A stretch of 64,000 nt of DNA from Eubacteriales bacterium (GTDB taxonomy: Bacteria; Bacillota; Clostridia; Lachnospirales; Lachnospiraceae): positions 111,717 through 175,716 of the forward strand of contig JAUNHC010000004.1 in assembly GCA_030524175.1 (NCBI GenBank), written 5' to 3'. The position numbers and the translations under genes are program-made. Positions 1-64,000 of the stretch are shown here, one piece after another. Numbering within the stretch: the stretch's first letter is position 1; the number at the start of each line of letters is the position of its first letter. Under the pieces are notes generated by a model. The model was given only the letters and a program-made list of their open reading frames with translations. It was not told the origin of the DNA and did not search any database.

Positions 1-1
1 C

Positions 2-799
2 GGAGGACGGGACACCATGGGGACGAGCAAGATTACTGCATCGGTGGAGGATGCCCCCCATTTTAAAGGGGGATTTGCAGAATATGTGTATATTTTTCCG
101 GGAACCTATGTGTGGAAGATTCCGGAGGATATGCCCAGCACCATAGCAAGTCTGCTGGATCCTCTGGCGGTTGCTGTCCGGGCAGTAGAAATGGCGCAGA
201 CAGAAGCCGGGGTGCCGGGGGAATCCCTCAACACCAGCACGCAGGCGGTAGTGATAGGGGCCGGGGCTGTGGGGATACTGACTGCTATGATTCTGAAAAT
301 CCAGGGCTGTCAAAAGGTGATAGTCACAGACTTTAAAAAGGAAAAGCTTCAGCTTGCCAAAGAAATTTCCGGCTGTGATGAGGTTCTGGATTCCAGTACC
401 ATGAGCCTGGAGGAGAGAATTTCCAAAATCCGTACATTAACTGGCCAAGGCCCCCATTTGGTGATCCAGTGTGCAAATTCTACACGTGCATCCATAGAAG
501 GTCTGCAGATGGTGAGAAAACTGGGTACTTACATTGAGGTAGGAGTGCCCTTTGGATTTGGTGAGGAGTTTAAGATTGACCTGCCAAGGCTGGCATTCAG
601 CAAGAATGTGAGAATAAACAGTCTTGTGGCCAACAGTCCGAGAGTGTTTCATAAGGCATTTCATCTGCTGGAACGCCACACAAAGTATCCTTTTTTCAAA
701 CTGTTTACCCATAAATTTTACTGTTTGGAAGATCTGCTTCCCACCATAGGGAAAATGGGTGATTCTGATTATATTAAAGGTATTATGATTTTAAAATAG
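2..799 (+). CDS. Zinc-type (MDR) alcohol/polyol dehydrogenase, 3' part only
   Basis: This is the C-terminal part of a medium-chain dehydrogenase/reductase. The reading frame is open back to the left edge, so the zinc-binding N-terminus lies outside the window, and the ATG at 17 is probably internal. Visible are the end of the catalytic domain (GGFAEYV, a usual MDR segment) and a complete Rossmann fold with the dinucleotide motif GAGAVG followed by an acidic residue (VTDF), which favours NAD(H). The family oxidises secondary alcohols of sugars and polyols. It stops 17 bases before a second MDR gene that has its own AGGAGAG ribosome site, so the two are almost certainly co-transcribed. The substrate cannot be read from sequence. 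Confidence 0.85.
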   Translation, partial: GGRDTMGTSKITASVEDAPHFKGGFAEYVYIFPGTYVWKIPEDMPSTIASLLDPLAVAVRAVEMAQTEAGVPGESLNTSTQAVVIGAGAVGILTAMILKIQGCQKVIVTDFKKEKLQLAKEISGCDEVLDSSTMSLEERISKIRTLTGQGPHLVIQCANSTRASIEGLQMVRKLGTYIEVGVPFGFGEEFKIDLPRLAFSKNVRINSLVANSPRVFHKAFHLLERHTKYPFFKLFTHKFYCLEDLLPTIGKMGDSDYIKGIMILK

Positions 800-816
800 G
801 ACAGGAGAGTGAGCTT

Positions 817-1863
817 ATGAAAGCATTACTGTATACAGAGGCTGGAAGAGAAAATGGAAAGATAACTGACATTCCCTATCCGGTTTGCGGAGATCATCAG
901 GTGATCGTGAAAGTGATGTGCTGCGGTATCTGTATCGGCGTGGAACAGGGACATGATACTACAGGCACATCTATGTCGGTGTATCCTGTAGTACCGGGCC
1001 ATGAATTTGCCGGATATGTTTATGAGACAGGTGCAAAGGTGAAATCATGTAAAGTAGGAGACAGAGTAACTGTGGACAACACGGTACCTTGCCAGACTTG
1101 CTATTACTGTAAAAGACATGACCCTATTCACTGCCGTAATTTAGGCTCCCTTGGACATAATATAAACGGAGGCATGGCAGAGTATGTCCTGGTGAGTGCA
1201 GAGAAGGTTTACCATATCCCGGACAACATTTCCTTCGAGGAGGCCAGTATGACAGAACCGGTTGCCTGTTGTGTCCACGCAATGGATCAGATAGATATCC
1301 GCTGCGGTGATGAGGTTCTGGTCATGGGAGCAGGTCCTCAGGGGCTGATCCTGGCACAGCTCGCCAGAAATTCAGGTGCAGCCAGGGTAATCGTGTGTGC
1401 ATCCACACAGTGTAAGCTTGACATATTGGAAAAATTGGGAATAGAGACGGTGCTTATGGACAGACAGGATTATTCTAAGCACGAAAAAATACTGAAAGAG
1501 AAATTCCCTCTTGGATTTGACAGAGCTATAGATGCCACAGGCGCTTCGGAGGTGGTTTATTCTCTTCCAAAGCTGATGAAGATGGGCGGGAAAATACTGG
1601 GATATGGTTATTATCATGAAGAGCATGCAGATTTGCGTTTTCCGTTTTCTGATTTCTGGGACCGTGAACTGAGTTATGTTACACCTCTGAGTCAGGTTGG
1701 GGACTTCGACAGAGCTGTCCTTGCCATAGCAGAGGGAAAAGTAAACACGAAAGTGCTGATCAGTGATGAATTTAGTCTGGATGATTATTTTAAAGCGCTG
1801 GACTTCAATATTCAGGACAGAAATGCAGTCAAAGTCTTGATCCATCCCAACAGAGAGGAATAA
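817..1863 (+). CDS. Zinc-dependent MDR dehydrogenase (sorbitol/threonine dehydrogenase-like)
   Basis: A full-length 348-residue medium-chain dehydrogenase. The four structural-zinc cysteines are clear at residues 92, 95, 98 and 106. GHE at 61-63 and the TEP motif near 146-148 match catalytic-zinc ligands. The NAD-binding motif GAGPQG is at 171-176. The usual C-G-x-D-x-H around the first catalytic cysteine is altered: after Cys39 the sequence is IGVEQGH, so the His is displaced by two residues. The ribosome site AGGAGAG precedes the ATG. Family members oxidise polyols or amino alcohols with NAD. The upstream MDR gene and the downstream two-component system, kinase and aldolase suggest sugar or polyol catabolism; the substrate is unknown. 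Confidence 0.9.
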   Translation: MKALLYTEAGRENGKITDIPYPVCGDHQVIVKVMCCGICIGVEQGHDTTGTSMSVYPVVPGHEFAGYVYETGAKVKSCKVGDRVTVDNTVPCQTCYYCKRHDPIHCRNLGSLGHNINGGMAEYVLVSAEKVYHIPDNISFEEASMTEPVACCVHAMDQIDIRCGDEVLVMGAGPQGLILAQLARNSGAARVIVCASTQCKLDILEKLGIETVLMDRQDYSKHEKILKEKFPLGFDRAIDATGASEVVYSLPKLMKMGGKILGYGYYHEEHADLRFPFSDFWDRELSYVTPLSQVGDFDRAVLAIAEGKVNTKVLISDEFSLDDYFKALDFNIQDRNAVKVLIHPNREE

Positions 1864-1909
1864 GTGGCTAAGCAAGCTGCGGCATGAATGGTATGGATCA
1901 TGTTGTAAG

Positions 1910-1948
1910 AAAGGGCGCCTGCAACCGGGTTGGTGGCAGACGCCTTTT
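1910..1948 (+). terminator. Intrinsic terminator after the dehydrogenase pair
   Basis: Arms at 1910-1922 (AAAGGGCGCCTGC) and 1936-1948 (GCAGACGCCTTTT) pair with two weak positions around a 13-base loop, and the 3' arm ends in four Ts. It separates the dehydrogenases from the sensor kinase gene. It also argues against a kinase start at 1884, which would lie upstream of the hairpin. Confidence 0.7.
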
Positions 1949-1973
1949 AGGAATGACAGAAGGGAGCAGCAGA

Positions 1974-3749
1974 ATGGACATAGTAAGAAAGAAAATCAGA
2001 ATTAAATTAAAGAAGTTTAAAAGTTTGCCCTTCAGCAGACAGATTCTGGGATATTATATGTTGCTTCTTGTGATCACCATATCCTTCTGCAGTTTTTTGT
2101 ATATCTATATTATAAAGTCTTCAGTCTCACGTATGGAGGACAGCGCATTAGAGAAGGCACTTCAGACAGTGGAGTCAAGTTTTGCGGCAACCATTGACAG
2201 GGCAGACGAATATTCTAAAATTATTGGATTTGATACAAGTGTACAGAAATCCCTGGGAAAATCGGAACAGGGGAATAAAAACCTGATATCAGTGGATCAG
2301 ACGGTGATGAGGCTGATCATAAGCAGCACATTTGTAGATTCAGTTTATATTTTTGATAATTTTGGAAATATGTATTCAGCAGCCAATGACTCAAGAAGGG
2401 AGAAAGTTTCCAATCCAATTACAGCGGCATCCTGGTACCGGGAGGTTCTGGAGCGTAAAGGCGGATTTATAGTCAGAATGAATTCAGGGGAATTTTTCGA
2501 ACAGAATGCCGGGGGCGGAAAGTATATATCACTGATCCGTATCATCAATGACCTTGACAGTCAGAAGTCTGTAGGCACCATTATTTTAAATATATCCTAT
2601 GGGGAAATACGCAGAGCCTGTTCTCTGGCCCAGAAGGAAAATGATGTCATAATAGAAATTCTTGATCAGGATGATCAGATTGTGATTTATGAAGGTGAAG
2701 ACGGATTCGGCAGAGAGCTTACGGAGCGTTATGAAAAAGGTGAGAACTATTTCTCCTTTGAGAAGGGCAGTGAAAATTATAAAGCAGCTTTTTTGGGTGA
2801 CAGGAAGACAGGATGGAAAATATGGGGGATCAGGAAGAACGAGCCCGGAATGGGGGAATTTAAATCTTTTGGAATTTGGACATTTGTTATTCTGGCACTC
2901 AATGCCGTACTCCTGAGTGTGGGGGCGATCATTATCACTAAATTTATTGAGGTTCCGGTTCAGCATTTGCTGCAGTCTATGAATCAAGTGGAAAAAAAGG
3001 AATTCAGCCCGGTGCCTGTAGTGGAGGCAAACGCAGAGCTTAATCAGCTTCAGGAAGGATATAACTGTATGGTCACTGTGCTGAATGAATTATTTCAGAA
3101 GGTATTGCGGGAGCAAAAAATGAAACGGAAATATGAACTGGATGTGCTGCACGCACAGATTAAACCGCACTTTCTGTACAATACCTTTGATTCAGTAAGT
3201 GCCCTGGCGCTTATGGACCGTTCGGAAGATGTTTTTATCATGATGCAGGCATTGGGGAAATATTACAGGACCAGTCTGCATAAAGGGCAGGAAATTATTA
3301 CCATTGAGGAAGAAATTAAAATTATCTATAATTACCTGATCATACAGAAATATCGTTATGAAGATGTCTTTGAAGTCTCCTATGAGATTGACGAATTGAT
3401 GAAAAAGTACAGGGTCTTAAAGCTTGTTCTGCAGCCTTTTGTGGAGAATGCAATTTACCATGGACTGAAAACCCTTGGTACCTGCGGACATATAACGATC
3501 CGCGTATGTAATGACGGTGAATTTGTACTTCTGCAGGTGGAGGATGACGGTGCGGGCATGAGCGAGGAAAAAGTGCGGGAAATCATGGAGGGAACCGGTG
3601 TCGGGGAAGATAAAAGTTTCGGAGTCCATGGGACGATAGAACGTATTGCTCTTTTTTACGGAAGAGATGATCTTGTGCGGATTGACAGTGAAGCCGGGGC
3701 AGGAACCATTATTAATGTGAGGGTGCCCAAGGAGATAGAGGACCATTGA
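1974..3749 (+). CDS. YesM-family sensor histidine kinase
   Basis: A 591-residue membrane sensor kinase of the LytS/YesM type (His_kinase PF06580 architecture). A short cytoplasmic N-terminus leads to TM1 (about 25-47), an extracellular sensor region of about 250 residues, TM2 (about 299-325), a HAMP-like linker, the phospho-acceptor box HAQIKPHFLYNTFD near 393-406, an N box (QPFVENAIYHG) near 488 and a G box (VEDDGAGMS). I chose ATG 1974 because AGAAGGGAG precedes it; an in-frame ATG at 1884 has no ribosome site and lies before a terminator. The partner YesN-type regulator follows 15 bases later. In this family the ligand is typically a carbohydrate, sometimes through a binding protein, which fits the surrounding catabolic genes. 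Confidence 0.92.
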   Translation: MDIVRKKIRIKLKKFKSLPFSRQILGYYMLLLVITISFCSFLYIYIIKSSVSRMEDSALEKALQTVESSFAATIDRADEYSKIIGFDTSVQKSLGKSEQGNKNLISVDQTVMRLIISSTFVDSVYIFDNFGNMYSAANDSRREKVSNPITAASWYREVLERKGGFIVRMNSGEFFEQNAGGGKYISLIRIINDLDSQKSVGTIILNISYGEIRRACSLAQKENDVIIEILDQDDQIVIYEGEDGFGRELTERYEKGENYFSFEKGSENYKAAFLGDRKTGWKIWGIRKNEPGMGEFKSFGIWTFVILALNAVLLSVGAIIITKFIEVPVQHLLQSMNQVEKKEFSPVPVVEANAELNQLQEGYNCMVTVLNELFQKVLREQKMKRKYELDVLHAQIKPHFLYNTFDSVSALALMDRSEDVFIMMQALGKYYRTSLHKGQEIITIEEEIKIIYNYLIIQKYRYEDVFEVSYEIDELMKKYRVLKLVLQPFVENAIYHGLKTLGTCGHITIRVCNDGEFVLLQVEDDGAGMSEEKVREIMEGTGVGEDKSFGVHGTIERIALFYGRDDLVRIDSEAGAGTIINVRVPKEIEDH

Positions 3750-3764
3750 TGGGAGGTTGCTGAA

Positions 3765-5351
3765 ATGTTGAAGGTATTAGTGGTGGATGATGAGAAACTG
3801 GTCCGTCAGATGATTCTCAGATGTATTGACTGGACTGAACTTGGGCTGGAAATTGTGGGGGAGGCTTCCGGTTCTGAAGAGGGATTGAAGATGGCAGCAG
3901 AACTGCATCCCAATATAGTTTTTACGGATATCCGTATGCCTGTGATGGATGGCCTGGAGTTTGCCAGGAGGATCACAGAACGGTACCCGGATACAAAAAT
4001 TATTATCCTTTCAGGACATGATGAGTTTGAATATGCAAGTGAGGGGATTAAAATAGGTGTTTTTGACTATCTGCTGAAGCCTATTGACCAGGAAGAAATC
4101 CGTGATGCAGCAGTTAAAGTAAGAGATGCCATTTTGCAGGAGCAGGATTATCAACAGTCTATCAGGAGGCTGAAACAGGAACTTTCGGCCAATGCCGGCT
4201 ATATCAGGGAAAAACAGCTGGCAGCACTGGTGCGCAGCCAGAAGCCGGATTCTCTCCTGGACAGCCTGGAATATCTGGATGTGCGCTTGAGAAAGGATAT
4301 TTTTCAAGTGGCCCTTGTAGAAGTTCTGTTTGACAACAGCAGCGGCATGGATGAAGAGAACAAATTGCTGCTTAAGATGAAGTGTCAGGAACTCATGCAG
4401 GAATACTTTAAAAAAGATGAACACATATATGTGATCAGCAGCGGAATGCAGTCTATTATGATTTTGAATAACCAGATGAAAGAGGAGTTTTTTGAAATCT
4501 GTGATATTTTAAAGGAGCATCTCATCAAACATACAAAATGCGGAATCTGTATAGGTGTGGGAGAAGCGTATACAGAGCTGGAACAGCTGCATATTTCTTA
4601 CAGAGAGGCAAAAGATGCTTTGAAATACAGATTCACTGCAGGAAAGAACCAGACCATCAGCTTCCGGGATATATATCCGTATTATGATACAGAGATAAAT
4701 ATGAGTGAAGAAAAAATCCATGAATTTGGTTTTTCTATACGATCAGGTTCCCTTAACGGAACTTTGGAATTACTGGATGAAACCTTTGAAAAAATGAGGA
4801 TCATGAATTTTTCAAAGGATGAGACGTTACTTTTTGCACTGAGATTTGTCATGGAGGTTATGACAATTCTTCTGGAGCTGAAAATCCATCCGGAGGATAT
4901 GCCAAAGGGGCAAAGCCAGATGATACAGGAAATATTTTCTTTATCAAGCCTTGATGAAATCCGGGGATATCTGGAACAGCTTACCCGGGAGGCATCCCGG
5001 ATGATTTCCCGTGAGCTTGGGGATAAGGAGAAGGATATGGTGAGAAAGGTGACGGATCATCTTCAGGAACATTACCAAGAGGAAGAAATTTCTTTATCTT
5101 CGTTAGCCAAGGATTTCTACACCAATTCCAGTTATCTCAGCCGCGTGTTTAAAGAAAAAACAGGAAAGACTTTCAGCGGATATTTGTTTGAACTGCGTAT
5201 GGGAAAGGCAATGAAGCTTTTTGCCCAGTCAGATTTAAAATCATACGAGGTAGCTGAGAGGGTTGGAATCAAGGACCCCCATTATTTCAGTGTCTGCTTT
5301 AAGAAACATACAGGCATGTCAGTGAGTGAATACAAAAAAAGCTTACATTAA
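3765..5351 (+). CDS. YesN-family response regulator with AraC-type DNA-binding domain
   Basis: 528 residues: a receiver domain at 1-120 with the acidic pair DDE at 8-10, phospho-acceptor Asp55 in FTDIRMP and the conserved Lys in LLKP near 107; a long middle region; and a two-helix-turn-helix AraC domain in the last 100 residues (SYLSRVFKEKTGKTF and the closing HTGMSVSEYKK). It receives phosphate from the upstream YesM-like kinase and most likely activates the neighbouring sugar genes. GGGAGG gives the ribosome site. A promoter of its own kind follows for the next operon, so the pair may control that operon rather than be co-transcribed with it. Confidence 0.93.
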   Translation: MLKVLVVDDEKLVRQMILRCIDWTELGLEIVGEASGSEEGLKMAAELHPNIVFTDIRMPVMDGLEFARRITERYPDTKIIILSGHDEFEYASEGIKIGVFDYLLKPIDQEEIRDAAVKVRDAILQEQDYQQSIRRLKQELSANAGYIREKQLAALVRSQKPDSLLDSLEYLDVRLRKDIFQVALVEVLFDNSSGMDEENKLLLKMKCQELMQEYFKKDEHIYVISSGMQSIMILNNQMKEEFFEICDILKEHLIKHTKCGICIGVGEAYTELEQLHISYREAKDALKYRFTAGKNQTISFRDIYPYYDTEINMSEEKIHEFGFSIRSGSLNGTLELLDETFEKMRIMNFSKDETLLFALRFVMEVMTILLELKIHPEDMPKGQSQMIQEIFSLSSLDEIRGYLEQLTREASRMISRELGDKEKDMVRKVTDHLQEHYQEEEISLSSLAKDFYTNSSYLSRVFKEKTGKTFSGYLFELRMGKAMKLFAQSDLKSYEVAERVGIKDPHYFSVCFKKHTGMSVSEYKKSLH

Positions 5352-5430
5352 GTGTCTGCCGGCCGAAATACATAAGTAAAAATATTGAATCATTCAGTCA
5401 TCTTAGCACATGTATTCTTCAAAAAGCTGT

Positions 5431-5439
5431 TGCTATAAT
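5431..5439 (+). promoter_or_regulatory. Extended -10 promoter of the dehydrogenase-kinase-aldolase operon
   Basis: TGCTATAAT is a perfect extended -10 element (TGn plus TATAAT at 5434-5439). It lies about 90 bases before the 2-hydroxyacid dehydrogenase start. The -35 region 17 bases upstream (TGTATT) is poor, as expected for an extended -10 promoter or one needing an activator such as the YesN-like regulator just upstream. Confidence 0.55.
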
Positions 5440-5527
5440 GTAGGAAAATCAGAGGGAAAAATGTATGAAACTGCTGTACAGTTTATTCTCTCCAGGCACT
5501 CAGAGAAAAATAGCAGGAGGAAATGAA

Positions 5528-6586
5528 ATGGATAAGATAAAGGTTCTGTTTGCAGCGGATTTTTCTATTACGAAAAAGGATATTCTGGATAATGCATATC
5601 TTTTTGAAAAGTATAATGCGCAAGTTGAGGTGGTGGACATTGATTTAGGCAATACGGAAGAAGAACGGGCGGCATACATATTAAAAATAGAGAAGGAAGG
5701 GCCGGGAAGCATACACACATCTCCGGAATTACTGGACAAGGTAAGAGATGCAGAAATACTGATCACTGATTTTGGGGCTGTCGGGAGAGACGTGATCGAG
5801 GCTGGAATCCATCTTAAACTTATCGGTGTGCTGAGAAGCGGAGTAGAGAATGTGGATACGCAGGCAGCTTCAGAGAGGAACATTCCTGTCATCAATGCTC
5901 CCGGAAGGGTGGCTGCAGCAGTTGCCGATTATACGGTGGGTATGATGATCGCTGAAGCGCGGAATATCTGCAGAAGCAGTCTTACTGCCAACGGAGGAGC
6001 GTGGAAAATAAGATTTTCTAATTTTCCTTATTCCCATAACCTGGAAGGTAAGACTGTAGGCATAATTGGTTTTGGCGCCATCGGGCAGATGGTAGCGGCA
6101 AGACTGGTGCCGTTTGGAGTAAAACTGCTTACATATGAGCCGTACCTTCCCGTTGAAAAAATACGGGAAGCAGGGGCACAGCCGGTACCCCTGGAGGAAT
6201 TACTCCGTGTATCGGATTACGTTACCATTCATGCCAGGCTATGCAGGGATACCGAGAAAATGATGGGGAGAGAACAGTTTGCTTTGATGAAACCAACAGC
6301 GTTTTTCATTAATACAGCCAGGGCAGGGCTGGTGGACGAAGTGGCTCTGACAGAAGTTTTGGCGGAGCATAAAATAGGGGGTGCAGCTCTGGATGTGTTT
6401 GCCAGGGAACCGATCTCTGCAGATGATCCCCTTCTGAAGCTGGATAATGTAACCCTGACGCCGCATCTTGCCGGAACTACCAGCAATGTGGGGCACAATT
6501 CTATAGCTGTGATACTGAAGGATTTGGATTGTTATTTTAATGGAAAGCCTATGAGAAATATTAAAAATAAGGTTACCGGCTGGTGA
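5528..6586 (+). CDS. D-isomer-specific 2-hydroxyacid dehydrogenase (phosphoglycerate dehydrogenase-like)
   Basis: A 352-residue NAD-dependent 2-hydroxyacid dehydrogenase. The Rossmann motif GFGAIG is near residue 180. The catalytic Arg sits in NTARAGLVDE, the Glu in FAREP and the His in TPHLAGT, so the active site is complete. The substrate-binding loop GVLRSGVENVD is also typical of the PGDH subgroup. ATG 5528 follows a perfect AGGAGG at 5515-5520; the longer frame from 5465 has no such site. It is first in an operon with an FGGY kinase and a class II aldolase, so the natural substrate is probably a sugar-derived hydroxy acid or keto sugar rather than serine-pathway 3-phosphoglycerate. That is inference. 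Confidence 0.88.
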   Translation: MDKIKVLFAADFSITKKDILDNAYLFEKYNAQVEVVDIDLGNTEEERAAYILKIEKEGPGSIHTSPELLDKVRDAEILITDFGAVGRDVIEAGIHLKLIGVLRSGVENVDTQAASERNIPVINAPGRVAAAVADYTVGMMIAEARNICRSSLTANGGAWKIRFSNFPYSHNLEGKTVGIIGFGAIGQMVAARLVPFGVKLLTYEPYLPVEKIREAGAQPVPLEELLRVSDYVTIHARLCRDTEKMMGREQFALMKPTAFFINTARAGLVDEVALTEVLAEHKIGGAALDVFAREPISADDPLLKLDNVTLTPHLAGTTSNVGHNSIAVILKDLDCYFNGKPMRNIKNKVTGW

Positions 6587-6614
6587 CCGGATGAAATGGC
6601 AGGGTTGTGATAAC

Positions 6615-8066
6615 ATGGATACAGTTATAGTTTTAGATTTTGGAACGTCAAAGGTACGCGCCTGCCTTGCAAACCTTGAAGACGGGCGGATTGTAAAACT
6701 GTCTTCAAAGGCTAATTCCTGGTTCCGGCCCCGGAGCGGATGGGCGGAGATGGATGCAGAGTCCATTTGGAATCTTGCCCAGGAAGTTATGGAGGGACTT
6801 CTCAGGCAGTTGGACGGGAGTGAGACAGTATATGGTATTGGATTTTCGTTTTTTGGTGATTCTCTCATCCTTTTGGATGAGAACTATGAAGTGCTGTACC
6901 CTATGATCATGGCTTTTGATACAAGGGCCCAGGAGGAAGCACAGTATATAAGGGAAGCGGCAGGCAGTCATATATTCAGGGAGATTACAGGCGGTGAGTG
7001 CCTGTCTATGCTGGTTCCCGCTAAACTTCTTTGGATAAAGAACCATTGTCCCCAGATATATAAAAACACCAGATATGTAATGAATATTCAAGAGTTTATT
7101 TTGAATCGTATGGGCCTTCCGGTATGTACAGACTATACACTGGCTAACAGAAAAATGCTCTTGGATATCCGGCAGAAGGAATGGTCACTTTTATTATTGA
7201 AGCTGTTGTGTATTGACAGAGAGACTGTGGGTAAAAGAATAGAGGAATCCACTTGCCGGGTAGGAGAAATTGGGCATTTCGGCAGAGTTAAACTTCCGTG
7301 GAGGCTTCCTGTCATCCTGGGCGCCCATGATTCAGAATGCGGGTTTCTGGGAATGGGATTGAATCCCCAAGGGGCACGGGTGCTGGGAAATGTATCAGGC
7401 ACCTATGAGATAGCAGGCTGCTTTACAGATGAGTATATGGATTTGCCGGAGCAGGCAAATGTGGAGCTGGGCTGCGGGCTTATGAGGGACAGCATGAGTC
7501 TTAACGGTTCAAGCATTGCAGGATCGTATATCAACTGGTTTCGGGAACTGACAGGGAATCAACCCCCAAATTTCTTTGCAGAGGCAGAGAAGTGTGTGAA
7601 GTATGACGGCAAGGGTGAGATATTTTTCCTTGCAGACAATGACAAGGCAGAGTTTCATATACATGGACTTTCACCGGTAACAAAAAGCATACAACTTTTT
7701 CAGGCTGTAACAGAAGGAATCACCTTTCGGCTGAAAGAAATCGCAGATGGTATGGAGGAACTCAACGGCTATCCGTTTTCCGGGATTTTTTGCGGAGGAG
7801 GAGGGACCTCATCTGAGAAATGGCTTCAGTTTAAGGCAGACTTATTTCAAAGTCCTGTAAGTCTGGTGCAGCAGGAAGAAGTATCCTGTGCGGGCGCTGC
7901 CATGATAACGGCAGTGGGAGTGGGCTATTATTCTGATTTTGATGCTGCAATAAAAAAGATGGTGAAAATTAAAAAGAAGTTGATACCAAATGAGGAAACT
8001 TCAGAGAGATACCAGGAGAAGTTTCGTATTTACCAGAAAATCATGAAAGAGCAAAGGAGAAGATGA
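6615..8066 (+). CDS. FGGY-family carbohydrate kinase
   Basis: A 483-residue sugar kinase. The N-terminal phosphate loop (LDFGTSKVRA), the adenosine/sugar segments in the middle (GAHDSECGFLG, GNVSGTYE) and the C-terminal ATP motif (FCGGGGTSSEKW) match the FGGY family (xylulokinase, gluconokinase, fuculokinase and relatives). The first domain is somewhat divergent from classic xylulokinase. I place the start at ATG 6615, giving the usual short N-terminus; ATG 6591 adds eight residues and cannot be excluded, since neither start has a strong ribosome site. The gene overlaps the aldolase frame at its 3' end, so it presumably phosphorylates the sugar or ketose that the aldolase then cleaves. Confidence 0.88.
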   Translation: MDTVIVLDFGTSKVRACLANLEDGRIVKLSSKANSWFRPRSGWAEMDAESIWNLAQEVMEGLLRQLDGSETVYGIGFSFFGDSLILLDENYEVLYPMIMAFDTRAQEEAQYIREAAGSHIFREITGGECLSMLVPAKLLWIKNHCPQIYKNTRYVMNIQEFILNRMGLPVCTDYTLANRKMLLDIRQKEWSLLLLKLLCIDRETVGKRIEESTCRVGEIGHFGRVKLPWRLPVILGAHDSECGFLGMGLNPQGARVLGNVSGTYEIAGCFTDEYMDLPEQANVELGCGLMRDSMSLNGSSIAGSYINWFRELTGNQPPNFFAEAEKCVKYDGKGEIFFLADNDKAEFHIHGLSPVTKSIQLFQAVTEGITFRLKEIADGMEELNGYPFSGIFCGGGGTSSEKWLQFKADLFQSPVSLVQQEEVSCAGAAMITAVGVGYYSDFDAAIKKMVKIKKKLIPNEETSERYQEKFRIYQKIMKEQRRR

Positions 8067-8068
8067 AA

Positions 8069-8947
8069 ATGGGCTTAGTGACTTTGAAGGAAATATTAAG
8101 TGAAAGTATAGAAAAAAAATATGCAGTAGGAGCGTTTGATACCCTGGATGATAATTTCACAGAAGCGATTATCGAAGCAGCAGAGGAAGAGGGGCTGCCC
8201 GTGATTCTTATGATACCTAATTTTTTCTGGGAGAAAAATGATCTGTCGTTTTATTTCACAAGACTGTTAGACCGGTGCCGGAGAGCAACTGTGCCTGTAT
8301 GTCTTCATCTTGACCACGGCCGTTCCTTTGAGGATGTGATGAAAGCTATTCACGGAGGCTGTACTTCTGTTATGTTTGACGGTTCTGCACTCCCTATAGA
8401 AGAGAATATTGCCGTCACCAGAAAAGTTGTTGAGGCGGCCCATGCCTGCGGCGTGAGCGTTGAGGCTGAAATCGGTCATGTGGCCAGCCCGGAAGGGGAA
8501 CTGCAGGCAAGTGAAGCAGATGAAACCATGTATACCAGCCCGGAAGATGCAGCTCACTTTGTGCAGCAGACACAGGTGGATGCACTGGCCGTTGCAGTAG
8601 GAACCGTACATGGAATATACAAAGGAACCCCGAAAATTGACACCCGCAGACTGGATGAAATACGCAGCAGAGTATCCATTCCCCTTGTCCTTCACGGCGG
8701 CTCCGGCCTGCCGGAAGAAGAATTCCGGGCCGCCATCGCCCACGGCATTAATAAAGTAAACTTCTTCACAGGCCTCTCCCTGGAAGCCGTAAAAGCCATC
8801 AGGCAGACATTAGATGATGCCCCAACCGGAAAAGTTCACTACATTGAGCTAAAAGAAGCCTCTCACACGGCCGTAAAAAATACCATCAAACACCAAATGA
8901 AAATATTTGGGACTCTTCCCTTTAACCGGAAATTGCTTGTCCAGTAA
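8069..8947 (+). CDS. Class II (zinc) ketose-bisphosphate aldolase
   Basis: A 292-residue member of the fructose/tagatose-bisphosphate aldolase family. The catalytic LDHG motif is near 81-84, followed by zinc and substrate motifs EAEIGHV, GTVHGIYKG and the phosphate-binding LHGGSGLP. Length and order fit GatY/KbaY/Fba-type enzymes. AGGAG at 8055-8059 is 9 bases from ATG 8069 and only 3 from ATG 8063, so I prefer 8069 (N-terminus MGLVTLKEIL). It is the last gene of a three-gene operon after an FGGY kinase. The expected reaction is reversible cleavage of a phosphorylated ketose to dihydroxyacetone phosphate plus an aldehyde; the sugar is not identifiable. Confidence 0.92.
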   Translation: MGLVTLKEILSESIEKKYAVGAFDTLDDNFTEAIIEAAEEEGLPVILMIPNFFWEKNDLSFYFTRLLDRCRRATVPVCLHLDHGRSFEDVMKAIHGGCTSVMFDGSALPIEENIAVTRKVVEAAHACGVSVEAEIGHVASPEGELQASEADETMYTSPEDAAHFVQQTQVDALAVAVGTVHGIYKGTPKIDTRRLDEIRSRVSIPLVLHGGSGLPEEEFRAAIAHGINKVNFFTGLSLEAVKAIRQTLDDAPTGKVHYIELKEASHTAVKNTIKHQMKIFGTLPFNRKLLVQ

Positions 8948-8954
8948 GGGGTTG

Positions 8955-9371
8955 CGAGAGGGGCAAGCTCAGAGTTGCGAAGCCCGCATGCCCCTCTCGC
9001 GCTCTCCCCTGTTGGGCACGCTGGGCTGTGGTTTACCAGAGGGTGTTGGAGGGGACTAGATGTGGGAATGAGAAGATGGAGTATGAAGAGAGGCCGCTGT
9101 GTTGGAGAAGACAGCGGTTATTTTTGTTTTGTATTTTTTTGAACTCTGATGCAAGGAGAACATAGCTCAGGGAGGTGATGCTTATTTTTCTCATGCACGG
9201 ACAGTATATCTCAAGGAAGCTCTATTCGTGTAGCTCCAGCGTACATCAAGAAAGCTGCGGTAAATTCGTAAAGTTTCACCCAATTCCTCTGCGCACCCAC
9301 CACCTGCGTGCCCAACAGGGGAGAGCTCGAGAGGGGCATGCGGGCTTCGCAACTCTGAGCTTGCCCTCTCG
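8955..9371. repeat. Intergenic element with 67-bp terminal inverted arms
   Basis: The 560-base gap between the aldolase gene and rpsT holds no credible gene. Arm 1 (8955-9021) and the reverse complement of arm 2 (9306-9371) match over 67 positions with one missing G and one C/A difference. Each arm is itself a nested palindrome: CGAGAGGGGC pairs with GCCCCTCTCG, and an inner TGCG/CGCA hairpin sits between. The interior of about 285 bases has no long ORF; it contains an intrinsic terminator at 9094-9130. The shape resembles a paired REP-like or non-autonomous mobile repeat. No target-site duplication was obvious. Confidence 0.8.
9094..9130 (+). terminator. Intrinsic terminator inside the inverted-repeat element
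   Basis: CCGCTGT (9094-9100) and ACAGCGG (9111-9117) form a 7-bp stem with a 10-base loop, followed by TTATTTTTGTTTT. It would stop transcription of the kinase-aldolase operon. Confidence 0.75.
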
Positions 9372-9428
9372 AAATACTCCCGCAGCCAATTCCTTCATCT
9401 CAAAATAGACCAAATAAAATAATCTAAT

Positions 9429-9468
9429 AAAAAAAAGAGAGCAATCACATGACGGTATGATTGCTCTC
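9429..9468 (-). terminator. Intrinsic terminator of rpsT
   Basis: On the - strand, GAGAGCAATCA and TGATTGCTCTC (9437-9447 and 9458-9468) form an 11-bp stem with a 10-base loop followed by a run of eight Ts (the As at 9429-9436 on the + strand). It begins about 40 bases after the rpsT stop codon. Confidence 0.88.
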
Positions 9469-9509
9469 CCTTTTAATTATAAGCTTATAACTAAAAATTA
9501 CCTCTTCTA

Positions 9510-9773
9510 TTAGCCGATGCTGTTAACGGCTTTTGTTAAACGAGAAACTTTTCTTGCGCAGTTGTTTTTGTGGTAAACTCCTTTAGAAGTTGCTTTGCTG
9601 ATTGTGGAGATTGCATCTTTTAATGCGGTCTCAGCAACTGCCTTGTCGTTGTTTGCTACAGCAGCTTCAACTTTCTTGATGGATGTCTTAACAGCAGATC
9701 TGACAGCTTTATTTCTCGCAGCTTTTGTCTTGTTTACTAAAATTCTTTTTTTAGCAGATTTGATATTAGCCAA
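9510..9773 (-). CDS. rpsT: Small ribosomal subunit protein S20, TTG start
   Basis: 87 residues matching S20: ANIKSAKKR at the N-terminus, then a very basic helical protein ending ARKVSRLTKAVNSIG. S20 binds 16S rRNA early in 30S assembly. The start is a TTG at 9773-9771: GGAGGT lies at 9786-9781, exactly 7 bases upstream, and the next codons give the conserved ANIKSAKKR. A longer frame starting at the TTG at 9788 would begin inside the ribosome site and add five non-conserved residues. There is no ATG option. E. coli rpsT also uses UUG, which is linked there to autogenous control. The gene stands alone, with its own promoter, leader hairpin and terminator, divergent from gpr. Confidence 0.96.
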   Translation of the reverse strand: MANIKSAKKRILVNKTKAARNKAVRSAVKTSIKKVEAAVANNDKAVAETALKDAISTISKATSKGVYHKNNCARKVSRLTKAVNSIG

Positions 9774-9825
9774 TTCGTACACCTCCAATTCCAGGATAAA
9801 ATAATAGTGAAAATATTTTCTTCTC

Positions 9826-9853
9826 CATAGAAACAGACACGGGCGTTTCTATG
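9826..9853 (-). promoter_or_regulatory. Hairpin in the rpsT 5' leader
   Basis: CATAGAAAC (9826-9834) and GTTTCTATG (9845-9853) pair perfectly over 9 bp with a 10-base loop. The hairpin falls between the predicted rpsT promoter and its ribosome site, about 40 bases before GGAGGT. It is a candidate control element for S20 synthesis; no T run follows, so it is not a terminator. Confidence 0.5.
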
Positions 9854-9867
9854 AAACATGCTTATAT

Positions 9868-9896
9868 AGTTTAGTATAATTGCCAGAGAATGTCAA
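9868..9896 (-). promoter_or_regulatory. Sigma-A promoter of rpsT
   Basis: Reading the - strand, TTGACA (9896-9891) is a perfect -35, followed by a 17-base spacer and TAAACT (9873-9868) as -10. It gives a leader of roughly 85-90 bases before the TTG start. Confidence 0.65.
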
Positions 9897-9990
9897 TACA
9901 TATTTCTGCAAAAAATGTAAAAAATAAAAAGAAATAAGCTGCTGGACATGAAATAAAGTACAGCAAAAAAGGAAGCTGGAGGATGAAAGG

Positions 9991-10899
9991 ATGTTGGGAA
10001 ATTATCGAATCAGAACAGACCTGGCAGTGGAGACAACAGAGCGGTATAAAGAGGAAAATGTAGAGATCCGCGGGGTGGAGATCAAGGAGGATTATGATAA
10101 AGAGAAGGATATACGTACGACGGTGGTAAAAATTAAGACTGAGAACGGTGCAAAGGCTATGGGCAGGCCTCAGGGAAATTATATTACCATTGAGGCACCT
10201 AATCTTTCGTCTCCGGATGAGGATTACCACAGGGAGGTTTCTGAGGAGGTGGCGAAACATCTGAGACAGCTTATCGATCTTTCAAAAGAGCAGTCGATTC
10301 TGGTAGTGGGACTTGGAAACCAGGGTATCACAGCGGATTCGCTGGGTCCCCATGTGGTGGAGAATCTGCGCATGACAAGACATATCATCCGTGAATATGG
10401 TCTTAAGGGCATGGGGGAAGAGAAAATGCACCGCACCAGCGGCATTATTCCGGGAGTTATGGCTCAGACAGGCATGGAGACATCTGAGATCATACAGGGT
10501 GTTGTTTCTGAGACTCAGCCTGATGTGGTCATTGCCATCGACGCACTGGCTGCACGCAGTACAAGAAGACTGAACCGCACCATTCAGATCACGGATACGG
10601 GAATCAATCCGGGCTCCGGCGTGGGAAACCACCGTATCGGGCTTACAGAGGAAAACCTGCAGGTAAAAGTGATAGGCATCGGTGTGCCTACAGTGGTGGA
10701 CGCTGCCACTATTGTTCACGATTCCATGGCTCATCTTCTGGATGCTCTGGATGAAGCGGAGCAAAAGGAATTTCTTGAGGAAATGATCTCGCCCCATCTT
10801 CATAGTATGTTTGTCACCCCAAAGGATGTGGATGAAACAGTAAAATATTTAAGCTTTACCATTTCCGAGGGACTGAATCTTGCTTTTGCACAAGTATAA
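9991..10899 (+). CDS. gpr: Germination protease GPR (spore endopeptidase)
   Basis: 302 residues with the GPR signature throughout: RTDLAVE near the N-terminus, VVGLGNQGITADSLGP, HRTSGIIPGVMAQTGMET, DVVIAIDALAARS and the TDTGINPGSGVGNHR segment. GPR is made in the forespore as a zymogen, trims its own N-terminus and then degrades small acid-soluble spore proteins at germination; it is an atypical peptidase family (M63/A25) without a standard catalytic motif. GGAGG precedes the ATG. It is divergent from rpsT and only about 40 bases upstream of spoIIP, so a sporulation transcription unit is likely. I could not identify a convincing sigma-F/G promoter by eye. Confidence 0.97.
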   Translation: MLGNYRIRTDLAVETTERYKEENVEIRGVEIKEDYDKEKDIRTTVVKIKTENGAKAMGRPQGNYITIEAPNLSSPDEDYHREVSEEVAKHLRQLIDLSKEQSILVVGLGNQGITADSLGPHVVENLRMTRHIIREYGLKGMGEEKMHRTSGIIPGVMAQTGMETSEIIQGVVSETQPDVVIAIDALAARSTRRLNRTIQITDTGINPGSGVGNHRIGLTEENLQVKVIGIGVPTVVDAATIVHDSMAHLLDALDEAEQKEFLEEMISPHLHSMFVTPKDVDETVKYLSFTISEGLNLAFAQV

Positions 10900-10942
10900 T
10901 CCGTCCGGTTCTGTCATAGGATACCTTTAAAGAGGTGATTGT

Positions 10943-12367
10943 GTGACAAATTTCCAGAGGGCATTCTGTGTATTTTTAAGCCTGTGTTTTTTTCTCGTTC
11001 TGGCTGTGATGCCGGGGCCTTTTTTCCTGCGCGGCAATGTGTACAGGCAGTTCCCGCTGTATTGCTTTCTGGAAGATGAGGCCACCGATATACCTCAGAG
11101 CGAAGACCCTGAGACTTACGAAAAAATTATTGAGAGTAATGCTGATTACCTTGGGAAAAAGGCTCAGGAGGAGAATCATTCCCAACAAGAGGAAACTTTG
11201 CTTGCCAAGGCTGCAAAAGAACAGGCGGCTGCAGAGAAAAAAAAGGATACTTCTTCAAAGGACAAAGACAAAACCCAAAAAGAGGACAAACTTCAGGAAG
11301 AAAAATCAGAAGAGGACAGCAGCCTGCAGGATGAAGAAGACAGTAGGGATACTGAAAAGAAAGAAAACAACACGGCAGATACAAAGTCTGAAGATGAAAC
11401 AAAAGGTCAGGATTCACAAGATAAAGGGTTAGACAGCAAAAAAAATGCACAGGGTGAGACTCAGGGTGATAAGGCTCAGGGCGAGGACGAGGGCGATAAG
11501 CCCCAAGGTGAGGAACAGGGCGGAGATTCCCGGGGAGAAGACCTGAGGGCTGCGGCTGCGGCCATTGAACCTCATCCTGTGGTTGATCTTTCTCCGGAAA
11601 GTCTGGCTGACTATGATTATCTTCTGGGTCAGTTTTTTATCCTGGATCCTAATACGGCCACCAGTGCAGACCAGCTCAATGCAGCCCGGTTCCTGGGTGA
11701 GGACTTTACCATGAAGCAGGATGCCTCGGCACCCCAGATACTCATTTACCACAGCCACTCCCAGGAAACCTTTGTGGATTCACGGGAAGGGGAACCGGAG
11801 GATACTGTTGTGGGGGTAGGGAATTACCTGACTCAGCTTCTCACAGACACATATGGGTATAATGTCATGCATGTGACAGAAACCTTTGACATAATTGACG
11901 GTGAAATTGACCGCAGCCGGGCATATGATTATGCCCGGGAGTACATTGAACAGGTTCTTGAGGAAAATCCTAGTATTGAGGTGATCATTGACCTGCACAG
12001 GGACGGCGTGCCGGAGGACCGTCATCTGGTGACGGAGATCAACGGAAAAGACACGGCACAGATCATGTTTTACAACGGTTTAAGCTATACGGTGAGCCAC
12101 GGGAAGGTGGAATACCTGCCTAATCCCTATATTGAAGATAACCTGGCTTTTTCTTTTCAGCTGGAATATCAGGCAGCACAGTATTATCCTGATATTTACC
12201 GTGGAATTTACCTTGCTGGCCTCCGGTATAACCTGCATCTGCGCCCGAAGGCCCTTCTTTTGGAGGCGGGAGCCCAGACCAATACGGTGCAGGAGGTGAA
12301 GAATGCAATGGAGCCCTTTGCAGATATCCTTGACAGAGTATTAAAAGGCGGTGACAAACCAAGGTAA
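10943..12367 (+). CDS. spoIIP: Stage II sporulation protein P, cell-wall hydrolase for engulfment
   Basis: 474 residues with a GTG start behind AGAGGTG. A single N-terminal membrane segment (about 7-27) anchors it. Residues of about 70-195 are a Glu/Lys/Asp/Gln-rich low-complexity stretch with short GDKAQGED/GDKPQGEE repeats. The SpoIIP domain covers about 265-470, with LIYHSHSQETF, VGVGNYL and the DLHRDG motif typical of this amidase/endopeptidase. SpoIIP, with SpoIID and SpoIIM, thins peptidoglycan during engulfment. Placement directly after gpr is common in clostridia. The charged linker is longer than I would expect from the Bacillus protein; it may be a flexible spacer in the intermembrane space. 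Confidence 0.95.
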   Translation: MTNFQRAFCVFLSLCFFLVLAVMPGPFFLRGNVYRQFPLYCFLEDEATDIPQSEDPETYEKIIESNADYLGKKAQEENHSQQEETLLAKAAKEQAAAEKKKDTSSKDKDKTQKEDKLQEEKSEEDSSLQDEEDSRDTEKKENNTADTKSEDETKGQDSQDKGLDSKKNAQGETQGDKAQGEDEGDKPQGEEQGGDSRGEDLRAAAAAIEPHPVVDLSPESLADYDYLLGQFFILDPNTATSADQLNAARFLGEDFTMKQDASAPQILIYHSHSQETFVDSREGEPEDTVVGVGNYLTQLLTDTYGYNVMHVTETFDIIDGEIDRSRAYDYAREYIEQVLEENPSIEVIIDLHRDGVPEDRHLVTEINGKDTAQIMFYNGLSYTVSHGKVEYLPNPYIEDNLAFSFQLEYQAAQYYPDIYRGIYLAGLRYNLHLRPKALLLEAGAQTNTVQEVKNAMEPFADILDRVLKGGDKPR

Positions 12368-12380
12368 ATTGTGCTATAAT
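12351..12380 (+). promoter_or_regulatory. Promoter of lepA
   Basis: GTGACA (12351-12356, one mismatch to consensus) and TATAAT (12375-12380) are 18 bases apart. The -10 is preceded by TG (12372-12373), making it an extended -10. The -35 overlaps the last codons of spoIIP. Confidence 0.65.
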
Positions 12381-12431
12381 ACAAAATTAGCAAACAGACA
12401 GTAAGATGAAGATAGAGGAGGAACTCCTGGA

Positions 12432-14240
12432 ATGATAGACCAGAGTAAAATTCGTAATTTCTGTATTATTGCACATATTGATCACGGAAAATCCACACTG
12501 GCCGACAGGATTATTGAGAAAACAGGCCTTCTCACCGAGCGTGAGATGCAGTCCCAGGTACTGGACAATATGGATTTGGAACGGGAGCGCGGAATTACTA
12601 TAAAATCCCAGGCCGTGCGTATTGTCTACAGGGCAAAAGACGGTGAAGAATATATTTTTAATTTAATTGATACCCCAGGTCATGTAGATTTTAACTATGA
12701 GGTGTCTCGAAGCCTGGCAGCCTGCGACGGTGCCATTCTGGTGGTGGATGCTGCACAGGGGATCGAAGCTCAGACCCTGGCAAATGTTTACCTTGCTCTT
12801 GACCATGACCTGGATGTGCTTCCGGTGATCAATAAAATTGACCTTCCAAGTGCAGATCCGTCCCGGGTTATCAGTGAAATAGAGGATGTTATCGGGCTGG
12901 AAGCTCATGATGCGCCTCAGATATCTGCCAAGACAGGCATAAATATTGAAGATGTTCTGGAGCAGATCGTGAAGAAAATCCCGGCGCCCCAGGGAGACGT
13001 TCAGGCCCCCTTGAAGGCTTTGATTTTTGACTCCATCTATGATCCGTATAAAGGGGTGATCGTATTCTGCCGTATTATGGACGGCAGCGTGAAAAAAGGA
13101 ACCCCCATCAGGATGATGGCTACCGGATTTAAGACGGAAGTGGTGGAAGTGGGATATTTCGGCGCAGGACAGTTTCTCCCCTGTGAGGAGCTGACCGCAG
13201 GAATGGTTGGTTATATCACTGCCAGTATTAAAAATGTACAGGATACACGGGTTGGTGATACAGTCACTGACGATTCCCGTCCCTGCGCAGAGGCACTGCC
13301 GGGATACAAAAAAGTAAATCCCATGGTTTACTGCGGGCTTTATCCGGCAGATGGTGCCAAATACGGAGATTTGCGGGACGCTCTGGAGAAACTCCAGCTT
13401 AACGATGCTTCTCTTTTCTATGAGCCGGAGACTTCCGTGGCCTTAGGATTTGGGTTCCGCTGCGGTTTTCTGGGACTGCTTCACCTGGAGATCATCCAGG
13501 AACGTTTGGAGAGAGAGTACAATCTTGATTTAGTCACTACCGCGCCCAGTGTTATCTATAAAGTGTATAAGACAAATGGGGAGGTAATGGATCTGACTAA
13601 CCCCACCAACCTTCCGGACCCTTCCGAGATTGAATACATGGAAGAGCCTATGGTCAATGCAGAGATTATGGTGACTACAGAGTTTATCGGAGCCATTATG
13701 GATCTCTGCCAGGAGCGCAGGGGCCAGTATCTGGGAATGGATTATATGGAAGAGACACGTGCTCTTTTGAAGTACAAGCTTCCATTGAATGAAATAATTT
13801 ACGACTTTTTTGACGCCCTGAAGTCCCGTTCCAGAGGGTATGCGTCCCTGGACTATGAGCTTTGCGGTTATGAGCGCAGCGAGCTTGTGAAGCTGGATAT
13901 TCTGGTGAACAAAGAGGAAGTGGATGCATTGTCCTTTATTGTCCACGGGGATACCGCTTATGAGCGGGGCCGTAAAATGTGTGAAAAATTGAAGGAAGAA
14001 ATCCCCCGCCAGCTTTTTGAGATTCCTATCCAGGCAGCAGTAGGCAGTAAGATCATCGCCAGGGAGACTGTAAAGGCCATGCGCAAGGATGTGCTGGCAA
14101 AGTGCTATGGCGGAGATATTACCAGAAAGAAGAAGCTGCTGGAGAAACAAAAAGAAGGCAAGAAGCGTATGCGCCAGGTGGGAAATGTGGAGATACCTCA
14201 GAAAGCCTTTATGAGTGTATTGAAGCTGGATGATAAATGA
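12432..14240 (+). CDS. lepA: Elongation factor 4 (LepA), ribosome back-translocating GTPase
   Basis: 602 residues, the normal EF4 length. GTPase motifs are AHIDHGKST (14-22), DTPGHVDF near 80-87 and [10 protein letters not shown]. The EF-G-like domains and the LepA C-terminal domain follow, closing with [20 protein letters not shown], a family hallmark. EF4 binds ribosomes at the membrane or in the cytosol and affects initiation and stalled elongation. GAGGAGG lies upstream of the ATG, and an extended -10 promoter overlaps the end of spoIIP. In many Firmicutes lepA precedes hemW; here a small lipoprotein gene sits between them. Confidence 0.98.
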
Positions 14241-14298
14241 CCGGAGGCCATTGTGCGGGGCAGAGCGCTGACATTGTCCCGTTTTCCGGCAGCGGAGG

Positions 14299-14328
14299 GT
14301 AACAATTCAGGTAATCCTGAACTGTTAC
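14299..14328 (+). promoter_or_regulatory. 13-bp hairpin just before the lipoprotein ribosome site
   Basis: GTAACAATTCAGG (14299-14311) and CCTGAACTGTTAC (14316-14328) pair with one A/C mismatch around a TAAT loop. It ends 3 bases before GGAGG (14332-14336) of the next gene. No T run follows, so it is unlikely to be a terminator; it may affect ribosome access or mRNA stability. Confidence 0.45.
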
Positions 14329-14342
14329 AACGGAGGAACATC

Positions 14343-14618
14343 ATGAAAAGAACATACAGAAAAGTATTGGTTTTTACTTTAGCTCTGTCAGCTTCCATTT
14401 TCATATCAGGATGTGGATGCGGGAAGAAGAAGGAACCGGATGCCCAATCCCAGCAGGTGTTAAAAATTACCATCACTCCTTCTGTGGCACCGACCAAGGC
14501 GCCGGATGAGATGAATCCCGAGGCCGTGGTCACCAACGGAAATATGACCATGGTCAATGAGTATCTTGACCAGAAAAGCAGTCAGGAGAGTCAGAATGAA
14601 AACTCAGCTGGAGAATAG
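14343..14618 (+). CDS. Small predicted lipoprotein
   Basis: 91 residues. A basic N-terminus and hydrophobic core end in a lipobox (FISGC, lipidated Cys near 24), then GCGKKKEP, a Pro/Thr-rich stretch and an acidic Ser/Gln/Asn-rich tail. ATG 14343 is preceded by GGAGG; a longer frame from 14253 has no ribosome site. The gene overlaps the start of hemW by 23 bases, so the two are translationally linked. I recognise no domain; function is unknown. Membrane anchoring on the outer face is inferred from the lipobox. Confidence 0.7.
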   Translation: MKRTYRKVLVFTLALSASIFISGCGCGKKKEPDAQSQQVLKITITPSVAPTKAPDEMNPEAVVTNGNMTMVNEYLDQKSSQESQNENSAGE

Positions 14619-15738
14619 GGAACTTGAATTATATGTACACATTCCTTTCTGCGTAAAGAAATGTGATTACTGTGATTTTTTGTCAGGTCCGGTATCTGTG
14701 GAAACACAGGAAAAATATGTCACGGCTCTGGAACAGGAAATGGAGACAGTTAAGGAAGGGGTAGGGAGAAATGTGGTTTCCGTATTTATAGGAGGCGGCA
14801 CCCCTTCTCTCTTATCTCCTTCTCATATGGAAAGAATATTAAAGCAATTATATAGGAAATTTAATATTACCCCGGATGCCGAAATCACTATGGAGGCCAA
14901 TCCGGGGACTTTGTGTTTGGAAAAGCTGGAAACCTGCCGGAGATGGGGAGTTAACAGGTTAAGCATTGGTCTTCAGTCCCCTGATGACAGGGAACTGAAG
15001 ATGCTGGGGAGGATCCACACATACCGTGAATTTGTGGAAAGCTTTACCATTGCAAGAAACGCAGGATTTGATAATATAAATGTTGATCTGATGTTCGCCA
15101 TTCCCGGGCAGGAATATGAAGGGTGGATAAGGAATCTGAAGCAGACTGCAGAACTGGGGCCGGAGCATATTTCAGCTTACAGCCTTATTGTTGAACCGGG
15201 GACTCCTCTGGCACAAAGAAACCTGGAGCTGCCTTCTGAGGATACGGAGTACCGTATGTATGAGGATACTGGGGAGATACTGGGAGAATACGGCTATGAG
15301 CAATATGAAATATCCAATTATGCCAGGCCGGGTTTTGCCTGCCGCCATAATGCAGGATACTGGAAAAGAACAGATTATCTTGGACTTGGACTGGGGGCAG
15401 CCTCTTTATTTGACCACAGGCGTTTTTCCAACACAAGTGATATGGAGGAATATATAAAGGACTGCACCCGCCCGGAGAAGCTGCGAAGAGAGGAAACAAT
15501 GTTGACCAGGGAAGATGAAATGGGAGAATTTATGTTTCTGGGACTTCGTATGGCGGAGGGGATCAGTAAGGCTGAGTTTGAAGATATATTTGGATGTAAT
15601 ATAGAAGCAGTATATGGCAGTGTCCTGAATAAGTATAAAAATATGTCACTGTTAGCAGAAGAAGACAACAGGATTTTTCTTACCCGTAGAGGAATCCATG
15701 TGAGCAATACCATAATGGCGGATTTTTTGCTGCCATAG
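14596..15738 (+). CDS. hemW: HemW-type radical SAM protein (haem chaperone)
   Basis: 380 residues. The radical-SAM cysteines are in PFCVKKCDYCDF (Cys19, 23, 26), followed by GGGTPS, EANPGT and the HemW-style SLGLQS-like NRLSIGLQS segment. A C-terminal HemN-type winged-helix region is present. HemW proteins bind haem and a 4Fe-4S cluster; the older label, oxygen-independent coproporphyrinogen III oxidase, fits this family poorly. AGGAGA precedes ATG 14596; the frame upstream to 14557 lies within the lipoprotein gene. It follows lepA and the lipoprotein in an apparent operon. Confidence 0.93.
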   Translation: MKTQLENRELELYVHIPFCVKKCDYCDFLSGPVSVETQEKYVTALEQEMETVKEGVGRNVVSVFIGGGTPSLLSPSHMERILKQLYRKFNITPDAEITMEANPGTLCLEKLETCRRWGVNRLSIGLQSPDDRELKMLGRIHTYREFVESFTIARNAGFDNINVDLMFAIPGQEYEGWIRNLKQTAELGPEHISAYSLIVEPGTPLAQRNLELPSEDTEYRMYEDTGEILGEYGYEQYEISNYARPGFACRHNAGYWKRTDYLGLGLGAASLFDHRRFSNTSDMEEYIKDCTRPEKLRREETMLTREDEMGEFMFLGLRMAEGISKAEFEDIFGCNIEAVYGSVLNKYKNMSLLAEEDNRIFLTRRGIHVSNTIMADFLLP

Positions 15739-15761
15739 AGAAAAAGAAAGAAGGAATGAAA

Positions 15762-16115
15762 ATGCTGCAGATTTTGTGCCTGTTTTTTCCTGGGTGTCTG
15801 TCAATGGCAGTGTACCGCCTTGTGCGGGGGAAAGATGAAAAGGATAAAGGACTGTTTGACTTGGTTATGATTTACGGCGCATTTGCTTTTGTAGACACTG
15901 CCATAGCCTTGATCTTAGTTTCTTTTTTCGGGAATGCCGGTCAGACCTGTATTCAGGGAAATGTGAATGATGGATATATATCCATGAAATTTATGCTCAT
16001 CAGCATAGTAGTGGCTGCTGTTGTTGGATTTGCAGGCAAGGTTATTGAAACTTATGCACATTATGAGCTTACTGTAGGGAAAAAAGAAGGTATGAAAGAT
16101 GAAAAAGAGGATTAA
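15762..16115 (+). CDS. Small integral membrane protein of unknown function
   Basis: 117 residues with three probable membrane segments (about 1-18, 33-56 and 75-96) and a charged, Lys/Glu-rich C-terminus. ATG 15762 is 7 bases from AAGGA; the in-frame ATG at 15756 is too close. It begins 23 bases after hemW and overlaps the phosphoglycerol transferase gene by 17 bases, which argues for coupled translation and a shared role at the membrane. I recognise no family. Confidence 0.65.
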   Translation: MLQILCLFFPGCLSMAVYRLVRGKDEKDKGLFDLVMIYGAFAFVDTAIALILVSFFGNAGQTCIQGNVNDGYISMKFMLISIVVAAVVGFAGKVIETYAHYELTVGKKEGMKDEKED

Positions 16116-17682
16116 GGATTTTTTGGGATACCTTTTTGTTTTTCTCCTGAGCTTTATAGGGGGACTTTTGGCTTTTGCTGCGAAATGGGCGGTTTCATCC
16201 TTTGGCAATATTTCAGTGGATGAGATCATATTTCATCTTAAGGTGCCCTTACAAGGAACTGATACCGGTGCCGTAAAGGCTTTTGCCATACAGGCGCTTA
16301 TTCCGGCCCTCATTATCACAGGTGTGTTTTTAACTATGCATGTACTGGCCGGAAGAAAAGAGGGGATTCTCCGTCGCTGGAGAGAGCGGGATAAAAAAGA
16401 AGTCTGGCTGCGCATGAAGAAGAAAACAGGGGAGGAGAAAGAATGTCTCATTGTCCCTGTTGTTTTTTCAAAAGGTGCTGTCCTGGCTCTTGCCTCTCTG
16501 TGCTGTTTATTTGGCATATCTTATGGAGCAAGGATCATTCCTGTGGCTGATTATGTGAAACGTGCATTGCATGACTCTTCTTTTATTCAGGAGAATTATG
16601 CGGATCCTTTGAGCACAGCCGTCACTTTTCCTGAAAAAAAGAGAAATCTCATTTACATATATCTGGAGTCTATGGAAACTTCTTTTATGGATGAGGCTCA
16701 CGGGGGTGCTGTGAAGGTTAATTACATACCGGAGCTGACTGAGCTGGCAGAGGAGAATATAAGTTTTTCTTCCAAGTCAGGGGATAAGTTTGGCGGCGCC
16801 CGTATGGTTACGGGAACTACCTGGACTATGGCCGGGATGTTTTCCCAGACAAGCGGGCTGCCCCTGAAGCTGCCTGTGAGAAATAACGAAATGTCCCATT
16901 ATGAAAAATTCTTCCCGGGGGTTACAACACTTGGGGAGATACTTGAAGATGCAGGATATGACAACTGGCTTGTTCTTGGGTCTGATATTACTTTCGGAGG
17001 AAGAAAAGCCTATTTCACCCAGCACGGGGATTATCAGTACCTGGATTATATAACAGCTCTTAAAGATGGCCTTATCCCCCAGGGGTATAAAAAATTCTGG
17101 GGCTTTGAGGACAGAAAATTATTCCAATTTGCAAAGGAAAAGGCTGATGAGCTGTCCCATGGCGGCAAGCCTTTCAATATGACTCTGCTCACAGTGGACA
17201 CCCATATGCCCAATGGCAGCAGATGCAGTCTCTGTGAAAAACAATACCCCACTAAATATGAGAATGCTCTGTCCTGCTCCAGCCGTCAGGTGGCAGACTT
17301 TGTGAAATGGCTTAAGAAACAGGATTTCTATAAAAATACCACTGTGATCATATCCGGCGACCATATCAGCATGGCACGGGGATTTACAGATACTGCCATT
17401 CCTGCGGGTTACCAGCGGCAGACTTATAATTGTATCATAAATCCGCCTGTCAAGCCTGCGAAGGAGGAGAACAGGGAATTCACAAATATGGATATGTTCC
17501 CCACAACTCTGGCAGCATTGGGATGCACCATTGAGGGAGACCGTCTTGGCCTGGGCACCAACTTGTTTTCTGAAAGAAAAACACTTCTTGAAAGTGTGGG
17601 AATTGAAAAAATGGACAATGAGCTTCAGGCAGGATCGAAATTTTATGACAGCCATTTTATGTATGGAAAAAAAGATAAGTAA
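16099..17682 (+). CDS. LTA-synthase-like phosphoglycerol transferase (sulfatase fold)
   Basis: 527 residues. Three N-terminal membrane segments (about 8-32, 55-77, 121-145) precede an extracellular alkaline-phosphatase/sulfatase-fold domain. Metal and catalytic motifs are visible: YLESME near 189, the candidate nucleophile Thr in GTTWTM near 237, and SGDHISM near 418. LtaS/MdoB enzymes transfer glycerol-phosphate units from phosphatidylglycerol to glycolipid or glycan acceptors. Classical LtaS has five membrane helices, so this looks like the shorter OpgB/MdoB-like branch. It could make a lipoteichoic-acid-like polymer or decorate a glycan. A small membrane protein overlaps its start. Confidence 0.87.
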   Translation: MKKRIKDFLGYLFVFLLSFIGGLLAFAAKWAVSSFGNISVDEIIFHLKVPLQGTDTGAVKAFAIQALIPALIITGVFLTMHVLAGRKEGILRRWRERDKKEVWLRMKKKTGEEKECLIVPVVFSKGAVLALASLCCLFGISYGARIIPVADYVKRALHDSSFIQENYADPLSTAVTFPEKKRNLIYIYLESMETSFMDEAHGGAVKVNYIPELTELAEENISFSSKSGDKFGGARMVTGTTWTMAGMFSQTSGLPLKLPVRNNEMSHYEKFFPGVTTLGEILEDAGYDNWLVLGSDITFGGRKAYFTQHGDYQYLDYITALKDGLIPQGYKKFWGFEDRKLFQFAKEKADELSHGGKPFNMTLLTVDTHMPNGSRCSLCEKQYPTKYENALSCSSRQVADFVKWLKKQDFYKNTTVIISGDHISMARGFTDTAIPAGYQRQTYNCIINPPVKPAKEENREFTNMDMFPTTLAALGCTIEGDRLGLGTNLFSERKTLLESVGIEKMDNELQAGSKFYDSHFMYGKKDK

Positions 17683-17697
17683 AATTATTTTTACCCC

Positions 17698-17726
17698 TTG
17701 CCAAACACATGTTTGGGAATTATACT
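17698..17726 (+). promoter_or_regulatory. uvrA promoter with embedded LexA-box-like operator
   Basis: TTGCCA (17698-17703), a 17-base spacer and TATACT (17721-17726) make a good sigma-A promoter. CAAACACATGTTTG at 17702-17715, inside the spacer, matches the Gram-positive SOS box (CGAAC-N4-GTTYG) at all but one defined position and is palindromic. LexA bound here would block RNA polymerase; uvrA is a classic SOS gene. Confidence 0.75.
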
Positions 17727-17817
17727 AGGATACATACACGTATACCGGGGATTCCGGCAGAAGCGGTCAGGCTGCTTTGCTTACAATACAGGATACGATA
17801 ACAGAATGGAGGAACAA

Positions 17818-20664
17818 ATGGCTGCAGATACTATGAGAAAACAGTTCATTAGAATCAGGGGAGCCAATGTGAATAATCTTAAGAATTTAAGCGTTGATAT
17901 CCCCAGAGATAAATTTGTGGTTTTGACCGGATTAAGCGGTTCCGGCAAATCCTCACTAGCTTTTGATACTATTTATGCAGAAGGACAGAGAAGATATATG
18001 GAATCTCTGTCCTCTTATGCGAGACAGTTCCTGGGGCAGATGGAGAAGCCGGATGTGGAGAGCATTGAGGGGCTTCCCCCTGCTATTTCCATAGACCAGA
18101 AGTCCACCAACAGAAATCCCCGTTCCACAGTGGGGACAGTGACGGAGGTCTATGATTATTTCCGTCTCCTGTATGCCCGGGTAGGCATCCCTCATTGCCC
18201 CAAGTGCGGCAAGGAGATCAAGAAGCAGACTGTAGACCAGATGGTGGACCATATCATGTCACTGCCGGAGAGGACCAGGATCCAGCTTCTGGCACCGGTT
18301 GTCAGGGGACGTAAGGGTACTCATGCCAAACTGTTGGATCAGGCTAAGAGAAGCGGTTATGTGCGCGTCCAGATTGACGGAAATCTCTATGAGCTTTCCG
18401 AGGAAATTAAGCTGGACAAGAATATTAAGCATAATATAGAAATTGTTGTGGACCGACTTATTGTGAAGCCGGAGATTGAGAAACGTCTGGCTGATTCTAT
18501 TGAGACTGTACTTGAACTGGCAGACGGACTTCTCATGGTGGATACCATGGATGGGAATGTGATCAATTTCAGCCAGAGCTTCTCCTGTCCTGACTGCGGG
18601 ATCAGTGTGGATGAGATCGAACCCAGGAGCTTCTCCTTCAACAATCCTTTCGGCGCCTGCCCTGACTGTCTTGGACTTGGGTACAAGATGGAGTTTGACG
18701 AGGAACTGATGATCCCGGACAAGAGTCTGAGCATTTCCAAGGGAGCGATCGCGGTAATGGGATGGCAGTCCTGTACAGATAAGGGAAGTTTTACCAGGGC
18801 TATTCTTGACGCACTTGCCAAGCAATACGATTTCAGCCTGGACACCCCATTTAAAGATTATCCCGCAGAAATCCAGGATATTATCATCCATGGCACCAAT
18901 GGACATTCTGTCAAGGTATATTATAAAGGCCAGAGAGGGGAGGGCGTGTATGACGTTGCCTTCCCGGGACTGATCAAGAATGTGGAGCAGCGTTACAGGG
19001 AGACAGGGTCTGACGCCATGAAGCAGGAATATGAGACATTCATGCGCATCACCCCGTGTACCGCATGTAAGGGACAGAGACTGAAGAAGGAATCCCTGGC
19101 AGTGACGGTTGCAGATAAGAATATATTTGAGATCACCAATCTCTCTATAGAAAAATTAAAGAAATTTCTGGATGAAATGGAGCTTACGGAGCAGCAGAAG
19201 CTTATCGGCAAGCAGATTCTTAAGGAGATCAAGGCAAGAGTTGGATTTTTGTCTGATGTGGGGCTTGATTATCTTTCTCTGGGACGTGCCACGGGAACCT
19301 TGTCCGGCGGCGAAGCACAGAGGATCCGTCTGGCTACCCAGATCGGATCCGGGCTGGTGGGAGTGGCATATATACTGGATGAACCAAGCATCGGACTTCA
19401 CCAGAGAGACAACGACAAGCTGCTGAATGCCCTGATGCATCTGCGGGATCTGGGCAACAGCCTCATCGTGGTGGAGCATGACGAGGATACCATGAGAGCT
19501 GCCGACTGCGTGGTGGACATTGGCCCGGGGGCCGGGGAACATGGAGGCCAGCTTGTGGGGATCGGTACTGCCGAGGATTTGATGAAGAATGAGAATTCTG
19601 TCACAGGTGCGTACTTAAGCGGTAAGCTGAAGATTCCGGTGCCTTCAGAGCGCAAGAAGCCGACAGGCTTTCTTTCTGTGAAAGGTGCTGCGGAGAACAA
19701 CCTGAAGAAGGTAAATGTTGATATCCCCCTTGGGATCATGACATGTATCACAGGTGTTTCCGGTTCAGGTAAAAGTTCGCTTATCAATGAGATTCTTTAT
19801 AAGCATCTTGCCAGAGATTTAAACAGGGCAAGGGTGATTCCGGGAAAGCATGACGGGATTTCCGGTATTGAGCAGCTTGATAAGGTGATCGACATTGACC
19901 AGTCCCCTATCGGCCGTACCCCCCGGTCCAATCCGGCTACTTACACAGGCGTGTTCGACCAGATACGTGATCTGTTTGCCTCCACTGCAGATGCCAAGGC
20001 AAAGGGCTATAAAAAAGGACGTTTCAGCTTCAATGTGAAAGGCGGGCGCTGTGAGGCCTGCAGCGGTGACGGTATTATCAAGATTGAGATGCATTTCCTT
20101 CCTGATGTGTATGTACCCTGCGAGGTATGTAAAGGCAAACGGTACAACAGGGAGACGCTGGAAGTGAAATACAAGGACAAAAATATTTACGATGTTCTGA
20201 ACATGACTGTGGAGGAAGCACTTCCCTTCTTTGAGAACATTCCTTCTATACGCAGGAAGATAGAGACTCTTTACGATGTGGGGCTTTCCTATATCCGTCT
20301 GGGGCAGCCGTCAACAGAGCTTTCCGGCGGAGAGGCACAGAGGATCAAGCTGGCCACAGAGCTGAGCAAGCGCAGTACAGGCAAGACTATATACATTCTT
20401 GACGAGCCTACCACAGGTCTGCATTTCGCAGATGTGCACAAGCTTATTGAGATACTGAAGCGTCTCTGCGAAGGGGGTAATACCGTGGTTGTGATCGAAC
20501 ATAACCTTGATGTTATCAAGACTGCAGATTATATTATTGATATGGGGCCGGAAGGCGGAGATAAGGGCGGTAATGTGATCGCCAAAGGCACACCTGAAGA
20601 GATTGCGGCAAATCCTGCCTCCTATACAGGACAGTACGTGGCAAAATATCTTAATGAAATTTAA
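17818..20664 (+). CDS. uvrA: Excinuclease ABC subunit A
   Basis: 948 residues, full length. Two ABC ATPase modules are present: the first Walker A is GLSGSGKSS, the second GVSGSGKSS, with signature LSGGEAQRI in each. Zinc-finger cysteines occur in CPDC...CPDC and in CEAC...CEVC of the C-terminal half. UvrA scans DNA for bulky lesions and loads UvrB. ATG 17818 follows GGAGG at 17808-17812; the frame extends upstream to 17698 but that segment covers the promoter. No uvrB or uvrC is in the window. The promoter contains a candidate LexA operator, so damage induction is likely. Confidence 0.98.
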
Positions 20665-20679
20665 GCAGGAAGAAAAAGC

Positions 20680-20708
20680 TTTCCATTTATGAGTGTTTTG
20701 TATATAAT
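20680..20708 (+). promoter_or_regulatory. Candidate promoter of mreB
   Basis: TTTCCA (20680-20685), a 17-base spacer and a perfect TATAAT (20703-20708). If used, the mreB mRNA would carry a leader of about 220 bases containing the hairpin element that follows. Confidence 0.5.
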
Positions 20709-20715
20709 GATACCA

Positions 20716-20884
20716 GGGTCAAAAGGTCATACAATGCATGCTTGCATGCAATTGTATGACTTTGGGACCCGCAAAACATGAGAAAGTAGCCCGAATAGGG
20801 CGGATTTCGAATGTTTTAGGATTTTGGGAGCACGAAGTGCGGAAAAATCCGTAGGTATCAGGGGTCAAAAGACCTTTTGACCCC
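20716..20884 (+). repeat. Three-hairpin structured element between uvrA and mreB
   Basis: Three stems fill this gap. The first is a long imperfect hairpin (20716-20741 with 20744-20770, TT loop, built on CATGC/GCATG). The second pairs GGATTTT (20819-20825) with AAAATCC (20844-20850) around an inner GCAC/GTGC. The third is perfect: GGGGTCAAAA, loop GACC, TTTTGACCCC (20861-20884). GGGTCAAAAG occurs at both ends, as in a mobile or repeated cassette. No T run follows the last stem. It may be a repeated intergenic element and also act as the mreB leader. Confidence 0.65.
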
Positions 20885-20934
20885 TTCATCATATAAGCAA
20901 AACCTAACGAAGTACAGAAAGAAAGGGGATTCCA

Positions 20935-21924
20935 ATGGCTGCGAGTGATATCGGGATTGACCTTGGAACCAGGAACAGTCTTGTATATTCCACCGGAAAG
21001 GGGCTTGTGCTTAAGGAGCCTTCTGTGGTGGTTTATGATAAAGATACAGAGAAAATAAGAGCGATCGGTGAGGAGGCCCGGCAGATGGCGGGCCATGTGA
21101 CTTCCAATATGGAGGTCATCCGCCCTATCCGTCATGGCGTGATCGTAGATTATATCGTTATGGAGAAGATGCTGAAATATTTCATCTCCAAGGCTATGGG
21201 CAGGAGAGCTTTCCGCAAGCCGCGTATTAGTATCTGTGTGCCCAGCGGTATCACAGAGATAGAGCGCAAGGCAGTGGAAGAGGCCACTTACCAGGCAGGG
21301 GCCAGGGAGGTCTTTCTGGTGGAGGAGCCTATCGCCGCCGCTATCGGATCAGGAGTGGATGTGTCCAAGCCCTTCGGGAATCTCATTGTGGACATCGGCG
21401 GAGGGACTACGGATGTGGCTGTGATCTCTCTGGCAGGTGTGGTGGTTTCCAGTTCCATCAAGGTAGCAGGAGATAGCTTTGACCATGCTATCATGAATTA
21501 TGTGCGCAAGAATCACAGTCTCTTTATCGGTGAGGATACAGCAGAAGCTATTAAGAAAACCATTGGTACCGCCAGCGAGGAAGCAGACACCAGGACCATG
21601 GAAGTGAAGGGAAGAAACGTGATCACCGGACTTCCCAAGGTGGCAACTCTTACCTCTGAGGAGATCCGAATGGCCCTTAAGGATGCAACAGGCCAGATCG
21701 TGGAGACAGTACACGGCGTTCTGGAGAAGACACCGCCGGAGCTGGCTGCCGATATTGTGGACCGGGGGATCGTTCTCACAGGCGGAGGTGCGCTGCTTCA
21801 CGGTATGGATACACTGATTGAGCAGAGGACAGGGGTGAATACTCTTACGGTTCAGGATGCCATGATGGTAGTGGCTGTGGGAACCGGGAAGTATGCTGAG
21901 ATTATGGCTAAGATAGATGGATAA
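20935..21924 (+). CDS. mreB: MreB/Mbl-family actin-like rod-shape protein
   Basis: 329 residues with actin-fold ATP-binding motifs: IDLGTRNS (8-15), VDIGGGTTDVAV near 152-163 and LTGGGALLHG near 282. Polymers under the membrane steer peptidoglycan synthesis. AAAGGGG precedes the ATG. mreC and mreD do not follow, so this is the stand-alone type comparable to Mbl or MreBH, and the exact paralogue cannot be fixed. A terminator follows directly, so it is monocistronic. The long structured leader upstream is unusual. Confidence 0.93.
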   Translation: MAASDIGIDLGTRNSLVYSTGKGLVLKEPSVVVYDKDTEKIRAIGEEARQMAGHVTSNMEVIRPIRHGVIVDYIVMEKMLKYFISKAMGRRAFRKPRISICVPSGITEIERKAVEEATYQAGAREVFLVEEPIAAAIGSGVDVSKPFGNLIVDIGGGTTDVAVISLAGVVVSSSIKVAGDSFDHAIMNYVRKNHSLFIGEDTAEAIKKTIGTASEEADTRTMEVKGRNVITGLPKVATLTSEEIRMALKDATGQIVETVHGVLEKTPPELAADIVDRGIVLTGGGALLHGMDTLIEQRTGVNTLTVQDAMMVVAVGTGKYAEIMAKIDG

Positions 21925-21930
21925 GACGGG

Positions 21931-21958
21931 GGTGCTGCAGGGGCAGCGCCTCTTTTGT
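21931..21958 (+). terminator. Intrinsic terminator of mreB
   Basis: GGTGCTGC (21931-21938) and GCAGCGCC (21943-21950) pair over 8 bp with one G/T wobble and a 4-base loop, followed by TCTTTTGT. Confidence 0.7.
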
Positions 21959-22018
21959 ATAAGTTAAAACAGGAGTGACTATGAAGGTACTGAATAGTTA
22001 CAAACAGGAGATGAATTT

Positions 22019-24259
22019 ATGAGTGAGACCATCAGCGGTTATATTGACCATATTATCTTCCGCAATGATGACAATGGTTACACAGTTATGGTGCTGAAGG
22101 ACACCGGGGAGGATGAGGAACTTACCTGCGTGGGAAGCTTTCCGTCAGTGAATCAGGGGGCTACCATTGAGGCGTCAGGTGTTTTTACAAAACATCCTGT
22201 CTATGGGAAACAGTTCCAGATCACATCATTTGTGGAGAAAATGCCGGAGGATGCATTGGCTATGGAGCGCTATCTGGGCTCCGGGGCCATCAAGGGAATC
22301 GGAGTGGCCCTGGCAGCGAGGATTGTGCGTCATTTTGGGGAGGAAACCCTGCGTATTGTTGAGGAAGAGCCGGAACGCCTGTCTGAGGTGAAAGGCATCA
22401 GCGGAAAAAAAGCAAGAGAGATCGCAGCCCAGGTCACTGAGAAGGCAGACATGAGGCGGGCTATGATATTTTTGCAGAAATACGGGATTTCTCTCAGTCT
22501 TGGGGCAAAGATTTATCAGAAGTACGGACAGTCACTCTACGGTGTTCTTCAGGAGAATCCCTACCGGCTGGCTGAGGATATCAGCGGTGTAGGATTTAAG
22601 ATCGCAGATGAAATAGCTTCGCGTATCGGTATCCATACAGATTCTGATTACAGAATCAGAAGCGGCATGCTGTATACTCTCCTACAGGCGACCGCCGAGG
22701 GCCATACCTACCTTCCCAAGGAGCAGCTTTTCGCCAGATCCGCTCAGCTTCTTGATGTGGACCCGTCCTATATGGAGAAGCATCTGATGGATATGGTCAT
22801 TGACAGAAAACTGATTTTGAAAGAAACAGACGGAGTGACCATTGTATATCCAAGCCAGTATTATTATCTGGAGCTGAATACAGCCAGAATGCTGTGTGAG
22901 CTTAATATCCTCTGCCCGGAGGATGAGAAACTGGTGGAGCGGCGCATTGCGCAGATTGAGAAAGAGACAGGAACCGTACTTGATGAGATGCAGAAAAAGG
23001 CGGTGACCGAGGCTGCCGGACATGGACTCTTTGTCCTTACCGGAGGCCCCGGAACAGGAAAAACTACCACGATCAACGCTATTATCCGGTTTTTTGCAGG
23101 GGAAGGTTCTGAACTGCGTCTGGCAGCACCAACAGGCCGGGCGGCCAAGCGGATGACAGAAGCCACAGGCTATGAGGCACAGACGATCCACCGCCTTCTG
23201 GAGCTTGACGGAATGCCGGAGGAGGAGAGGGAAGGGCAGGGAATCCATTTTGAGCGGAATGCCCAGAATCCTCTTGAGACAGACGTGATCATCATAGATG
23301 AAATGTCCATGGTGGATATCCAGCTCATGCATTCTCTTCTCCAGGCAGTGACAGCGGGAACGCGGCTGATCCTTGTGGGAGATGAGAATCAGCTTCCAAG
23401 TGTGGGGCCCGGCAATGTGCTGAGAGATATTATCCGCAGCGGACAGTTTCCGGTGGTGGAACTGAAGAAGATTTTCCGCCAGGCATCAGAGAGTGATATT
23501 GTGGTCAATGCACATAAGATCAATAAAGGGGAGCAGGTGGCAATTCACAACAAGAGCAAGGATTTCTTCTTTCTCAAGAGATATGAGGCAGATATTATCA
23601 TCCGTGTGGTCATAGCCCTCATTCAGGAAAAGCTACCCCGATATGTTGACGCAAAGCCTTTTGAAATCCAGGTGCTCACCCCCATGAGAAAAGGGCTGCT
23701 GGGTGTTGAACGTTTAAACCAGATACTCCAGCGGTATCTGAACCCTCCTTCCCAGGAGAAAAAGGAGAGGGAATACGGCCAGCACCTTTTCCGGGAGGGG
23801 GACAAGGTAATGCAGGTAAAAAACAATTATCAGCTTGAGTGGGAAGTGAGAGGAAAATACGGCATCCCTGTGGAAACAGGTGTGGGAGTATTTAACGGCG
23901 ATACGGGCATTCTCATGGAAATCAATGAGTTTGCGGAGACGGCATCCGTTGAGTTTGAGGACGGCAGATTTGCAGAGTATTCCTTCAAGCAGCTTGAGGA
24001 GCTTGAACTTGCTTATGCTATCACGATACATAAGTCCCAGGGGTCAGAGTATCCGGCAGTCATACTTCCGCTGCTGTCAGGTCCCAGGATGCTGCTGAAC
24101 AGGAATCTGCTGTATACGGCTGTCACCAGGGCCAGAAAATGTGTTACTGTGGTGGGCAGCGAGGAAACCTTTGCGGAGATGATCCGTAATGAGAAGCAGC
24201 AGCAGCGTTACAGTTCTCTTGACAAGAGGATTACAGAGCTTAGTGAGTCAGACTGCTGA
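22019..24259 (+). CDS. recD2: RecD2-type 5'-3' DNA helicase
   Basis: 746 residues, the RecD2 (RecD-like without RecBC) length. The N-terminal OB/HhH region contains KGIGVALAARI and VKGISGKKAREIA. Helicase motifs follow: Walker A GGPGTGKTTT near 342, DEMSMVD near 427, GDENQLPSVGPG, and C-terminal TIHKSQGSEYP with TAVTRARK. RecD2 acts in repair and replication-fork maintenance in bacteria lacking RecBCD. AGGAGA precedes the ATG. comF follows with almost no gap and may be co-transcribed. Confidence 0.96.
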   Translation: MSETISGYIDHIIFRNDDNGYTVMVLKDTGEDEELTCVGSFPSVNQGATIEASGVFTKHPVYGKQFQITSFVEKMPEDALAMERYLGSGAIKGIGVALAARIVRHFGEETLRIVEEEPERLSEVKGISGKKAREIAAQVTEKADMRRAMIFLQKYGISLSLGAKIYQKYGQSLYGVLQENPYRLAEDISGVGFKIADEIASRIGIHTDSDYRIRSGMLYTLLQATAEGHTYLPKEQLFARSAQLLDVDPSYMEKHLMDMVIDRKLILKETDGVTIVYPSQYYYLELNTARMLCELNILCPEDEKLVERRIAQIEKETGTVLDEMQKKAVTEAAGHGLFVLTGGPGTGKTTTINAIIRFFAGEGSELRLAAPTGRAAKRMTEATGYEAQTIHRLLELDGMPEEEREGQGIHFERNAQNPLETDVIIIDEMSMVDIQLMHSLLQAVTAGTRLILVGDENQLPSVGPGNVLRDIIRSGQFPVVELKKIFRQASESDIVVNAHKINKGEQVAIHNKSKDFFFLKRYEADIIIRVVIALIQEKLPRYVDAKPFEIQVLTPMRKGLLGVERLNQILQRYLNPPSQEKKEREYGQHLFREGDKVMQVKNNYQLEWEVRGKYGIPVETGVGVFNGDTGILMEINEFAETASVEFEDGRFAEYSFKQLEELELAYAITIHKSQGSEYPAVILPLLSGPRMLLNRNLLYTAVTRARKCVTVVGSEETFAEMIRNEKQQQRYSSLDKRITELSESDC

Positions 24260-24328
24260 TTGTGCATAACGGTTCCGGCAGCACAGTTGTGTCATTCAGA
24301 GAGCGTCATCGGGGAGAAAGGACGCCTT

Positions 24329-25036
24329 TTGAAATTAAATACAGATAAAATATTAAATATGTTGTTTCCCAGACACTGTCCTCTGTGTCATATGATCTTG
24401 AAAGACCAGGGCAGGGTTCTCTGTCCGGAGTGTGAGAAGGAGCTGCGTCCGTTAGGTGGACCCCGGTGTATGAAATGCGGCAAGCCTGTTGCCCCGGAGG
24501 CAGAATTCTGCAAGGAGTGTTCTGCCCGCCCCAGACATTTTACCCAGGGAAAAAGTATTTTCCTGTACGATGAAAAAATGAAAGTCTCTTTGATCAAATA
24601 TAAATATTTCGGATGCCGTGAATACGGGGATTTTTATAGCAGAGCCTTGGCTGTATTCAGCAGAAAAGAGCTTGACCGGTGGGCGCCGGATTTGATCGTC
24701 CCTGTGCCCCTCCACAGAAGGAAGCAGAGGATGCGCGGGTTCAACCAGTCGGCTTACCTTGCCGCACATGTCAGCAAACTTACCGGTATCCCGTGGGACA
24801 ATACGCTGGTACGGAAAATTCACCCCACAAAATCACAGAAAAAGCTTACCGCCGTCCAGAGAAGAAAGAATCTTCAGGAGGCATTCCGGGTGGAACGGCG
24901 GGTGGACGGGCTGAAAATACTTGTGATCGATGATGTCTACACAACCGGGAGCACCGTGGATGCCATGGCTGCCTGTTTGAAGGAGATGGGAGCGGAAAAG
25001 GTATATTTTCTCACTGTTTGCAGTGGGCAGATCTAA
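24329..25036 (+). CDS. ComF-family protein (amidophosphoribosyltransferase-like)
   Basis: About 235 residues. Paired zinc-ribbon cysteines (CPLC, CPEC, CMKC, CKEC) are followed by a phosphoribosyltransferase fold with PVPLHRRKQRMRGFNQ, the ComF-specific KLTAVQRRKNLQEAF and the PRPP loop VIDDVYTTGST. ComF/ComFC proteins support DNA uptake or recombination; the biochemical role is unresolved. The start is uncertain: TTG 24329 sits 6 bases after AAAGGA, while a TTG at 24260 directly abuts recD2 and an ATG lies at 24359. I prefer 24329. The position after recD2 fits a DNA-processing unit. Confidence 0.88.
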   Translation: MKLNTDKILNMLFPRHCPLCHMILKDQGRVLCPECEKELRPLGGPRCMKCGKPVAPEAEFCKECSARPRHFTQGKSIFLYDEKMKVSLIKYKYFGCREYGDFYSRALAVFSRKELDRWAPDLIVPVPLHRRKQRMRGFNQSAYLAAHVSKLTGIPWDNTLVRKIHPTKSQKKLTAVQRRKNLQEAFRVERRVDGLKILVIDDVYTTGSTVDAMAACLKEMGAEKVYFLTVCSGQI

Positions 25037-25058
25037 GGGGAAGGATTCGAAAAAACAC

Positions 25059-25087
25059 TTTTCATAGGTAGGGATATATGATACAAT
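25059..25087 (+). promoter_or_regulatory. Candidate promoter of the cdaA operon
   Basis: TTTTCA (25059-25064), 17-base spacer, TACAAT (25082-25087), with TG one base before the -10. It lies 55 bases upstream of the first membrane-protein gene. Confidence 0.45.
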
Positions 25088-25141
25088 TAGCCTGTATGAT
25101 TATTTCCAATTCCAAGAAATGACGATTATGAGGAGTAATTT

Positions 25142-25576
25142 ATGTTAAATGAAGAAAAGGTAAAGGTAATGAATAAACTTGCCATGTACGAAAAAGGCGA
25201 GGGAAGCAGCTACCTTCCGATCAGCAAGTATTACAGAAGTGATTATATCGGTCTGGCACTCATTAAGAATTTCTTTCTGGTGACAATAGGTTATGGCCTG
25301 ATCCTGGCTGGCATTGCGGCATATTTCGGTGAATATCTCATGGACAATATCCATAAGATGGATTTGGTATCCATGGGAATTTATATTCTGGTGGGTTATG
25401 TTATAGTGCTGGGTGCCTATTCCATATTAACCTATATCCAATATTCCATAAGATACCACCGGGCCAAGAAAAGCGTAAAGGCTTATTACGCAGAACTCAC
25501 CGCGCTGGGCAAGATTTATAGCCGTGAAGAAAAGAAAAGTACAGCCCGGGGAGCATCAGGAGGATATAAAAAATGA
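25142..25576 (+). CDS. Uncharacterised two-helix membrane protein
   Basis: 144 residues with two hydrophobic segments (about 40-62 and 77-105), a hydrophilic N-terminus and a Lys/Arg-rich C-terminus. GAGGAG precedes the ATG. Its stop overlaps the next start by 4 bases, so it is translationally coupled to a larger membrane protein and lies two genes upstream of cdaA. I recognise no family. Position suggests a membrane role connected with envelope or turgor sensing; that is inference only. Confidence 0.7.
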   Translation: MLNEEKVKVMNKLAMYEKGEGSSYLPISKYYRSDYIGLALIKNFFLVTIGYGLILAGIAAYFGEYLMDNIHKMDLVSMGIYILVGYVIVLGAYSILTYIQYSIRYHRAKKSVKAYYAELTALGKIYSREEKKSTARGASGGYKK

Positions 25577-26673
25577 CAGCATTACTTGAATTTAAGCAGA
25601 AGATAAAGAATTTATACGGTCAGTATGAGATATATATCCTGCCCGTTATGAAATTTGTCCTGGCCTTGGTTTATTTCATTTGGATCAACGCTAATATGGG
25701 ATACATGAGCCAGCTGGATAATATTTTTGTGATATTGATCCTCGCATTGATTTGCTCGATACTGCCTCCTTCAGTGACAATATTCTGTGGTTTTGTGCTC
25801 ATGGTGGGTCACTGTTATGCACTGGGGATCGAGGTAGCCGCTTTTATGCTGGTGCTGATTTTATTCATGATGATCCTTTTCCTGCGTTTCAGTGCAGGGA
25901 TGAATATAGTGCTGGTGTTTACGCCGCTGTCCTTTGGATTTAATGTCCCCGCACTGCTTCCGATCGGTGCAGGACTTTTGAGCAGTCCCCTGTCCGCACT
26001 TCCGGCAGGCTGCGGTGTGATAGTATATTATTTTATCCGTTTTCTCCGTCAGCAGTCAAAGGTACTGCAGAATCCGGATGTTGTGATAACAGAGAAGCTG
26101 AAGCTGATGGCAGACGGCATAGTGCAGAACTGGGCTATGTGGGTGACTGTGATCGCATTTGTGCTGGTGGTACTCCTTGTCAACCTGATCCGTACCCGTG
26201 CCTTTGATTATGCATGGAGGATCGCCATTGTTGCCGGAGGCGTTACCTATGTGCTTATCATCCTTGCAGGCGGTTTCTTTTTCAACGTCAGTATCAACAT
26301 GGTACTCCTTCTGATCTATGCAGTGGTGTCTGTGGTGGTGGGTATCATTCTGGAATTCTTTGTTTTCGGAGGGGACTACAGCCGGACAGAGAGACTGGAA
26401 TATGAAGATGATGAGTATTACTATTATGTGAAGGCTGTGCCTAAGGCATCTGTTGCAACTACAGAGAGAAGCATTAAGAAGATCAATGCGGAACCTATAA
26501 GAGAAGAGAAGAAGGCTGAGGAACAAGTGGTTTCTTATGCCAATCCGATTTTCCACGGCGATGAAAAAATAGTGGAAAAAGCAGTAGAAGAAGCAGGTAC
26601 GGTTGCTCAGAAGCCGGAAATGGAAGATGTGGATTTTGAGAAAAAATTAGAGGAGTCTTTAAAGGATTTATAA
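25573..26673 (+). CDS. Uncharacterised polytopic membrane protein next to cdaA
   Basis: 366 residues. The first 270 residues carry about eight hydrophobic segments; the last 95 are cytoplasmic-looking and charged, opening with an unusual acidic-aromatic motif (LEYEDDEYYYYVKAVPK) and ending in a Glu/Lys-rich tail. No catalytic motif is visible. It overlaps the upstream membrane gene by 4 bases and ends 33 bases before cdaA. The length and topology could suit a transporter or channel, but I cannot assign one. Conserved linkage to c-di-AMP synthesis would make it a candidate regulator or effector. Confidence 0.75.
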   Translation: MTALLEFKQKIKNLYGQYEIYILPVMKFVLALVYFIWINANMGYMSQLDNIFVILILALICSILPPSVTIFCGFVLMVGHCYALGIEVAAFMLVLILFMMILFLRFSAGMNIVLVFTPLSFGFNVPALLPIGAGLLSSPLSALPAGCGVIVYYFIRFLRQQSKVLQNPDVVITEKLKLMADGIVQNWAMWVTVIAFVLVVLLVNLIRTRAFDYAWRIAIVAGGVTYVLIILAGGFFFNVSINMVLLLIYAVVSVVVGIILEFFVFGGDYSRTERLEYEDDEYYYYVKAVPKASVATTERSIKKINAEPIREEKKAEEQVVSYANPIFHGDEKIVEKAVEEAGTVAQKPEMEDVDFEKKLEESLKDL

Positions 26674-26706
26674 GGCTTCGGGAAACCGGAAGGAAAGGAG
26701 AACACT

Positions 26707-27594
26707 ATGCAGGAGATTGCAAGGGTGCTGTCAGGCTATTGGGCTAAAATATCGCTTCCCGGCATCGGCGTTATTGATATCATAGAAATCGCTCTAATTT
26801 CGTTTTTTATTTATCAGTTTATGGTATGGATCAAGTTCACACGTGCCTACACCCTGCTGAAAGGTATCCTGGTGGTACTGGTGTTTATCCTGCTTGCCTA
26901 TATCTTTAAAATGAATACGATCCTATGGATCGTAAAAAATATGGCAAACGTGCTGATCACCGGTGTGATCATTATTTTCCAGCCGGAGCTCCGCAAGGTT
27001 CTGGAGCAGCTTGGCCAGAAAAAAATCGTATCGGCGATCATTCCCTTTGACACAGGGAAAGAAGTGAAAGAACGGTTTACGGACAAGACGGTCAACGAGT
27101 TGGTAAAAGCCTGCTTTGACATGGGCGAGGTGAAAACCGGAGCCTTGATCGTCATTGAGCAGGACATCCGTCTCACAGAGTACGAACGGACAGGTATCAA
27201 TGTAGATGCAGTGCTGACAAGCCAGCTTTTGATCAATATTTTCGAACATAATACGCCGCTTCATGACGGGGCTGTCATTGTGAGAGGGAACCGCATTGTG
27301 TCGGCTACCTGTTATCTGCCTCTTTCTGACAATATGGAGCTCAGCAAGCAGCTGGGCACCAGGCACAGAGCAGGGGTGGGAATCAGCGAGGTCAGCGATT
27401 CGCTCACTATCATCGTCTCTGAGGAGACAGGGCAGATTTCTGTGGCTCAGAACGGTAAGCTCACCAGAAGCCTGACAAGTGCCCAGCTCCGGGATATTCT
27501 GGTGAAGGTCCAGAATAAGAAAGTTATTGATAACAATAAGCTGAGACATTTGTTGAAAGGGAGAGTGAAGCATGAAGAAAAAACTGGCCGGTAA
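26707..27594 (+). CDS. cdaA: Diadenylate cyclase CdaA
   Basis: 295 residues: three N-terminal membrane helices, then a DisA_N (DAC) domain with catalytic DGAVIV near 185 and the RHR motif (GTRHRAGVGISE) near 216, both intact. It condenses two ATP to c-di-AMP, a signal for potassium and osmolyte balance and wall integrity. It overlaps cdaR by 23 bases, as is typical for this pair. AAGGAG precedes the ATG. glmM, often third in the operon, is not here; an HPr-family gene takes that place. Confidence 0.97.
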   Translation: MQEIARVLSGYWAKISLPGIGVIDIIEIALISFFIYQFMVWIKFTRAYTLLKGILVVLVFILLAYIFKMNTILWIVKNMANVLITGVIIIFQPELRKVLEQLGQKKIVSAIIPFDTGKEVKERFTDKTVNELVKACFDMGEVKTGALIVIEQDIRLTEYERTGINVDAVLTSQLLINIFEHNTPLHDGAVIVRGNRIVSATCYLPLSDNMELSKQLGTRHRAGVGISEVSDSLTIIVSEETGQISVAQNGKLTRSLTSAQLRDILVKVQNKKVIDNNKLRHLLKGRVKHEEKTGR

Positions 27595-28861
27595 TATCCC
27601 TTTGAAGATCATGTCTATTGTGGTGGGAATCCTTGTATGGCTCGTCGTGGTTAACGTAGATGATCCCATGGACAGGAAGACATTCATAGTGCCTGATGTG
27701 GAAGTCCTGAATATAGATTACCCTGATGAGATCACAGGGAAGATGTGTGTGATGGATGAAAAGGAAAATCCGGTCCGCGTAACTATCAGCGCTCAGAGAA
27801 AGACACTGAACAAGATAGAGACTTCTGATATTCATGCCGTTGCAGATCTGCAGCAGGCACTTAGCTTTGAACCTGACCAGGTAATGGTACCCATAACAGT
27901 CACATGTGCAGGTATAAGACCGGAGAACATCAGTGTATGGCCTGTAAACCTTGGTGTCCGCATGGAGGACAAGGTGACCCAGCAATATCCTGTGAATGCA
28001 GTCACAGAGGGGGAACCGGGCAGGGGATATGAGATCGGGACAGTCACATCCAATCCCGAGAAAATCAGAATTACAGGACCAGAGTCCCTGATGAATAAAA
28101 TAGATATAGTAACAGCAAGTATCAGTGTGTCAGGAAGCGTGGAGGATAAGAGGGAAGCGGTTACACTGACCATTACCGACAAAAATGGTTCTACATTCTC
28201 TGAGAGTCAGATGAACAACCTTAAAATTGATTACAGCGGCAAGGTGACAGTCACAGCTAAACTCTGGAGGATCAGGACAGATGTGAAGATATCTGCCGGC
28301 TATACAGGGGAACCGGCCCCGGGATACCAGGTGGAGGGCAGCGCTGAGACAGTGCCCACAACAGTGAGTGTGGTAGGCAGTGAGGAAGCATTGAAGAACC
28401 TGGAAAACATGGGGAATACGATCTGGATTCCGGATATTGACATCACCGGCAAGAGTCAGGATGTGGAAGAGAAGGCCAGTTTATCGGAGCTTCTGGATGA
28501 AGATCTGAGACTGACAAACGGCACCAGTGATGATGTATGGATATCCATTAAGATCCTGCCGGAAGGAAGTCATTCCTACAGTCTCCCAACCAGTGAGATT
28601 AAAGCTGAGAATGTGCCGGAGAAGAAGCAGGTGGCTTTTGAGACAGATAAGATAGAAATTTCTGTCAAGGCATCAGAGGGAGATATTAATACCTTCAATA
28701 TTAATAAGGTAAAAGCGTCCATAGACCTGGAAGGAATGGAAGAAGGAAGCTATGAGATTCCTGTGAAGATTGTCCTTCCGGATGGTTATGAGCTTATGGA
28801 TGAGGTGACCACAGAGGTGAAGATTTCTGAGGTTTCCAGTGTAGAAGAAAGTAATGAATAG
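27572..28861 (+). CDS. cdaR: CdaR (YbbR-domain) regulator of CdaA
   Basis: 429 residues. One N-terminal membrane helix (about 10-29, IMSIVVGILVWLVVVN) anchors an extracellular chain of YbbR repeats recognisable by recurring VxVxG and PxxVxVxGS patterns (ENIRITGPESL, TTVSVVGSEEAL). CdaR binds CdaA in the membrane and modulates its activity. The start overlaps the end of cdaA, indicating coupled translation. Length and domain plan are standard. Confidence 0.95.
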   Translation: MKKKLAGNIPLKIMSIVVGILVWLVVVNVDDPMDRKTFIVPDVEVLNIDYPDEITGKMCVMDEKENPVRVTISAQRKTLNKIETSDIHAVADLQQALSFEPDQVMVPITVTCAGIRPENISVWPVNLGVRMEDKVTQQYPVNAVTEGEPGRGYEIGTVTSNPEKIRITGPESLMNKIDIVTASISVSGSVEDKREAVTLTITDKNGSTFSESQMNNLKIDYSGKVTVTAKLWRIRTDVKISAGYTGEPAPGYQVEGSAETVPTTVSVVGSEEALKNLENMGNTIWIPDIDITGKSQDVEEKASLSELLDEDLRLTNGTSDDVWISIKILPEGSHSYSLPTSEIKAENVPEKKQVAFETDKIEISVKASEGDINTFNINKVKASIDLEGMEEGSYEIPVKIVLPDGYELMDEVTTEVKISEVSSVEESNE

Positions 28862-28873
28862 GGGAGAGAAAAC

Positions 28874-29137
28874 ATGATTAGTCAGAAGGTAATGGTAAAA
28901 AATCCAACAGGGCTTCATCTTCGTCCTGCAGGCATTCTGTGTAAGGAAGCAATGAAATACAAATCCCTGATTACTTTTTCTTTTGACGGTGGAACCGCCA
29001 ATGCAAAAAGTGTGTTGAGCGTGCTGGGTGCATGTGTGAAATGCGGGGATGAAATCGAACTGGTCTGCGAGGGCAGTGACGAAGACGAGGCTTTGACAGC
29101 CTTGGTGGACGCCATTGAGAGCGGACTGGGGGAGTAA
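28874..29137 (+). CDS. HPr-family phosphocarrier protein
   Basis: 87 residues with the HPr fold signature. The phosphorylatable His15 is in GLHLRPAG, with Arg17 conserved, and Ser46 is in NAKSVLSVLG, so both the PTS site and the HPr-kinase site seem present. The region after Ser46 (ACVKCGDEIEL) carries two cysteines not usual in HPr. GGGGAGAG precedes the ATG, 12 bases after cdaR. It may be the general HPr or a second, regulatory paralogue; ptsI is not adjacent. The placement links sugar-uptake status to the c-di-AMP operon. Confidence 0.88.
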   Translation: MISQKVMVKNPTGLHLRPAGILCKEAMKYKSLITFSFDGGTANAKSVLSVLGACVKCGDEIELVCEGSDEDEALTALVDAIESGLGE

Positions 29138-29220
29138 AAGAAGCAGCAGTAGTTGGCCTGGACAGATGCCGGGTACAAAGGCAGTGTCCGGGTTAAGGGT
29201 AAGAAAGAGGAGGATTTATT

Positions 29221-32082
29221 GTGAAAAGAAGAGTAGTTGCAGTCTTGCTAAGTTTTGTCTTATGCATGGCATCAGTGGTTCCAGCAGGTGCGGCGGATTT
29301 TATTTCCCAGCCGTCAGCGGAGACTGTTGATATGACCGGCGGATCAGACGTTTCTGCAAGTGGTATGTCAGAGGGGGATCTCTCCGGGGACGACACTTCA
29401 GATACTGAGCCGGGGAGCCGGCAAGACGGGACTGATGTACCGCCGGAACAGGGAATGCCTGCCCCGGATACAGACCAACCGGAAACACCGGATACAGACC
29501 AGGAGAATCCTGTGGGTGACGGGCAGGATACTGATATTTTTACAGAGCCGCCCCAGGAACCGGCTGATCCTTCCGGAGATATAGATTTATTCACCAGCGG
29601 AGCAGTGGAAACAGAACCGTCACAGGAGCCTGTGATGGGAGTATCTGCAACTCTTGTGGAAGTCAATAAAGATGACTGGGAGGAAGCAGAGAACGGAGGA
29701 TTTAAGCTTCGCAAGTCTGCCGGAGTATACTATACCTCAGCAGACGGAGTTGTTTATATTAAAACAGTTAAGAATAAGGATGCCGCATCCTCAGATACGG
29801 CTGCTCACTTGGGATATGCAGGATATTATTTCTTTGACGAGCAGGGGATCATGGTGACCGGTCAGAAGACTATTTCTGATTCCTTGCTGAACAAGGCGTC
29901 ATCGGTTCTCACAAATTCAGTTCCGTCAGACAATGCGGACGGCACCGAACCTGTACAGACAGATATGCCTGCAGACGGCACAGCCCAGGCAGAGGAGGTT
30001 TACTCAGCAGAGGAACCGGCAGCAGAGATGGTTTTTGGTTCCGGTGATGTATCATTGCCTGATGACGGATCTGTAGTGAACAATACAGACATGGCCGGAG
30101 AAACCATCCAGGGCGGCGATGAGACAGACAACAATATTCCGGCGGACAGTACAGTTCCCGGGGATGAAAGTATTCCTGGAGATGATCCGGCAGGACAGGT
30201 TCCCGGGTCAGACGATGCTCCTGCTGCGGACGATACAGACGGAACAGTCGAAACACCTGCAGCAGATGATGAGACACCTGTTTATAATACAGGAGATGAG
30301 AAAGAATTTTACTTCACAGACAGTACCACAGCAGTTCTTTATGAGGGCGAGACAGGTACGAAGTTCACTCCGGCCAATTCAGATTTGGGCCAGATGAAGA
30401 AAAAATACTGGCTGTGGACGGGGACTGCTTTCCGTTATTATGACTCCTCAGGTAAGTTTTTGTCTGTAGATGAATTAAAGAACATTAATATAGCCCAGAA
30501 TAAGTATACCGGTTATTATGGTATCGACGGCAGCTACTACTGTCTTGACACAAATGGAGTTCCTCAGGTAGGGGATATCACCCTGTCAGGAGTGAAGAAT
30601 CCGGGAAAATACTATTTCCAGGAAACTGCCGGTGAAAATGGGATTAAAGGTGCAATGCAGCGAAGCAGCTGGCGGTGCAAGGATACAGCCAAGGGCAGCC
30701 AGTGGCTCTATTATAAGAGCAACGGCGTGCTGTACGAGAGAGGAATGGTAGCCACAAAGCTGGACACAGAGGTCATGGGTAATTATACATATCTCTTATC
30801 TTCTGATGGTTACATCCAGAAGAGTGTCATGAAAAAAGCTGCTAACGGAGCATATTACGGAACAGACAAATATGGCCGTGTCTATAAAGAAAAGCTTGTG
30901 AAATTCGGAACTGCAAGATATTATTTCGGCAGCAACGGCAAAAGAGTTACATGGACTAAAGTGTGGCGCCGCTGTAAAGGTGCATCCAACCGTTTCTACT
31001 ACTTCGGCAGCACACCTGGAAAGGTAGCTGAGAAAACCGGATGGCAGAAGGTTACCAGCAACACAGGCAAGATGTACGGATGGTTCTACTTCAGCAGTAC
31101 AGGGAACCACTATATTAACAAGTGGGCACAGGGCGGTTACTTTAAGGAAAACGGACAGCTTGCCAGCGGTGTGACAGAGGTTGACGGAAAGACATATTTC
31201 TTCCAGGTATCCAACTCCACCACACACAGAGGCAAACTGTTTAAGAGTACATGGATCAGCTACAAGAATAAATGGTATTATGCACAGAGCAACGGTGTTC
31301 TCTATAAGAGCGGCTGGAAGAAGATTGACGGTAATTACTACTACTTCCAGGGAGATTTCACAACCAAGACAAATGCCTTTGTGAAGCGTGGCAGTGTAAA
31401 CGGTTATGTTGACAATAAAGGCAAGTTCTGTACCGGCTGGGTAATCACCAGCAATGCCAACAACCAGGTAAAATATGTCAATCCTGATGGAAGCGGTTTT
31501 ATAAAAAATACTTCAAAAGTAATCGACGGCCTCCGCTACTATTTCGATAAAAACGGTTACAGAAAAAATGACCTCACCTCCGTTTACCGAGGACCATATT
31601 ACGTGGAAGTTGACAGAGTAAACGGCGTCATGACAATCTTTGACTCCGGCCGTACAGTACCAGTGAAGACAATCCGTGTATCCGTAGGACTCCCTGGTAC
31701 ATCCACACCGACAGGCACTTATTATCTTTCAAGAAGTGGAAGATGGCAGCCATTGATGGGACCATCCTGGGGACAGTATGGCACACATGTTGTCGGCGCA
31801 GGCCAAGGCGGCATTTTCGTTCATTCCGTAGCCAGCCCATTAGCGAATGCCTACAACCTTCCAGTAGGAGAGTACAATAAGCTTGGCAATCCGGCATCCC
31901 ATGGGTGTATCCGTACCTGTGTGGCTGATGCCAAGTGGGTATATGAGAACTGCAACGGTGCAAGGATTAAAATCTTCGACGGAACATACAAGGCAGACGA
32001 AGCCCTGAAAGGCCCGTTAGGACGCAGAGCACTTGTTAAATACGTAGGCGGCGGCTATGACCCCACAGATCCTTCCGTATAA
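29221..32082 (+). CDS. L,D-transpeptidase (YkuD) with wall-binding repeats
   Basis: 953 residues with a GTG start behind AGGAGG. A signal peptide (about 1-24, ending AGAAD) is followed by Asp/Glu/Pro/Thr-rich low-complexity segments (about 25-130 and 230-355). From about 370 to 790 there are more than ten aromatic repeats of the choline/glucan-binding type (GxxYYF, W-Y-Y-x-SNGVLY). The C-terminal YkuD domain (about 790-930) has the downstream His in FVHSVAS and the catalytic motif SHGCIRT near 892. YkuD enzymes form 3-3 cross-links in peptidoglycan or attach proteins to it. The domain order suggests a secreted enzyme held on the wall by its repeats. It is the first of three genes with such repeats. 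Confidence 0.93.
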   Translation: MKRRVVAVLLSFVLCMASVVPAGAADFISQPSAETVDMTGGSDVSASGMSEGDLSGDDTSDTEPGSRQDGTDVPPEQGMPAPDTDQPETPDTDQENPVGDGQDTDIFTEPPQEPADPSGDIDLFTSGAVETEPSQEPVMGVSATLVEVNKDDWEEAENGGFKLRKSAGVYYTSADGVVYIKTVKNKDAASSDTAAHLGYAGYYFFDEQGIMVTGQKTISDSLLNKASSVLTNSVPSDNADGTEPVQTDMPADGTAQAEEVYSAEEPAAEMVFGSGDVSLPDDGSVVNNTDMAGETIQGGDETDNNIPADSTVPGDESIPGDDPAGQVPGSDDAPAADDTDGTVETPAADDETPVYNTGDEKEFYFTDSTTAVLYEGETGTKFTPANSDLGQMKKKYWLWTGTAFRYYDSSGKFLSVDELKNINIAQNKYTGYYGIDGSYYCLDTNGVPQVGDITLSGVKNPGKYYFQETAGENGIKGAMQRSSWRCKDTAKGSQWLYYKSNGVLYERGMVATKLDTEVMGNYTYLLSSDGYIQKSVMKKAANGAYYGTDKYGRVYKEKLVKFGTARYYFGSNGKRVTWTKVWRRCKGASNRFYYFGSTPGKVAEKTGWQKVTSNTGKMYGWFYFSSTGNHYINKWAQGGYFKENGQLASGVTEVDGKTYFFQVSNSTTHRGKLFKSTWISYKNKWYYAQSNGVLYKSGWKKIDGNYYYFQGDFTTKTNAFVKRGSVNGYVDNKGKFCTGWVITSNANNQVKYVNPDGSGFIKNTSKVIDGLRYYFDKNGYRKNDLTSVYRGPYYVEVDRVNGVMTIFDSGRTVPVKTIRVSVGLPGTSTPTGTYYLSRSGRWQPLMGPSWGQYGTHVVGAGQGGIFVHSVASPLANAYNLPVGEYNKLGNPASHGCIRTCVADAKWVYENCNGARIKIFDGTYKADEALKGPLGRRALVKYVGGGYDPTDPSV

Positions 32083-32116
32083 TACATCACAAATTACATA
32101 CTAAACAATAAACCCC

Positions 32117-32148
32117 AAAGCGCTCTCCCGAAACCCGGAGAGCGCTTT
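32117..32148 (+). terminator. Terminator-like hairpin after the L,D-transpeptidase
   Basis: AAAGCGCTCTCC (32117-32128) and GGAGAGCGCTTT (32137-32148) pair perfectly over 12 bp with an 8-base loop. The following sequence is not T-rich beyond the stem, but the A/T ends of the stem make it plausible in both directions. Confidence 0.65.
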
Positions 32149-32228
32149 ACTACGTCCTGACTGCTGCCCATTCAAACAATCTCCCGGCAAAACATAACCG
32201 CTCCAAAAAGGGTGAAAATGTAGAGGAA

Positions 32229-32467
32229 GGTGAGGGGAAGAGAAACCGGTGCGGGGGCTTTGAGCGAGGACGAGACAGATCTTGGCTTTCAGTTGGAACG
32301 ATCAGGAAAAGCCGCGCCTTGGCGCGGAGTAAGGCCTGTCTGAGCAGCGTTTGCATCAGCAAACGCTGCGAGTTGCCGCACACCTTTTCCGTCCCCAAGT
32401 AACAACTGAAAGCCTAGATATGTCCGCCGCAAGCGATGCCCCCGCACCGGTTTCTCTTCCCCTCACC
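32229..32467. repeat. 239-bp structured element with perfect 30-bp terminal arms
   Basis: The 519-base gap before the GH25 gene holds this element. The arms at 32229-32258 and 32438-32467 are perfect reverse complements. A second inner stem pairs 32281-32295 with 32403-32417 at 14 of 15 positions. At the tip are two perfect hairpins: CCGCGCC-TT-GGCGCGG (32312-32327) and an 11-bp stem with ATCA loop (32344-32369). Such nested symmetry implies a folded RNA or a palindromic mobile repeat. No credible ORF lies inside. Confidence 0.8.
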
Positions 32468-32507
32468 GTTCAATAACCTTCCGGGTCCCTTCCCCCTCAT
32501 AAACCCC

Positions 32508-32536
32508 TTGAATTTCTCCCTCACCCCATGTATAAT
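32508..32536 (+). promoter_or_regulatory. Promoter of the GH25-amidase operon
   Basis: TTGAAT (32508-32513), a 17-base spacer and a perfect TATAAT (32531-32536), 66 bases before the GH25 start codon. Confidence 0.75.
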
Positions 32537-32601
32537 AAAAACGTAATAAAACTTTAATAATTGCGGACTAATTGGTAATATTTGGGAATGAGAGGGATAT
32601 A

Positions 32602-34176
32602 ATGAAAAAATGGAAGAAATGGCTTGCGGCAGGTTTACTGACGGCTTTGATGGGGGCACAGGCAGTTTCGGCATCCGTGTATAATCCCATTGGGGGATTC
32701 TATGACAGGCGTCAGACAGTGGCCCAGGAAGAGCGGATGCAGGACAGCGATGAATCACCCTTGTTCAGGGCGCAGAAGGTGAATCCCAATGCGTGGAAGA
32801 AGATTGACGGCGTCTGTTATAACGGAAGCGGCGTTGAGATACCAGGGGCGATTACCAGAGGCATTGACGTATCTGAGTTTCAGGGGAAAATCAACTGGCA
32901 GAAAGTAAAGAATTCTAATGTGGATTTCGCCTTTGTACGTATTGCCTACGGCACTGGCTACATGGATAAGACTTACGACTATAATATGGAACAGGCGGAA
33001 GCTGCGGGCGTCCCTGTGGGCACCTACGTGTACAGCACGGCAACGACAACCACAATGGCCCACAATGAGGCAAAGCTTGCCATTGAGAAAATGAAGGGCT
33101 ATAAGGTATCCTATCCGGTAGTTTATGATCTGGAATATGCAAAGATGGGACAACTGTCACCCACGAAGGTTTCACAGCTTGCGCTTGCCTTCTGCAACGA
33201 GGTGCGGAAAGCTGGATATTATCCTATGGTTTATTGTAATACATACTGGTATAGTAATCATATTGACTGGAGTCTTCTCTCCGGCCTTGATGTATGGATC
33301 GCCCAATACGGAGATAAAATCCAGGCACCATCCAATGCCTCCTACAATTATACGATCTGGCAGGCCACGGACGGTGACGGCGGCGGTACGCTGAATTCCA
33401 CAAAGGGGCTGATAGACGGGATTCCAACCAGCAATGATGTAGACATTGATTTTGGATATTTTGATTACACAAAGAAAATAACACCAAGATGGCAGCCGGT
33501 ATCTACGTATTCACCGTCTTCTAAGCCGGATATAAATTCAGGCGCAGCGGTGAATCCCGGAAAAAACGGCTGGGCGGAGGAAGACGGCAAGACCTACTAT
33601 TATGTCAATGACCAGAAGGCCACAGGATGGAAGAAGATAAACGGAAAAAATTATTATTTTAACAGTAAAAGCGGTGCTCTTTATAAGAATGCACTTCTTA
33701 CCTCTTCCAAGCTGAATATCTGCTATGTGGATGAGGAAGGTGCCAGAGTGTCAAACCAGTGGGTGGACTGGAAAGACAAGCGTTACTATATGGGCGCTAA
33801 CGGCTACGCAGTAAAAGGCTTTAACAAAATTAGCGGCAAGTATTATTATTTTCATGCCCAGAACGGCTATATGTACAAGAACAGGAAAATCATTTCCAAG
33901 GCAGGGAATATCTATTATCTGGGAAGTGACGGTGTCAGGTATTCCAACGGCTTTTACCAAATAAAAGAAAACGGCAAGACAAACACCTACTATTTTGCCG
34001 CCAATGGCCGGGCGTATAAGGGATGGCATACCATTAACGGAAAGAAATATTATTTCTATAAAGGAAACAAACAGGGCTCAGGAGTACGGGCAGAGAATAT
34101 CACGCTCACCAGTTCGGCAGGAGTAGTATCCGTGTTTAATAAAAACGGAGTCTGCACGAAACAGTATAAAAAGTAA
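32602..34176 (+). CDS. Secreted GH25 lysozyme with wall-binding repeats
   Basis: 524 residues. ATG 32602 follows GAGAGGG; an upstream in-frame start at 32572 lacks a site and would spoil the signal peptide (about 1-24, MKKWKKWLAAG onward). The GH25 muramidase domain spans about 87-290: it opens GIDVSEFQGKINW and has the catalytic acidic pair in VVYDLEYA. About seven aromatic choline/glucan-binding-like repeats follow (315-520; GWKKINGKNYYF, YYFHAQNGYMY). It cleaves the MurNAc-GlcNAc bond of peptidoglycan. The amidase gene follows after 36 bases, so they form an operon driven by the promoter at 32508. Confidence 0.95.
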   Translation: MKKWKKWLAAGLLTALMGAQAVSASVYNPIGGFYDRRQTVAQEERMQDSDESPLFRAQKVNPNAWKKIDGVCYNGSGVEIPGAITRGIDVSEFQGKINWQKVKNSNVDFAFVRIAYGTGYMDKTYDYNMEQAEAAGVPVGTYVYSTATTTTMAHNEAKLAIEKMKGYKVSYPVVYDLEYAKMGQLSPTKVSQLALAFCNEVRKAGYYPMVYCNTYWYSNHIDWSLLSGLDVWIAQYGDKIQAPSNASYNYTIWQATDGDGGGTLNSTKGLIDGIPTSNDVDIDFGYFDYTKKITPRWQPVSTYSPSSKPDINSGAAVNPGKNGWAEEDGKTYYYVNDQKATGWKKINGKNYYFNSKSGALYKNALLTSSKLNICYVDEEGARVSNQWVDWKDKRYYMGANGYAVKGFNKISGKYYYFHAQNGYMYKNRKIISKAGNIYYLGSDGVRYSNGFYQIKENGKTNTYYFAANGRAYKGWHTINGKKYYFYKGNKQGSGVRAENITLTSSAGVVSVFNKNGVCTKQYKK

Positions 34177-34212
34177 ACTACGCTTTTATTGAGGGGTAAG
34201 GATAAACACAAA

Positions 34213-35718
34213 ATGAAAAAGAAAAAGATATGGACTTGCATTTTTCTGGCTGCAGTTATGGCAGTGACCGGCATTTCAGGCACACTGCAGACTATGGCAC
34301 AGAAAGACACAAGAGCTGTGAAAAAACACGTAGTCGTGCTTGATCCGGGACACGGCGGAGGTGAGACAGGCGCCCGGGCAACCTATAACGGCGTCACTTA
34401 CAAAGAAGAAGAGATTAACTGGAAAATTTCAAACTACACAATGCAGGAACTGGCAAAGCAGAGTGATATAGAGGTACATCTTACGAGAACCTATACCCAG
34501 TCCATGGGACTACGTGCAAGGGTGCAGACAGCGAAGAACTACGGCGCTGATATTCTTGTGAGTCAGCACATAAACTCTGTGGACAGCCCATCTGCCAAGG
34601 GTGCCTCAGTGATGATTTCCAAAGGGACTTACCGTTCTTATCTGGCTGCGAAAGAAAAACTGTTCGGAAGCTATGTGATGGACGAGCTGGGGAAATTAGG
34701 AATCTATAAACGTTTTCCTGAAACTGGGGGAATGGAGTACCGCATGTCGGAAAACGGCAGTAAGTACCCTAACGGAAAACCCCGGGATTATTATGGTATC
34801 GTGGCATCCAGTATTGAGATGGATCTGCCGGGTGTGATCATTGAACATGCCTTTATCAGCAATTATTCCGATGTTAAGAATTTCCTCAGCACAGACGCTA
34901 AGCTGAAGAAGCTGGCACAGGCTGATGCCAGGGCTATTATCCGGTACTGTAACCAGCTTCCGGATGAGGAAGTCCCCGGTCCTGATGTGGATCCTGACAA
35001 GAAAAACGGCTGGATCAAAGAAAACGGTGACTATTATTACTATGAGAACGGCGAAAAGGCTGTGAACCGCCTGCTTTTCCTTATTCCCGGAATTTATTAC
35101 GTTGATGAGGAAGGAAAACGCCAGTATGGCTGGCAGGAATTTGAAGGAAAAACATACTTTTTCAAGGACGACGGGATCGCCCACTGTAACTGGATGAATG
35201 ATAATGGAACCTGGTATTATTTCAATCAGAAGTACGGATATCTTTATAAGGACATTGCACTGGTTTCCGGTGCGGGGAATGTGTATCTTTTTGACAAGGA
35301 CGGCAAGCGCCTCAGCGGGTGGTGTACCTTTAAAGGAAAACGCTACTATGTAGGTGAGAAGGGCTATGCACTGCGGGGGATGCGGAAGGTAAACGGAAAG
35401 TATTATTATTTTGATCCCACCAAGGCTTATCTTTATACAAATAAGAAGATCACCATGAAAAACGGGGATATCTATTATGTGGACAATAAGGGAGTCAGGT
35501 ATGACAAAGGCTTTAAAACCTTAAAATCCGGAACAAAGACATACACCTATTTCTTCCAGAAAAACGGTATCGCGAAAAAGGGGTGGATGAAGCTTAACGG
35601 TAAGTGGTATTATTTCACAAGCAAAGCCAGAGTTATGCTGAAAAGCACCACAGTTACAAACTCAAAAGGTAAGGTGTACAAATTCAATTCTAAGGGTATT
35701 TGTACAAACCGGAAATAA
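34213..35718 (+). CDS. N-acetylmuramoyl-L-alanine amidase (Amidase_3) with wall-binding repeats
   Basis: 501 residues. The signal peptide is at about 1-27. The Amidase_3 domain (about 38-250) shows zinc ligands in LDPGHGGGETG, the Glu of YKEEEINW and the His of VSQHINS, and the catalytic Glu in VIIEHAFISN. Six or so aromatic wall-binding repeats (270-500) follow and closely resemble those of the upstream muramidase, even in the closing segment (SKGKVYKFNSKGICT). The frame begins with a TTG at 34189, but ATG 34213 starts a proper signal peptide with AAGGA upstream. It cleaves the stem peptide from MurNAc. It is co-transcribed with the GH25 gene. Confidence 0.94.
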   Translation: MKKKKIWTCIFLAAVMAVTGISGTLQTMAQKDTRAVKKHVVVLDPGHGGGETGARATYNGVTYKEEEINWKISNYTMQELAKQSDIEVHLTRTYTQSMGLRARVQTAKNYGADILVSQHINSVDSPSAKGASVMISKGTYRSYLAAKEKLFGSYVMDELGKLGIYKRFPETGGMEYRMSENGSKYPNGKPRDYYGIVASSIEMDLPGVIIEHAFISNYSDVKNFLSTDAKLKKLAQADARAIIRYCNQLPDEEVPGPDVDPDKKNGWIKENGDYYYYENGEKAVNRLLFLIPGIYYVDEEGKRQYGWQEFEGKTYFFKDDGIAHCNWMNDNGTWYYFNQKYGYLYKDIALVSGAGNVYLFDKDGKRLSGWCTFKGKRYYVGEKGYALRGMRKVNGKYYYFDPTKAYLYTNKKITMKNGDIYYVDNKGVRYDKGFKTLKSGTKTYTYFFQKNGIAKKGWMKLNGKWYYFTSKARVMLKSTTVTNSKGKVYKFNSKGICTNRK

Positions 35719-35724
35719 CCCTAC

Positions 35725-35753
35725 TTGAATCAAAAGGGCAAAAATGCTATAAT
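35725..35753 (+). promoter_or_regulatory. Strong sigma-A promoter of the amino-sugar cassette
   Basis: TTGAAT (35725-35730), exactly 17 bases, then TATAAT (35748-35753). It begins 7 bases after the amidase stop and is followed by a leader of about 215 bases before the first start codon. Confidence 0.75.
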
Positions 35754-35837
35754 ATCAAGATATAACAAGAGATGTTCATCAGAAATATTATGAAGATATG
35801 TACAGCAGGCAGTGACTGACTGTACTGAAGTGTAGTT

Positions 35838-35900
35838 AAATGTTGCAGGCATTATGGGGGGATGGCAGATCACTGCTTCTTCATAGTGTCTGCAACATTT
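35838..35900 (+). promoter_or_regulatory. Leader hairpin upstream of the ATP-grasp/PLP fusion gene
   Basis: AAATGTTGCAG (35838-35848) pairs perfectly with CTGCAACATTT (35890-35900). The stem continues inward for eight more pairs (GCATTATG with CATAGTGT, two wobbles), giving about 19 bp, and a small GCAG/CTGC hairpin can form in the loop. CCTTGTTTTC follows, so attenuation is possible. I do not recognise it as a known riboswitch. Confidence 0.55.
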
Positions 35901-35973
35901 CCTTGTTTTCGGGAGTAAGATTCAGGCTGACAGATGTGAAACAGTGCATGGCTGGCACAGGAAAGAGGAAAAT

Positions 35974-38106
35974 ATGAAAAAAATAGTGATTATCGGAGCC
36001 AATGATTTCCAGAGACCTTTGATTCAGAAAGCAAAAGAAATGGGGTATGAAACTCATGTGTTTGCCTGGAAAGAGGGGGCCAGCGGAGCTGTTGATGCAG
36101 ATTTCTTCTATGAGATCAGTATTACGGAGAAAGAAAATATTCTTGAACAATGCAGAGAGATCAAGCCGGATGCGGTGGCAACCATTGGTTCAGACCTGGC
36201 TAATGTGACAGTTCAGTATTTGTCTGAAAAACTTGGCCTGCCAGGTAACAGCAGCGACTGCATTTTAAATTCCACTAATAAATATGCCATGCGGTATACC
36301 TTTCAAAATGCTGGTATTCCGGTCCCTTTTTTTCAGTCCGTGGAGACGGGGCAGCGGATTCATCCGCCTAAGTATCCGGTGATCGTGAAGCCCACTGACC
36401 GTTCCGGCAGCAGGGCCATCACCAAAGTGGAATGTCCTGAGGAGCTTAAGGCGGCTGTACACCACGCCATTGCCCAATCCTTTGAGAAGAAGGCGATCGT
36501 GGAGGAGTATATTCCCGGAGAGGAATACAGTGTAGAGACCATCACCTTTGAGGGCAGGCACACCTGCCTTGCCATCACGAAGAAATTCACAACAGGTGAG
36601 CCCCACTATATTGAGGTGGGACATTTGCAGCCGGCACCCCTTACAGATGAACTGGAAGAAAAGGTAAAAGACATTGTGTTTAAAGCACTTGACGCCCTGG
36701 AGGTGCGTTATGGTGCAGGCCACAGCGAGCTGCGCATCGACAGAAAGGGAAATGTTCGTATCATTGAAATCGGTTCCAGGATGGGGGGAGACTGTATCGG
36801 TTCTGATCTTGTTCCTCTGTCCACAGGACAGGATTTTGTGGGAATGGTTATTGATGTGGCAGCAGGTAATCCACCGAGATTTAATGAAAATGCAAGACAG
36901 AAGGTTTCTGCCATACGGTTTGTTATGAATAAAAAGGACCTTCAGCATATGGAATATCTGAAGGAAAATCACCCGTCAGCTATCCGCAGATCAGTTTTGG
37001 AAACACATCCTGACAAAGCTGATATTGTGGACAGCGGAAGTCGCCCTGGTTTCTATATTTTGCAGACAGAAACCATGGAGGAAATGGAAATGCTCCTTCA
37101 CGAAGGCCCTGCCGAGAATCCGGTCCATATTTTCCCAACCCCGGTCCATGAGCTGCGCTGGGGGAGGAATGAGAATTCTTTCTATATGAAAAGAGATGAT
37201 CTTCTGCCCTTTTCTTTCGGAGGAAACAAGGTACGCTTTGCCCGGAAGTTTATTGAGGATATGCAGAAAAAGCATTGCGACAGTATGATCATCTACGGGA
37301 ACTATAATTCCAATCTGTGCAGGATACTTGCAACCTTGTGCAGAGGGCTTAACATGCCCTGTTATATGGTACACAACACAGAGGATATAAAAGAACCGAA
37401 AGAAACTTCCAACAGCAGGATCATCCGGCGTATGGGGGTAAAAGAAATTCCCTGTACAAAGGAGGGCATAGCCGCGGCTGTGAATGATGCCATGGAAGAA
37501 CTGCGTGAGAAAGGGTTCCGTCCATATTATATTTACGGCGATGAAAACGGACAGGGAAACGAGTGGGTGCCCATGCAGGCTTATGTGGAAGCCTATGATG
37601 AAATCTGTGCTTATGAACAGGAGACAGGCATAAAGTTTGACTATATTTTTCTGGCATCCAGCACAAATGCCACCCAGTCAGGGCTTTTGATGGGAAGTCT
37701 GTTAAGAAAGGACAGCCGTAAAATTGTGGGAATCTCTGTGTCCCGTAATGCAGCACGGGGAAGAGAGGTAATATACCGGAATATCAGGGAGTATGAGAGG
37801 AAGTTCTTCAGGGAGAAACCTGAATATATCCGGCTTTCAGAGAAAGAGCTAAATGAAAATATCTATTTTACAGATGCCTGTATGGAAGGGGGATATGGTG
37901 TTTATTCTCCGGAAATCCAAAAGGTCATCCATCAGGTCTATGTCTCTGACGGCGTTTACCTGGATATGACGTATACAGGTAAAGGTTTTTATGGTATGAT
38001 GGAATATCTGAAAGAACGGGAAATCAGCGGGAAAAACATTCTTTTTCTGCATACCGGGGGTGCTCCCCTTTTCTTTGATTTCCTGGAGGAAGAGGGAAAT
38101 AAATGA
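35974..38106 (+). CDS. ATP-grasp ligase fused to a PLP enzyme of the D-cysteine desulfhydrase/ACC deaminase family
   Basis: 710 residues, two enzymes in one chain. Residues 1 to about 330 form a PylC/carbamoyl-phosphate-synthase-like ATP-grasp domain (IVIIGANDFQRP, VIVKPTDRSGSR, EEYIPGEEYSVE, RIIEIGSRMGGD). Residues of about 395-710 are a type II PLP fold: FGGNKVRFARKF carries the expected Lys, ASSTNATQSGL the phosphate contacts, and LHTGGAPLFF the C-terminal loop. ATP-grasp enzymes join a carboxylate to an amine; the PLP family eliminates or exchanges small amino acids such as D-Cys, D-Ser or ACC. A start at 35974 with GAGG upstream fits better than 35944. It overlaps a second ATP-grasp gene by 4 bases. 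The product is not predictable. Confidence 0.85.
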   Translation: MKKIVIIGANDFQRPLIQKAKEMGYETHVFAWKEGASGAVDADFFYEISITEKENILEQCREIKPDAVATIGSDLANVTVQYLSEKLGLPGNSSDCILNSTNKYAMRYTFQNAGIPVPFFQSVETGQRIHPPKYPVIVKPTDRSGSRAITKVECPEELKAAVHHAIAQSFEKKAIVEEYIPGEEYSVETITFEGRHTCLAITKKFTTGEPHYIEVGHLQPAPLTDELEEKVKDIVFKALDALEVRYGAGHSELRIDRKGNVRIIEIGSRMGGDCIGSDLVPLSTGQDFVGMVIDVAAGNPPRFNENARQKVSAIRFVMNKKDLQHMEYLKENHPSAIRRSVLETHPDKADIVDSGSRPGFYILQTETMEEMEMLLHEGPAENPVHIFPTPVHELRWGRNENSFYMKRDDLLPFSFGGNKVRFARKFIEDMQKKHCDSMIIYGNYNSNLCRILATLCRGLNMPCYMVHNTEDIKEPKETSNSRIIRRMGVKEIPCTKEGIAAAVNDAMEELREKGFRPYYIYGDENGQGNEWVPMQAYVEAYDEICAYEQETGIKFDYIFLASSTNATQSGLLMGSLLRKDSRKIVGISVSRNAARGREVIYRNIREYERKFFREKPEYIRLSEKELNENIYFTDACMEGGYGVYSPEIQKVIHQVYVSDGVYLDMTYTGKGFYGMMEYLKEREISGKNILFLHTGGAPLFFDFLEEEGNK

Positions 38107-39290
38107 AGAAATTGATGATTTTAGGAGCCAGCTATTCACAGCTTCCTTTGTATCATGCGGCGCGTAAGCTGGGCATACGCACGGTTGCCGCCAGCACTCC
38201 GGGGGAATGGCCTGGATTTGCCGCGGCAGATGAGAGTTCTTATACTGATATATCAGATCCGGAGGCTGTTCTGGCAGCAGCCAAGGAACATGGCATTGAC
38301 GGGATCACTACCTGCTGTCTGGACACAGGAGTGAAGGCTATAGGGTATGTGTGTGAAAGGCTGGGACTGAAAGGAATTTCGGCCGGTGCAGGTCTGGTGA
38401 GCACAGATAAATACCTGATGAAAGAAGCTTTTCAAAAAGGGGGAGTGCGCTGTGCCCGCCATATCTGTGTCCGCAGTCTTTCTGAGTTGGAAAATGCCCT
38501 GGACAGGCTTTGTTTTCCTGTGATCATCAAAGCGGTGGATCTGATGGGAAGCCGGGGGATTTTCCGCTGTAATACAAAGGAGGAAGCCCGGGAATATTAT
38601 GAGCTGACCATGGCTGCAACAGGAAAGGACTACTGTCTTGCAGAGGAGTTTATTGAAGGACAGATACTTGGCTGCGAGGCTATGATATGTGACGGCGAAC
38701 TGCTGTATTGTCTTCCCAATAATATTGATGCCTACCAGAGCCATGTGCCCACACCTGTAGGGCATTCGGTTCCTTATAAAAAACAGTCTTTATTAGAGGA
38801 GGAGATCCGCAGGCAGGTATCTCTTGCGGTGAAAGCCACAGGGCTTGACAATTGTCCTGTAAACTGTGACTTAATAGAAAAGGATGATCAGATATATGTG
38901 ATTGAGATTACCGGGCGCGCAGGTGCAACCTGTCTCCCGGAGATGGTAAGCTTGTATTTCGGCATTGATTACTATGAGGCTATTGTGCGTCTGGCCCTTG
39001 ATATGCAGCCGGAGATAATGTTTAAAGACAATCCTCCCTGCCGTCCCAACCTGTCAAAAATCCTTACCTCTGACTGTCCGGGAATGGTAAAACATATTGA
39101 AAACACCAATCCTCCGGCAGAGGATATCGTGGATATTTCTTTTAATATTTCACCGGGAGATCAGGTGCGCCGCTATGAAAACGGCAGGGACCGCCTGGGG
39201 CAGATCATTCTTACAGGAGACACTCTGGAAGCTTGCGAAACCCGTCTGGGAGAGGTTTTGTCGAAAATAAGCATTGAAATTGTACCATGA
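38103..39290 (+). CDS. ATP-grasp carboxylate-amine ligase
   Basis: 395 residues with ATP-grasp order: pre-ATP domain (LMILGASYSQLPLYHAARKLG), central FPVIIKAVDLMGSRG and LAEEFIEGQILGCEAM, and metal-binding VIEITGRAGATCLPEM. It resembles the first half of the preceding fusion protein and is coupled to it by an ATGA overlap. Relatives make dipeptides or attach amino acids to amines and amino sugars. Next to a WecE aminotransferase and a lipid-carrier glycosyltransferase, acylation of a 4-amino-sugar with an amino acid is plausible but unproven. Confidence 0.85.
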   Translation: MKKLMILGASYSQLPLYHAARKLGIRTVAASTPGEWPGFAAADESSYTDISDPEAVLAAAKEHGIDGITTCCLDTGVKAIGYVCERLGLKGISAGAGLVSTDKYLMKEAFQKGGVRCARHICVRSLSELENALDRLCFPVIIKAVDLMGSRGIFRCNTKEEAREYYELTMAATGKDYCLAEEFIEGQILGCEAMICDGELLYCLPNNIDAYQSHVPTPVGHSVPYKKQSLLEEEIRRQVSLAVKATGLDNCPVNCDLIEKDDQIYVIEITGRAGATCLPEMVSLYFGIDYYEAIVRLALDMQPEIMFKDNPPCRPNLSKILTSDCPGMVKHIENTNPPAEDIVDISFNISPGDQVRRYENGRDRLGQIILTGDTLEACETRLGEVLSKISIEIVP

Positions 39291-39305
39291 TTGTGAGAAA
39301 ATAAC

Positions 39306-39707
39306 ATGAGAAATCCTATACAAACGAAGAAAAGTGTATATCTGATGCTGCATGTCAGCCTTCTGTTCAGTTCCCTGAGCGGTGTCTGTTCCAAAATGGC
39401 ATCCAGATATACGGATAATATATTTTCCATCCCATTCCTGTTCTGGTTTGGGCTGGTTTTTGTGATTATGTTTGGCTATGCTGTTATCTGGCAGCAGATT
39501 TTAAAGAGACTGCCCCTTACAGTGGCCTATGCCAATAAGCCTGTGACCCTGGTGTGGGGGATCATCTGGGGGAGTATGATTTTCGGTGAGAAAATCACCT
39601 GGAACATGTTTGCAGGAGCTGCCGTCATATTTCTTGGGATTTACCTTGTCACAAGTGACAACACTGTGCAGGACAGTGATCCGGTGAAAGGCGGTGGGCA
39701 GTCATGA
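39306..39707 (+). CDS. SMR/EamA-like four-helix transporter subunit A (ArnE/ArnF-like)
   Basis: 133 residues with four predicted membrane helices and a short polar tail. The third and fourth helices (VTLVWGIIWGSMIFGEK, AAVIFLGIYLV) match the SMR/EamA half-transporter pattern. It overlaps the next, similar small gene by 4 bases, as expected for a heterodimer. In E. coli, ArnE-ArnF flip undecaprenyl-phosphate-aminoarabinose; the ArnC-like glycosyltransferase two genes on makes the same role likely here. Small multidrug export is the alternative. Confidence 0.72.
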   Translation: MRNPIQTKKSVYLMLHVSLLFSSLSGVCSKMASRYTDNIFSIPFLFWFGLVFVIMFGYAVIWQQILKRLPLTVAYANKPVTLVWGIIWGSMIFGEKITWNMFAGAAVIFLGIYLVTSDNTVQDSDPVKGGGQS

Positions 39708-40048
39708 GTAGTCTGGGAACAGCAGTCTGCATCCTTCTGGTATCTGTGTTCATCTCATCAGTGTCGCAGATACTATTGAAAAAAGCAGCAAACAGAAAAT
39801 ATACAAGTCCGCTTAAGGAATATTTGAATCCGCTGGTTATAGGCGCCTATGCCATGTTTTTCGGCTCTGTGATACTGACCATGCTGGCATTGAGATATGT
39901 ACCCCTTTCTATGTCTCCCATCCTGGAGTCCACCGGGTATATCTTTGTGTCTGTGTTGGGATATTTTTTTCTGAAGGAGCGATTCAGCAGAAGAAAGCTT
40001 TTAGGTATTGCACTGATCTTGGTGGGGATAGCCGTTTTTTCCATGTGA
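39704..40048 (+). CDS. SMR/EamA-like four-helix transporter subunit B (ArnE/ArnF-like)
   Basis: 114 residues with four helices, including SVSQILLKKAANR in helix 1, an EamA-type feature, and ESTGYIFVSVLGYFFLKERF with the conserved Glu/Arg-bearing loop. It is the partner of the preceding gene through a 4-base overlap. The likely task is moving a glycosylated polyprenyl phosphate across the membrane. The next gene, a lipid-carrier glycosyltransferase, starts 24 bases later. Confidence 0.72.
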   Translation: MSSLGTAVCILLVSVFISSVSQILLKKAANRKYTSPLKEYLNPLVIGAYAMFFGSVILTMLALRYVPLSMSPILESTGYIFVSVLGYFFLKERFSRRKLLGIALILVGIAVFSM

Positions 40049-40072
40049 TCGGCAGGTAAGGAGACAAAAGAG

Positions 40073-41023
40073 ATGCTGGTATCTATCGTTATACCTTGTT
40101 ACAATTCTGAGCAGACCATCGGGAAGGTGGTTGAGCTTTCGGTAAAGGAATTTGAAAAAACAAAGGATTATGAATGTGAATTTGTCCTTGTCAATGATTT
40201 TTCCCGTGACGGGACCTGGAAGGTGATCGAGGAATTGGCCGCCAGATATCCCAATGTAAAGGGCATCACTCTGGCCAAGAATTTCGGCCAGCATAATGCG
40301 ATCATGGCAGGGCTTCAATATACAGAGGGCGAGTTTATCCTGGGCATGGATGACGATATGCAGAACCATCCTTCCCAGATCCCGCTGTTTCTGGAAAAGA
40401 TGCAGGAGGGATATGATATTGTATTCGGGGTATTTAAACAGCGTAAATTCTCTGTGATAAAAAATATTACAGGTGCTGTAAGCCGTTTCCTTTTGTGGCA
40501 TCTTCTGGAGCGGCCCAAACATATCCAGATGAGCAGCTTCTGGTGCTGCCGTAGATATGTGAGGGACGAGGTTGTAAAGTACGACGGATACAACACCTTC
40601 CTTCAGGTCTTGTTTTTCCGCACCACCCATAATATTGCAAACATTGAGATTGAGCATTATGCAAGGGAGGCGGGACAGTCTAATTATAATTTCCGCAGAG
40701 GCCTGAAGCTGTTCATGTCCTGTCTTAACTTTACTGTCATTCCTTTGCGGGCAGCCACTCTCCTTGGTACACTGTTTTCGGGAGCCGGTTTTATCGGGGC
40801 CTTGGTCGTGCTTATACGTAAGCTTATAAATCCGGCGATCGCCATTGGGTGGTCATCTCTGATGTGTGCCATGCTTGTATTTTTCGGGTTCAGTTTTCTG
40901 ATGCTGGGCATTATAGGGGAGTATATCGGCAAATTGATTTTGAATATCAACAAGACACCCCAGTACGTAATACGCCAGACAGCGAATTTAGATAAAGAGA
41001 AAAAAGAGGAAACAAATGATTGA
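40073..41023 (+). CDS. GT2 undecaprenyl-phosphate glycosyltransferase (ArnC/GtrB-like)
   Basis: 316 residues: a GT2 catalytic domain (VSIVIPCYNSEQTI, DDD metal motif in GMDDDMQNHP, KNFGQHNAIMAGL) and two C-terminal membrane helices (about 230-250 and 262-287). This plan fits ArnC, GtrB and DPM-like enzymes that put one sugar on a polyprenyl phosphate at the cytosolic face. Conserved active-site residues look intact. The gene overlaps the WecE-type aminotransferase by 8 bases, so the sugar moved may be its product, dTDP-4-amino-4,6-dideoxygalactose. Confidence 0.88.
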   Translation: MLVSIVIPCYNSEQTIGKVVELSVKEFEKTKDYECEFVLVNDFSRDGTWKVIEELAARYPNVKGITLAKNFGQHNAIMAGLQYTEGEFILGMDDDMQNHPSQIPLFLEKMQEGYDIVFGVFKQRKFSVIKNITGAVSRFLLWHLLERPKHIQMSSFWCCRRYVRDEVVKYDGYNTFLQVLFFRTTHNIANIEIEHYAREAGQSNYNFRRGLKLFMSCLNFTVIPLRAATLLGTLFSGAGFIGALVVLIRKLINPAIAIGWSSLMCAMLVFFGFSFLMLGIIGEYIGKLILNINKTPQYVIRQTANLDKEKKEETND

Positions 41024-42146
41024 TTTTAACAGACCCGCCTTTGTGGGGCAAGAACTGGAATATATCAAGGATGCAGTACACAGAGGCATGCTGTGCGGAG
41101 ACGGAGAATACACAAAGAAATGTTCTGCCTGGATGCAGGAGCGGTTTCAGGTTAACCATGTGATGCTCACCACTTCCTGTACCCATGCACTGGAGATGGC
41201 AGCCTATCTGGCAGATATCCGGCCGGGGGATGAGGTGATCATGCCGTCTTATACCTTTGTCTCCACAGCCGATGCTTTTGTACTCAGGGGTGCCACAATA
41301 GTCTTTACAGATATCCGCCCTGATACCATGAATATGGACGAGCAGCTCATCGAACAGGCCGTTACATCCAAAACAAAGGCTATTGTACCTGTGCATTATG
41401 CCGGGGTAGCCTGTGAGATGGATTCGATCATGCGTCTGGCAGGTAAATACGGACTGAAGGTGATCGAAGATGCAGCCCAGGGAGTCGATGCTTTCTACAA
41501 GGGAAAAGCATTGGGTACCATAGGAGATTTTGGCTGTTACAGTTTCCATGAGACGAAGAATTATACTATGGGTGAAGGCGGTGCCCTGCTTTTTCAGAAA
41601 GAAGAGTATTTGGAGAAGGCAGAGGTTCTGCGTGAGAAGGGTACGGACAGAAGTAAATTCTTCCGGGGACAGGTAGATAAATACCGCTGGGTGGACTATG
41701 GTTCTTCTTATCTTCCCAGTGAATTGAATGCGGCTTATCTTTTTGCTCAGCTGGAAGCCTGTGATAAGATCAACAAAAAGCGCATGGAGATTTATGAATA
41801 TTACCACAGAAACCTGGCAGTTCTGGCAGAGGAAGGCAGGATAGAGCAGCCCTTTGTGCCCGGGGAGTGTATTCACAATGCACATATGTACTATATCAAG
41901 GTCCGGGATATGGAGGTGCGTACCAGACTGATCGCCTACCTCCGGAAAAAGGGGATCTGCAGTGTATTCCATTATGTTCCCCTGCATTCTGCGCCGGCGG
42001 GAAGAAGGTTCGGCCGCTTCAGCGGAGAAGATGTTTATACCACAAAAGAAAGTGAGCGTCTGCTCAGGCTTCCTATGTTCTACAATCTGGAAATGGAAGA
42101 TGTGAAGCAGATCGTGGACGCAATTGTTGCCTTTGATGAGTTTTAA
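41016..42146 (+). CDS. wecE: dTDP-4-amino-4,6-dideoxygalactose transaminase (WecE/RffA type)
   Basis: 376 residues, a DegT/DnrJ/EryC1/StrS PLP aminotransferase. Several long stretches correspond closely to my memory of E. coli WecE, such as DEVIMPSYTFVSTADAFVLR, VPVHYAGVACEMD, the PLP-Lys motif SFHETKNYT near 177-185, and TTKESERLLRLP. WecE converts dTDP-4-keto-6-deoxyglucose to dTDP-Fuc4N using glutamate. The needed dTDP-glucose 4,6-dehydratase (rfbB) is not in the window. It overlaps the ArnC-like gene, tying the amino sugar to a lipid carrier. Confidence 0.93.
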   Translation: MIDFNRPAFVGQELEYIKDAVHRGMLCGDGEYTKKCSAWMQERFQVNHVMLTTSCTHALEMAAYLADIRPGDEVIMPSYTFVSTADAFVLRGATIVFTDIRPDTMNMDEQLIEQAVTSKTKAIVPVHYAGVACEMDSIMRLAGKYGLKVIEDAAQGVDAFYKGKALGTIGDFGCYSFHETKNYTMGEGGALLFQKEEYLEKAEVLREKGTDRSKFFRGQVDKYRWVDYGSSYLPSELNAAYLFAQLEACDKINKKRMEIYEYYHRNLAVLAEEGRIEQPFVPGECIHNAHMYYIKVRDMEVRTRLIAYLRKKGICSVFHYVPLHSAPAGRRFGRFSGEDVYTTKESERLLRLPMFYNLEMEDVKQIVDAIVAFDEF

Positions 42147-42150
42147 AGGG

Positions 42151-42174
42151 TTTAAGCGAAGTTTTGCGCTTAAA
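42151..42174 (+). terminator. Weak hairpin between wecE and the carboxypeptidase gene
   Basis: TTTAAGCG (42151-42158) and CGCTTAAA (42167-42174) form an 8-bp AT-rich stem. It is followed by AAATATG rather than Ts, so it is at most a partial terminator or processing site. Confidence 0.35.
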
Positions 42175-42195
42175 AAATATGAATGAGGTAAAACT

Positions 42196-43518
42196 ATGAA
42201 AAGATGGAAAAGAATCCTTACAGCCGTACTTACAGGAACTATGACAGCCGCACTGGCGGCAGCGGCTCCCGTATGGGCATCCGTTGATCTGGAGGCCGTG
42301 TATGGGATTTCCACCAATGACATTCAGGGCTGGCCCAAGGGGCCTGAAATTTCCTCTGACACAGGTATCATCATGGAGGCCGAAACCGGGGTGGTGCTCT
42401 ATGACAAGGGCGCCGATGAGCTGCGGTACCCGGCAAGTATCACCAAGCTTATGACACTGCTTGTGGCAGTGGAGAATGTAGGTCTTGATGAGACTGTCAC
42501 TTTCACAGAGACAGGGGTGCGCGATGTGACTCCGGATTCAGGGAATATCGGGATGCAGCTTGGGGAAACCATGAGCATGAGAGACTGTGTGTATGCCATG
42601 ATCATTTATTCTGCCAATGAAGTTGCAGCCCAGATTGCAGAATACGTAGGCGGCACGGAGCAGGATTTTATTGATATGATGAATGAACGTGCGGCAGAGA
42701 TCGGCTGCACAAATACCCATTTTGCCAATGCCAGCGGGCTGCCGGATCCCAACCAGTATACAACTGCCAGGGATATGGCGCTGATTTTCCGGGAGGGATT
42801 GAAGAACAGTACCTTCCGTGAGATCGTGGGAACTCCTACGTATATTATCAAACCCACAAATATGAATAGTTCTGAGCGGAAAATGCACACGCACCATCCG
42901 CTTTTTGCAGAGGAAGCTCCTCTTTACTATGAAGGCTGTATCGGCGGAAAGACAGGAATGACAAATGATGCGGGACATACGCTTGTGACTGGTGTGGAGC
43001 GTGACGGTGTGACGTATATCGCGGTGGTAATGCGGGCGTCAGAGTTAAGTCCTGCATGTCTGGACAGCCGGGCCATGTTTGATTATGCCTATCAGAATTT
43101 CCGGAAAGAGGAGTTTGAGGGCAGCAAGGTCATATTGCCAAATGGAACCAATGCCGATGCCCTTACCTCCAAGGTTGAAAATATTAAGGGCAAGGATATG
43201 GAATGCTTTTATCTTTCTGATCATTTAGTAGGAATGGGAAGCCTGGTCCTCCCGTCACCCACTCCTGAGGTCCAGGATGAGGTGGAGGAAATCGGGGACG
43301 CACAGGACGAGCCTCTCTACCGGGATGCAGAGGAAGAGAAGGACAGTGCTGACAACGGACAGGAAAAAAAAAGCCTTTCTGACACAGCGAAATTACTGTT
43401 TGCAGTGATGGGAGTTATGGCAGCAGTCCTGGTTGTACTGCTCATAGCTCTCAGTGTGAAAAAGCGTAAGCAGAGGAAGTATAAACAGAAAAGAGGACAA
43501 AGACATGGGAAAAATTAA
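42196..43518 (+). CDS. D-alanyl-D-alanine carboxypeptidase (PBP5/DacF family, S11)
   Basis: 440 residues. A signal peptide (about 1-29) is followed by the S11 domain with SxxK (Ser81-ITK84), SAN (139-141) and KTG (252-254). A C-terminal acidic linker leads to a single membrane helix (about 400-422) and a very basic tail, which is an integral rather than amphipathic anchor. It trims the terminal D-Ala of peptidoglycan stems. The N-terminal segment GWPKGPEISSDTGIIME closely resembles that of the - strand paralogue at 56966-58240. It overlaps rfbC by 14 bases. Confidence 0.95.
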   Translation: MKRWKRILTAVLTGTMTAALAAAAPVWASVDLEAVYGISTNDIQGWPKGPEISSDTGIIMEAETGVVLYDKGADELRYPASITKLMTLLVAVENVGLDETVTFTETGVRDVTPDSGNIGMQLGETMSMRDCVYAMIIYSANEVAAQIAEYVGGTEQDFIDMMNERAAEIGCTNTHFANASGLPDPNQYTTARDMALIFREGLKNSTFREIVGTPTYIIKPTNMNSSERKMHTHHPLFAEEAPLYYEGCIGGKTGMTNDAGHTLVTGVERDGVTYIAVVMRASELSPACLDSRAMFDYAYQNFRKEEFEGSKVILPNGTNADALTSKVENIKGKDMECFYLSDHLVGMGSLVLPSPTPEVQDEVEEIGDAQDEPLYRDAEEEKDSADNGQEKKSLSDTAKLLFAVMGVMAAVLVVLLIALSVKKRKQRKYKQKRGQRHGKN

Positions 43519-44059
43519 AGTGACAGAATGCGGGGACATTGAAGGACTGAAGGTGATCGAGCCTGCAGTTTTCGGAGACAGCCGCGGTTACTTCATGGAG
43601 ACTTATAATTTCAATGATTTCAGTGAGGCCGGTATAACTGTGGAGTTTGTCCAGGATAACCAGTCCAGCTCACGCCGGGGAGTGCTCCGGGGACTTCATT
43701 TCCAGATCAACTACCCTCAGGACAAGCTGGTGCGAGTTGTCAGCGGGGAGGTATTTGATGTGGCTGTGGATTTGCGGGAAGGGTCCAAGACCTATGGAAA
43801 ATGGTACGGTGTTGTCCTTTCTGCGGAAAACAAGAAGCAGTTTTTTATTCCAAAGGGCTTTGCCCACGGTTTTCTGGTACTCTCGGAAAATGCTGAGTTT
43901 ACTTACAAATGCTCGGATTTTTATCATCCCAATGATGAGGGCGGGCTTATCTGGAACGATCCGGATATCGGTGTAGAATGGCCTGTTCCTGATGACATGG
44001 AGCTGATTTTTTCTGACAAGGATCAGAAATGGGGCAGCTTCAAGGAGTTCCGGAGATAG
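43505..44059 (+). CDS. rfbC: dTDP-4-dehydrorhamnose 3,5-epimerase
   Basis: 184 residues, cupin-fold epimerase. Motifs: SRGVLRGLHFQ with the catalytic His, KLVRVVSGEVFDVAVDLR, and PKGFAHGFLVLSE. It makes dTDP-4-keto-L-rhamnose, which RfbD (53486) reduces. AGAGGA precedes the ATG, which lies inside the end of the carboxypeptidase gene. rfbA and rfbB are absent from the window. Confidence 0.96.
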   Translation: MGKIKVTECGDIEGLKVIEPAVFGDSRGYFMETYNFNDFSEAGITVEFVQDNQSSSRRGVLRGLHFQINYPQDKLVRVVSGEVFDVAVDLREGSKTYGKWYGVVLSAENKKQFFIPKGFAHGFLVLSENAEFTYKCSDFYHPNDEGGLIWNDPDIGVEWPVPDDMELIFSDKDQKWGSFKEFRR

Positions 44060-44068
44060 GAGAGAGCT

Positions 44069-44884
44069 ATGCTGAAAACGATTTTCTCACTGCCGGCGGA
44101 TTTATATAAAAACCGCCGGTTAGTCTTAAAACTGGCAAAAAATGATTTCAAGACCAGGTATGCCGGTTCCTATATGGGGACTGTCTGGGCTTTTATCCAG
44201 CCGGTGGTCACTATTATGGTGTATTGGTTTGTATTTTCTGTGGGGTTCCGGTCAGGAACCGGGGATCTGGGCGTTCCTTTTGTACTTTATCTTGTGGCCG
44301 GGATCGTGCCCTGGTTCTTTTTTCAGGATGCTCTCATCGGGGGCACTAACGCTCTTATTGAATATAATTACCTTGTAAAAAAAGTCGTCTTCAATATCAG
44401 CGTGCTTCCTGTTGTGAAGATCATATCAGCGCTGTTTGTACACGGCTTTTTCGTGGTGTTTACCATTATTTTATTTACCTGCAACGGGTGGTTCCCGGAT
44501 ATTTATTACCTGCAGATTTTCTATTATACCGGCTGTACGTTTTTACTTGTTCTGGGACTGTGCTATGCAACCTGTGCAGTGGTTGTGTTTTTCAGGGATC
44601 TGACTCAGATCATCAGTATCGGCCTGCAGGTAGGCATTTGGCTTACACCCATCATGTGGATCGCAGAAAATTCTCTGAAGGGTCATGAAATCCTGCAGAA
44701 AATTCTCCAGTTTAACCCCATGTACTATATTGTATCCGGATACAGGGATACCTTTATTATGAAGAACTGGTTCTTCCAGCATCCAGGCTGGACTTTATAT
44801 TTCTGGGTATTTACAATTCTATGCTTCCTGTTCGGCAACTGGGTATTCAGGCGTCTGAGAGTTCATTTCGCAGATGTACTGTAA
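44069..44884 (+). CDS. ABC-2 type polysaccharide export permease (Wzm/TagG-like)
   Basis: 271 residues with six predicted membrane helices and the ABC-2 O-antigen/teichoic acid permease signature (KNDFKTRYAGSYMGTVWAFIQP near the N-terminus, FNPMYYIVSGYRD near the C-terminus). It pairs with the ATPase gene that follows after about 60 bases. It exports a lipid-linked polysaccharide made in the cytosol. Confidence 0.94.
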   Translation: MLKTIFSLPADLYKNRRLVLKLAKNDFKTRYAGSYMGTVWAFIQPVVTIMVYWFVFSVGFRSGTGDLGVPFVLYLVAGIVPWFFFQDALIGGTNALIEYNYLVKKVVFNISVLPVVKIISALFVHGFFVVFTIILFTCNGWFPDIYYLQIFYYTGCTFLLVLGLCYATCAVVVFFRDLTQIISIGLQVGIWLTPIMWIAENSLKGHEILQKILQFNPMYYIVSGYRDTFIMKNWFFQHPGWTLYFWVFTILCFLFGNWVFRRLRVHFADVL

Positions 44885-44943
44885 GCAGCCTGGCCATGAG
44901 AAGGGATCGCATAGATACAAAGGATTTAAAGAAAGGGAACAAC

Positions 44944-46197
44944 GTGGAAAACAAGAAAGTCATTCAGATTGAACATCTGTCTAAAATGTATAAGCTTTAT
45001 GATAAGCCCTCTGACCGTCTCAAGGAATCTCTGGGGCTTACCCGGCAGAAACGTTATCGTGAGCATTATGCTCTTCATGATATAAACTTTGATATAGAGG
45101 AAGGAGAGTGTGTGGGAATCATCGGAACAAATGGTTCCGGAAAATCCACCATACTCAAGATCATCACAGGGGTACTTTCTCCCACAGAGGGGACGGTTAC
45201 TGTGAACGGACGCATCTCTGCCCTATTGGAGCTGGGAGCCGGATTTAATATGGAGTATTCGGGGCTTGAGAATGTGTACCTGAACGGCACCATGATCGGG
45301 TTTTCCAAGGAAGAGATCGACCAGCGCCTTGATGAGATCCTGGCATTTGCCGACATCGGGGATTTTATCCATCAGCCGGTGAAAATGTACTCCAGCGGTA
45401 TGTTTGTGCGTCTTGCTTTCGCTGTTGCGATCAATATTGACCCGGAGATCCTTATTGTGGACGAGGCATTATCCGTAGGCGATGTTTTTTTTCAGGCTAA
45501 ATGTTACCATAAATTTGAGGAATTTAAAAAACAGGGAAAAACCATACTGTTTGTCAGTCATGACCTGAGCAGTATTGCAAAATACTGTGACCGTGTTGTA
45601 CTTTTGAATAAGGGCCAGATGTTGGATCAGGGTTCCCCTAAGGCAATGGTAGATATGTACAAGCAGCTTCTGGTGAATCAGGACCCTGTAAAGCAGGGCG
45701 GGGGAAGCGGGAAGGCAGCGGAAAACTGGAGAGAGGGCTTCCGGGTTAACCCTGATACGCTGGAATACGGAGAGAAGCAGGCCGAGATCATCGATTTTGT
45801 GGTTCTTGATTCTGAGGGCCGTCAGACCAATACCATAGAAAAAGGGACAGTCTTTGAGATAAAAATGCGGGTGCACTTTAACGAAAGCATCCAGCAGCCT
45901 ATTATGGCCTATACCTTTAAAAATATCCAGGGTACGGAGATCACCGGAACAAATACTATGTATGAAGAAGCTGTCGTGGAGCATCCTGACGAAGGCAGGG
46001 AATGTATTGTGACCTTTAAGCAGGAGATGAACCTGCAGGGCGGGGAATATCTGCTCTCCTTCGGCTGTACAGGCTATCGTCAGGGGGATTTCAGTGTGTT
46101 CCACCGGCTCTATGATGCCTGCAACATCACGGTGGTATCAACTAAGAATACGGTTGGATTTTATGATATGAATTCTGAGGTGACTGTGGAAGAATAG
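44944..46197 (+). CDS. ABC polysaccharide export ATPase with Wzt-like C-terminal domain
   Basis: 417 residues from a GTG at 44944, chosen because AAAGGG lies upstream and the next residues begin the ATPase domain; the longer frame from 44821 overlaps the permease by 64 bases. Walker A is GTNGSGKST, signature YSSGMFVRLAFAVAI, Walker B ILIVDEALSVGD. Residues of about 285-417 form a Wzt-type beta-sandwich that in O-antigen exporters binds the non-reducing end of the polymer. This suggests a chain terminator; the methyltransferase just downstream is a candidate for making it. Confidence 0.93.
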   Translation: MENKKVIQIEHLSKMYKLYDKPSDRLKESLGLTRQKRYREHYALHDINFDIEEGECVGIIGTNGSGKSTILKIITGVLSPTEGTVTVNGRISALLELGAGFNMEYSGLENVYLNGTMIGFSKEEIDQRLDEILAFADIGDFIHQPVKMYSSGMFVRLAFAVAINIDPEILIVDEALSVGDVFFQAKCYHKFEEFKKQGKTILFVSHDLSSIAKYCDRVVLLNKGQMLDQGSPKAMVDMYKQLLVNQDPVKQGGGSGKAAENWREGFRVNPDTLEYGEKQAEIIDFVVLDSEGRQTNTIEKGTVFEIKMRVHFNESIQQPIMAYTFKNIQGTEITGTNTMYEEAVVEHPDEGRECIVTFKQEMNLQGGEYLLSFGCTGYRQGDFSVFHRLYDACNITVVSTKNTVGFYDMNSEVTVEE

Positions 46198-46263
46198 AGA
46201 TGGGCCTCAGAAGTATATGCAGGGAAACGGCTGTGAGGCCGGTTATAAATAAAGGAGAATCCT

Positions 46264-47190
46264 ATGCAGGAAAAGATTGGAAATGTAACTTTGGACTTTG
46301 AATATTATCCCGGAGAGGATTTGTACAGTGACGGTCCGGTGGAGGAAGAGCTTCTGGAGATCGCCAGGAACTATGGGGAAGAGGAACTGAACCAGGTGAT
46401 CGCCCAGAGAAACAGCTGGCCGGTTCTCTATCATTTCTCCCATATCCGCCAGAATATCCTGGAGTGGCTGCCGATACAAAAGAATCATAAGGTATTGGAG
46501 ATCGGTTCCGGCTGCGGTGCTGTCACAGGTGCCCTTGCCAGAAAAGCAGGGGAAGTTACTTGTATAGAACTGTCAAAAATGCGCAGCACCATCAATGGGT
46601 ACAGGAACAAGGATTACGGTAATGTGAAGATCATGGTGGGAAATTTCCAGGATATAGAGAAGAATCTGGAGGAAAAGTTTGATTATATTACTCTTATAGG
46701 AGTATTTGAATATTCCGAAGGTTATATAGGAACCAAGGAGCCTTACCAGGAGATGCTGAAGAGGATTTCACGTCATCTTGCACCTGAGGGGAAGCTGGTG
46801 ATCGCTATTGAGAACCGTCTGGGCCTTAAATACTGGGCCGGATGCACGGAGGATCATGTGGGCAAATACTTTGAAGGGCTGGAAGGGTATCCTGACACAA
46901 AAGGAGTAAAGACATTTTCCCGCAAGGAACTTAAGGATTTGATAGAAGGAGCCGGGGATTTCAGAACAACATTTTATTATCCGTACCCGGACTATAAATT
47001 TCCTATGGTGATCTATTCTGACAAATTTCTGCCGAAAAAAGGGGAATTAAAGGATAATTTCTGCAATTTTGACCGTATGAGGCTGCAGCTTTTCAATGAG
47101 CCAAGGGTGTATGATACGCTGACAGACAGCGGATTATTCCCTGAGTTTTCAAATTCCTTCCTTGTGCTTGTGGAAAGGGGGAAGAATTAA
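46264..47190 (+). CDS. Class I SAM-dependent methyltransferase
   Basis: 308 residues. The SAM-binding motif I is VLEIGSGCGAVTGAL near 77-91, followed by the acidic motif II residue in CIELSKMR and DYITLIGVFEYSE as motif III/IV. AAGGAG precedes the ATG. It abuts the next gene (stop and start share a base). Lying just after Wzt, it may methylate the terminal sugar of the exported polysaccharide; a protein or small-molecule target is possible. Confidence 0.85.
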   Translation: MQEKIGNVTLDFEYYPGEDLYSDGPVEEELLEIARNYGEEELNQVIAQRNSWPVLYHFSHIRQNILEWLPIQKNHKVLEIGSGCGAVTGALARKAGEVTCIELSKMRSTINGYRNKDYGNVKIMVGNFQDIEKNLEEKFDYITLIGVFEYSEGYIGTKEPYQEMLKRISRHLAPEGKLVIAIENRLGLKYWAGCTEDHVGKYFEGLEGYPDTKGVKTFSRKELKDLIEGAGDFRTTFYYPYPDYKFPMVIYSDKFLPKKGELKDNFCNFDRMRLQLFNEPRVYDTLTDSGLFPEFSNSFLVLVERGKN

Positions 47191-48443
47191 TGGCAGAGCT
47201 TATTTACAGTAAATATTCAAATGAGAGAGGCCGCCGTTTTGCAATCAGGACAGATATCCTGGAGGAGGCAGGTGAGCGCTATGTGGAGAAGAATGCCTTC
47301 TATAAAGAGGGGAAAGCCCACGTGGACAATCTGCTGCGCTGGTACAAGGAACTGACAAAGCTATATGAGGAGATCCCCTTTGCCTGCAATAAATGTGAGA
47401 AGTCCGGGGAGGGAGTCCGCCTGGAATATGTGGAAGGGCAGACCTTGGAAGCTCTTCTTGACAGTCTTCTGGAACAGGGGCGTGTTGATGAGGCGGAGAA
47501 AAAGCTCACAGCTTACCTTATGCAGGTGAAGTTTATTTATGATAAGGAACCTTTCACGGTGACAGAGGAGTTCCGTAGGGTATTCGGGAACGGAAAGGTT
47601 CCGGAAGGGCTTACATGCGCTCCTGTGACCAACATTGACATGGTGTGTGCCAACCTGGTGCTCACAGAGGTACCCACAGTCCTGGATTATGAGTGGACTT
47701 TTGATTTTCCGGTGCCCTGCCAGTATGTGTTGTACCGTATTATCCATTATTATCTGGATACCCACACTGTGCGCAAGGCTCTGGATGCATCGGCATTTTA
47801 CAGGGATTTCGCGGTTACTGAGGAACAGAGGGAGTTTTTTGGCACCATGGAGGCCAATTTTCAGCGGTATCTCACCGGTACGCATATTCCTGCCAGGGAA
47901 ATGTTTGCGTCAATGACCCCAGGCGTGGCCAATGTGGAAGCGGTAAGCGGGGGCAGGCTGCAGATATTTTTCTCTTTTGGCGCCGGATACAGGGAGGAGC
48001 AGTCTCAATGCTTCCCTATGACAGAGGGAGCGGCTGCGTGTACTGTGAAGCTTCCGGCAGGATGTGTGCGGATCCGGATCGATCCCGGCGACCAGGCTTG
48101 TGCCGCCCTTTTTGAGAAGGTTTCCTTCGACGGGGCGGAGGCAGAACTAGAAGAGGCAATCATTGACGGAGGTTTTCTGTCAGGCAGATGGGTCTACATT
48201 GCCCAAAGTGACCCGAATATCTCAGAGATTCCTGTGCCCAAAGGGGCAAAAGAGCTGGAAATAAGTGTGAAAACATACCCTGCGGCCCCCGGACTTTTGC
48301 TGCATATCCAGGCAATGGATCAGGAAATAGTCAGACTGAAGGCAAAGGTCCAGAAGCAGTCCAGGCTGATCCAGGATATGAGAAATACAAAGATATGGAA
48401 GCTTTACCAGAAATACCGTGACAAGGTAGAGAGGAAAAAATAG
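47190..48443 (+). CDS. Uncharacterised protein with possible kinase-like fold and C-terminal coiled coil
   Basis: 417 residues, no family recognised with confidence. Residues of about 145-175 read NIDMVCANLVL then VLDYEWTF, reminiscent of the catalytic D-x-x-x-x-N and DxE segments of aminoglycoside-phosphotransferase/LPS-kinase-fold proteins. The N-terminal lobe has a candidate Lys in KNAFYKEGKAH. The middle (250-360) looks beta-rich; the last 45 residues are a charged coiled coil also seen at the ends of GT-cluster proteins. It joins the methyltransferase gene with no gap, suggesting that both modify the chain end. Confidence 0.6.
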   Translation: MAELIYSKYSNERGRRFAIRTDILEEAGERYVEKNAFYKEGKAHVDNLLRWYKELTKLYEEIPFACNKCEKSGEGVRLEYVEGQTLEALLDSLLEQGRVDEAEKKLTAYLMQVKFIYDKEPFTVTEEFRRVFGNGKVPEGLTCAPVTNIDMVCANLVLTEVPTVLDYEWTFDFPVPCQYVLYRIIHYYLDTHTVRKALDASAFYRDFAVTEEQREFFGTMEANFQRYLTGTHIPAREMFASMTPGVANVEAVSGGRLQIFFSFGAGYREEQSQCFPMTEGAAACTVKLPAGCVRIRIDPGDQACAALFEKVSFDGAEAELEEAIIDGGFLSGRWVYIAQSDPNISEIPVPKGAKELEISVKTYPAAPGLLLHIQAMDQEIVRLKAKVQKQSRLIQDMRNTKIWKLYQKYRDKVERKK

Positions 48444-48444
48444 C

Positions 48445-50949
48445 ATGGATGACCGTATTGTAATCTTAGACAGCTGCCGATATAGTGTGAAAGATAACGG
48501 AACCTGCATCCTGCGGGGGTGGATGTATATGGGAGATGACGAACCCTCTGTTCAGGTGCGGGCAGACCATATACCTCTGGAATGCAGTATGACACGCTGG
48601 GCAAGGCCGGATGTCCTGGCTGCCAGGCCGGAACTTATATTTCCCGATGAAAATGCCGGATTTGAGATACGTATTCCCAACATGGAGCACATTTTCTCTC
48701 TGGCAGAATCCCTGCGGGTGCGTATTTGTTATGACAGAGAGAGCCTTCCTGTGATGCAGAAGGATATGAAGCAGGTAAAGAGTGAGTATTACGGTGATAC
48801 TCTCAATTATTATATGGAATGCGTGGAGCGGAGGCTGGATAATGTCTATATCCAGGGATGGTGCATCAATACTTTTGGGGAATTGAAAATGGCGCTGCTG
48901 GATGAGAAAGGGGCTGACCAGAGGGATGTGCACTGGGGCAGCGTGCGCCGTGGAGATCTCCCCGAGCAGTTTGATGTTTCCCTTTCCCAGTGCCACGGGT
49001 TTATTATTGAGATCCCCAGAGATAAAATTAAAGGGAAACTCCTCCGCCTTACTTTCGCCAATAATGCTGTGACGAAAGAAGAAGTCATCCATATGCGGAA
49101 GTTCGACAGGGAAAACGCCCGTCTGGGCCGGATATTAAAGACGGTAAGCAAGGACAATAAGGAAAAAAATAAAGAAATTATCCGGGAAATGGGAATCCGC
49201 GGTTTTCTGGACTATCTCAGGGAGGAATCAGGCTCCTTCGCAGATAGTTACGGATATTATGAAAAGAAGCACCGGGCAACTGCAAGAGAATTGAAGCAGC
49301 AGGCAAAGGAAAGCTTTTCTCCTGCCCCTCTTTTCAGTATTGTGGTACCTTTATACCATACGCCTCTTAATTTCCTGAAGGAGCTTGTGGATTCCGTGGT
49401 GTCCCAGAGTTATGTCAACTGGCAGCTTTGCCTGGCGGACGGAAGCAAGGATGATTCCCTGGAGAAGTATATCCAGGCCAATTATGGAAAGGATAAGCGC
49501 ATCTGTTATAAGCACCTTCAGGACAATACAGGGATCGCTGGAAATACCAATGCAGCCATTGCCATGGCAAAGGGGGATTATGTAGTCTTTGCAGACCATG
49601 ATGACGCCCTGGCGCCGGAGGCACTGTACTGGGTGGCCCGCACTTTGGCAGATCATCCGGAAACTGAGCTGGTATATTCAGACGAAGACTTGATGGATGA
49701 AAAAGGAAACCGCATATATCCTCATTTTAAACCGGATTTCAATCTTGACTGCCTTCGCTGTATCAATTATATCTGCCATCTCGTCACAGTGAAGAAGAGT
49801 CTTTTGGACAAGGTGGGCGGTCTGCGGAAGGAGCTTGACGGCTCTCAGGATTTTGATTTCCTGCTCAGGTGTGCTGAGAACACGGAGCATATCCGCCATA
49901 TCCCCAGGGTATTGTACCATTGGAGGAGCCACGATGGCTCTACGGCAGGCAACCAGGACAACAAGCAGTATGCCATTGATGCCGGAAAACGGGCTTTGGA
50001 GGAACATTATGCCAGACTTGGGCTTGAGGCAGAGGTGGAATTTGCCGGGATTTTCATTGTGTTCAGGACGAAATTCAAGGTACAGGGAAATCCTATGGTG
50101 TCCATATTAATTCCAAATAAAGACCATACAGAGGATCTGGAGAAATGTATTGTTTCTATTCAGGAGAAGAGTACCTGGAAAAACGTGGAGATCATTGTCA
50201 TTGAGAACAACAGTGAGAATGAGGGTACATTTTTATATTATGAGGAACTGAAAAAGCGTTATCCCAACGTGAAGGTGGTAAACTACCAGGGCGAGTTCAA
50301 TTATTCTGCCATCAACAACTTTGGAGCAGGTTATGCCCAGGGCGAATATCTTCTTCTGCTGAACAATGACACAGAGGTGATCACCCCGGACTGGCTGGAG
50401 CGGATGATAGGGTACTGTCAGAGAGAAGATGTGGCGATCACAGGGGCCAAGCTTTACTACCCGGACAATACCGTGCAGCACGCAGGCGTGGTGGTGGGTA
50501 TGGGAGGCTTTGCCGGACATATTCTCACCGGGTACGGAAAGAATTACGTGGGCTACATGGGAAGGCTGAAAACCGCCCAGGATGTAAGTGCAGTCACAGG
50601 TGCCTGCCTTATGGTGAAACGAAGTATTTTCCAGCAGCTTAAGGGGCTGGACGAAGGCTTCGGGGTGGCACTGAACGATGTGGATTTCTGTCTGCGGGCC
50701 AGGGCGCTGGGGAAGCTGGTGGTATTTATTCCTGACGCAGAACTGTATCATTATGAATCCAAATCAAGGGGCCTTGAGACAACTCCTGAGAAGCAGGAGC
50801 GTTTTAACCGGGAAATCCGCCGTTTTCAGGAGAGATATAAGGAGCTTCTGGAGAAGGGCGACCCTTATTATAATCCGAATCTCAGCCTTGTGCGGGGGGA
50901 CTGCTCACTGCGCAAGGCCCATGAGAATGTGGGAGGACGGAAAGCATGA
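48445..50949 (+). CDS. Large glycosyltransferase with two tandem GT2 domains
   Basis: 834 residues. Residues 1-290 are a non-catalytic region; the first GT2 domain (about 293-520) has FSIVVPLYHTP and the DHDDALAPEA metal motif; the second (about 550-790) has VSILIPNKDHTEDLE and LLLNNDTEVITPDW. The HYESKSRG motif near the end recurs in two neighbouring proteins. Such tandem enzymes, as in rhamnan and O-antigen synthesis, usually add two different linkages. It overlaps the next gene by 4 bases. No membrane helix is evident, so it acts at the cytosolic face. Confidence 0.88.
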   Translation: MDDRIVILDSCRYSVKDNGTCILRGWMYMGDDEPSVQVRADHIPLECSMTRWARPDVLAARPELIFPDENAGFEIRIPNMEHIFSLAESLRVRICYDRESLPVMQKDMKQVKSEYYGDTLNYYMECVERRLDNVYIQGWCINTFGELKMALLDEKGADQRDVHWGSVRRGDLPEQFDVSLSQCHGFIIEIPRDKIKGKLLRLTFANNAVTKEEVIHMRKFDRENARLGRILKTVSKDNKEKNKEIIREMGIRGFLDYLREESGSFADSYGYYEKKHRATARELKQQAKESFSPAPLFSIVVPLYHTPLNFLKELVDSVVSQSYVNWQLCLADGSKDDSLEKYIQANYGKDKRICYKHLQDNTGIAGNTNAAIAMAKGDYVVFADHDDALAPEALYWVARTLADHPETELVYSDEDLMDEKGNRIYPHFKPDFNLDCLRCINYICHLVTVKKSLLDKVGGLRKELDGSQDFDFLLRCAENTEHIRHIPRVLYHWRSHDGSTAGNQDNKQYAIDAGKRALEEHYARLGLEAEVEFAGIFIVFRTKFKVQGNPMVSILIPNKDHTEDLEKCIVSIQEKSTWKNVEIIVIENNSENEGTFLYYEELKKRYPNVKVVNYQGEFNYSAINNFGAGYAQGEYLLLLNNDTEVITPDWLERMIGYCQREDVAITGAKLYYPDNTVQHAGVVVGMGGFAGHILTGYGKNYVGYMGRLKTAQDVSAVTGACLMVKRSIFQQLKGLDEGFGVALNDVDFCLRARALGKLVVFIPDAELYHYESKSRGLETTPEKQERFNREIRRFQERYKELLEKGDPYYNPNLSLVRGDCSLRKAHENVGGRKA

Positions 50950-53393
50950 AACACCAATTGCTGGAGGTAGAAAGAGAACGTTTCTTTCTCAATGACATTT
51001 GTAAATATTCCATACGGGGCGTGATCCCGGAGAAGTATTCCATAGAAGCTTATCTGGATGATACACGGTTGGAGGCCTCTCTTGAGCGCCAGATCGCCAA
51101 AAGCGCTGTGGAAAGGTTCAAGGACGGGGAGATGCTGGGGGGCCAGAGAGTGGAAGCCACAGTGACCCTTCCCAGGGAGCTGGAGGGGTATAAGAAGCTT
51201 AACGTATTTGCTGTCTTTGAGAATAACAGGCTTCCATGGTTTCACATCAAGGTCAAGGAGCTTCTGAAGCGGAGAGGAAGACCACAGTATTATATAGAAG
51301 AAGAGAGGGTGAACCGTAAGGAGCACACTCTTACTCTGCGGGGCTGGGCTGCTGCATCCACCCATGTGCAGATCAAATTGTTTGATGAGAATAAGCAGCC
51401 TTTGGAGGTGCGGGTACAGAGAAACAGCCGTATGGATGTGGCGGATATGTTTAAAGAATTTCCTCTCACAGACGACTGCGGTTTTTATGTGGAGCTGGAT
51501 GAGGTTAAGGGAAAATATCTGTACCTTGTCATGCGGGACAAGGAGGGCAGTAAATCTGTCTATAAGGTGGGAGTAGGCACAGGGGAAGTGTTGCTTGGAA
51601 AAGCCGGGAAATACAGAAAGAAGGGGATGGATTATCTCCGGGCCCACGGTGCAAAGGCACTGATGGTGAAGGCGGTCCGCAAGCTGTCTGAGGTGTCAAA
51701 CCGTCCTGTGGATTATGCCCAGTGGCTGCCAAAGCACCTGCCCACCCCTGCTGAGCTGGAAAAGCAGAGAAAGACAGTATTTAAAATAAATCCCAAAATC
51801 AGCATTGTAGTTCCTCTCTATAAGACAAGAGAGGATTACCTTAGCCAGCTTGTGGATTCTGTAAAAGCCCAGACCTACACAAACTGGGAGCTGTGTCTCT
51901 CTGATGGCAGCGGTGCAGACTCCCCCATCAGAAGTATTCTGGAGAAATATGCTTCTGAGGATGAGCGGATCAAGGTGGTTTTCCATCAGGAGAGTCTGCG
52001 GATCGCAGAGAATACCAACGCGGCAATAGAGATTGCTTCCGGAGATTACATTGCTTTTGCAGACCATGATGATGTGCTTACCGCCCATGCATTGTTCGCC
52101 TGTGTCAAAGCCGTCAATGAAGACCCGGACATTGAAGTTCTCTATTCAGATGAGGATAAAATGTCCATCAAGGGGAATAAGTTTTTCCTGCCCCATTTTA
52201 AGCCGGATTTTAATCTGGACTTGCTTTGTACGGTAAATTATATCTGCCATCTCTTTGTGGCAAAAAAGGAACTGGTGGACAAGGTGGGAATGCTGCGGCC
52301 GGAATTTGACGGCGCCCAGGATTATGATTTTATTTTCCGCTGTGTGGAAGCCACAGAGCATATCTGCCATATTCCTATGATCTTATATCATTGGCGGAGC
52401 CACGAGGATTCCACTGCTGAGAATCCGGAGAGCAAGATGTATGCCTTTGATGCAGGGCAGAGGGCGGTGCAGGCTCATTTTGACCGGATCGGTGTGAAGG
52501 CAGAGGTATATAAAGGAGAATATCTGGGGCTGTACAGGACCAGATATGTGAGAGATCATGATCCTCTGGTATCTATCATCATACCAAACAAGGACCATAT
52601 TGAAGATTTGGAAAGGTGTATTTCTTCCATTGATGAACGTTCCACATATAAGAATTACGAGTACATTATCGTGGAGAATAACAGCACGGAGGAACGGACC
52701 TTTGACTACTATAAAAAGCTGGAGAAAGAGAATCCCAGGGTGCATACTGTGTATTGGGACGGGCCCTTTAATTATTCGGACATCAATAATTTCGGCGCCT
52801 CCTATGCAAAAGGAGAATATTTTCTGCTTTTGAATAATGACACAGAGGTGATCAACAATGACTGGATAGAAGAGCTTCTTGGTTATTGTATGCGGCCTGA
52901 TGTGGGAATCGTGGGAGCCAGACTCTACTATGAGGACGACACAGTACAGCACGCAGGTGTTGTGCTGGGATTCGGCGGTATTGCAGGACATTGCTTTGTT
53001 CAGCAGCCAAGAGGAAATACAGGATACTGCCACAGGATCATCTGCCCGCAGAATTACAGCGCAGTGACAGCTGCCTGCATGATGGTGAAAAAAGAAGCTT
53101 TTGACAAGGCAGGAGGTTTAAGTTCTGATCTGGCAGTGGCATTTAATGATATCGACTTCTGCCTGAAGGTGAGGGCAGCAGGCTATCTTGTTGTATATAA
53201 CCCTTATGCGGAACTGTATCATTATGAATCAAAGTCCAGGGGACTTGAGGATACACCGGAGAAGAGGGAGCGGTTTGCAAAAGAGATTGCAACTCTTGAG
53301 GCACATTGGCCTGATATATTCAGCAAACCCGACCCATATTATAATCCAAACCTGACATTGAAAAGCCAGGACTTTTCTCTGAAACGGCTGTGA
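50946..53393 (+). CDS. Large glycosyltransferase with two tandem GT2 domains
   Basis: 815 residues, same plan as the preceding gene. The N-terminal 280 residues are variable; GT2 domain one (about 283-510) has ISIVVPLYKTRED and ADHDDVLTAHA; domain two (about 538-780) has VSIIIPNKDHIEDLE and LLLNNDTEVINNDW, then HYESKSRGLED. It is clearly a paralogue of its neighbour but divergent in the N-terminal third, so the two probably make different linkages in one repeat unit. GGGAGG precedes the start, which overlaps the previous stop. Confidence 0.88.
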   Translation: MKHQLLEVERERFFLNDICKYSIRGVIPEKYSIEAYLDDTRLEASLERQIAKSAVERFKDGEMLGGQRVEATVTLPRELEGYKKLNVFAVFENNRLPWFHIKVKELLKRRGRPQYYIEEERVNRKEHTLTLRGWAAASTHVQIKLFDENKQPLEVRVQRNSRMDVADMFKEFPLTDDCGFYVELDEVKGKYLYLVMRDKEGSKSVYKVGVGTGEVLLGKAGKYRKKGMDYLRAHGAKALMVKAVRKLSEVSNRPVDYAQWLPKHLPTPAELEKQRKTVFKINPKISIVVPLYKTREDYLSQLVDSVKAQTYTNWELCLSDGSGADSPIRSILEKYASEDERIKVVFHQESLRIAENTNAAIEIASGDYIAFADHDDVLTAHALFACVKAVNEDPDIEVLYSDEDKMSIKGNKFFLPHFKPDFNLDLLCTVNYICHLFVAKKELVDKVGMLRPEFDGAQDYDFIFRCVEATEHICHIPMILYHWRSHEDSTAENPESKMYAFDAGQRAVQAHFDRIGVKAEVYKGEYLGLYRTRYVRDHDPLVSIIIPNKDHIEDLERCISSIDERSTYKNYEYIIVENNSTEERTFDYYKKLEKENPRVHTVYWDGPFNYSDINNFGASYAKGEYFLLLNNDTEVINNDWIEELLGYCMRPDVGIVGARLYYEDDTVQHAGVVLGFGGIAGHCFVQQPRGNTGYCHRIICPQNYSAVTAACMMVKKEAFDKAGGLSSDLAVAFNDIDFCLKVRAAGYLVVYNPYAELYHYESKSRGLEDTPEKRERFAKEIATLEAHWPDIFSKPDPYYNPNLTLKSQDFSLKRL

Positions 53394-53485
53394 TATATAA
53401 GGACGGAGGCGGCAGTCACCGTCAGACACCATGGCTGTGAAGACAGAATTGCCCGGGATATCCGGGCGGAAACGGGAGGTTGCTT

Positions 53486-54328
53486 ATGAAAGTATTAGTA
53501 ACAGGAGTTAAGGGCCAGTTAGGCCATGACGTGATGAATGAACTGGCAAAAAGAGGCTACGAGGGTGTTGGAGTGGATGTGGAAGAGATGGACATCACCG
53601 ACAGCGCTGCCGTAGAACGTGTAATGCGCATGGCCGGTGTTGATAAGGTGATGCACTGCGCTGCCTGGACAGCAGTTGACGCGGCGGAGGATCAGGTGGA
53701 GCTTTGCCGCAAGGTGAATGCCCTTGGAACTGAGAATATTGCTAAAATGTGTAAGGAACTAGATCTCCCTATGGTCTACCTGAGTACAGACTATGTGTTT
53801 GACGGAGAAGGGACAAGACCCTGGGAGCCGGATGATGAGCGCCATCCTCTTAATGTTTACGGACAGACAAAATACGAAGGGGAGCTGGCCATTGAAAAGT
53901 ATCTGGACAAATACTTTATTGTGCGCATTGCCTGGGTATTTGGAGTCAACGGTAAGAATTTCATCAAGACTATGCTGAAGTTAAGCGAAAACCATGATAC
54001 GATCACAGTTGTGAACGACCAGATTGGTTCTCCTACTTACACCTATGACCTGGCCCGGCTCCTTGTGGATATGCTGGAGTCAGATAAATACGGCAGATAT
54101 CATGCCACAAATGAAGGGCTTTGCTCTTGGTATGAATTTGCCCAGGAGATTTTCCGCCAGGCCGGAAAAGACGTGAAGGTGGTTCCTGTAAGCAGCGAGG
54201 AATATCCGGCAAAGGCGAAACGGCCTCATAACAGCCGGATGAATAAGGATAAGCTGGATGAAATGGGCTTCACACGCCTGCCCTCCTGGCAGGATGCTCT
54301 TTCCCGGTATTTGAAGGAGATCATGTGA
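53486..54328 (+). CDS. rfbD: dTDP-4-dehydrorhamnose reductase
   Basis: 280 residues, extended short-chain dehydrogenase. N-terminal NADPH motif VTGVKGQLGHDV, active-site YGQTKYEGE (Tyr-x3-Lys) and VRIAWVFG are typical of RmlD. GGGAGG stands 6 bases before ATG 53486; a TTG at 53480 lies too close to that site. It completes dTDP-L-rhamnose, the presumed substrate of neighbouring GT2 enzymes. It is about 9.4 kb from rfbC, an unusual separation within one locus. Confidence 0.96.
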   Translation: MKVLVTGVKGQLGHDVMNELAKRGYEGVGVDVEEMDITDSAAVERVMRMAGVDKVMHCAAWTAVDAAEDQVELCRKVNALGTENIAKMCKELDLPMVYLSTDYVFDGEGTRPWEPDDERHPLNVYGQTKYEGELAIEKYLDKYFIVRIAWVFGVNGKNFIKTMLKLSENHDTITVVNDQIGSPTYTYDLARLLVDMLESDKYGRYHATNEGLCSWYEFAQEIFRQAGKDVKVVPVSSEEYPAKAKRPHNSRMNKDKLDEMGFTRLPSWQDALSRYLKEIM

Positions 54329-54374
54329 CCGGCAGCAAATTATGGGATTTGATCTGCAGGAAAGGCTGGCTGTT

Positions 54375-56870
54375 ATGACAAAGATAAAATCAGGATTCAA
54401 GGATTTCCATATGGGTAAGGAGAAGAAGACACAGATTCTTCTCCTGGGAGCCCTGTTTTTCAGCTGTCTGTTCATCTTCCGCAATTATATCTTCGGCAAT
54501 GAAATAATGGTCTTTAATGACATCGGAGAGGATACATGGCAGCTATATACCATGCATTACGCAGGAATTGTAAATCATTTGAGAGAGGGAACTTTTTCCC
54601 TGTGGGATTTTACAAATGGTTTCGGCACAAATATGTTTAATCTGAACTTGTTCGATCCCTCTATTATCCTGCTTTGCCTTTTAGGTGTATTTTTAGGACC
54701 TGCACATATGCTTATTTATCTGGTGTGGCTGCAGATATTGAAGATATTGATCGCAGGATGGGTATTTTACCGTTTTTTGTCTCTGTTTTCCTTCAGCACC
54801 CAGGCTAAGTTCCTTGCGGCCTTTGCTTATGGGCTTAACGGGTATCTGATGATATGGGGCCAGCATTATCAGTTTGGTATGGTGACAATATACTTTCCCC
54901 TTATGCTCTTGTTCTGTGAGAAGCTGGTGCGCCGGGAGAAGGGGCGGGGATGGTTTCCTGTCATTGTGTTTTTGAGCGGGATTTACAGCGTTTATTTCAC
55001 CTATATGAGCCTGGCAGGGATTGGGATTTATCTGCTGTTCCGTGTGCTGATGCTGGAGGGACTGTCAGGTAAGGAAAGAGTACGCCGGTTCTTGGGAGGC
55101 TGTGCTCAGATACTCCTGGGCCTGGGAATGAGCTTTGCTGTTTTTCTCCCTATGGCCAGTGTGCTTCTCAATGTTTCTGCCCGTATGGACGGAGGAAGCG
55201 GGGGAGTTCTGGGATATCTGAAACAATATCTCACCCTTTATCCGGGAGAATTTTATGAATCGGTACTTATGAGATTGTTTTCCACAAATCTCCAGACAGT
55301 ACATAGTCTCGGGGACGGAAAATTCGAGACATTATGGAATTATTATGAGGATCCTATATTTTTCTGTTCTGCAATGTCAGTGATGCTGAATGTACAGTTT
55401 CTCATTGTTTTTCGTAAGGTCAAGGCGCCCAGGAGAACAAAAACAGCAGTGTATGCTGCGGCTGCTCTCATGGCGTTAACGGTTCTGTTACCCTTGGGCG
55501 GTTCAGTATTTAATGCATTTAACATTCCCACCAACAGGTATACCTTTGTCCTGATTCCCTTTTTTCTCCTGGTCACAGCCTGGATGTGGGACTATTTGAG
55601 GACGGGCGGCAGGATATGCTGGCTTGCTCTGTTAATTGTTTTCTTAGCACAGAACAAGGTTGCGCATCTGGGATATGACCAGAGTGTTTTTAGTGAATAC
55701 CGCACAAATGCCGTTGTGCTTGCTGTGACAGGTGAGATTGCCGTTCTTTGCCTTGGGGCAATGATGGTGCTGAAATCCACCCATTCCCGGAAAGCCTTGC
55801 TGGGGATCATGGCTGCAGTGATGGTAGTCAATGTGATCTCCGAGAGTGGAACTGGCTATGAAGACAGGATCACACTGCGCAAACGGGATACTCCTTTGGA
55901 AGAAATGGGGGAACAGTTGGAGAAATATAAGGAGGAAAGCACTTCTCTGGACAGTGAGGAGACAGCAAGAGCCTCTCTTATCATCCCTCAAACGTATTTC
56001 AGAGAACTTTACCGCCAGGATCTGCAGGACGCCCTTGCATATCTGAGAGAAAACGATAAGGAATTTTATCGTGTGGAGAAGGACTTTATGTCTGCCACTT
56101 TCGCCATGGACTCTCTTGCCCAGGGATACCGGGGGATCAGTACATATAATTCTGTCATGAATAAAAATATGAAAGATTTTGTGGATGTGTGCTATCCGGA
56201 GTTATATTATAAAGACCATAATCATTACGCCTTCTGGGATAATGGGGAGGATAACTGGTTTGCTGCGTTTACAGGAGTAAGGTATCTTATTTCCGGGAAT
56301 AAAGAGCTGGATCCTTCTAAGTACAGAATGGTGAAGCAGTTCGGAGGGATTTATCTCTATGAAAATGTGCTGGAATCCAATACAGCTAAATTTTATAACA
56401 CAGGGATTTCAGAAAAATCCTTCAGGAATCTATGCACCAAGGAGAGCCGTGAGGAGCTTTTGAATTCAGTGATCGCACTGGAGGGCGGAAGTGAAGTCCC
56501 GGATATGGAGGCTGTGAGAAAATTAAAAGAGGATGGCGGACAGCAGAAGGCGTCTGCGGTGACCTTGGATGCGCCTGTTAAGGATTCTCTGGTGACAGGA
56601 AGGATTGAGGCGGCGGAAGACGGATACGTGATGTTCCTTATCCCCTTTGAGGACGGATGGAGCCTTACGGTTGACGGTGAGGAAACAGAGCTGATAAAAG
56701 GAAATCTGGGATTTCTTTCCTGCCGTGTACAGGAAGGTGACCATGATCTGGTCCTGACTTTCCGGGCACCTCTGCTTAAAGAAGGGATATGGCTAAGCTG
56801 TGTCTTCTGGCTGATCTTCGCTGTATGGCAATTATACAGACATAAAAGGAAAAAGACAGGAAAATCATAA
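54375..56870 (+). CDS. YfhO-family polytopic membrane protein
   Basis: 831 residues with about a dozen membrane helices in the first 500 residues, starting LLLGALFFSCLFIFRNY, then an extracellular C-terminal domain of about 300 residues and a final helix followed by a basic tail. The early extracellular loop NDIGEDTWQLY has the Asp/Glu residues expected of GT-C glycosyltransferases, and YfhO proteins have been linked to glycosylation of lipoteichoic acid. Start 54375 has AAAGG upstream; 54342 has none. It probably adds a side sugar outside the membrane from a lipid-linked donor, possibly the one made by the ArnC-like cassette. Confidence 0.85.
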   Translation: MTKIKSGFKDFHMGKEKKTQILLLGALFFSCLFIFRNYIFGNEIMVFNDIGEDTWQLYTMHYAGIVNHLREGTFSLWDFTNGFGTNMFNLNLFDPSIILLCLLGVFLGPAHMLIYLVWLQILKILIAGWVFYRFLSLFSFSTQAKFLAAFAYGLNGYLMIWGQHYQFGMVTIYFPLMLLFCEKLVRREKGRGWFPVIVFLSGIYSVYFTYMSLAGIGIYLLFRVLMLEGLSGKERVRRFLGGCAQILLGLGMSFAVFLPMASVLLNVSARMDGGSGGVLGYLKQYLTLYPGEFYESVLMRLFSTNLQTVHSLGDGKFETLWNYYEDPIFFCSAMSVMLNVQFLIVFRKVKAPRRTKTAVYAAAALMALTVLLPLGGSVFNAFNIPTNRYTFVLIPFFLLVTAWMWDYLRTGGRICWLALLIVFLAQNKVAHLGYDQSVFSEYRTNAVVLAVTGEIAVLCLGAMMVLKSTHSRKALLGIMAAVMVVNVISESGTGYEDRITLRKRDTPLEEMGEQLEKYKEESTSLDSEETARASLIIPQTYFRELYRQDLQDALAYLRENDKEFYRVEKDFMSATFAMDSLAQGYRGISTYNSVMNKNMKDFVDVCYPELYYKDHNHYAFWDNGEDNWFAAFTGVRYLISGNKELDPSKYRMVKQFGGIYLYENVLESNTAKFYNTGISEKSFRNLCTKESREELLNSVIALEGGSEVPDMEAVRKLKEDGGQQKASAVTLDAPVKDSLVTGRIEAAEDGYVMFLIPFEDGWSLTVDGEETELIKGNLGFLSCRVQEGDHDLVLTFRAPLLKEGIWLSCVFWLIFAVWQLYRHKRKKTGKS

Positions 56871-56875
56871 AAATA

Positions 56876-56931
56876 AAAGCACGTCATATAAGAGGCAGAT
56901 GCATCTTGTAACCTCTTATACGATGTGCTTT
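56876..56931. terminator. Bidirectional terminator between convergent genes
   Basis: A 20-bp stem: 56876-56895 (AAAGCACGTC onward) pairs with 56912-56931 (ending GATGTGCTTT) with two wobble-type differences and a 16-base loop. The A-rich left and T-rich right ends serve transcripts from both directions. Confidence 0.85.
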
Positions 56932-56965
56932 ACTGTTTATTACTGGACTTTCCAGGAACAATATT

Positions 56966-58240
56966 TCAGGATTTCACAACCTTCACCATGGCAAAGAGCA
57001 GCAGAAGGAAAATGACAATACCTGCCGCGCCGATAAGATAATAGGGCATATTCGTTCTGGATGCGGAGAAATCCTGAGCTGCCTTCATGTTGGCTTCGCC
57101 GTTGACTACAGCTGTGTTATCCTGTTTCTGTACATTCTCCAGGACTGCAGTTCCCACCGGAGTTCCTCCGAAGAGATACTGGCGGAGGATCTGGCCGTTA
57201 TCTTCAGTATCCTCTGTGGTAAGGCTGTCGCCCCCTGATCCGGCCGGTACCATCACGGTTCCTCCTGACAGGAGACTGAAATCATCATCTCCAAGAGTCA
57301 GTTTCTGGAAATTATTGAAGCCGTAGTCAAGAGTTGTGATAGCCTCGTCATCTGTCTGGCCGGAGGCACCTTGCAGTACAACGCTGATCAAAGTGACGCC
57401 GTTACGCTCTGCAGCACATACGAGAGTGCTTCCGGAAGCTTCTGTGTATCCTTCCTTCCCGCCAAGGCATCCCTGGTAATAGGCATCGCTTGCATTGTTG
57501 ATCATTGTGAAATTATTAGTCAGTACACGTTCACCTCCGGAAACATTAGTCGCCGGGATGGTATATGAAGTGGTGGCTGCAATCTTACGGAAGGTCTCAT
57601 TACTCATTGCAGCTTTCATGATCAAGGCCATATCGTGGGCTGTGATGTGCTGGTTTTCGTCCGGCAGTCCGGTTGGGTTGGTGAAAACGGTGTTGGTGCA
57701 TCCAAGCTCCTGTGCGCGGGAGTTCATTTTCTCCACAAAAGCTTCCACGGAACCGCCGATATGCTCTGCCACCTGCAGGGCGATATCATTGGCTGACTGA
57801 AGCATAATAGCATAGAGGCATTGTTCTACGGAAAAGGTTTCGTCAAGCTGTGCGGAAATATTGGCACCGCCGTCTGTGACGCCTGACACGCCAGTGGCTG
57901 TCATTACCACCTGATCCTCCGGATTGGCATTCTCCAGGGCCAGAAGGATAGTCATTATTTTTACTGCACTGGCAGGATAGAGCGGCTGGTCCATATTCTT
58001 TGCATAAAGAATGGTATTGGTGGAATCCTCCATAACAATAGCTGCGGTGGAGGTGATATCAGGACCCTGAGGCCAGCCGGGGATGGCATTTGTAGTGATG
58101 GAGGAACCACCCTCCCCAGACGCTTCTGTCTGTGTTTCTGTATCTTGAGTTTCCTCAGCAGCAAATACCGGGGTGTGGAAAATCAGTGAGGCAGAAATTC
58201 CAAGCGCCAGCAGTCCTGCGGTCAATCTTCTTTTTCTCAT
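56966..58240 (-). CDS. D-alanyl-D-alanine carboxypeptidase (S11), second paralogue
   Basis: 424 residues. Signal peptide about 1-28; SxxK at Ser91-AVK94; SAN at 147-149; the KTG region reads GGKEGYTE, so the usual Thr of KTG is replaced by Glu, which is notable. A C-terminal membrane helix (about 398-420) follows. ATG 58240 (MRKRR) starts a proper signal peptide, with CAGGAG upstream at a long spacing; the frame continues to 58351 without a site. It resembles the protein at 42196 (shared GWPxGPxI segment). It is on the opposite strand to the locus around it and has its own promoter. Confidence 0.93.
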   Translation of the reverse strand: MRKRRLTAGLLALGISASLIFHTPVFAAEETQDTETQTEASGEGGSSITTNAIPGWPQGPDITSTAAIVMEDSTNTILYAKNMDQPLYPASAVKIMTILLALENANPEDQVVMTATGVSGVTDGGANISAQLDETFSVEQCLYAIMLQSANDIALQVAEHIGGSVEAFVEKMNSRAQELGCTNTVFTNPTGLPDENQHITAHDMALIMKAAMSNETFRKIAATTSYTIPATNVSGGERVLTNNFTMINNASDAYYQGCLGGKEGYTEASGSTLVCAAERNGVTLISVVLQGASGQTDDEAITTLDYGFNNFQKLTLGDDDFSLLSGGTVMVPAGSGGDSLTTEDTEDNGQILRQYLFGGTPVGTAVLENVQKQDNTAVVNGEANMKAAQDFSASRTNMPYYLIGAAGIVIFLLLLFAMVKVVKS

Positions 58241-58321
58241 AGTAAATACTTGCTCCTGTTTTGGTAAATATTCATAGTGTAAGAGTGTAAGGACTGTTTT
58301 GATCAACAGTCCGGTAAAGAT

Positions 58322-58351
58322 AGTATAACACATTCGTTCCATTTCTTGCAA
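58322..58351 (-). promoter_or_regulatory. Promoter of the - strand carboxypeptidase gene
   Basis: On the - strand, TTGCAA (58351-58346), an 18-base spacer, then TATACT (58327-58322), about 80 bases before the start codon. Confidence 0.6.
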
Positions 58352-58430
58352 AAAATATAGTACAATGTTAAAATAAATTCATAAATTTTCCGCTGACGGC
58401 GGAAATGGAAGAATCAGAGGTTGAAATTAC

Positions 58431-60323
58431 ATGAGTAAAAATAATAACCCGGCGGGGAAAATCCAATGGGCCAGGATGTTTAAAAAATTGTCTCCCTACA
58501 CTGTCCAGAAGGGCTTCCGTTATCTGAAGCATTATGGGCCGAAGGAGTTCTGGATCCGGCTTCATGAGAGGTTTGAGCCGGAAGAGGTTCCCTACGGGCC
58601 TTGGTATGAGGCATATAAGCCAGATGAAGAGACACTGGAAAAACAGAGAAAAGGGAAGTTTGCCTATGCGCCCCTGATCAGTGTGGTAGTGCCGGCGTAT
58701 AAAACGCCCAGGCTTTTTTTATGTCAGATGATAGACTCTCTTCTGGCCCAGACATATACGAACTGGGAGCTGTGTATTGCCAACGGGAGCCCTGAGGATG
58801 AAGATATGAGGCAGGTTCTTTCTTCTTATGCCAAAAGAGACCGCCGGGTCCGGTACCGGGATCTGACGGAGAATCTGGGGATCGCTGAGAATACCAATGC
58901 TGCCTTCGCCATGGCAGAAGGGGAGTTTACAGGCCTTTTGGACCATGATGATCTCCTGGCGCCTAATGCCCTTTATGAGGTTGCCAGGGCACTGGAAAGA
59001 GAGCCGGCAGCCGATGTAGTGTACACAGATGAGGACAAGGTTACAACGTCACTGGATGAGCATTTCCAGCCTCATTTAAAACCGGATTTTAACCTGGATC
59101 TTTTGCGTTCCAATAATTATATCTGCCATTTTTTTGTGGTGAGACGTTCTATTGTTGAGAAGACGGGAGGATTCCGCAGAGAGTTTGACGGAGCCCAGGA
59201 TTATGATTTTATTTTCCGCTGTGTGGAACAGGCGGAAAAGGTAGTCCATGTACCGGAAATCCTGTATCATTGGCGCACCCATAAGGCATCCACCGCAGAT
59301 AACCCTGCAAGTAAGATGTATGCATTTGAGGCTGGAAAGCGTGCTATTGCAGAACACCTTAAAAGAACAGGGACAGAAGGGGTGGTAAGCCACACGTCCG
59401 ATTTAGGATTTTACCGCGTAAGCTATCCCGTGCAGGGCGAGCCGTTAGTCTCCATTATTATTCCTAATAAGGATGAGAAGGAGGCTTTGCAGGCCTGTCT
59501 GGATTCTGTAAGGAAAAATACAACTTATAAAAATTACGAGATCATCATTGTGGAGAACAACAGCACTACGGATGAGATATTTCATTACTATAAGGAACTG
59601 TCAAAAGATCCGGGGATCCATCTCCTGCGGTGGAAAAAAGAATTTAACTATTCCGCCATCAATAATTTCGGTGCCGCCCATGCAAAGGGGGAATACCTTT
59701 TATTCCTGAATAACGATGTGACGGTCATCACTCCTGAGTGGATGTCTGAAATGCTTGGGGTCTGCCAGCGCAAAGAGGTAGGTGCCGTTGGCGTGAAGCT
59801 GATCTACCCGGACAATACCATCCAGCATGCCGGCTGTGTAGTAGGAATGGGCGGGATCGCCGGGCATATGTTTGTGGACATGCACGCCAACCGTACAGGA
59901 TATCTTCACAAGGCATCGCTTCTCCAGGATATGAGCGCGGTGACAGCAGCCTGTATGATGATGAAGCGTGATGTCTTTGAACAAGCAGGCGGGTTTACGG
60001 AGGAGCTGTCGGTTGCTTTTAATGATGTAGACCTTTGCCTGAAGGTAAGCAAAGCAGGATATCTGGTGGTCTATGACCCCTATGCCCAGCTCTTCCACAT
60101 GGAGTCAAAATCCAGGGGAGCAGAGGACAACAAAGAAAAGGTGCGCCGTTTCCAGACAGAGATCGAGTATATGCGCTGTCACTGGCTGGATATTCTCAAA
60201 AACGGAGACCCTTATTATAATAAAAATCTTTCCCTGACAAAATGGAATTATTCCCTGCGTCCTTTGCCGGGAATGGGAAAGAAGGACGACAAGGAGAAAA
60301 AATGCAGGAAGTATCAGTCATAA
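58431..60323 (+). CDS. Glycosyltransferase with two tandem GT2 domains
   Basis: 630 residues. The first GT2 domain (about 80-300) has ISVVVPAYKTPR and LDHDDLLAPNA; the second (about 337-580) has VSIIIPNKDEKEALQ and LFLNNDVTVITPEW, then HMESKSRGAEDN. It lacks the long N-terminal region of the two larger relatives, so it resembles their catalytic halves alone. GAGG precedes ATG 58431. It overlaps the following single-domain GT2 gene by 22 bases. The role is probably chain extension of the same polysaccharide. Confidence 0.9.
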   Translation: MSKNNNPAGKIQWARMFKKLSPYTVQKGFRYLKHYGPKEFWIRLHERFEPEEVPYGPWYEAYKPDEETLEKQRKGKFAYAPLISVVVPAYKTPRLFLCQMIDSLLAQTYTNWELCIANGSPEDEDMRQVLSSYAKRDRRVRYRDLTENLGIAENTNAAFAMAEGEFTGLLDHDDLLAPNALYEVARALEREPAADVVYTDEDKVTTSLDEHFQPHLKPDFNLDLLRSNNYICHFFVVRRSIVEKTGGFRREFDGAQDYDFIFRCVEQAEKVVHVPEILYHWRTHKASTADNPASKMYAFEAGKRAIAEHLKRTGTEGVVSHTSDLGFYRVSYPVQGEPLVSIIIPNKDEKEALQACLDSVRKNTTYKNYEIIIVENNSTTDEIFHYYKELSKDPGIHLLRWKKEFNYSAINNFGAAHAKGEYLLFLNNDVTVITPEWMSEMLGVCQRKEVGAVGVKLIYPDNTIQHAGCVVGMGGIAGHMFVDMHANRTGYLHKASLLQDMSAVTAACMMMKRDVFEQAGGFTEELSVAFNDVDLCLKVSKAGYLVVYDPYAQLFHMESKSRGAEDNKEKVRRFQTEIEYMRCHWLDILKNGDPYYNKNLSLTKWNYSLRPLPGMGKKDDKEKKCRKYQS

Positions 60324-61258
60324 TCCCTAATTTTAACGGAATCGCCTATCTGGACGGTGTCCTGTCAAGCCTGGAGCGCCAGACATGTAAGAATTTCGAG
60401 GTCATAATGGTGGATAATGGTTCCTCTGACGGAAGCAGTGCGTTTGTGGCTTCCAATTATTCCTGGGTGCATATTATTGAACTGCCGGAAAACTTCGGCT
60501 TCTGTAAGGCGGTGAATGAAGGGATACGTATGGCCAGGGCGCCTTATGTCCTTCTTCTCAACAATGACACAGAGGTGGATGCGAATTTCCTGGATGAGAT
60601 GACAGCGGCTATCCACAGACATAAGAAGGCCTTTTCCTGTGCTGCGAAAATGGTACAGTTCCATGACAGGGAGAAGCTGGACGATGCAGGAAATTATTAT
60701 TCCGCTCTTGGCTGGGCCTATGCCCGGGGCAAGGGCAAGGATGTTTATTCTTATGAAAAAGAAGAGAAAATTTTTGCATCCTGTGCAGGGGCTGCTATTT
60801 ACAGAAAGAAAATTTTTGATAAAATAGGATATTTCGATGAGGAACATTTCGCCTATCTGGAGGATATGGATGTGGGATACCGGGCACGTATCTACGGTTA
60901 TCAGAACTGGTATGCCCCCAAAGCTGTAGTCTATCACGTGGGCAGCGGGACAAGCGGTTCCAGATACAATCAGTTCAAAACGCGCTATTCCTCCAGGAAT
61001 AATGTTTACCTTATTTACAAAAATATGCCGGTCCTTCAGCTATTGCTGAACCTTCCTTTTCTGCTTGTGGGTTTTGGGATAAAAATCCTGTTTTTTTCCA
61101 TGAAAGGATTTGGACGTGAGTATCTGGCTGGGATCAAAAACGGCTTTCAGATCAGCAAAAAAGGAAGAAAAGTACCTTTTTCCTTTGTCCATATCCACCA
61201 TTATCTGAAGATACAGACAGAACTGTGGGCAAATATGTTCCGCCGGTTTTTTGCATAA
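60302..61258 (+). CDS. GT2 glycosyltransferase (rhamnosyltransferase-like)
   Basis: 318 residues, one GT2 domain: VSVIIPNFNGIAYLDG, DNGSSDGSS, LLNNDTEVDANFL and the acceptor-side EDMDVGYRARIYG with HVGSGTSGS. This subtype includes WbbL-like rhamnosyltransferases. A hydrophobic stretch near 255-280 may associate with the membrane. ATG 60302 follows GGAG; the frame from 60242 lies within the previous gene. It may add the first sugar to the lipid-linked primer made by the sugar transferase downstream, which is inference from order. Confidence 0.88.
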   Translation: MQEVSVIIPNFNGIAYLDGVLSSLERQTCKNFEVIMVDNGSSDGSSAFVASNYSWVHIIELPENFGFCKAVNEGIRMARAPYVLLLNNDTEVDANFLDEMTAAIHRHKKAFSCAAKMVQFHDREKLDDAGNYYSALGWAYARGKGKDVYSYEKEEKIFASCAGAAIYRKKIFDKIGYFDEEHFAYLEDMDVGYRARIYGYQNWYAPKAVVYHVGSGTSGSRYNQFKTRYSSRNNVYLIYKNMPVLQLLLNLPFLLVGFGIKILFFSMKGFGREYLAGIKNGFQISKKGRKVPFSFVHIHHYLKIQTELWANMFRRFFA

Positions 61259-61366
61259 AATAGGCTTTTTCATAAAAATTTCATAAAATATAGTTTAAGA
61301 TTTTATTGCTTTTGCAGGCTATCTATTATAATATAAAAGCAATGAAATGGATTGAGGTGGCAGAGA

Positions 61367-62770
61367 TTGTTTAAGGATAACCAAAAAAATTTCAGTCGTC
61401 TCCATATGCTGATTGATGCATTTGTAATGGCAATATCCTATGTTTGTGCCTTGGCGATACGATTTGTGGGGCCTTTTGCCGACTCGGCAAGCTGGGCGAA
61501 ATCTTTCGGGCAATATATGTTTGTCCTGGTTTTTATCATACCAGGCTATTGGATTTTATATCAGGCATTTACTTTATATACTCCTATGCGGATGCAGGGG
61601 CGCCGTCTTGTACTTTCTAATATTGTGAAGGCAAATGCGCTGGGGCTTGTGATCATCATGTTCGTTTATTATAACCTTGGTGAATTGCATTATTCCCGTG
61701 CAACGCTCTATATGTTCTGCTTTTTTAACATTTTTCTGGATTGGGGAGCACGTATGCTTGTCTTTTACCTCCTGCGGGATATGCGCAAAAGGGGGATGAA
61801 CCAGAAGCAGATAGTTCTGGTGGGATACAGCCGTGCTGCGGAGGAATATGTTGACCGTATTGTACAGAACCCTCAGTGGGGATATGTTGTCCGGGGAATC
61901 CTGGATGACAATGTACCAGCAGGAACTGTGTATAAAGGAGTGAAGGTAATTGGAAGGATTGCAAACCTTATGGTTATCCTGCCTGCCAACAGACTGGATG
62001 AGATTGCTATTACACTGGGCTTAAGTGAGTATTACCGCCTGGAGGAGATTGTGGCGCTTTGTGAAAAGTCAGGAGTACACACAAAATTTATTCCGGATTA
62101 TAATAATATTATTCCCACAAAGCCCTATACAGAAGATATCTTAGGCCTGCCGGTCATAAATATCCGGTATGTGCCTCTGAGTAATACATTTAATGCAATG
62201 GTGAAGCGGGTGATGGATGTGGTTGGCTCCATACTGGCCATAATCGTTTCTTCACCTGTTATGATTCTCATGTGCATCCTCATTAAGCTGACCTCCCCGG
62301 GTCCCTTGATCTACAAGCAGGAACGGGTAGGTTTACGCAATAAGAATTTCTGGATGTACAAGTTCCGCTCCATGGAAATACAGCCAGAAAGTGAGGAGAA
62401 GAAAGCCTGGACAGTTAAGAATGACCCAAGAGTGACAGGAGTCGGCAGATTTATGCGGCGGACCAGCATTGATGAACTGCCTCAGCTGTTTAATATACTA
62501 AAGGGAGATATGAGTCTTGTGGGACCAAGGCCGGAGAGGCCGTTCTTTGTGGAGAAGTTCCGTGAGGAAATACCAAGGTATATGGTGAAACACCAGGTTC
62601 GTCCGGGACTGACCGGCTGGGCCCAGGTGAACGGATACCGGGGGGATACCTCTATCAGGAAGCGCATTGAATGCGATTTGTACTACATTGAGAATTGGAC
62701 CATAGGATTTGATATCAAAATATTGCTGCTGACAATATTCAAAGGTTTCATTAACAAGAACGCGTATTAA
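61367..62770 (+). CDS. Polyprenyl-phosphate sugar-1-phosphate transferase (WbaP/CpsE-like)
   Basis: 467 residues. Four or five N-terminal membrane helices, a CoA-binding-like central domain (QIVLVGYSRAAEEYVDRI), then the bacterial sugar transferase domain with KRVMDVVGSILAI, PGPLIYKQERVG, KFRSM, TSIDELPQLFNIL and GPRPERP. It transfers a hexose-1-phosphate to undecaprenyl phosphate and primes glycan assembly. The start appears to be TTG 61367, 6 bases after GAGGTGG; a TTG at 61352 overlaps that site, and the first ATG comes well inside. The intergenic gap before it has a TATAAT at 61327-61332 but no good -35. Confidence 0.94.
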   Translation: MFKDNQKNFSRLHMLIDAFVMAISYVCALAIRFVGPFADSASWAKSFGQYMFVLVFIIPGYWILYQAFTLYTPMRMQGRRLVLSNIVKANALGLVIIMFVYYNLGELHYSRATLYMFCFFNIFLDWGARMLVFYLLRDMRKRGMNQKQIVLVGYSRAAEEYVDRIVQNPQWGYVVRGILDDNVPAGTVYKGVKVIGRIANLMVILPANRLDEIAITLGLSEYYRLEEIVALCEKSGVHTKFIPDYNNIIPTKPYTEDILGLPVINIRYVPLSNTFNAMVKRVMDVVGSILAIIVSSPVMILMCILIKLTSPGPLIYKQERVGLRNKNFWMYKFRSMEIQPESEEKKAWTVKNDPRVTGVGRFMRRTSIDELPQLFNILKGDMSLVGPRPERPFFVEKFREEIPRYMVKHQVRPGLTGWAQVNGYRGDTSIRKRIECDLYYIENWTIGFDIKILLLTIFKGFINKNAY

Positions 62771-62786
62771 GATAAGGGGAAGAAAC

Positions 62787-64000
62787 ATGGCAAGACCAGG
62801 AAAAAAGAGAAAAGTTTTATTTGTCCTTGAAATTGTTGTCTTACTTTTGTTCATCGGCGGGCTGTATGTCTACGGCCAGATCGTGACTAAGCTGGACAAG
62901 ATTGAAACACCGGTGTTGGATCAGACAAGCATTGAAATTAATCCGGAAGCACCGAAAATGACTGGGTATAAGACATATGCCCTTTTTGGCATTGACCACA
63001 GAGATAAGAATTCAGAATTAGGCGGAGAGAACAGCGATACTATTATCGTTGCAAGCGTTAACAATGACACAAAGGATGTGAAGCTGGTTTCCATTTACAG
63101 GGACACGCTTTTATATATTGGGGATGACACCTACTCCAAGGCTAATGCAGCCTATGCATACGGCGGTCCGGAGCAGGCCATCACCATGCTGAATACCAAC
63201 CTGGATTTAAATATAGATGCCTATGCCACAGTGGATTTCAATGCGCTGACCACTGTTATTGATGAATTGGGCGGGTTAGATATCCCTATGTCTTATGCTG
63301 AGATTGAGCATATGAATAATTACTGTGTAGAGACATCAGAAGAGACAGGGAAGAGCTATACCCCTATAGAGAAGCCGGAACCGGCTCCTGAAGACCAGGA
63401 GGCGATCATCGGAACTTATCACCTTAACGGTGTACAGGCTACTTCTTACTGCCGTATCCGTTATACAGCCAGCCTGGATATGGGACGTACAGAACGTCAG
63501 AGGCGAGTGATCCAGATGATCGTGGACAAGGCTAAAAAGGCTGGGATCACCACTATTTTCAACATTATGGATCAGGTTTTCCCCATGGTGACAACCTCGC
63601 TCAATAAGACTGAGATACTGGAGATGCTGCCTACTCTTATCGGGTATAGCGTGGACGACACTACAGGTTTCCCGCAGCAGTACAAATTCTCAAATATCAA
63701 GGGAAGTATTATTGTGCCCACTACCCTGGAATCAAATGTTGTTGAGGTGCATAAATTCCTTTACGGTGAACAAAACTATACACCAACCCAGCAGATTGTG
63801 GAGAGAAGCCAGAAGATTATAGAAATTGTAGGCGGAGATGAAGTGCTTTTGGAAGAAGCACCTGTCACAACTGAGGAACAAGACAATAACGATTCCTTTA
63901 CCTGGAGCGGTAATGACAACGGTGACGGTAATTCCGGCGGAGGAGATTATGATCCCGGATATGACGGCGGAGGAAATTACGATCCCGGAAACGGCGGCGG
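62787..64000 (+). CDS. LytR-CpsA-Psr (LCP) family glycopolymer ligase, 5' part
   Basis: The frame opens at ATG 62787 (AAGGGGAAG upstream) and is still open at the right edge, giving at least 404 residues. One N-terminal membrane helix (about 9-29) is followed by the LCP domain: ALFGIDHRD, NSDTIIVASVN, LVSIYRDTLL, YRIRYTASLDMGRTERQRR, with the Arg/Asp residues that bind the polyprenyl pyrophosphate. A Pro/Glu-rich insert sits near 190-205. The visible end is a Gly/Asp/Asn-rich tail with DPGxDGGGNYDPG repeats. LCP enzymes attach teichoic acids or capsules to peptidoglycan, a natural last step for this locus. Confidence 0.94.
   Translation, partial: MARPGKKRKVLFVLEIVVLLLFIGGLYVYGQIVTKLDKIETPVLDQTSIEINPEAPKMTGYKTYALFGIDHRDKNSELGGENSDTIIVASVNNDTKDVKLVSIYRDTLLYIGDDTYSKANAAYAYGGPEQAITMLNTNLDLNIDAYATVDFNALTTVIDELGGLDIPMSYAEIEHMNNYCVETSEETGKSYTPIEKPEPAPEDQEAIIGTYHLNGVQATSYCRIRYTASLDMGRTERQRRVIQMIVDKAKKAGITTIFNIMDQVFPMVTTSLNKTEILEMLPTLIGYSVDDTTGFPQQYKFSNIKGSIIVPTTLESNVVEVHKFLYGEQNYTPTQQIVERSQKIIEIVGGDEVLLEEAPVTTEEQDNNDSFTWSGNDNGDGNSGGGDYDPGYDGGGNYDPGNGG

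What the first reader, a model, noticed from the sequence alone, without database searches (positions are those of the whole stretch)
35974..42146. Candidate lipid-carrier 4-amino-sugar system with amino-acid ligases
Six overlapping or closely spaced genes combine two ATP-grasp ligases (one fused to a PLP amino-acid enzyme), an ArnE/ArnF-like small transporter pair, an ArnC/GtrB-like polyprenyl-phosphate glycosyltransferase and a WecE-type aminotransferase. Seen: gene order, overlaps of 4, 4 and 8 bases, and motifs. Known: ArnC and ArnE/F move 4-amino-arabinose on undecaprenyl phosphate; WecE makes dTDP-Fuc4N; ATP-grasp enzymes form amide bonds. Inference: the cassette builds undecaprenyl-phosphate-Fuc4N, acylates its free amine with a (possibly D- or unusual) amino acid, flips it and uses it to decorate an envelope polymer, perhaps through the YfhO-like protein at 54375. 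This would be a Gram-positive counterpart of Arn lipid A modification combined with D-alanylation-like chemistry.
Basis: partly seen in the sequence, partly recalled or inferred. Interest (0 to 1): 0.78.

Follow-up and report, generated by a model that had tools for sequence, protein, structure and literature searches.

The report
Aminoacyl amino-sugar cassette in Blautia
A six-gene cassette in a gut Blautia genome most likely makes a 4-amino sugar, attaches amino acids to it, and hands it to a lipid carrier that takes it across the membrane to decorate a rhamnose-containing cell-wall polymer; the parts are known, but I found no description of this combination.

Summary
The six genes are real and correctly placed: an ATP-grasp ligase fused to a D-cysteine-desulfhydrase-like PLP domain, a second ATP-grasp ligase, an ArnE/ArnF-like pair, an ArnC/PgfS-like glycosyltransferase (GT2) and a WecE aminotransferase (the only one of the six above a curated functional cut-off). 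Same-genus genomes are Blautia; there the cassette sits between wall-lytic genes and an rml-wzm-wzt cluster. In 80 relatives found with an alignment of the second ligase, 65 have the GT2 within 6 kb, 38 the ArnE/F pair and 39 WecE. In 100 family genomes, 16 of 38 ligase hits outside the own genome lie within 3 kb of a GT2 hit (0.14 expected). YfhO is in 8 of 9 cassette-bearing Blautia genomes and 0 of 7 others (small sample, related genomes). The PLP domain is fused to two ligase clades and keeps its catalytic residues. The parts are separable, and amino acid, order, product and acceptor are not shown. Verdict: reader partly supported; new variant of multi-component Und-P-sugar glycosylation.

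The parts
35974..38106 (+). G1: ATP-grasp ligase (aa 1-~330) fused to PLP fold-II domain (aa ~385-700; ACC deaminase/D-cysteine desulfhydrase superfamily)
   Evidence: Pfam ATP-grasp_4 84 bits, PALP 92 bits; nearest solved structures L-amino acid ligase BL00235 (1e-24) and ACC deaminase/D-cysteine desulfhydrase (1e-26 to 4e-18); catalytic residues kept
38103..39290 (+). G2: second ATP-grasp ligase with LAL_C2 domain
   Evidence: LAL_C2 52 bits; profile of 13 relatives matches 4dim (2e-128) and BL00235/BacD amino acid ligases; AlphaFold model pLDDT 95, pTM 0.91
39306..39707 (+). G3: ArnE-like EamA-type membrane protein
   Evidence: ArnE model 42 bits, cut-off 92
39704..40048 (+). G4: ArnF-like EamA-type membrane protein
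   Evidence: EamA 45 bits; ArnE 30 and ArnF 27.5 bits, both under cut-off
40073..41023 (+). G5: GT2 polyprenyl-phosphate sugar transferase (PgfS/ArnC-like)
   Evidence: PgfS 172 bits and ArnC 159 bits, both under cut-off; ArnC structure 2e-44; two hydrophobic C-terminal segments; Asp93-95 invariant in 26 aligned sequences, window included
41016..42146 (+). G6: WecE, dTDP-4-amino-4,6-dideoxygalactose transaminase
   Evidence: 626 bits against cut-off 375; WecE structures 1e-159
42196..43518 (+). D,D-carboxypeptidase (S11) between cassette and rmlC
   Evidence: found after WecE in 8 of the 11 fetched same-genus loci that cover this stretch (absent in L027, L028, L031)
43505..44059 (+). rmlC
   Evidence: TIGR01221 261 bits, cut-off 156
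44069..46197 (+). wzm and wzt polysaccharide ABC exporter (Wzt with its C-terminal domain)
   Evidence: ABC2_membrane, ABC_tran, Wzt_C
48445..53393 (+). two large double-GT2 glycosyltransferases, presumably of the polymer backbone
53480..54328 (+). rmlD
   Evidence: TIGR01214 330 bits, cut-off 224
54342..56870 (+). YfhO-family GT-C protein, proposed final transferase of the aminoacylated sugar
   Evidence: PF09586 190 bits; presence tracks the cassette in Blautia

Best explanation
A multi-component envelope glycosylation system with a built-in aminoacylation step. RmlA/RmlB (encoded elsewhere in this genome) give dTDP-4-keto-6-deoxyglucose; WecE turns it into a dTDP-4-amino-4,6-dideoxyhexose (dTDP-Fuc4N). 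One or both ATP-grasp ligases join the carboxyl of an amino acid to the sugar's 4-amine (or build a dipeptide on it), taking the place that the acetyltransferase WecD has beside WecE in enterobacterial common antigen (recalled). The PLP domain fused to the first ligase supplies or changes that amino acid (a D- or unusual form is likely). The GT2 then moves the acylated sugar onto undecaprenyl phosphate, the ArnE/ArnF-like pair flips it, and the YfhO protein of the same gene cluster transfers it to the rhamnose-containing polymer made and exported by the neighbouring rml/wzm/wzt/GT genes. Shown by sequence: gene content, families, conserved catalytic residues, recurrent co-localisation. Inferred: substrates, order of steps, amino acid, flipping, acceptor.
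For: WecE above curated cut-off. RmlB just upstream of the cassette and RmlA just downstream of the carboxypeptidase in relatives (rmlB in 11, rmlA in 10 of the Blautia-type loci); the G013 copies are above NCBIfam cut-offs; own-genome homologues on contig C51. Two Lys, one Glu and one Arg of the ATP-grasp site kept in 131 of 131 domains, a second Glu in 130; LAL_C2 and matches to dipeptide ligases. Co-localisation: GT2 in 65, ArnE+F in 38, WecE in 39 of 80 loci; 16 of 38 ligase hits within 3 kb of GT2 outside the own genome, 0.14 expected. PLP domain fused to two ligase clades and solo in others, catalytic residues in 46 of 46 rows (some rows are one genome fetched twice). YfhO 8 of 9 versus 0 of 7. 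Ligase beside WecE without lipid machinery points to the nucleotide sugar as acceptor. Amino-acid-bearing 4-amino-4,6-dideoxyhexoses exist in Gram-negative O antigens (PMC3210612, passages).
Against: No biochemistry; no ligase relative with a proven sugar substrate was found. GT2, ArnE and ArnF fail the curated Arn cut-offs. 13 of 23 ArnE hits in the family are not within 5 kb of a ligase hit, and 22 of 38 ligase hits outside the own genome are not within 3 kb of a GT2 hit. Loci L095-L097 have neither GT2 nor WecE (contig ends near), L072 (contig end) and L099 have none within 6 kb. L061, L067 and L068 have ArnE and WecE but no GT2 over 150 bits. G013 has the cassette but no YfhO; its slot holds another polytopic protein with a marginal PMT_2 match. 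The YfhO correlation is not corrected for relatedness, five of the seven genomes without it are only 81-86% complete, and one of the seven (G015) carries the smaller variant of the cassette. Family-wide, WbqC is not near the ligase (0 of 9). The PLP superfamily is mostly known for breaking down amino acids (recalled).
Confidence: 0.55

Rival explanations
1. Same chemistry, but the acceptor is surface protein, not a polysaccharide: a Pgf-like O-glycosylation system.
For: The best curated model of the GT2 is PgfS (172 bits) and of YfhO PgfM2/PgfM1 (35/29 bits), all far under cut-off.
Against: YfhO sits inside the glycosyltransferase/rml cluster in 7 of 9 Blautia downstream regions fetched, and YfhO proteins are reported as likely transferases to teichoic acids (PMC7389260, passages).
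Confidence: 0.15
2. The ATP-grasp/PLP pair makes a soluble dipeptide or amino-acid metabolite and only shares the operon.
For: Closest characterised ligases by sequence are L-amino acid ligases (BL00235, BacD), which make free dipeptides (recalled); the PLP family acts on free amino acids (for the family).
Against: Ligase and GT2, often with WecE, recur together well beyond chance; none of the six genes is a peptide exporter.
Confidence: 0.12
3. The amino acid is added to the lipid-linked sugar (Und-P-Fuc4N) after the GT2 step.
For: GT2 and ligase are neighbours in most loci (65 of 80).
Against: Ligase relatives next to WecE in clusters without this GT2 or the ArnE/F pair: L083, L093, L094, L101, L111.
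Confidence: 0.2

Closest known systems
Three-component GtrB/GtrA/GT-C glycosylation (CsbB-GtcA-YfhO; GacI-GacK-GacL; Citrobacter pentofuranose system)
   Same: GT2 that loads a polyprenyl phosphate, small membrane flippase candidate, GT-C transferase in the same cluster, polymer exported by an ABC transporter
   Different: Carries an ArnE/F-like pair instead of GtrA/GtcA or Wzx, and its own sugar-amination and amino-acid-ligase genes
Arn (L-Ara4N lipid A) pathway
   Same: 4-amino sugar, ArnC-like GT2, ArnE/F-like pair
   Different: WecE sugar instead of the ArnB one; no formylation gene among the six; a Gram-positive has no lipid A; curated Arn models not met
Enterobacterial common antigen WecE-WecD
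   Same: WecE making dTDP-Fuc4N whose amine is then acylated (recalled)
   Different: ATP-grasp ligases in place of an acetyltransferase; lipid monophosphate donor instead of a lipid pyrophosphate repeat unit (inferred)
L-amino acid ligases (BL00235, BacD)
   Same: ATP-grasp; LAL_C2 domain in gene 2
   Different: genomic context points to a sugar amine as acceptor; one copy fused to a PLP domain
Gram-negative O antigens with aminoacyl-Qui4N
   Same: amino acid in amide link to a 4-amino-4,6-dideoxyhexose (PMC3210612, passages)
   Different: there a component of LPS polysaccharide; here predicted as a post-assembly decoration in a Gram-positive

Membership tests
WecE (dTDP-4-amino-4,6-dideoxygalactose transaminase) | curated model above cut-off | tested here: met
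   NF008687 626 bits, cut-off 375; TIGR02379 615.5, cut-off 435
Arn pathway | ArnB-type UDP-Ara4O aminotransferase | tested here: not met
   NF008658 202 bits, cut-off 631
Arn pathway | ArnC, ArnE, ArnF curated models | tested here: not met
   159/529, 42/92, 27.5/99 bits/cut-off
Arn pathway | ArnA formyltransferase and ArnD deformylase | not tested
   not among the six genes; whole genome not searched for them
Multi-component Und-P-sugar glycosylation | GT2 with C-terminal membrane segments, ArnC/GtrB-like | tested here: met
Multi-component Und-P-sugar glycosylation | small membrane flippase candidate (GtrA, Wzx or ArnE-like) | tested here: met
   EamA pair, nearest ArnE; transport activity not testable
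Multi-component Und-P-sugar glycosylation | GT-C transferase in the same locus | tested here: met
   YfhO PF09586, 12 kb downstream in the same cluster; tracks the cassette
Multi-component Und-P-sugar glycosylation | lipid-linked donor and decorated polymer demonstrated | not testable with these tools
   needs mass spectrometry/NMR
L-amino acid ligase (ATP-grasp, LAL_C2) | LAL_C2 domain and intact ATP-grasp residues | tested here: met
   G2 52 bits, cut-off 29; residues 131 of 131. G1 has the ATP-grasp but no LAL_C2 hit
L-amino acid ligase (ATP-grasp, LAL_C2) | makes free dipeptides | not testable with these tools
   context argues for a sugar acceptor
ACC deaminase | active-site Glu295 (role recalled) | tested here: not met
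   Thr in 42, Val 3, Ser 1 of 46 rows; curated model 120 bits, cut-off 392
D-cysteine desulfhydrase | curated models above cut-off | tested here: not met
   137 bits, cut-off 289 for the family model TIGR01275
Dlt D-alanylation | DltA/DltC carrier-based activation | tested here: not met
   no such domain in the six genes; whole genome not searched

The most novel reading that the evidence does not exclude
The fused PLP domain makes a D- or non-protein amino acid on the spot and the two ligases build a short peptide on the 4-amino sugar, so that Lachnospiraceae carry a peptide-like, exchangeable decoration on their rhamnose wall polymer, varied from species to species by swapping ligases, PLP domain and caps (WbqC-like, PaaK-like, hexapeptide acyltransferase genes); the choline-binding-type repeats of the neighbouring wall hydrolases could read it.
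Probability: 0.2. Interest if true: 0.85.

Novelty: new variant of a known kind. Interest (0 to 1): 0.6.

Why it matters
Blautia and other Lachnospiraceae are major human gut bacteria whose wall polymers are little known. A charged, amino-acid-bearing sugar on the wall would bear on host recognition, antimicrobial-peptide and phage sensitivity, and autolysin docking. It also predicts a function for a widespread set of ATP-grasp proteins, including the solved structure 4dim (deposited as 'phosphoribosylglycinamide synthetase'), and for an orphan branch of D-cysteine-desulfhydrase-like PLP domains.

Tried and rejected
T-box or riboswitch to reveal the amino acid: none near the cassette in the window or in 14 relative loci at gathering thresholds. 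Fixed order of the ligases (G2 first): dropped, because loci L151-L154 have a G1-type ligase and no G2, and the 80-locus set was seeded with G2. WbqC as a general partner: within 1 kb of the ligase in 6 of 80 loci, but 0 of 9 WbqC hits in 100 family genomes lie on the contig of a ligase hit. ACC deaminase identity of the PLP domain: rejected, Glu replaced by Thr. Fold comparison of the G2 model and a model of G1: tools switched off. Literature: 10 answered text searches (one search listed nothing) showed, in the listings, no description of an ATP-grasp/ArnE-F/WecE cassette; for several searches only the top 15-20 of many papers were listed, and the library lacks most subscription journals. Six papers were seen as passages only; none was read whole.
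Full report
WHAT IS THERE. Gene 1 (710 aa) is an ATP-grasp domain followed by a fold-II PLP domain. Gene 2 (395 aa) is an ATP-grasp with the L-amino-acid-ligase domain LAL_C2; its AlphaFold model is confident (pLDDT 95, pTM 0.91). Genes 3 and 4 are short EamA proteins nearest to ArnE (42 bits for gene 3, cut-off 92). Gene 5 is a GT2 closest to PgfS and ArnC, both under cut-off, and to ArnC structures (2e-44). Gene 6 is the only one of the six above a curated functional cut-off: WecE, 626 bits against 375, and WecE structures at 1e-159.

WHERE IT IS. There the cassette lies between cdaA-ybbR-YkuD protein-GH25-amidase (not all of these in every genome) and carboxypeptidase-(rmlA)-rmlC-wzm-wzt. 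All six genes are seen in G013, G009, G005, G020 and G011; in G007 they are split over two contigs, and in G012 gene 1, gene 2 and part of gene 3 are seen before a contig end, with WecE at the start of another contig. RmlB is upstream in 11 and RmlA downstream in 10 of the named Blautia-type loci; the G013 copies are above NCBIfam cut-offs. In the window's own genome homologues (57% and 63% identical) lie together on another contig. Thus dTDP-4-keto-6-deoxyglucose, the WecE substrate (recalled), is expected in the cell.

VARIANTS. G001 and G022 have gene 1 without the PLP domain. G002 has one ligase of the gene-2 kind fused to the PLP domain (L031). G024 and G015 have a free-standing PLP protein, one ligase, GT2 and ArnE/F, G024 with WecE. 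G017 has ArnE/F at 35-37% and WecE at 77% identity in the same place, with a distant ATP-grasp and a distant GT2 on the opposite strand between them. G004 has WecE 0.5 kb from a distant ATP-grasp.

WIDER SURVEY. A scan of genome contigs with an alignment of gene 2 gave 366 pattern matches, 250 relatives, of which the best 80 were kept. Within 6 kb of the best ligase (iterated profile search; GT2 counted at 150 bits or more, WecE and YfhO at 300) the GT2 was found in 65 of 80, ArnE and ArnF in 38, WecE in 39, the PLP domain in 35, YfhO in 18 and another ATP-grasp in 34; with 6 kb of sequence on both sides (47 loci) GT2 39, ArnE+F 27, WecE 30. The 15 loci without GT2 are L053, L061, L067, L068, L072, L073, L083, L093-L097, L099, L101 and L111; seven of them (L053, L067, L072, L073, L095, L096, L097) have a contig end within 6 kb. 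L061, L067 and L068 still have ArnE and WecE. L083, L093, L094, L101 and L111 (a Synergistes MAG, Anaerococcus hydrogenalis, three Paenibacillus) keep WecE but have neither this GT2 nor ArnE/F nearby. L072, L095-L097 and L099 have none of GT2, ArnE and WecE within 6 kb. The WecE-only group favours the view that the ligase works on the nucleotide sugar and does not need the lipid carrier.

FAMILY SAMPLE. In 100 family genomes, one per genus and own included, ArnE relatives (E 1e-10) were found in 23, ligase relatives (E 1e-40) in 31 genomes (40 hits), GT2 relatives (E 1e-60) in 69. Outside the own genome 16 of 38 ligase hits lie within 3 kb of a GT2 hit; 0.14 would be expected from density. ArnE lies within 5 kb of a ligase hit in 10 of 23 genomes, own included; of the 27 GT2 hits of 350 bits or more, 13 lie within 3 kb of a ligase hit. 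Of the 20 ArnE places that I fetched (of 23), ArnF was next to ArnE in 20, WecE (over 500 bits) nearby in 10 and an ATP-grasp in 8, one of them weak. So the units are strongly associated but separable; ArnE/F with GT2 also serves elsewhere.

LIGASES AND PLP DOMAIN. ATP-grasp domains (131) fall mainly into two clades, that of gene 2 and that of gene 1. Lys103, Lys143, Glu181 and Arg272 (gene-2 numbering) are kept in 131 of 131 and Glu268 in 130. The PLP domain is fused to the gene-1 clade (Blautia, L062, L064, L065) or to the gene-2 clade (for example L058, L063, L066-L068, L071, L082), and solo in L032, L033, L092. Fusion to two different ligases suggests that its product or substrate belongs to the ligase reaction. 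Lys51, Ser78, Asn79, Tyr268 and Tyr294 (ACC deaminase numbering, recalled) are kept in 46 of 46 rows; Glu295 of ACC deaminase is Thr in 42, Val in 3, Ser in 1; the D-cysteine desulfhydrase row 7ysk has Ser there. The 46 rows include more distant solo copies outside the cassette (L034, L035, L037, L039), and several genomes appear twice, once through a G handle and once through a named record (for example L021 and L080), so they are not 46 independent genomes; a few such repeats are among the 131 as well. I infer an active enzyme on a D- or small amino acid, not an ACC deaminase.

ACCEPTOR. YfhO of the window's kind (E 1e-30) is in 8 of 9 cassette-bearing genomes of the genus, variants included (own, G001, G002, G005, G007, G009, G011, G012; not G013), and in 0 of 7 others in the same call (G003, G004, G006, G008, G010, G014, G015) (Fisher p 0.0014, not corrected for relatedness). 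G015 has the smaller variant of the cassette; counted with the bearers the figures are 8 of 10 and 0 of 6. Five of the seven are only 81-86% complete. In nine downstream regions fetched, seven have YfhO after the backbone glycosyltransferases (G005, G020, G011, G001, G009, G002, G024), and two (G013, G017) have a 477-480 aa polytopic protein there; the G013 one gives a marginal PMT_2 match (26.4 bits, cut-off 26.1), the G017 one none of note. YfhO proteins are the likely transferases of GlcNAc from C55-P to LTA or WTA (PMC7389260, passages), and rhamnan polymers of streptococci and lactococci are proposed to receive side chains in the same way (PMC10821137 and PMC8035078, passages). An ArnE-like small transporter is proposed as flippase in a three-component system of Citrobacter, without direct proof of flipping (PMC11127046, passages).

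WHAT IT IS LIKE. Amino-acid-bearing 4-amino-4,6-dideoxyglucose is known from Gram-negative polysaccharides: N-acetyl-D-alanyl, N-acetylglycyl and hydroxybutyryl-L-alanyl forms (PMC3210612, passages). From the searches made I know of no enzyme assignment of the ATP-grasp type for these. The Gram-positive review PMC8035078 has no occurrence of ATP-grasp, EamA or amino sugar. I therefore call the system a new variant of multi-component Und-P-sugar glycosylation, which works like Arn in its lipid part but is not a member of the Arn pathway.

LIMITS. No substrate, product or acceptor is shown. The stereochemistry of the sugar (Fuc4N) rests on the WecE model. The count data depend on sequence thresholds and on one seed protein. 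The G1 structure could not be predicted and folds could not be compared.

Noticed in passing
window 29221-35718: Three wall enzymes in a row upstream of the cassette: an L,D-transpeptidase (YkuD), a GH25 lysozyme and an amidase; the last two carry choline-binding-type repeats. Their repeats might bind the decorated polymer.
   Followed up: partly
L104:5601-6896, L109:10160-11515 and 16 other loci: A PaaK/CapK-like adenylate-forming enzyme (no Pfam hit for the two tested; NCBIfam PaaK models under cut-off for the one tested) is in 18 of 80 loci, in most of them within 250 bases of an ATP-grasp.
   Followed up: partly
L058, L076, L079, L085, L087, L089: WbqC-family gene within 1 kb of the ligase in 6 of 80 loci (PF08889 confirmed for L058, L076, L079, L085); recalled (no call) that WbqC-type proteins were suggested as glycine transferases in E. 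coli O antigens.
   Followed up: partly
L092: An 801 aa protein with two ATP-grasp domains in tandem, plus a third ligase, a solo PLP protein and two GT2 genes in one locus.
   Followed up: no
L034:3296-4237 and L035:9573-10502: Solo members of the same PLP branch inside other polysaccharide-type clusters of two genomes of the genus, beside sugar transferases.
   Followed up: no
window 20708-20860: Clostridiales-1 RNA, 135 bits, just before an MreB-family gene.
   Followed up: no
L040:11793-11878: NiCo riboswitch before a cation-efflux gene that sits inside the cassette region of G017.
   Followed up: no
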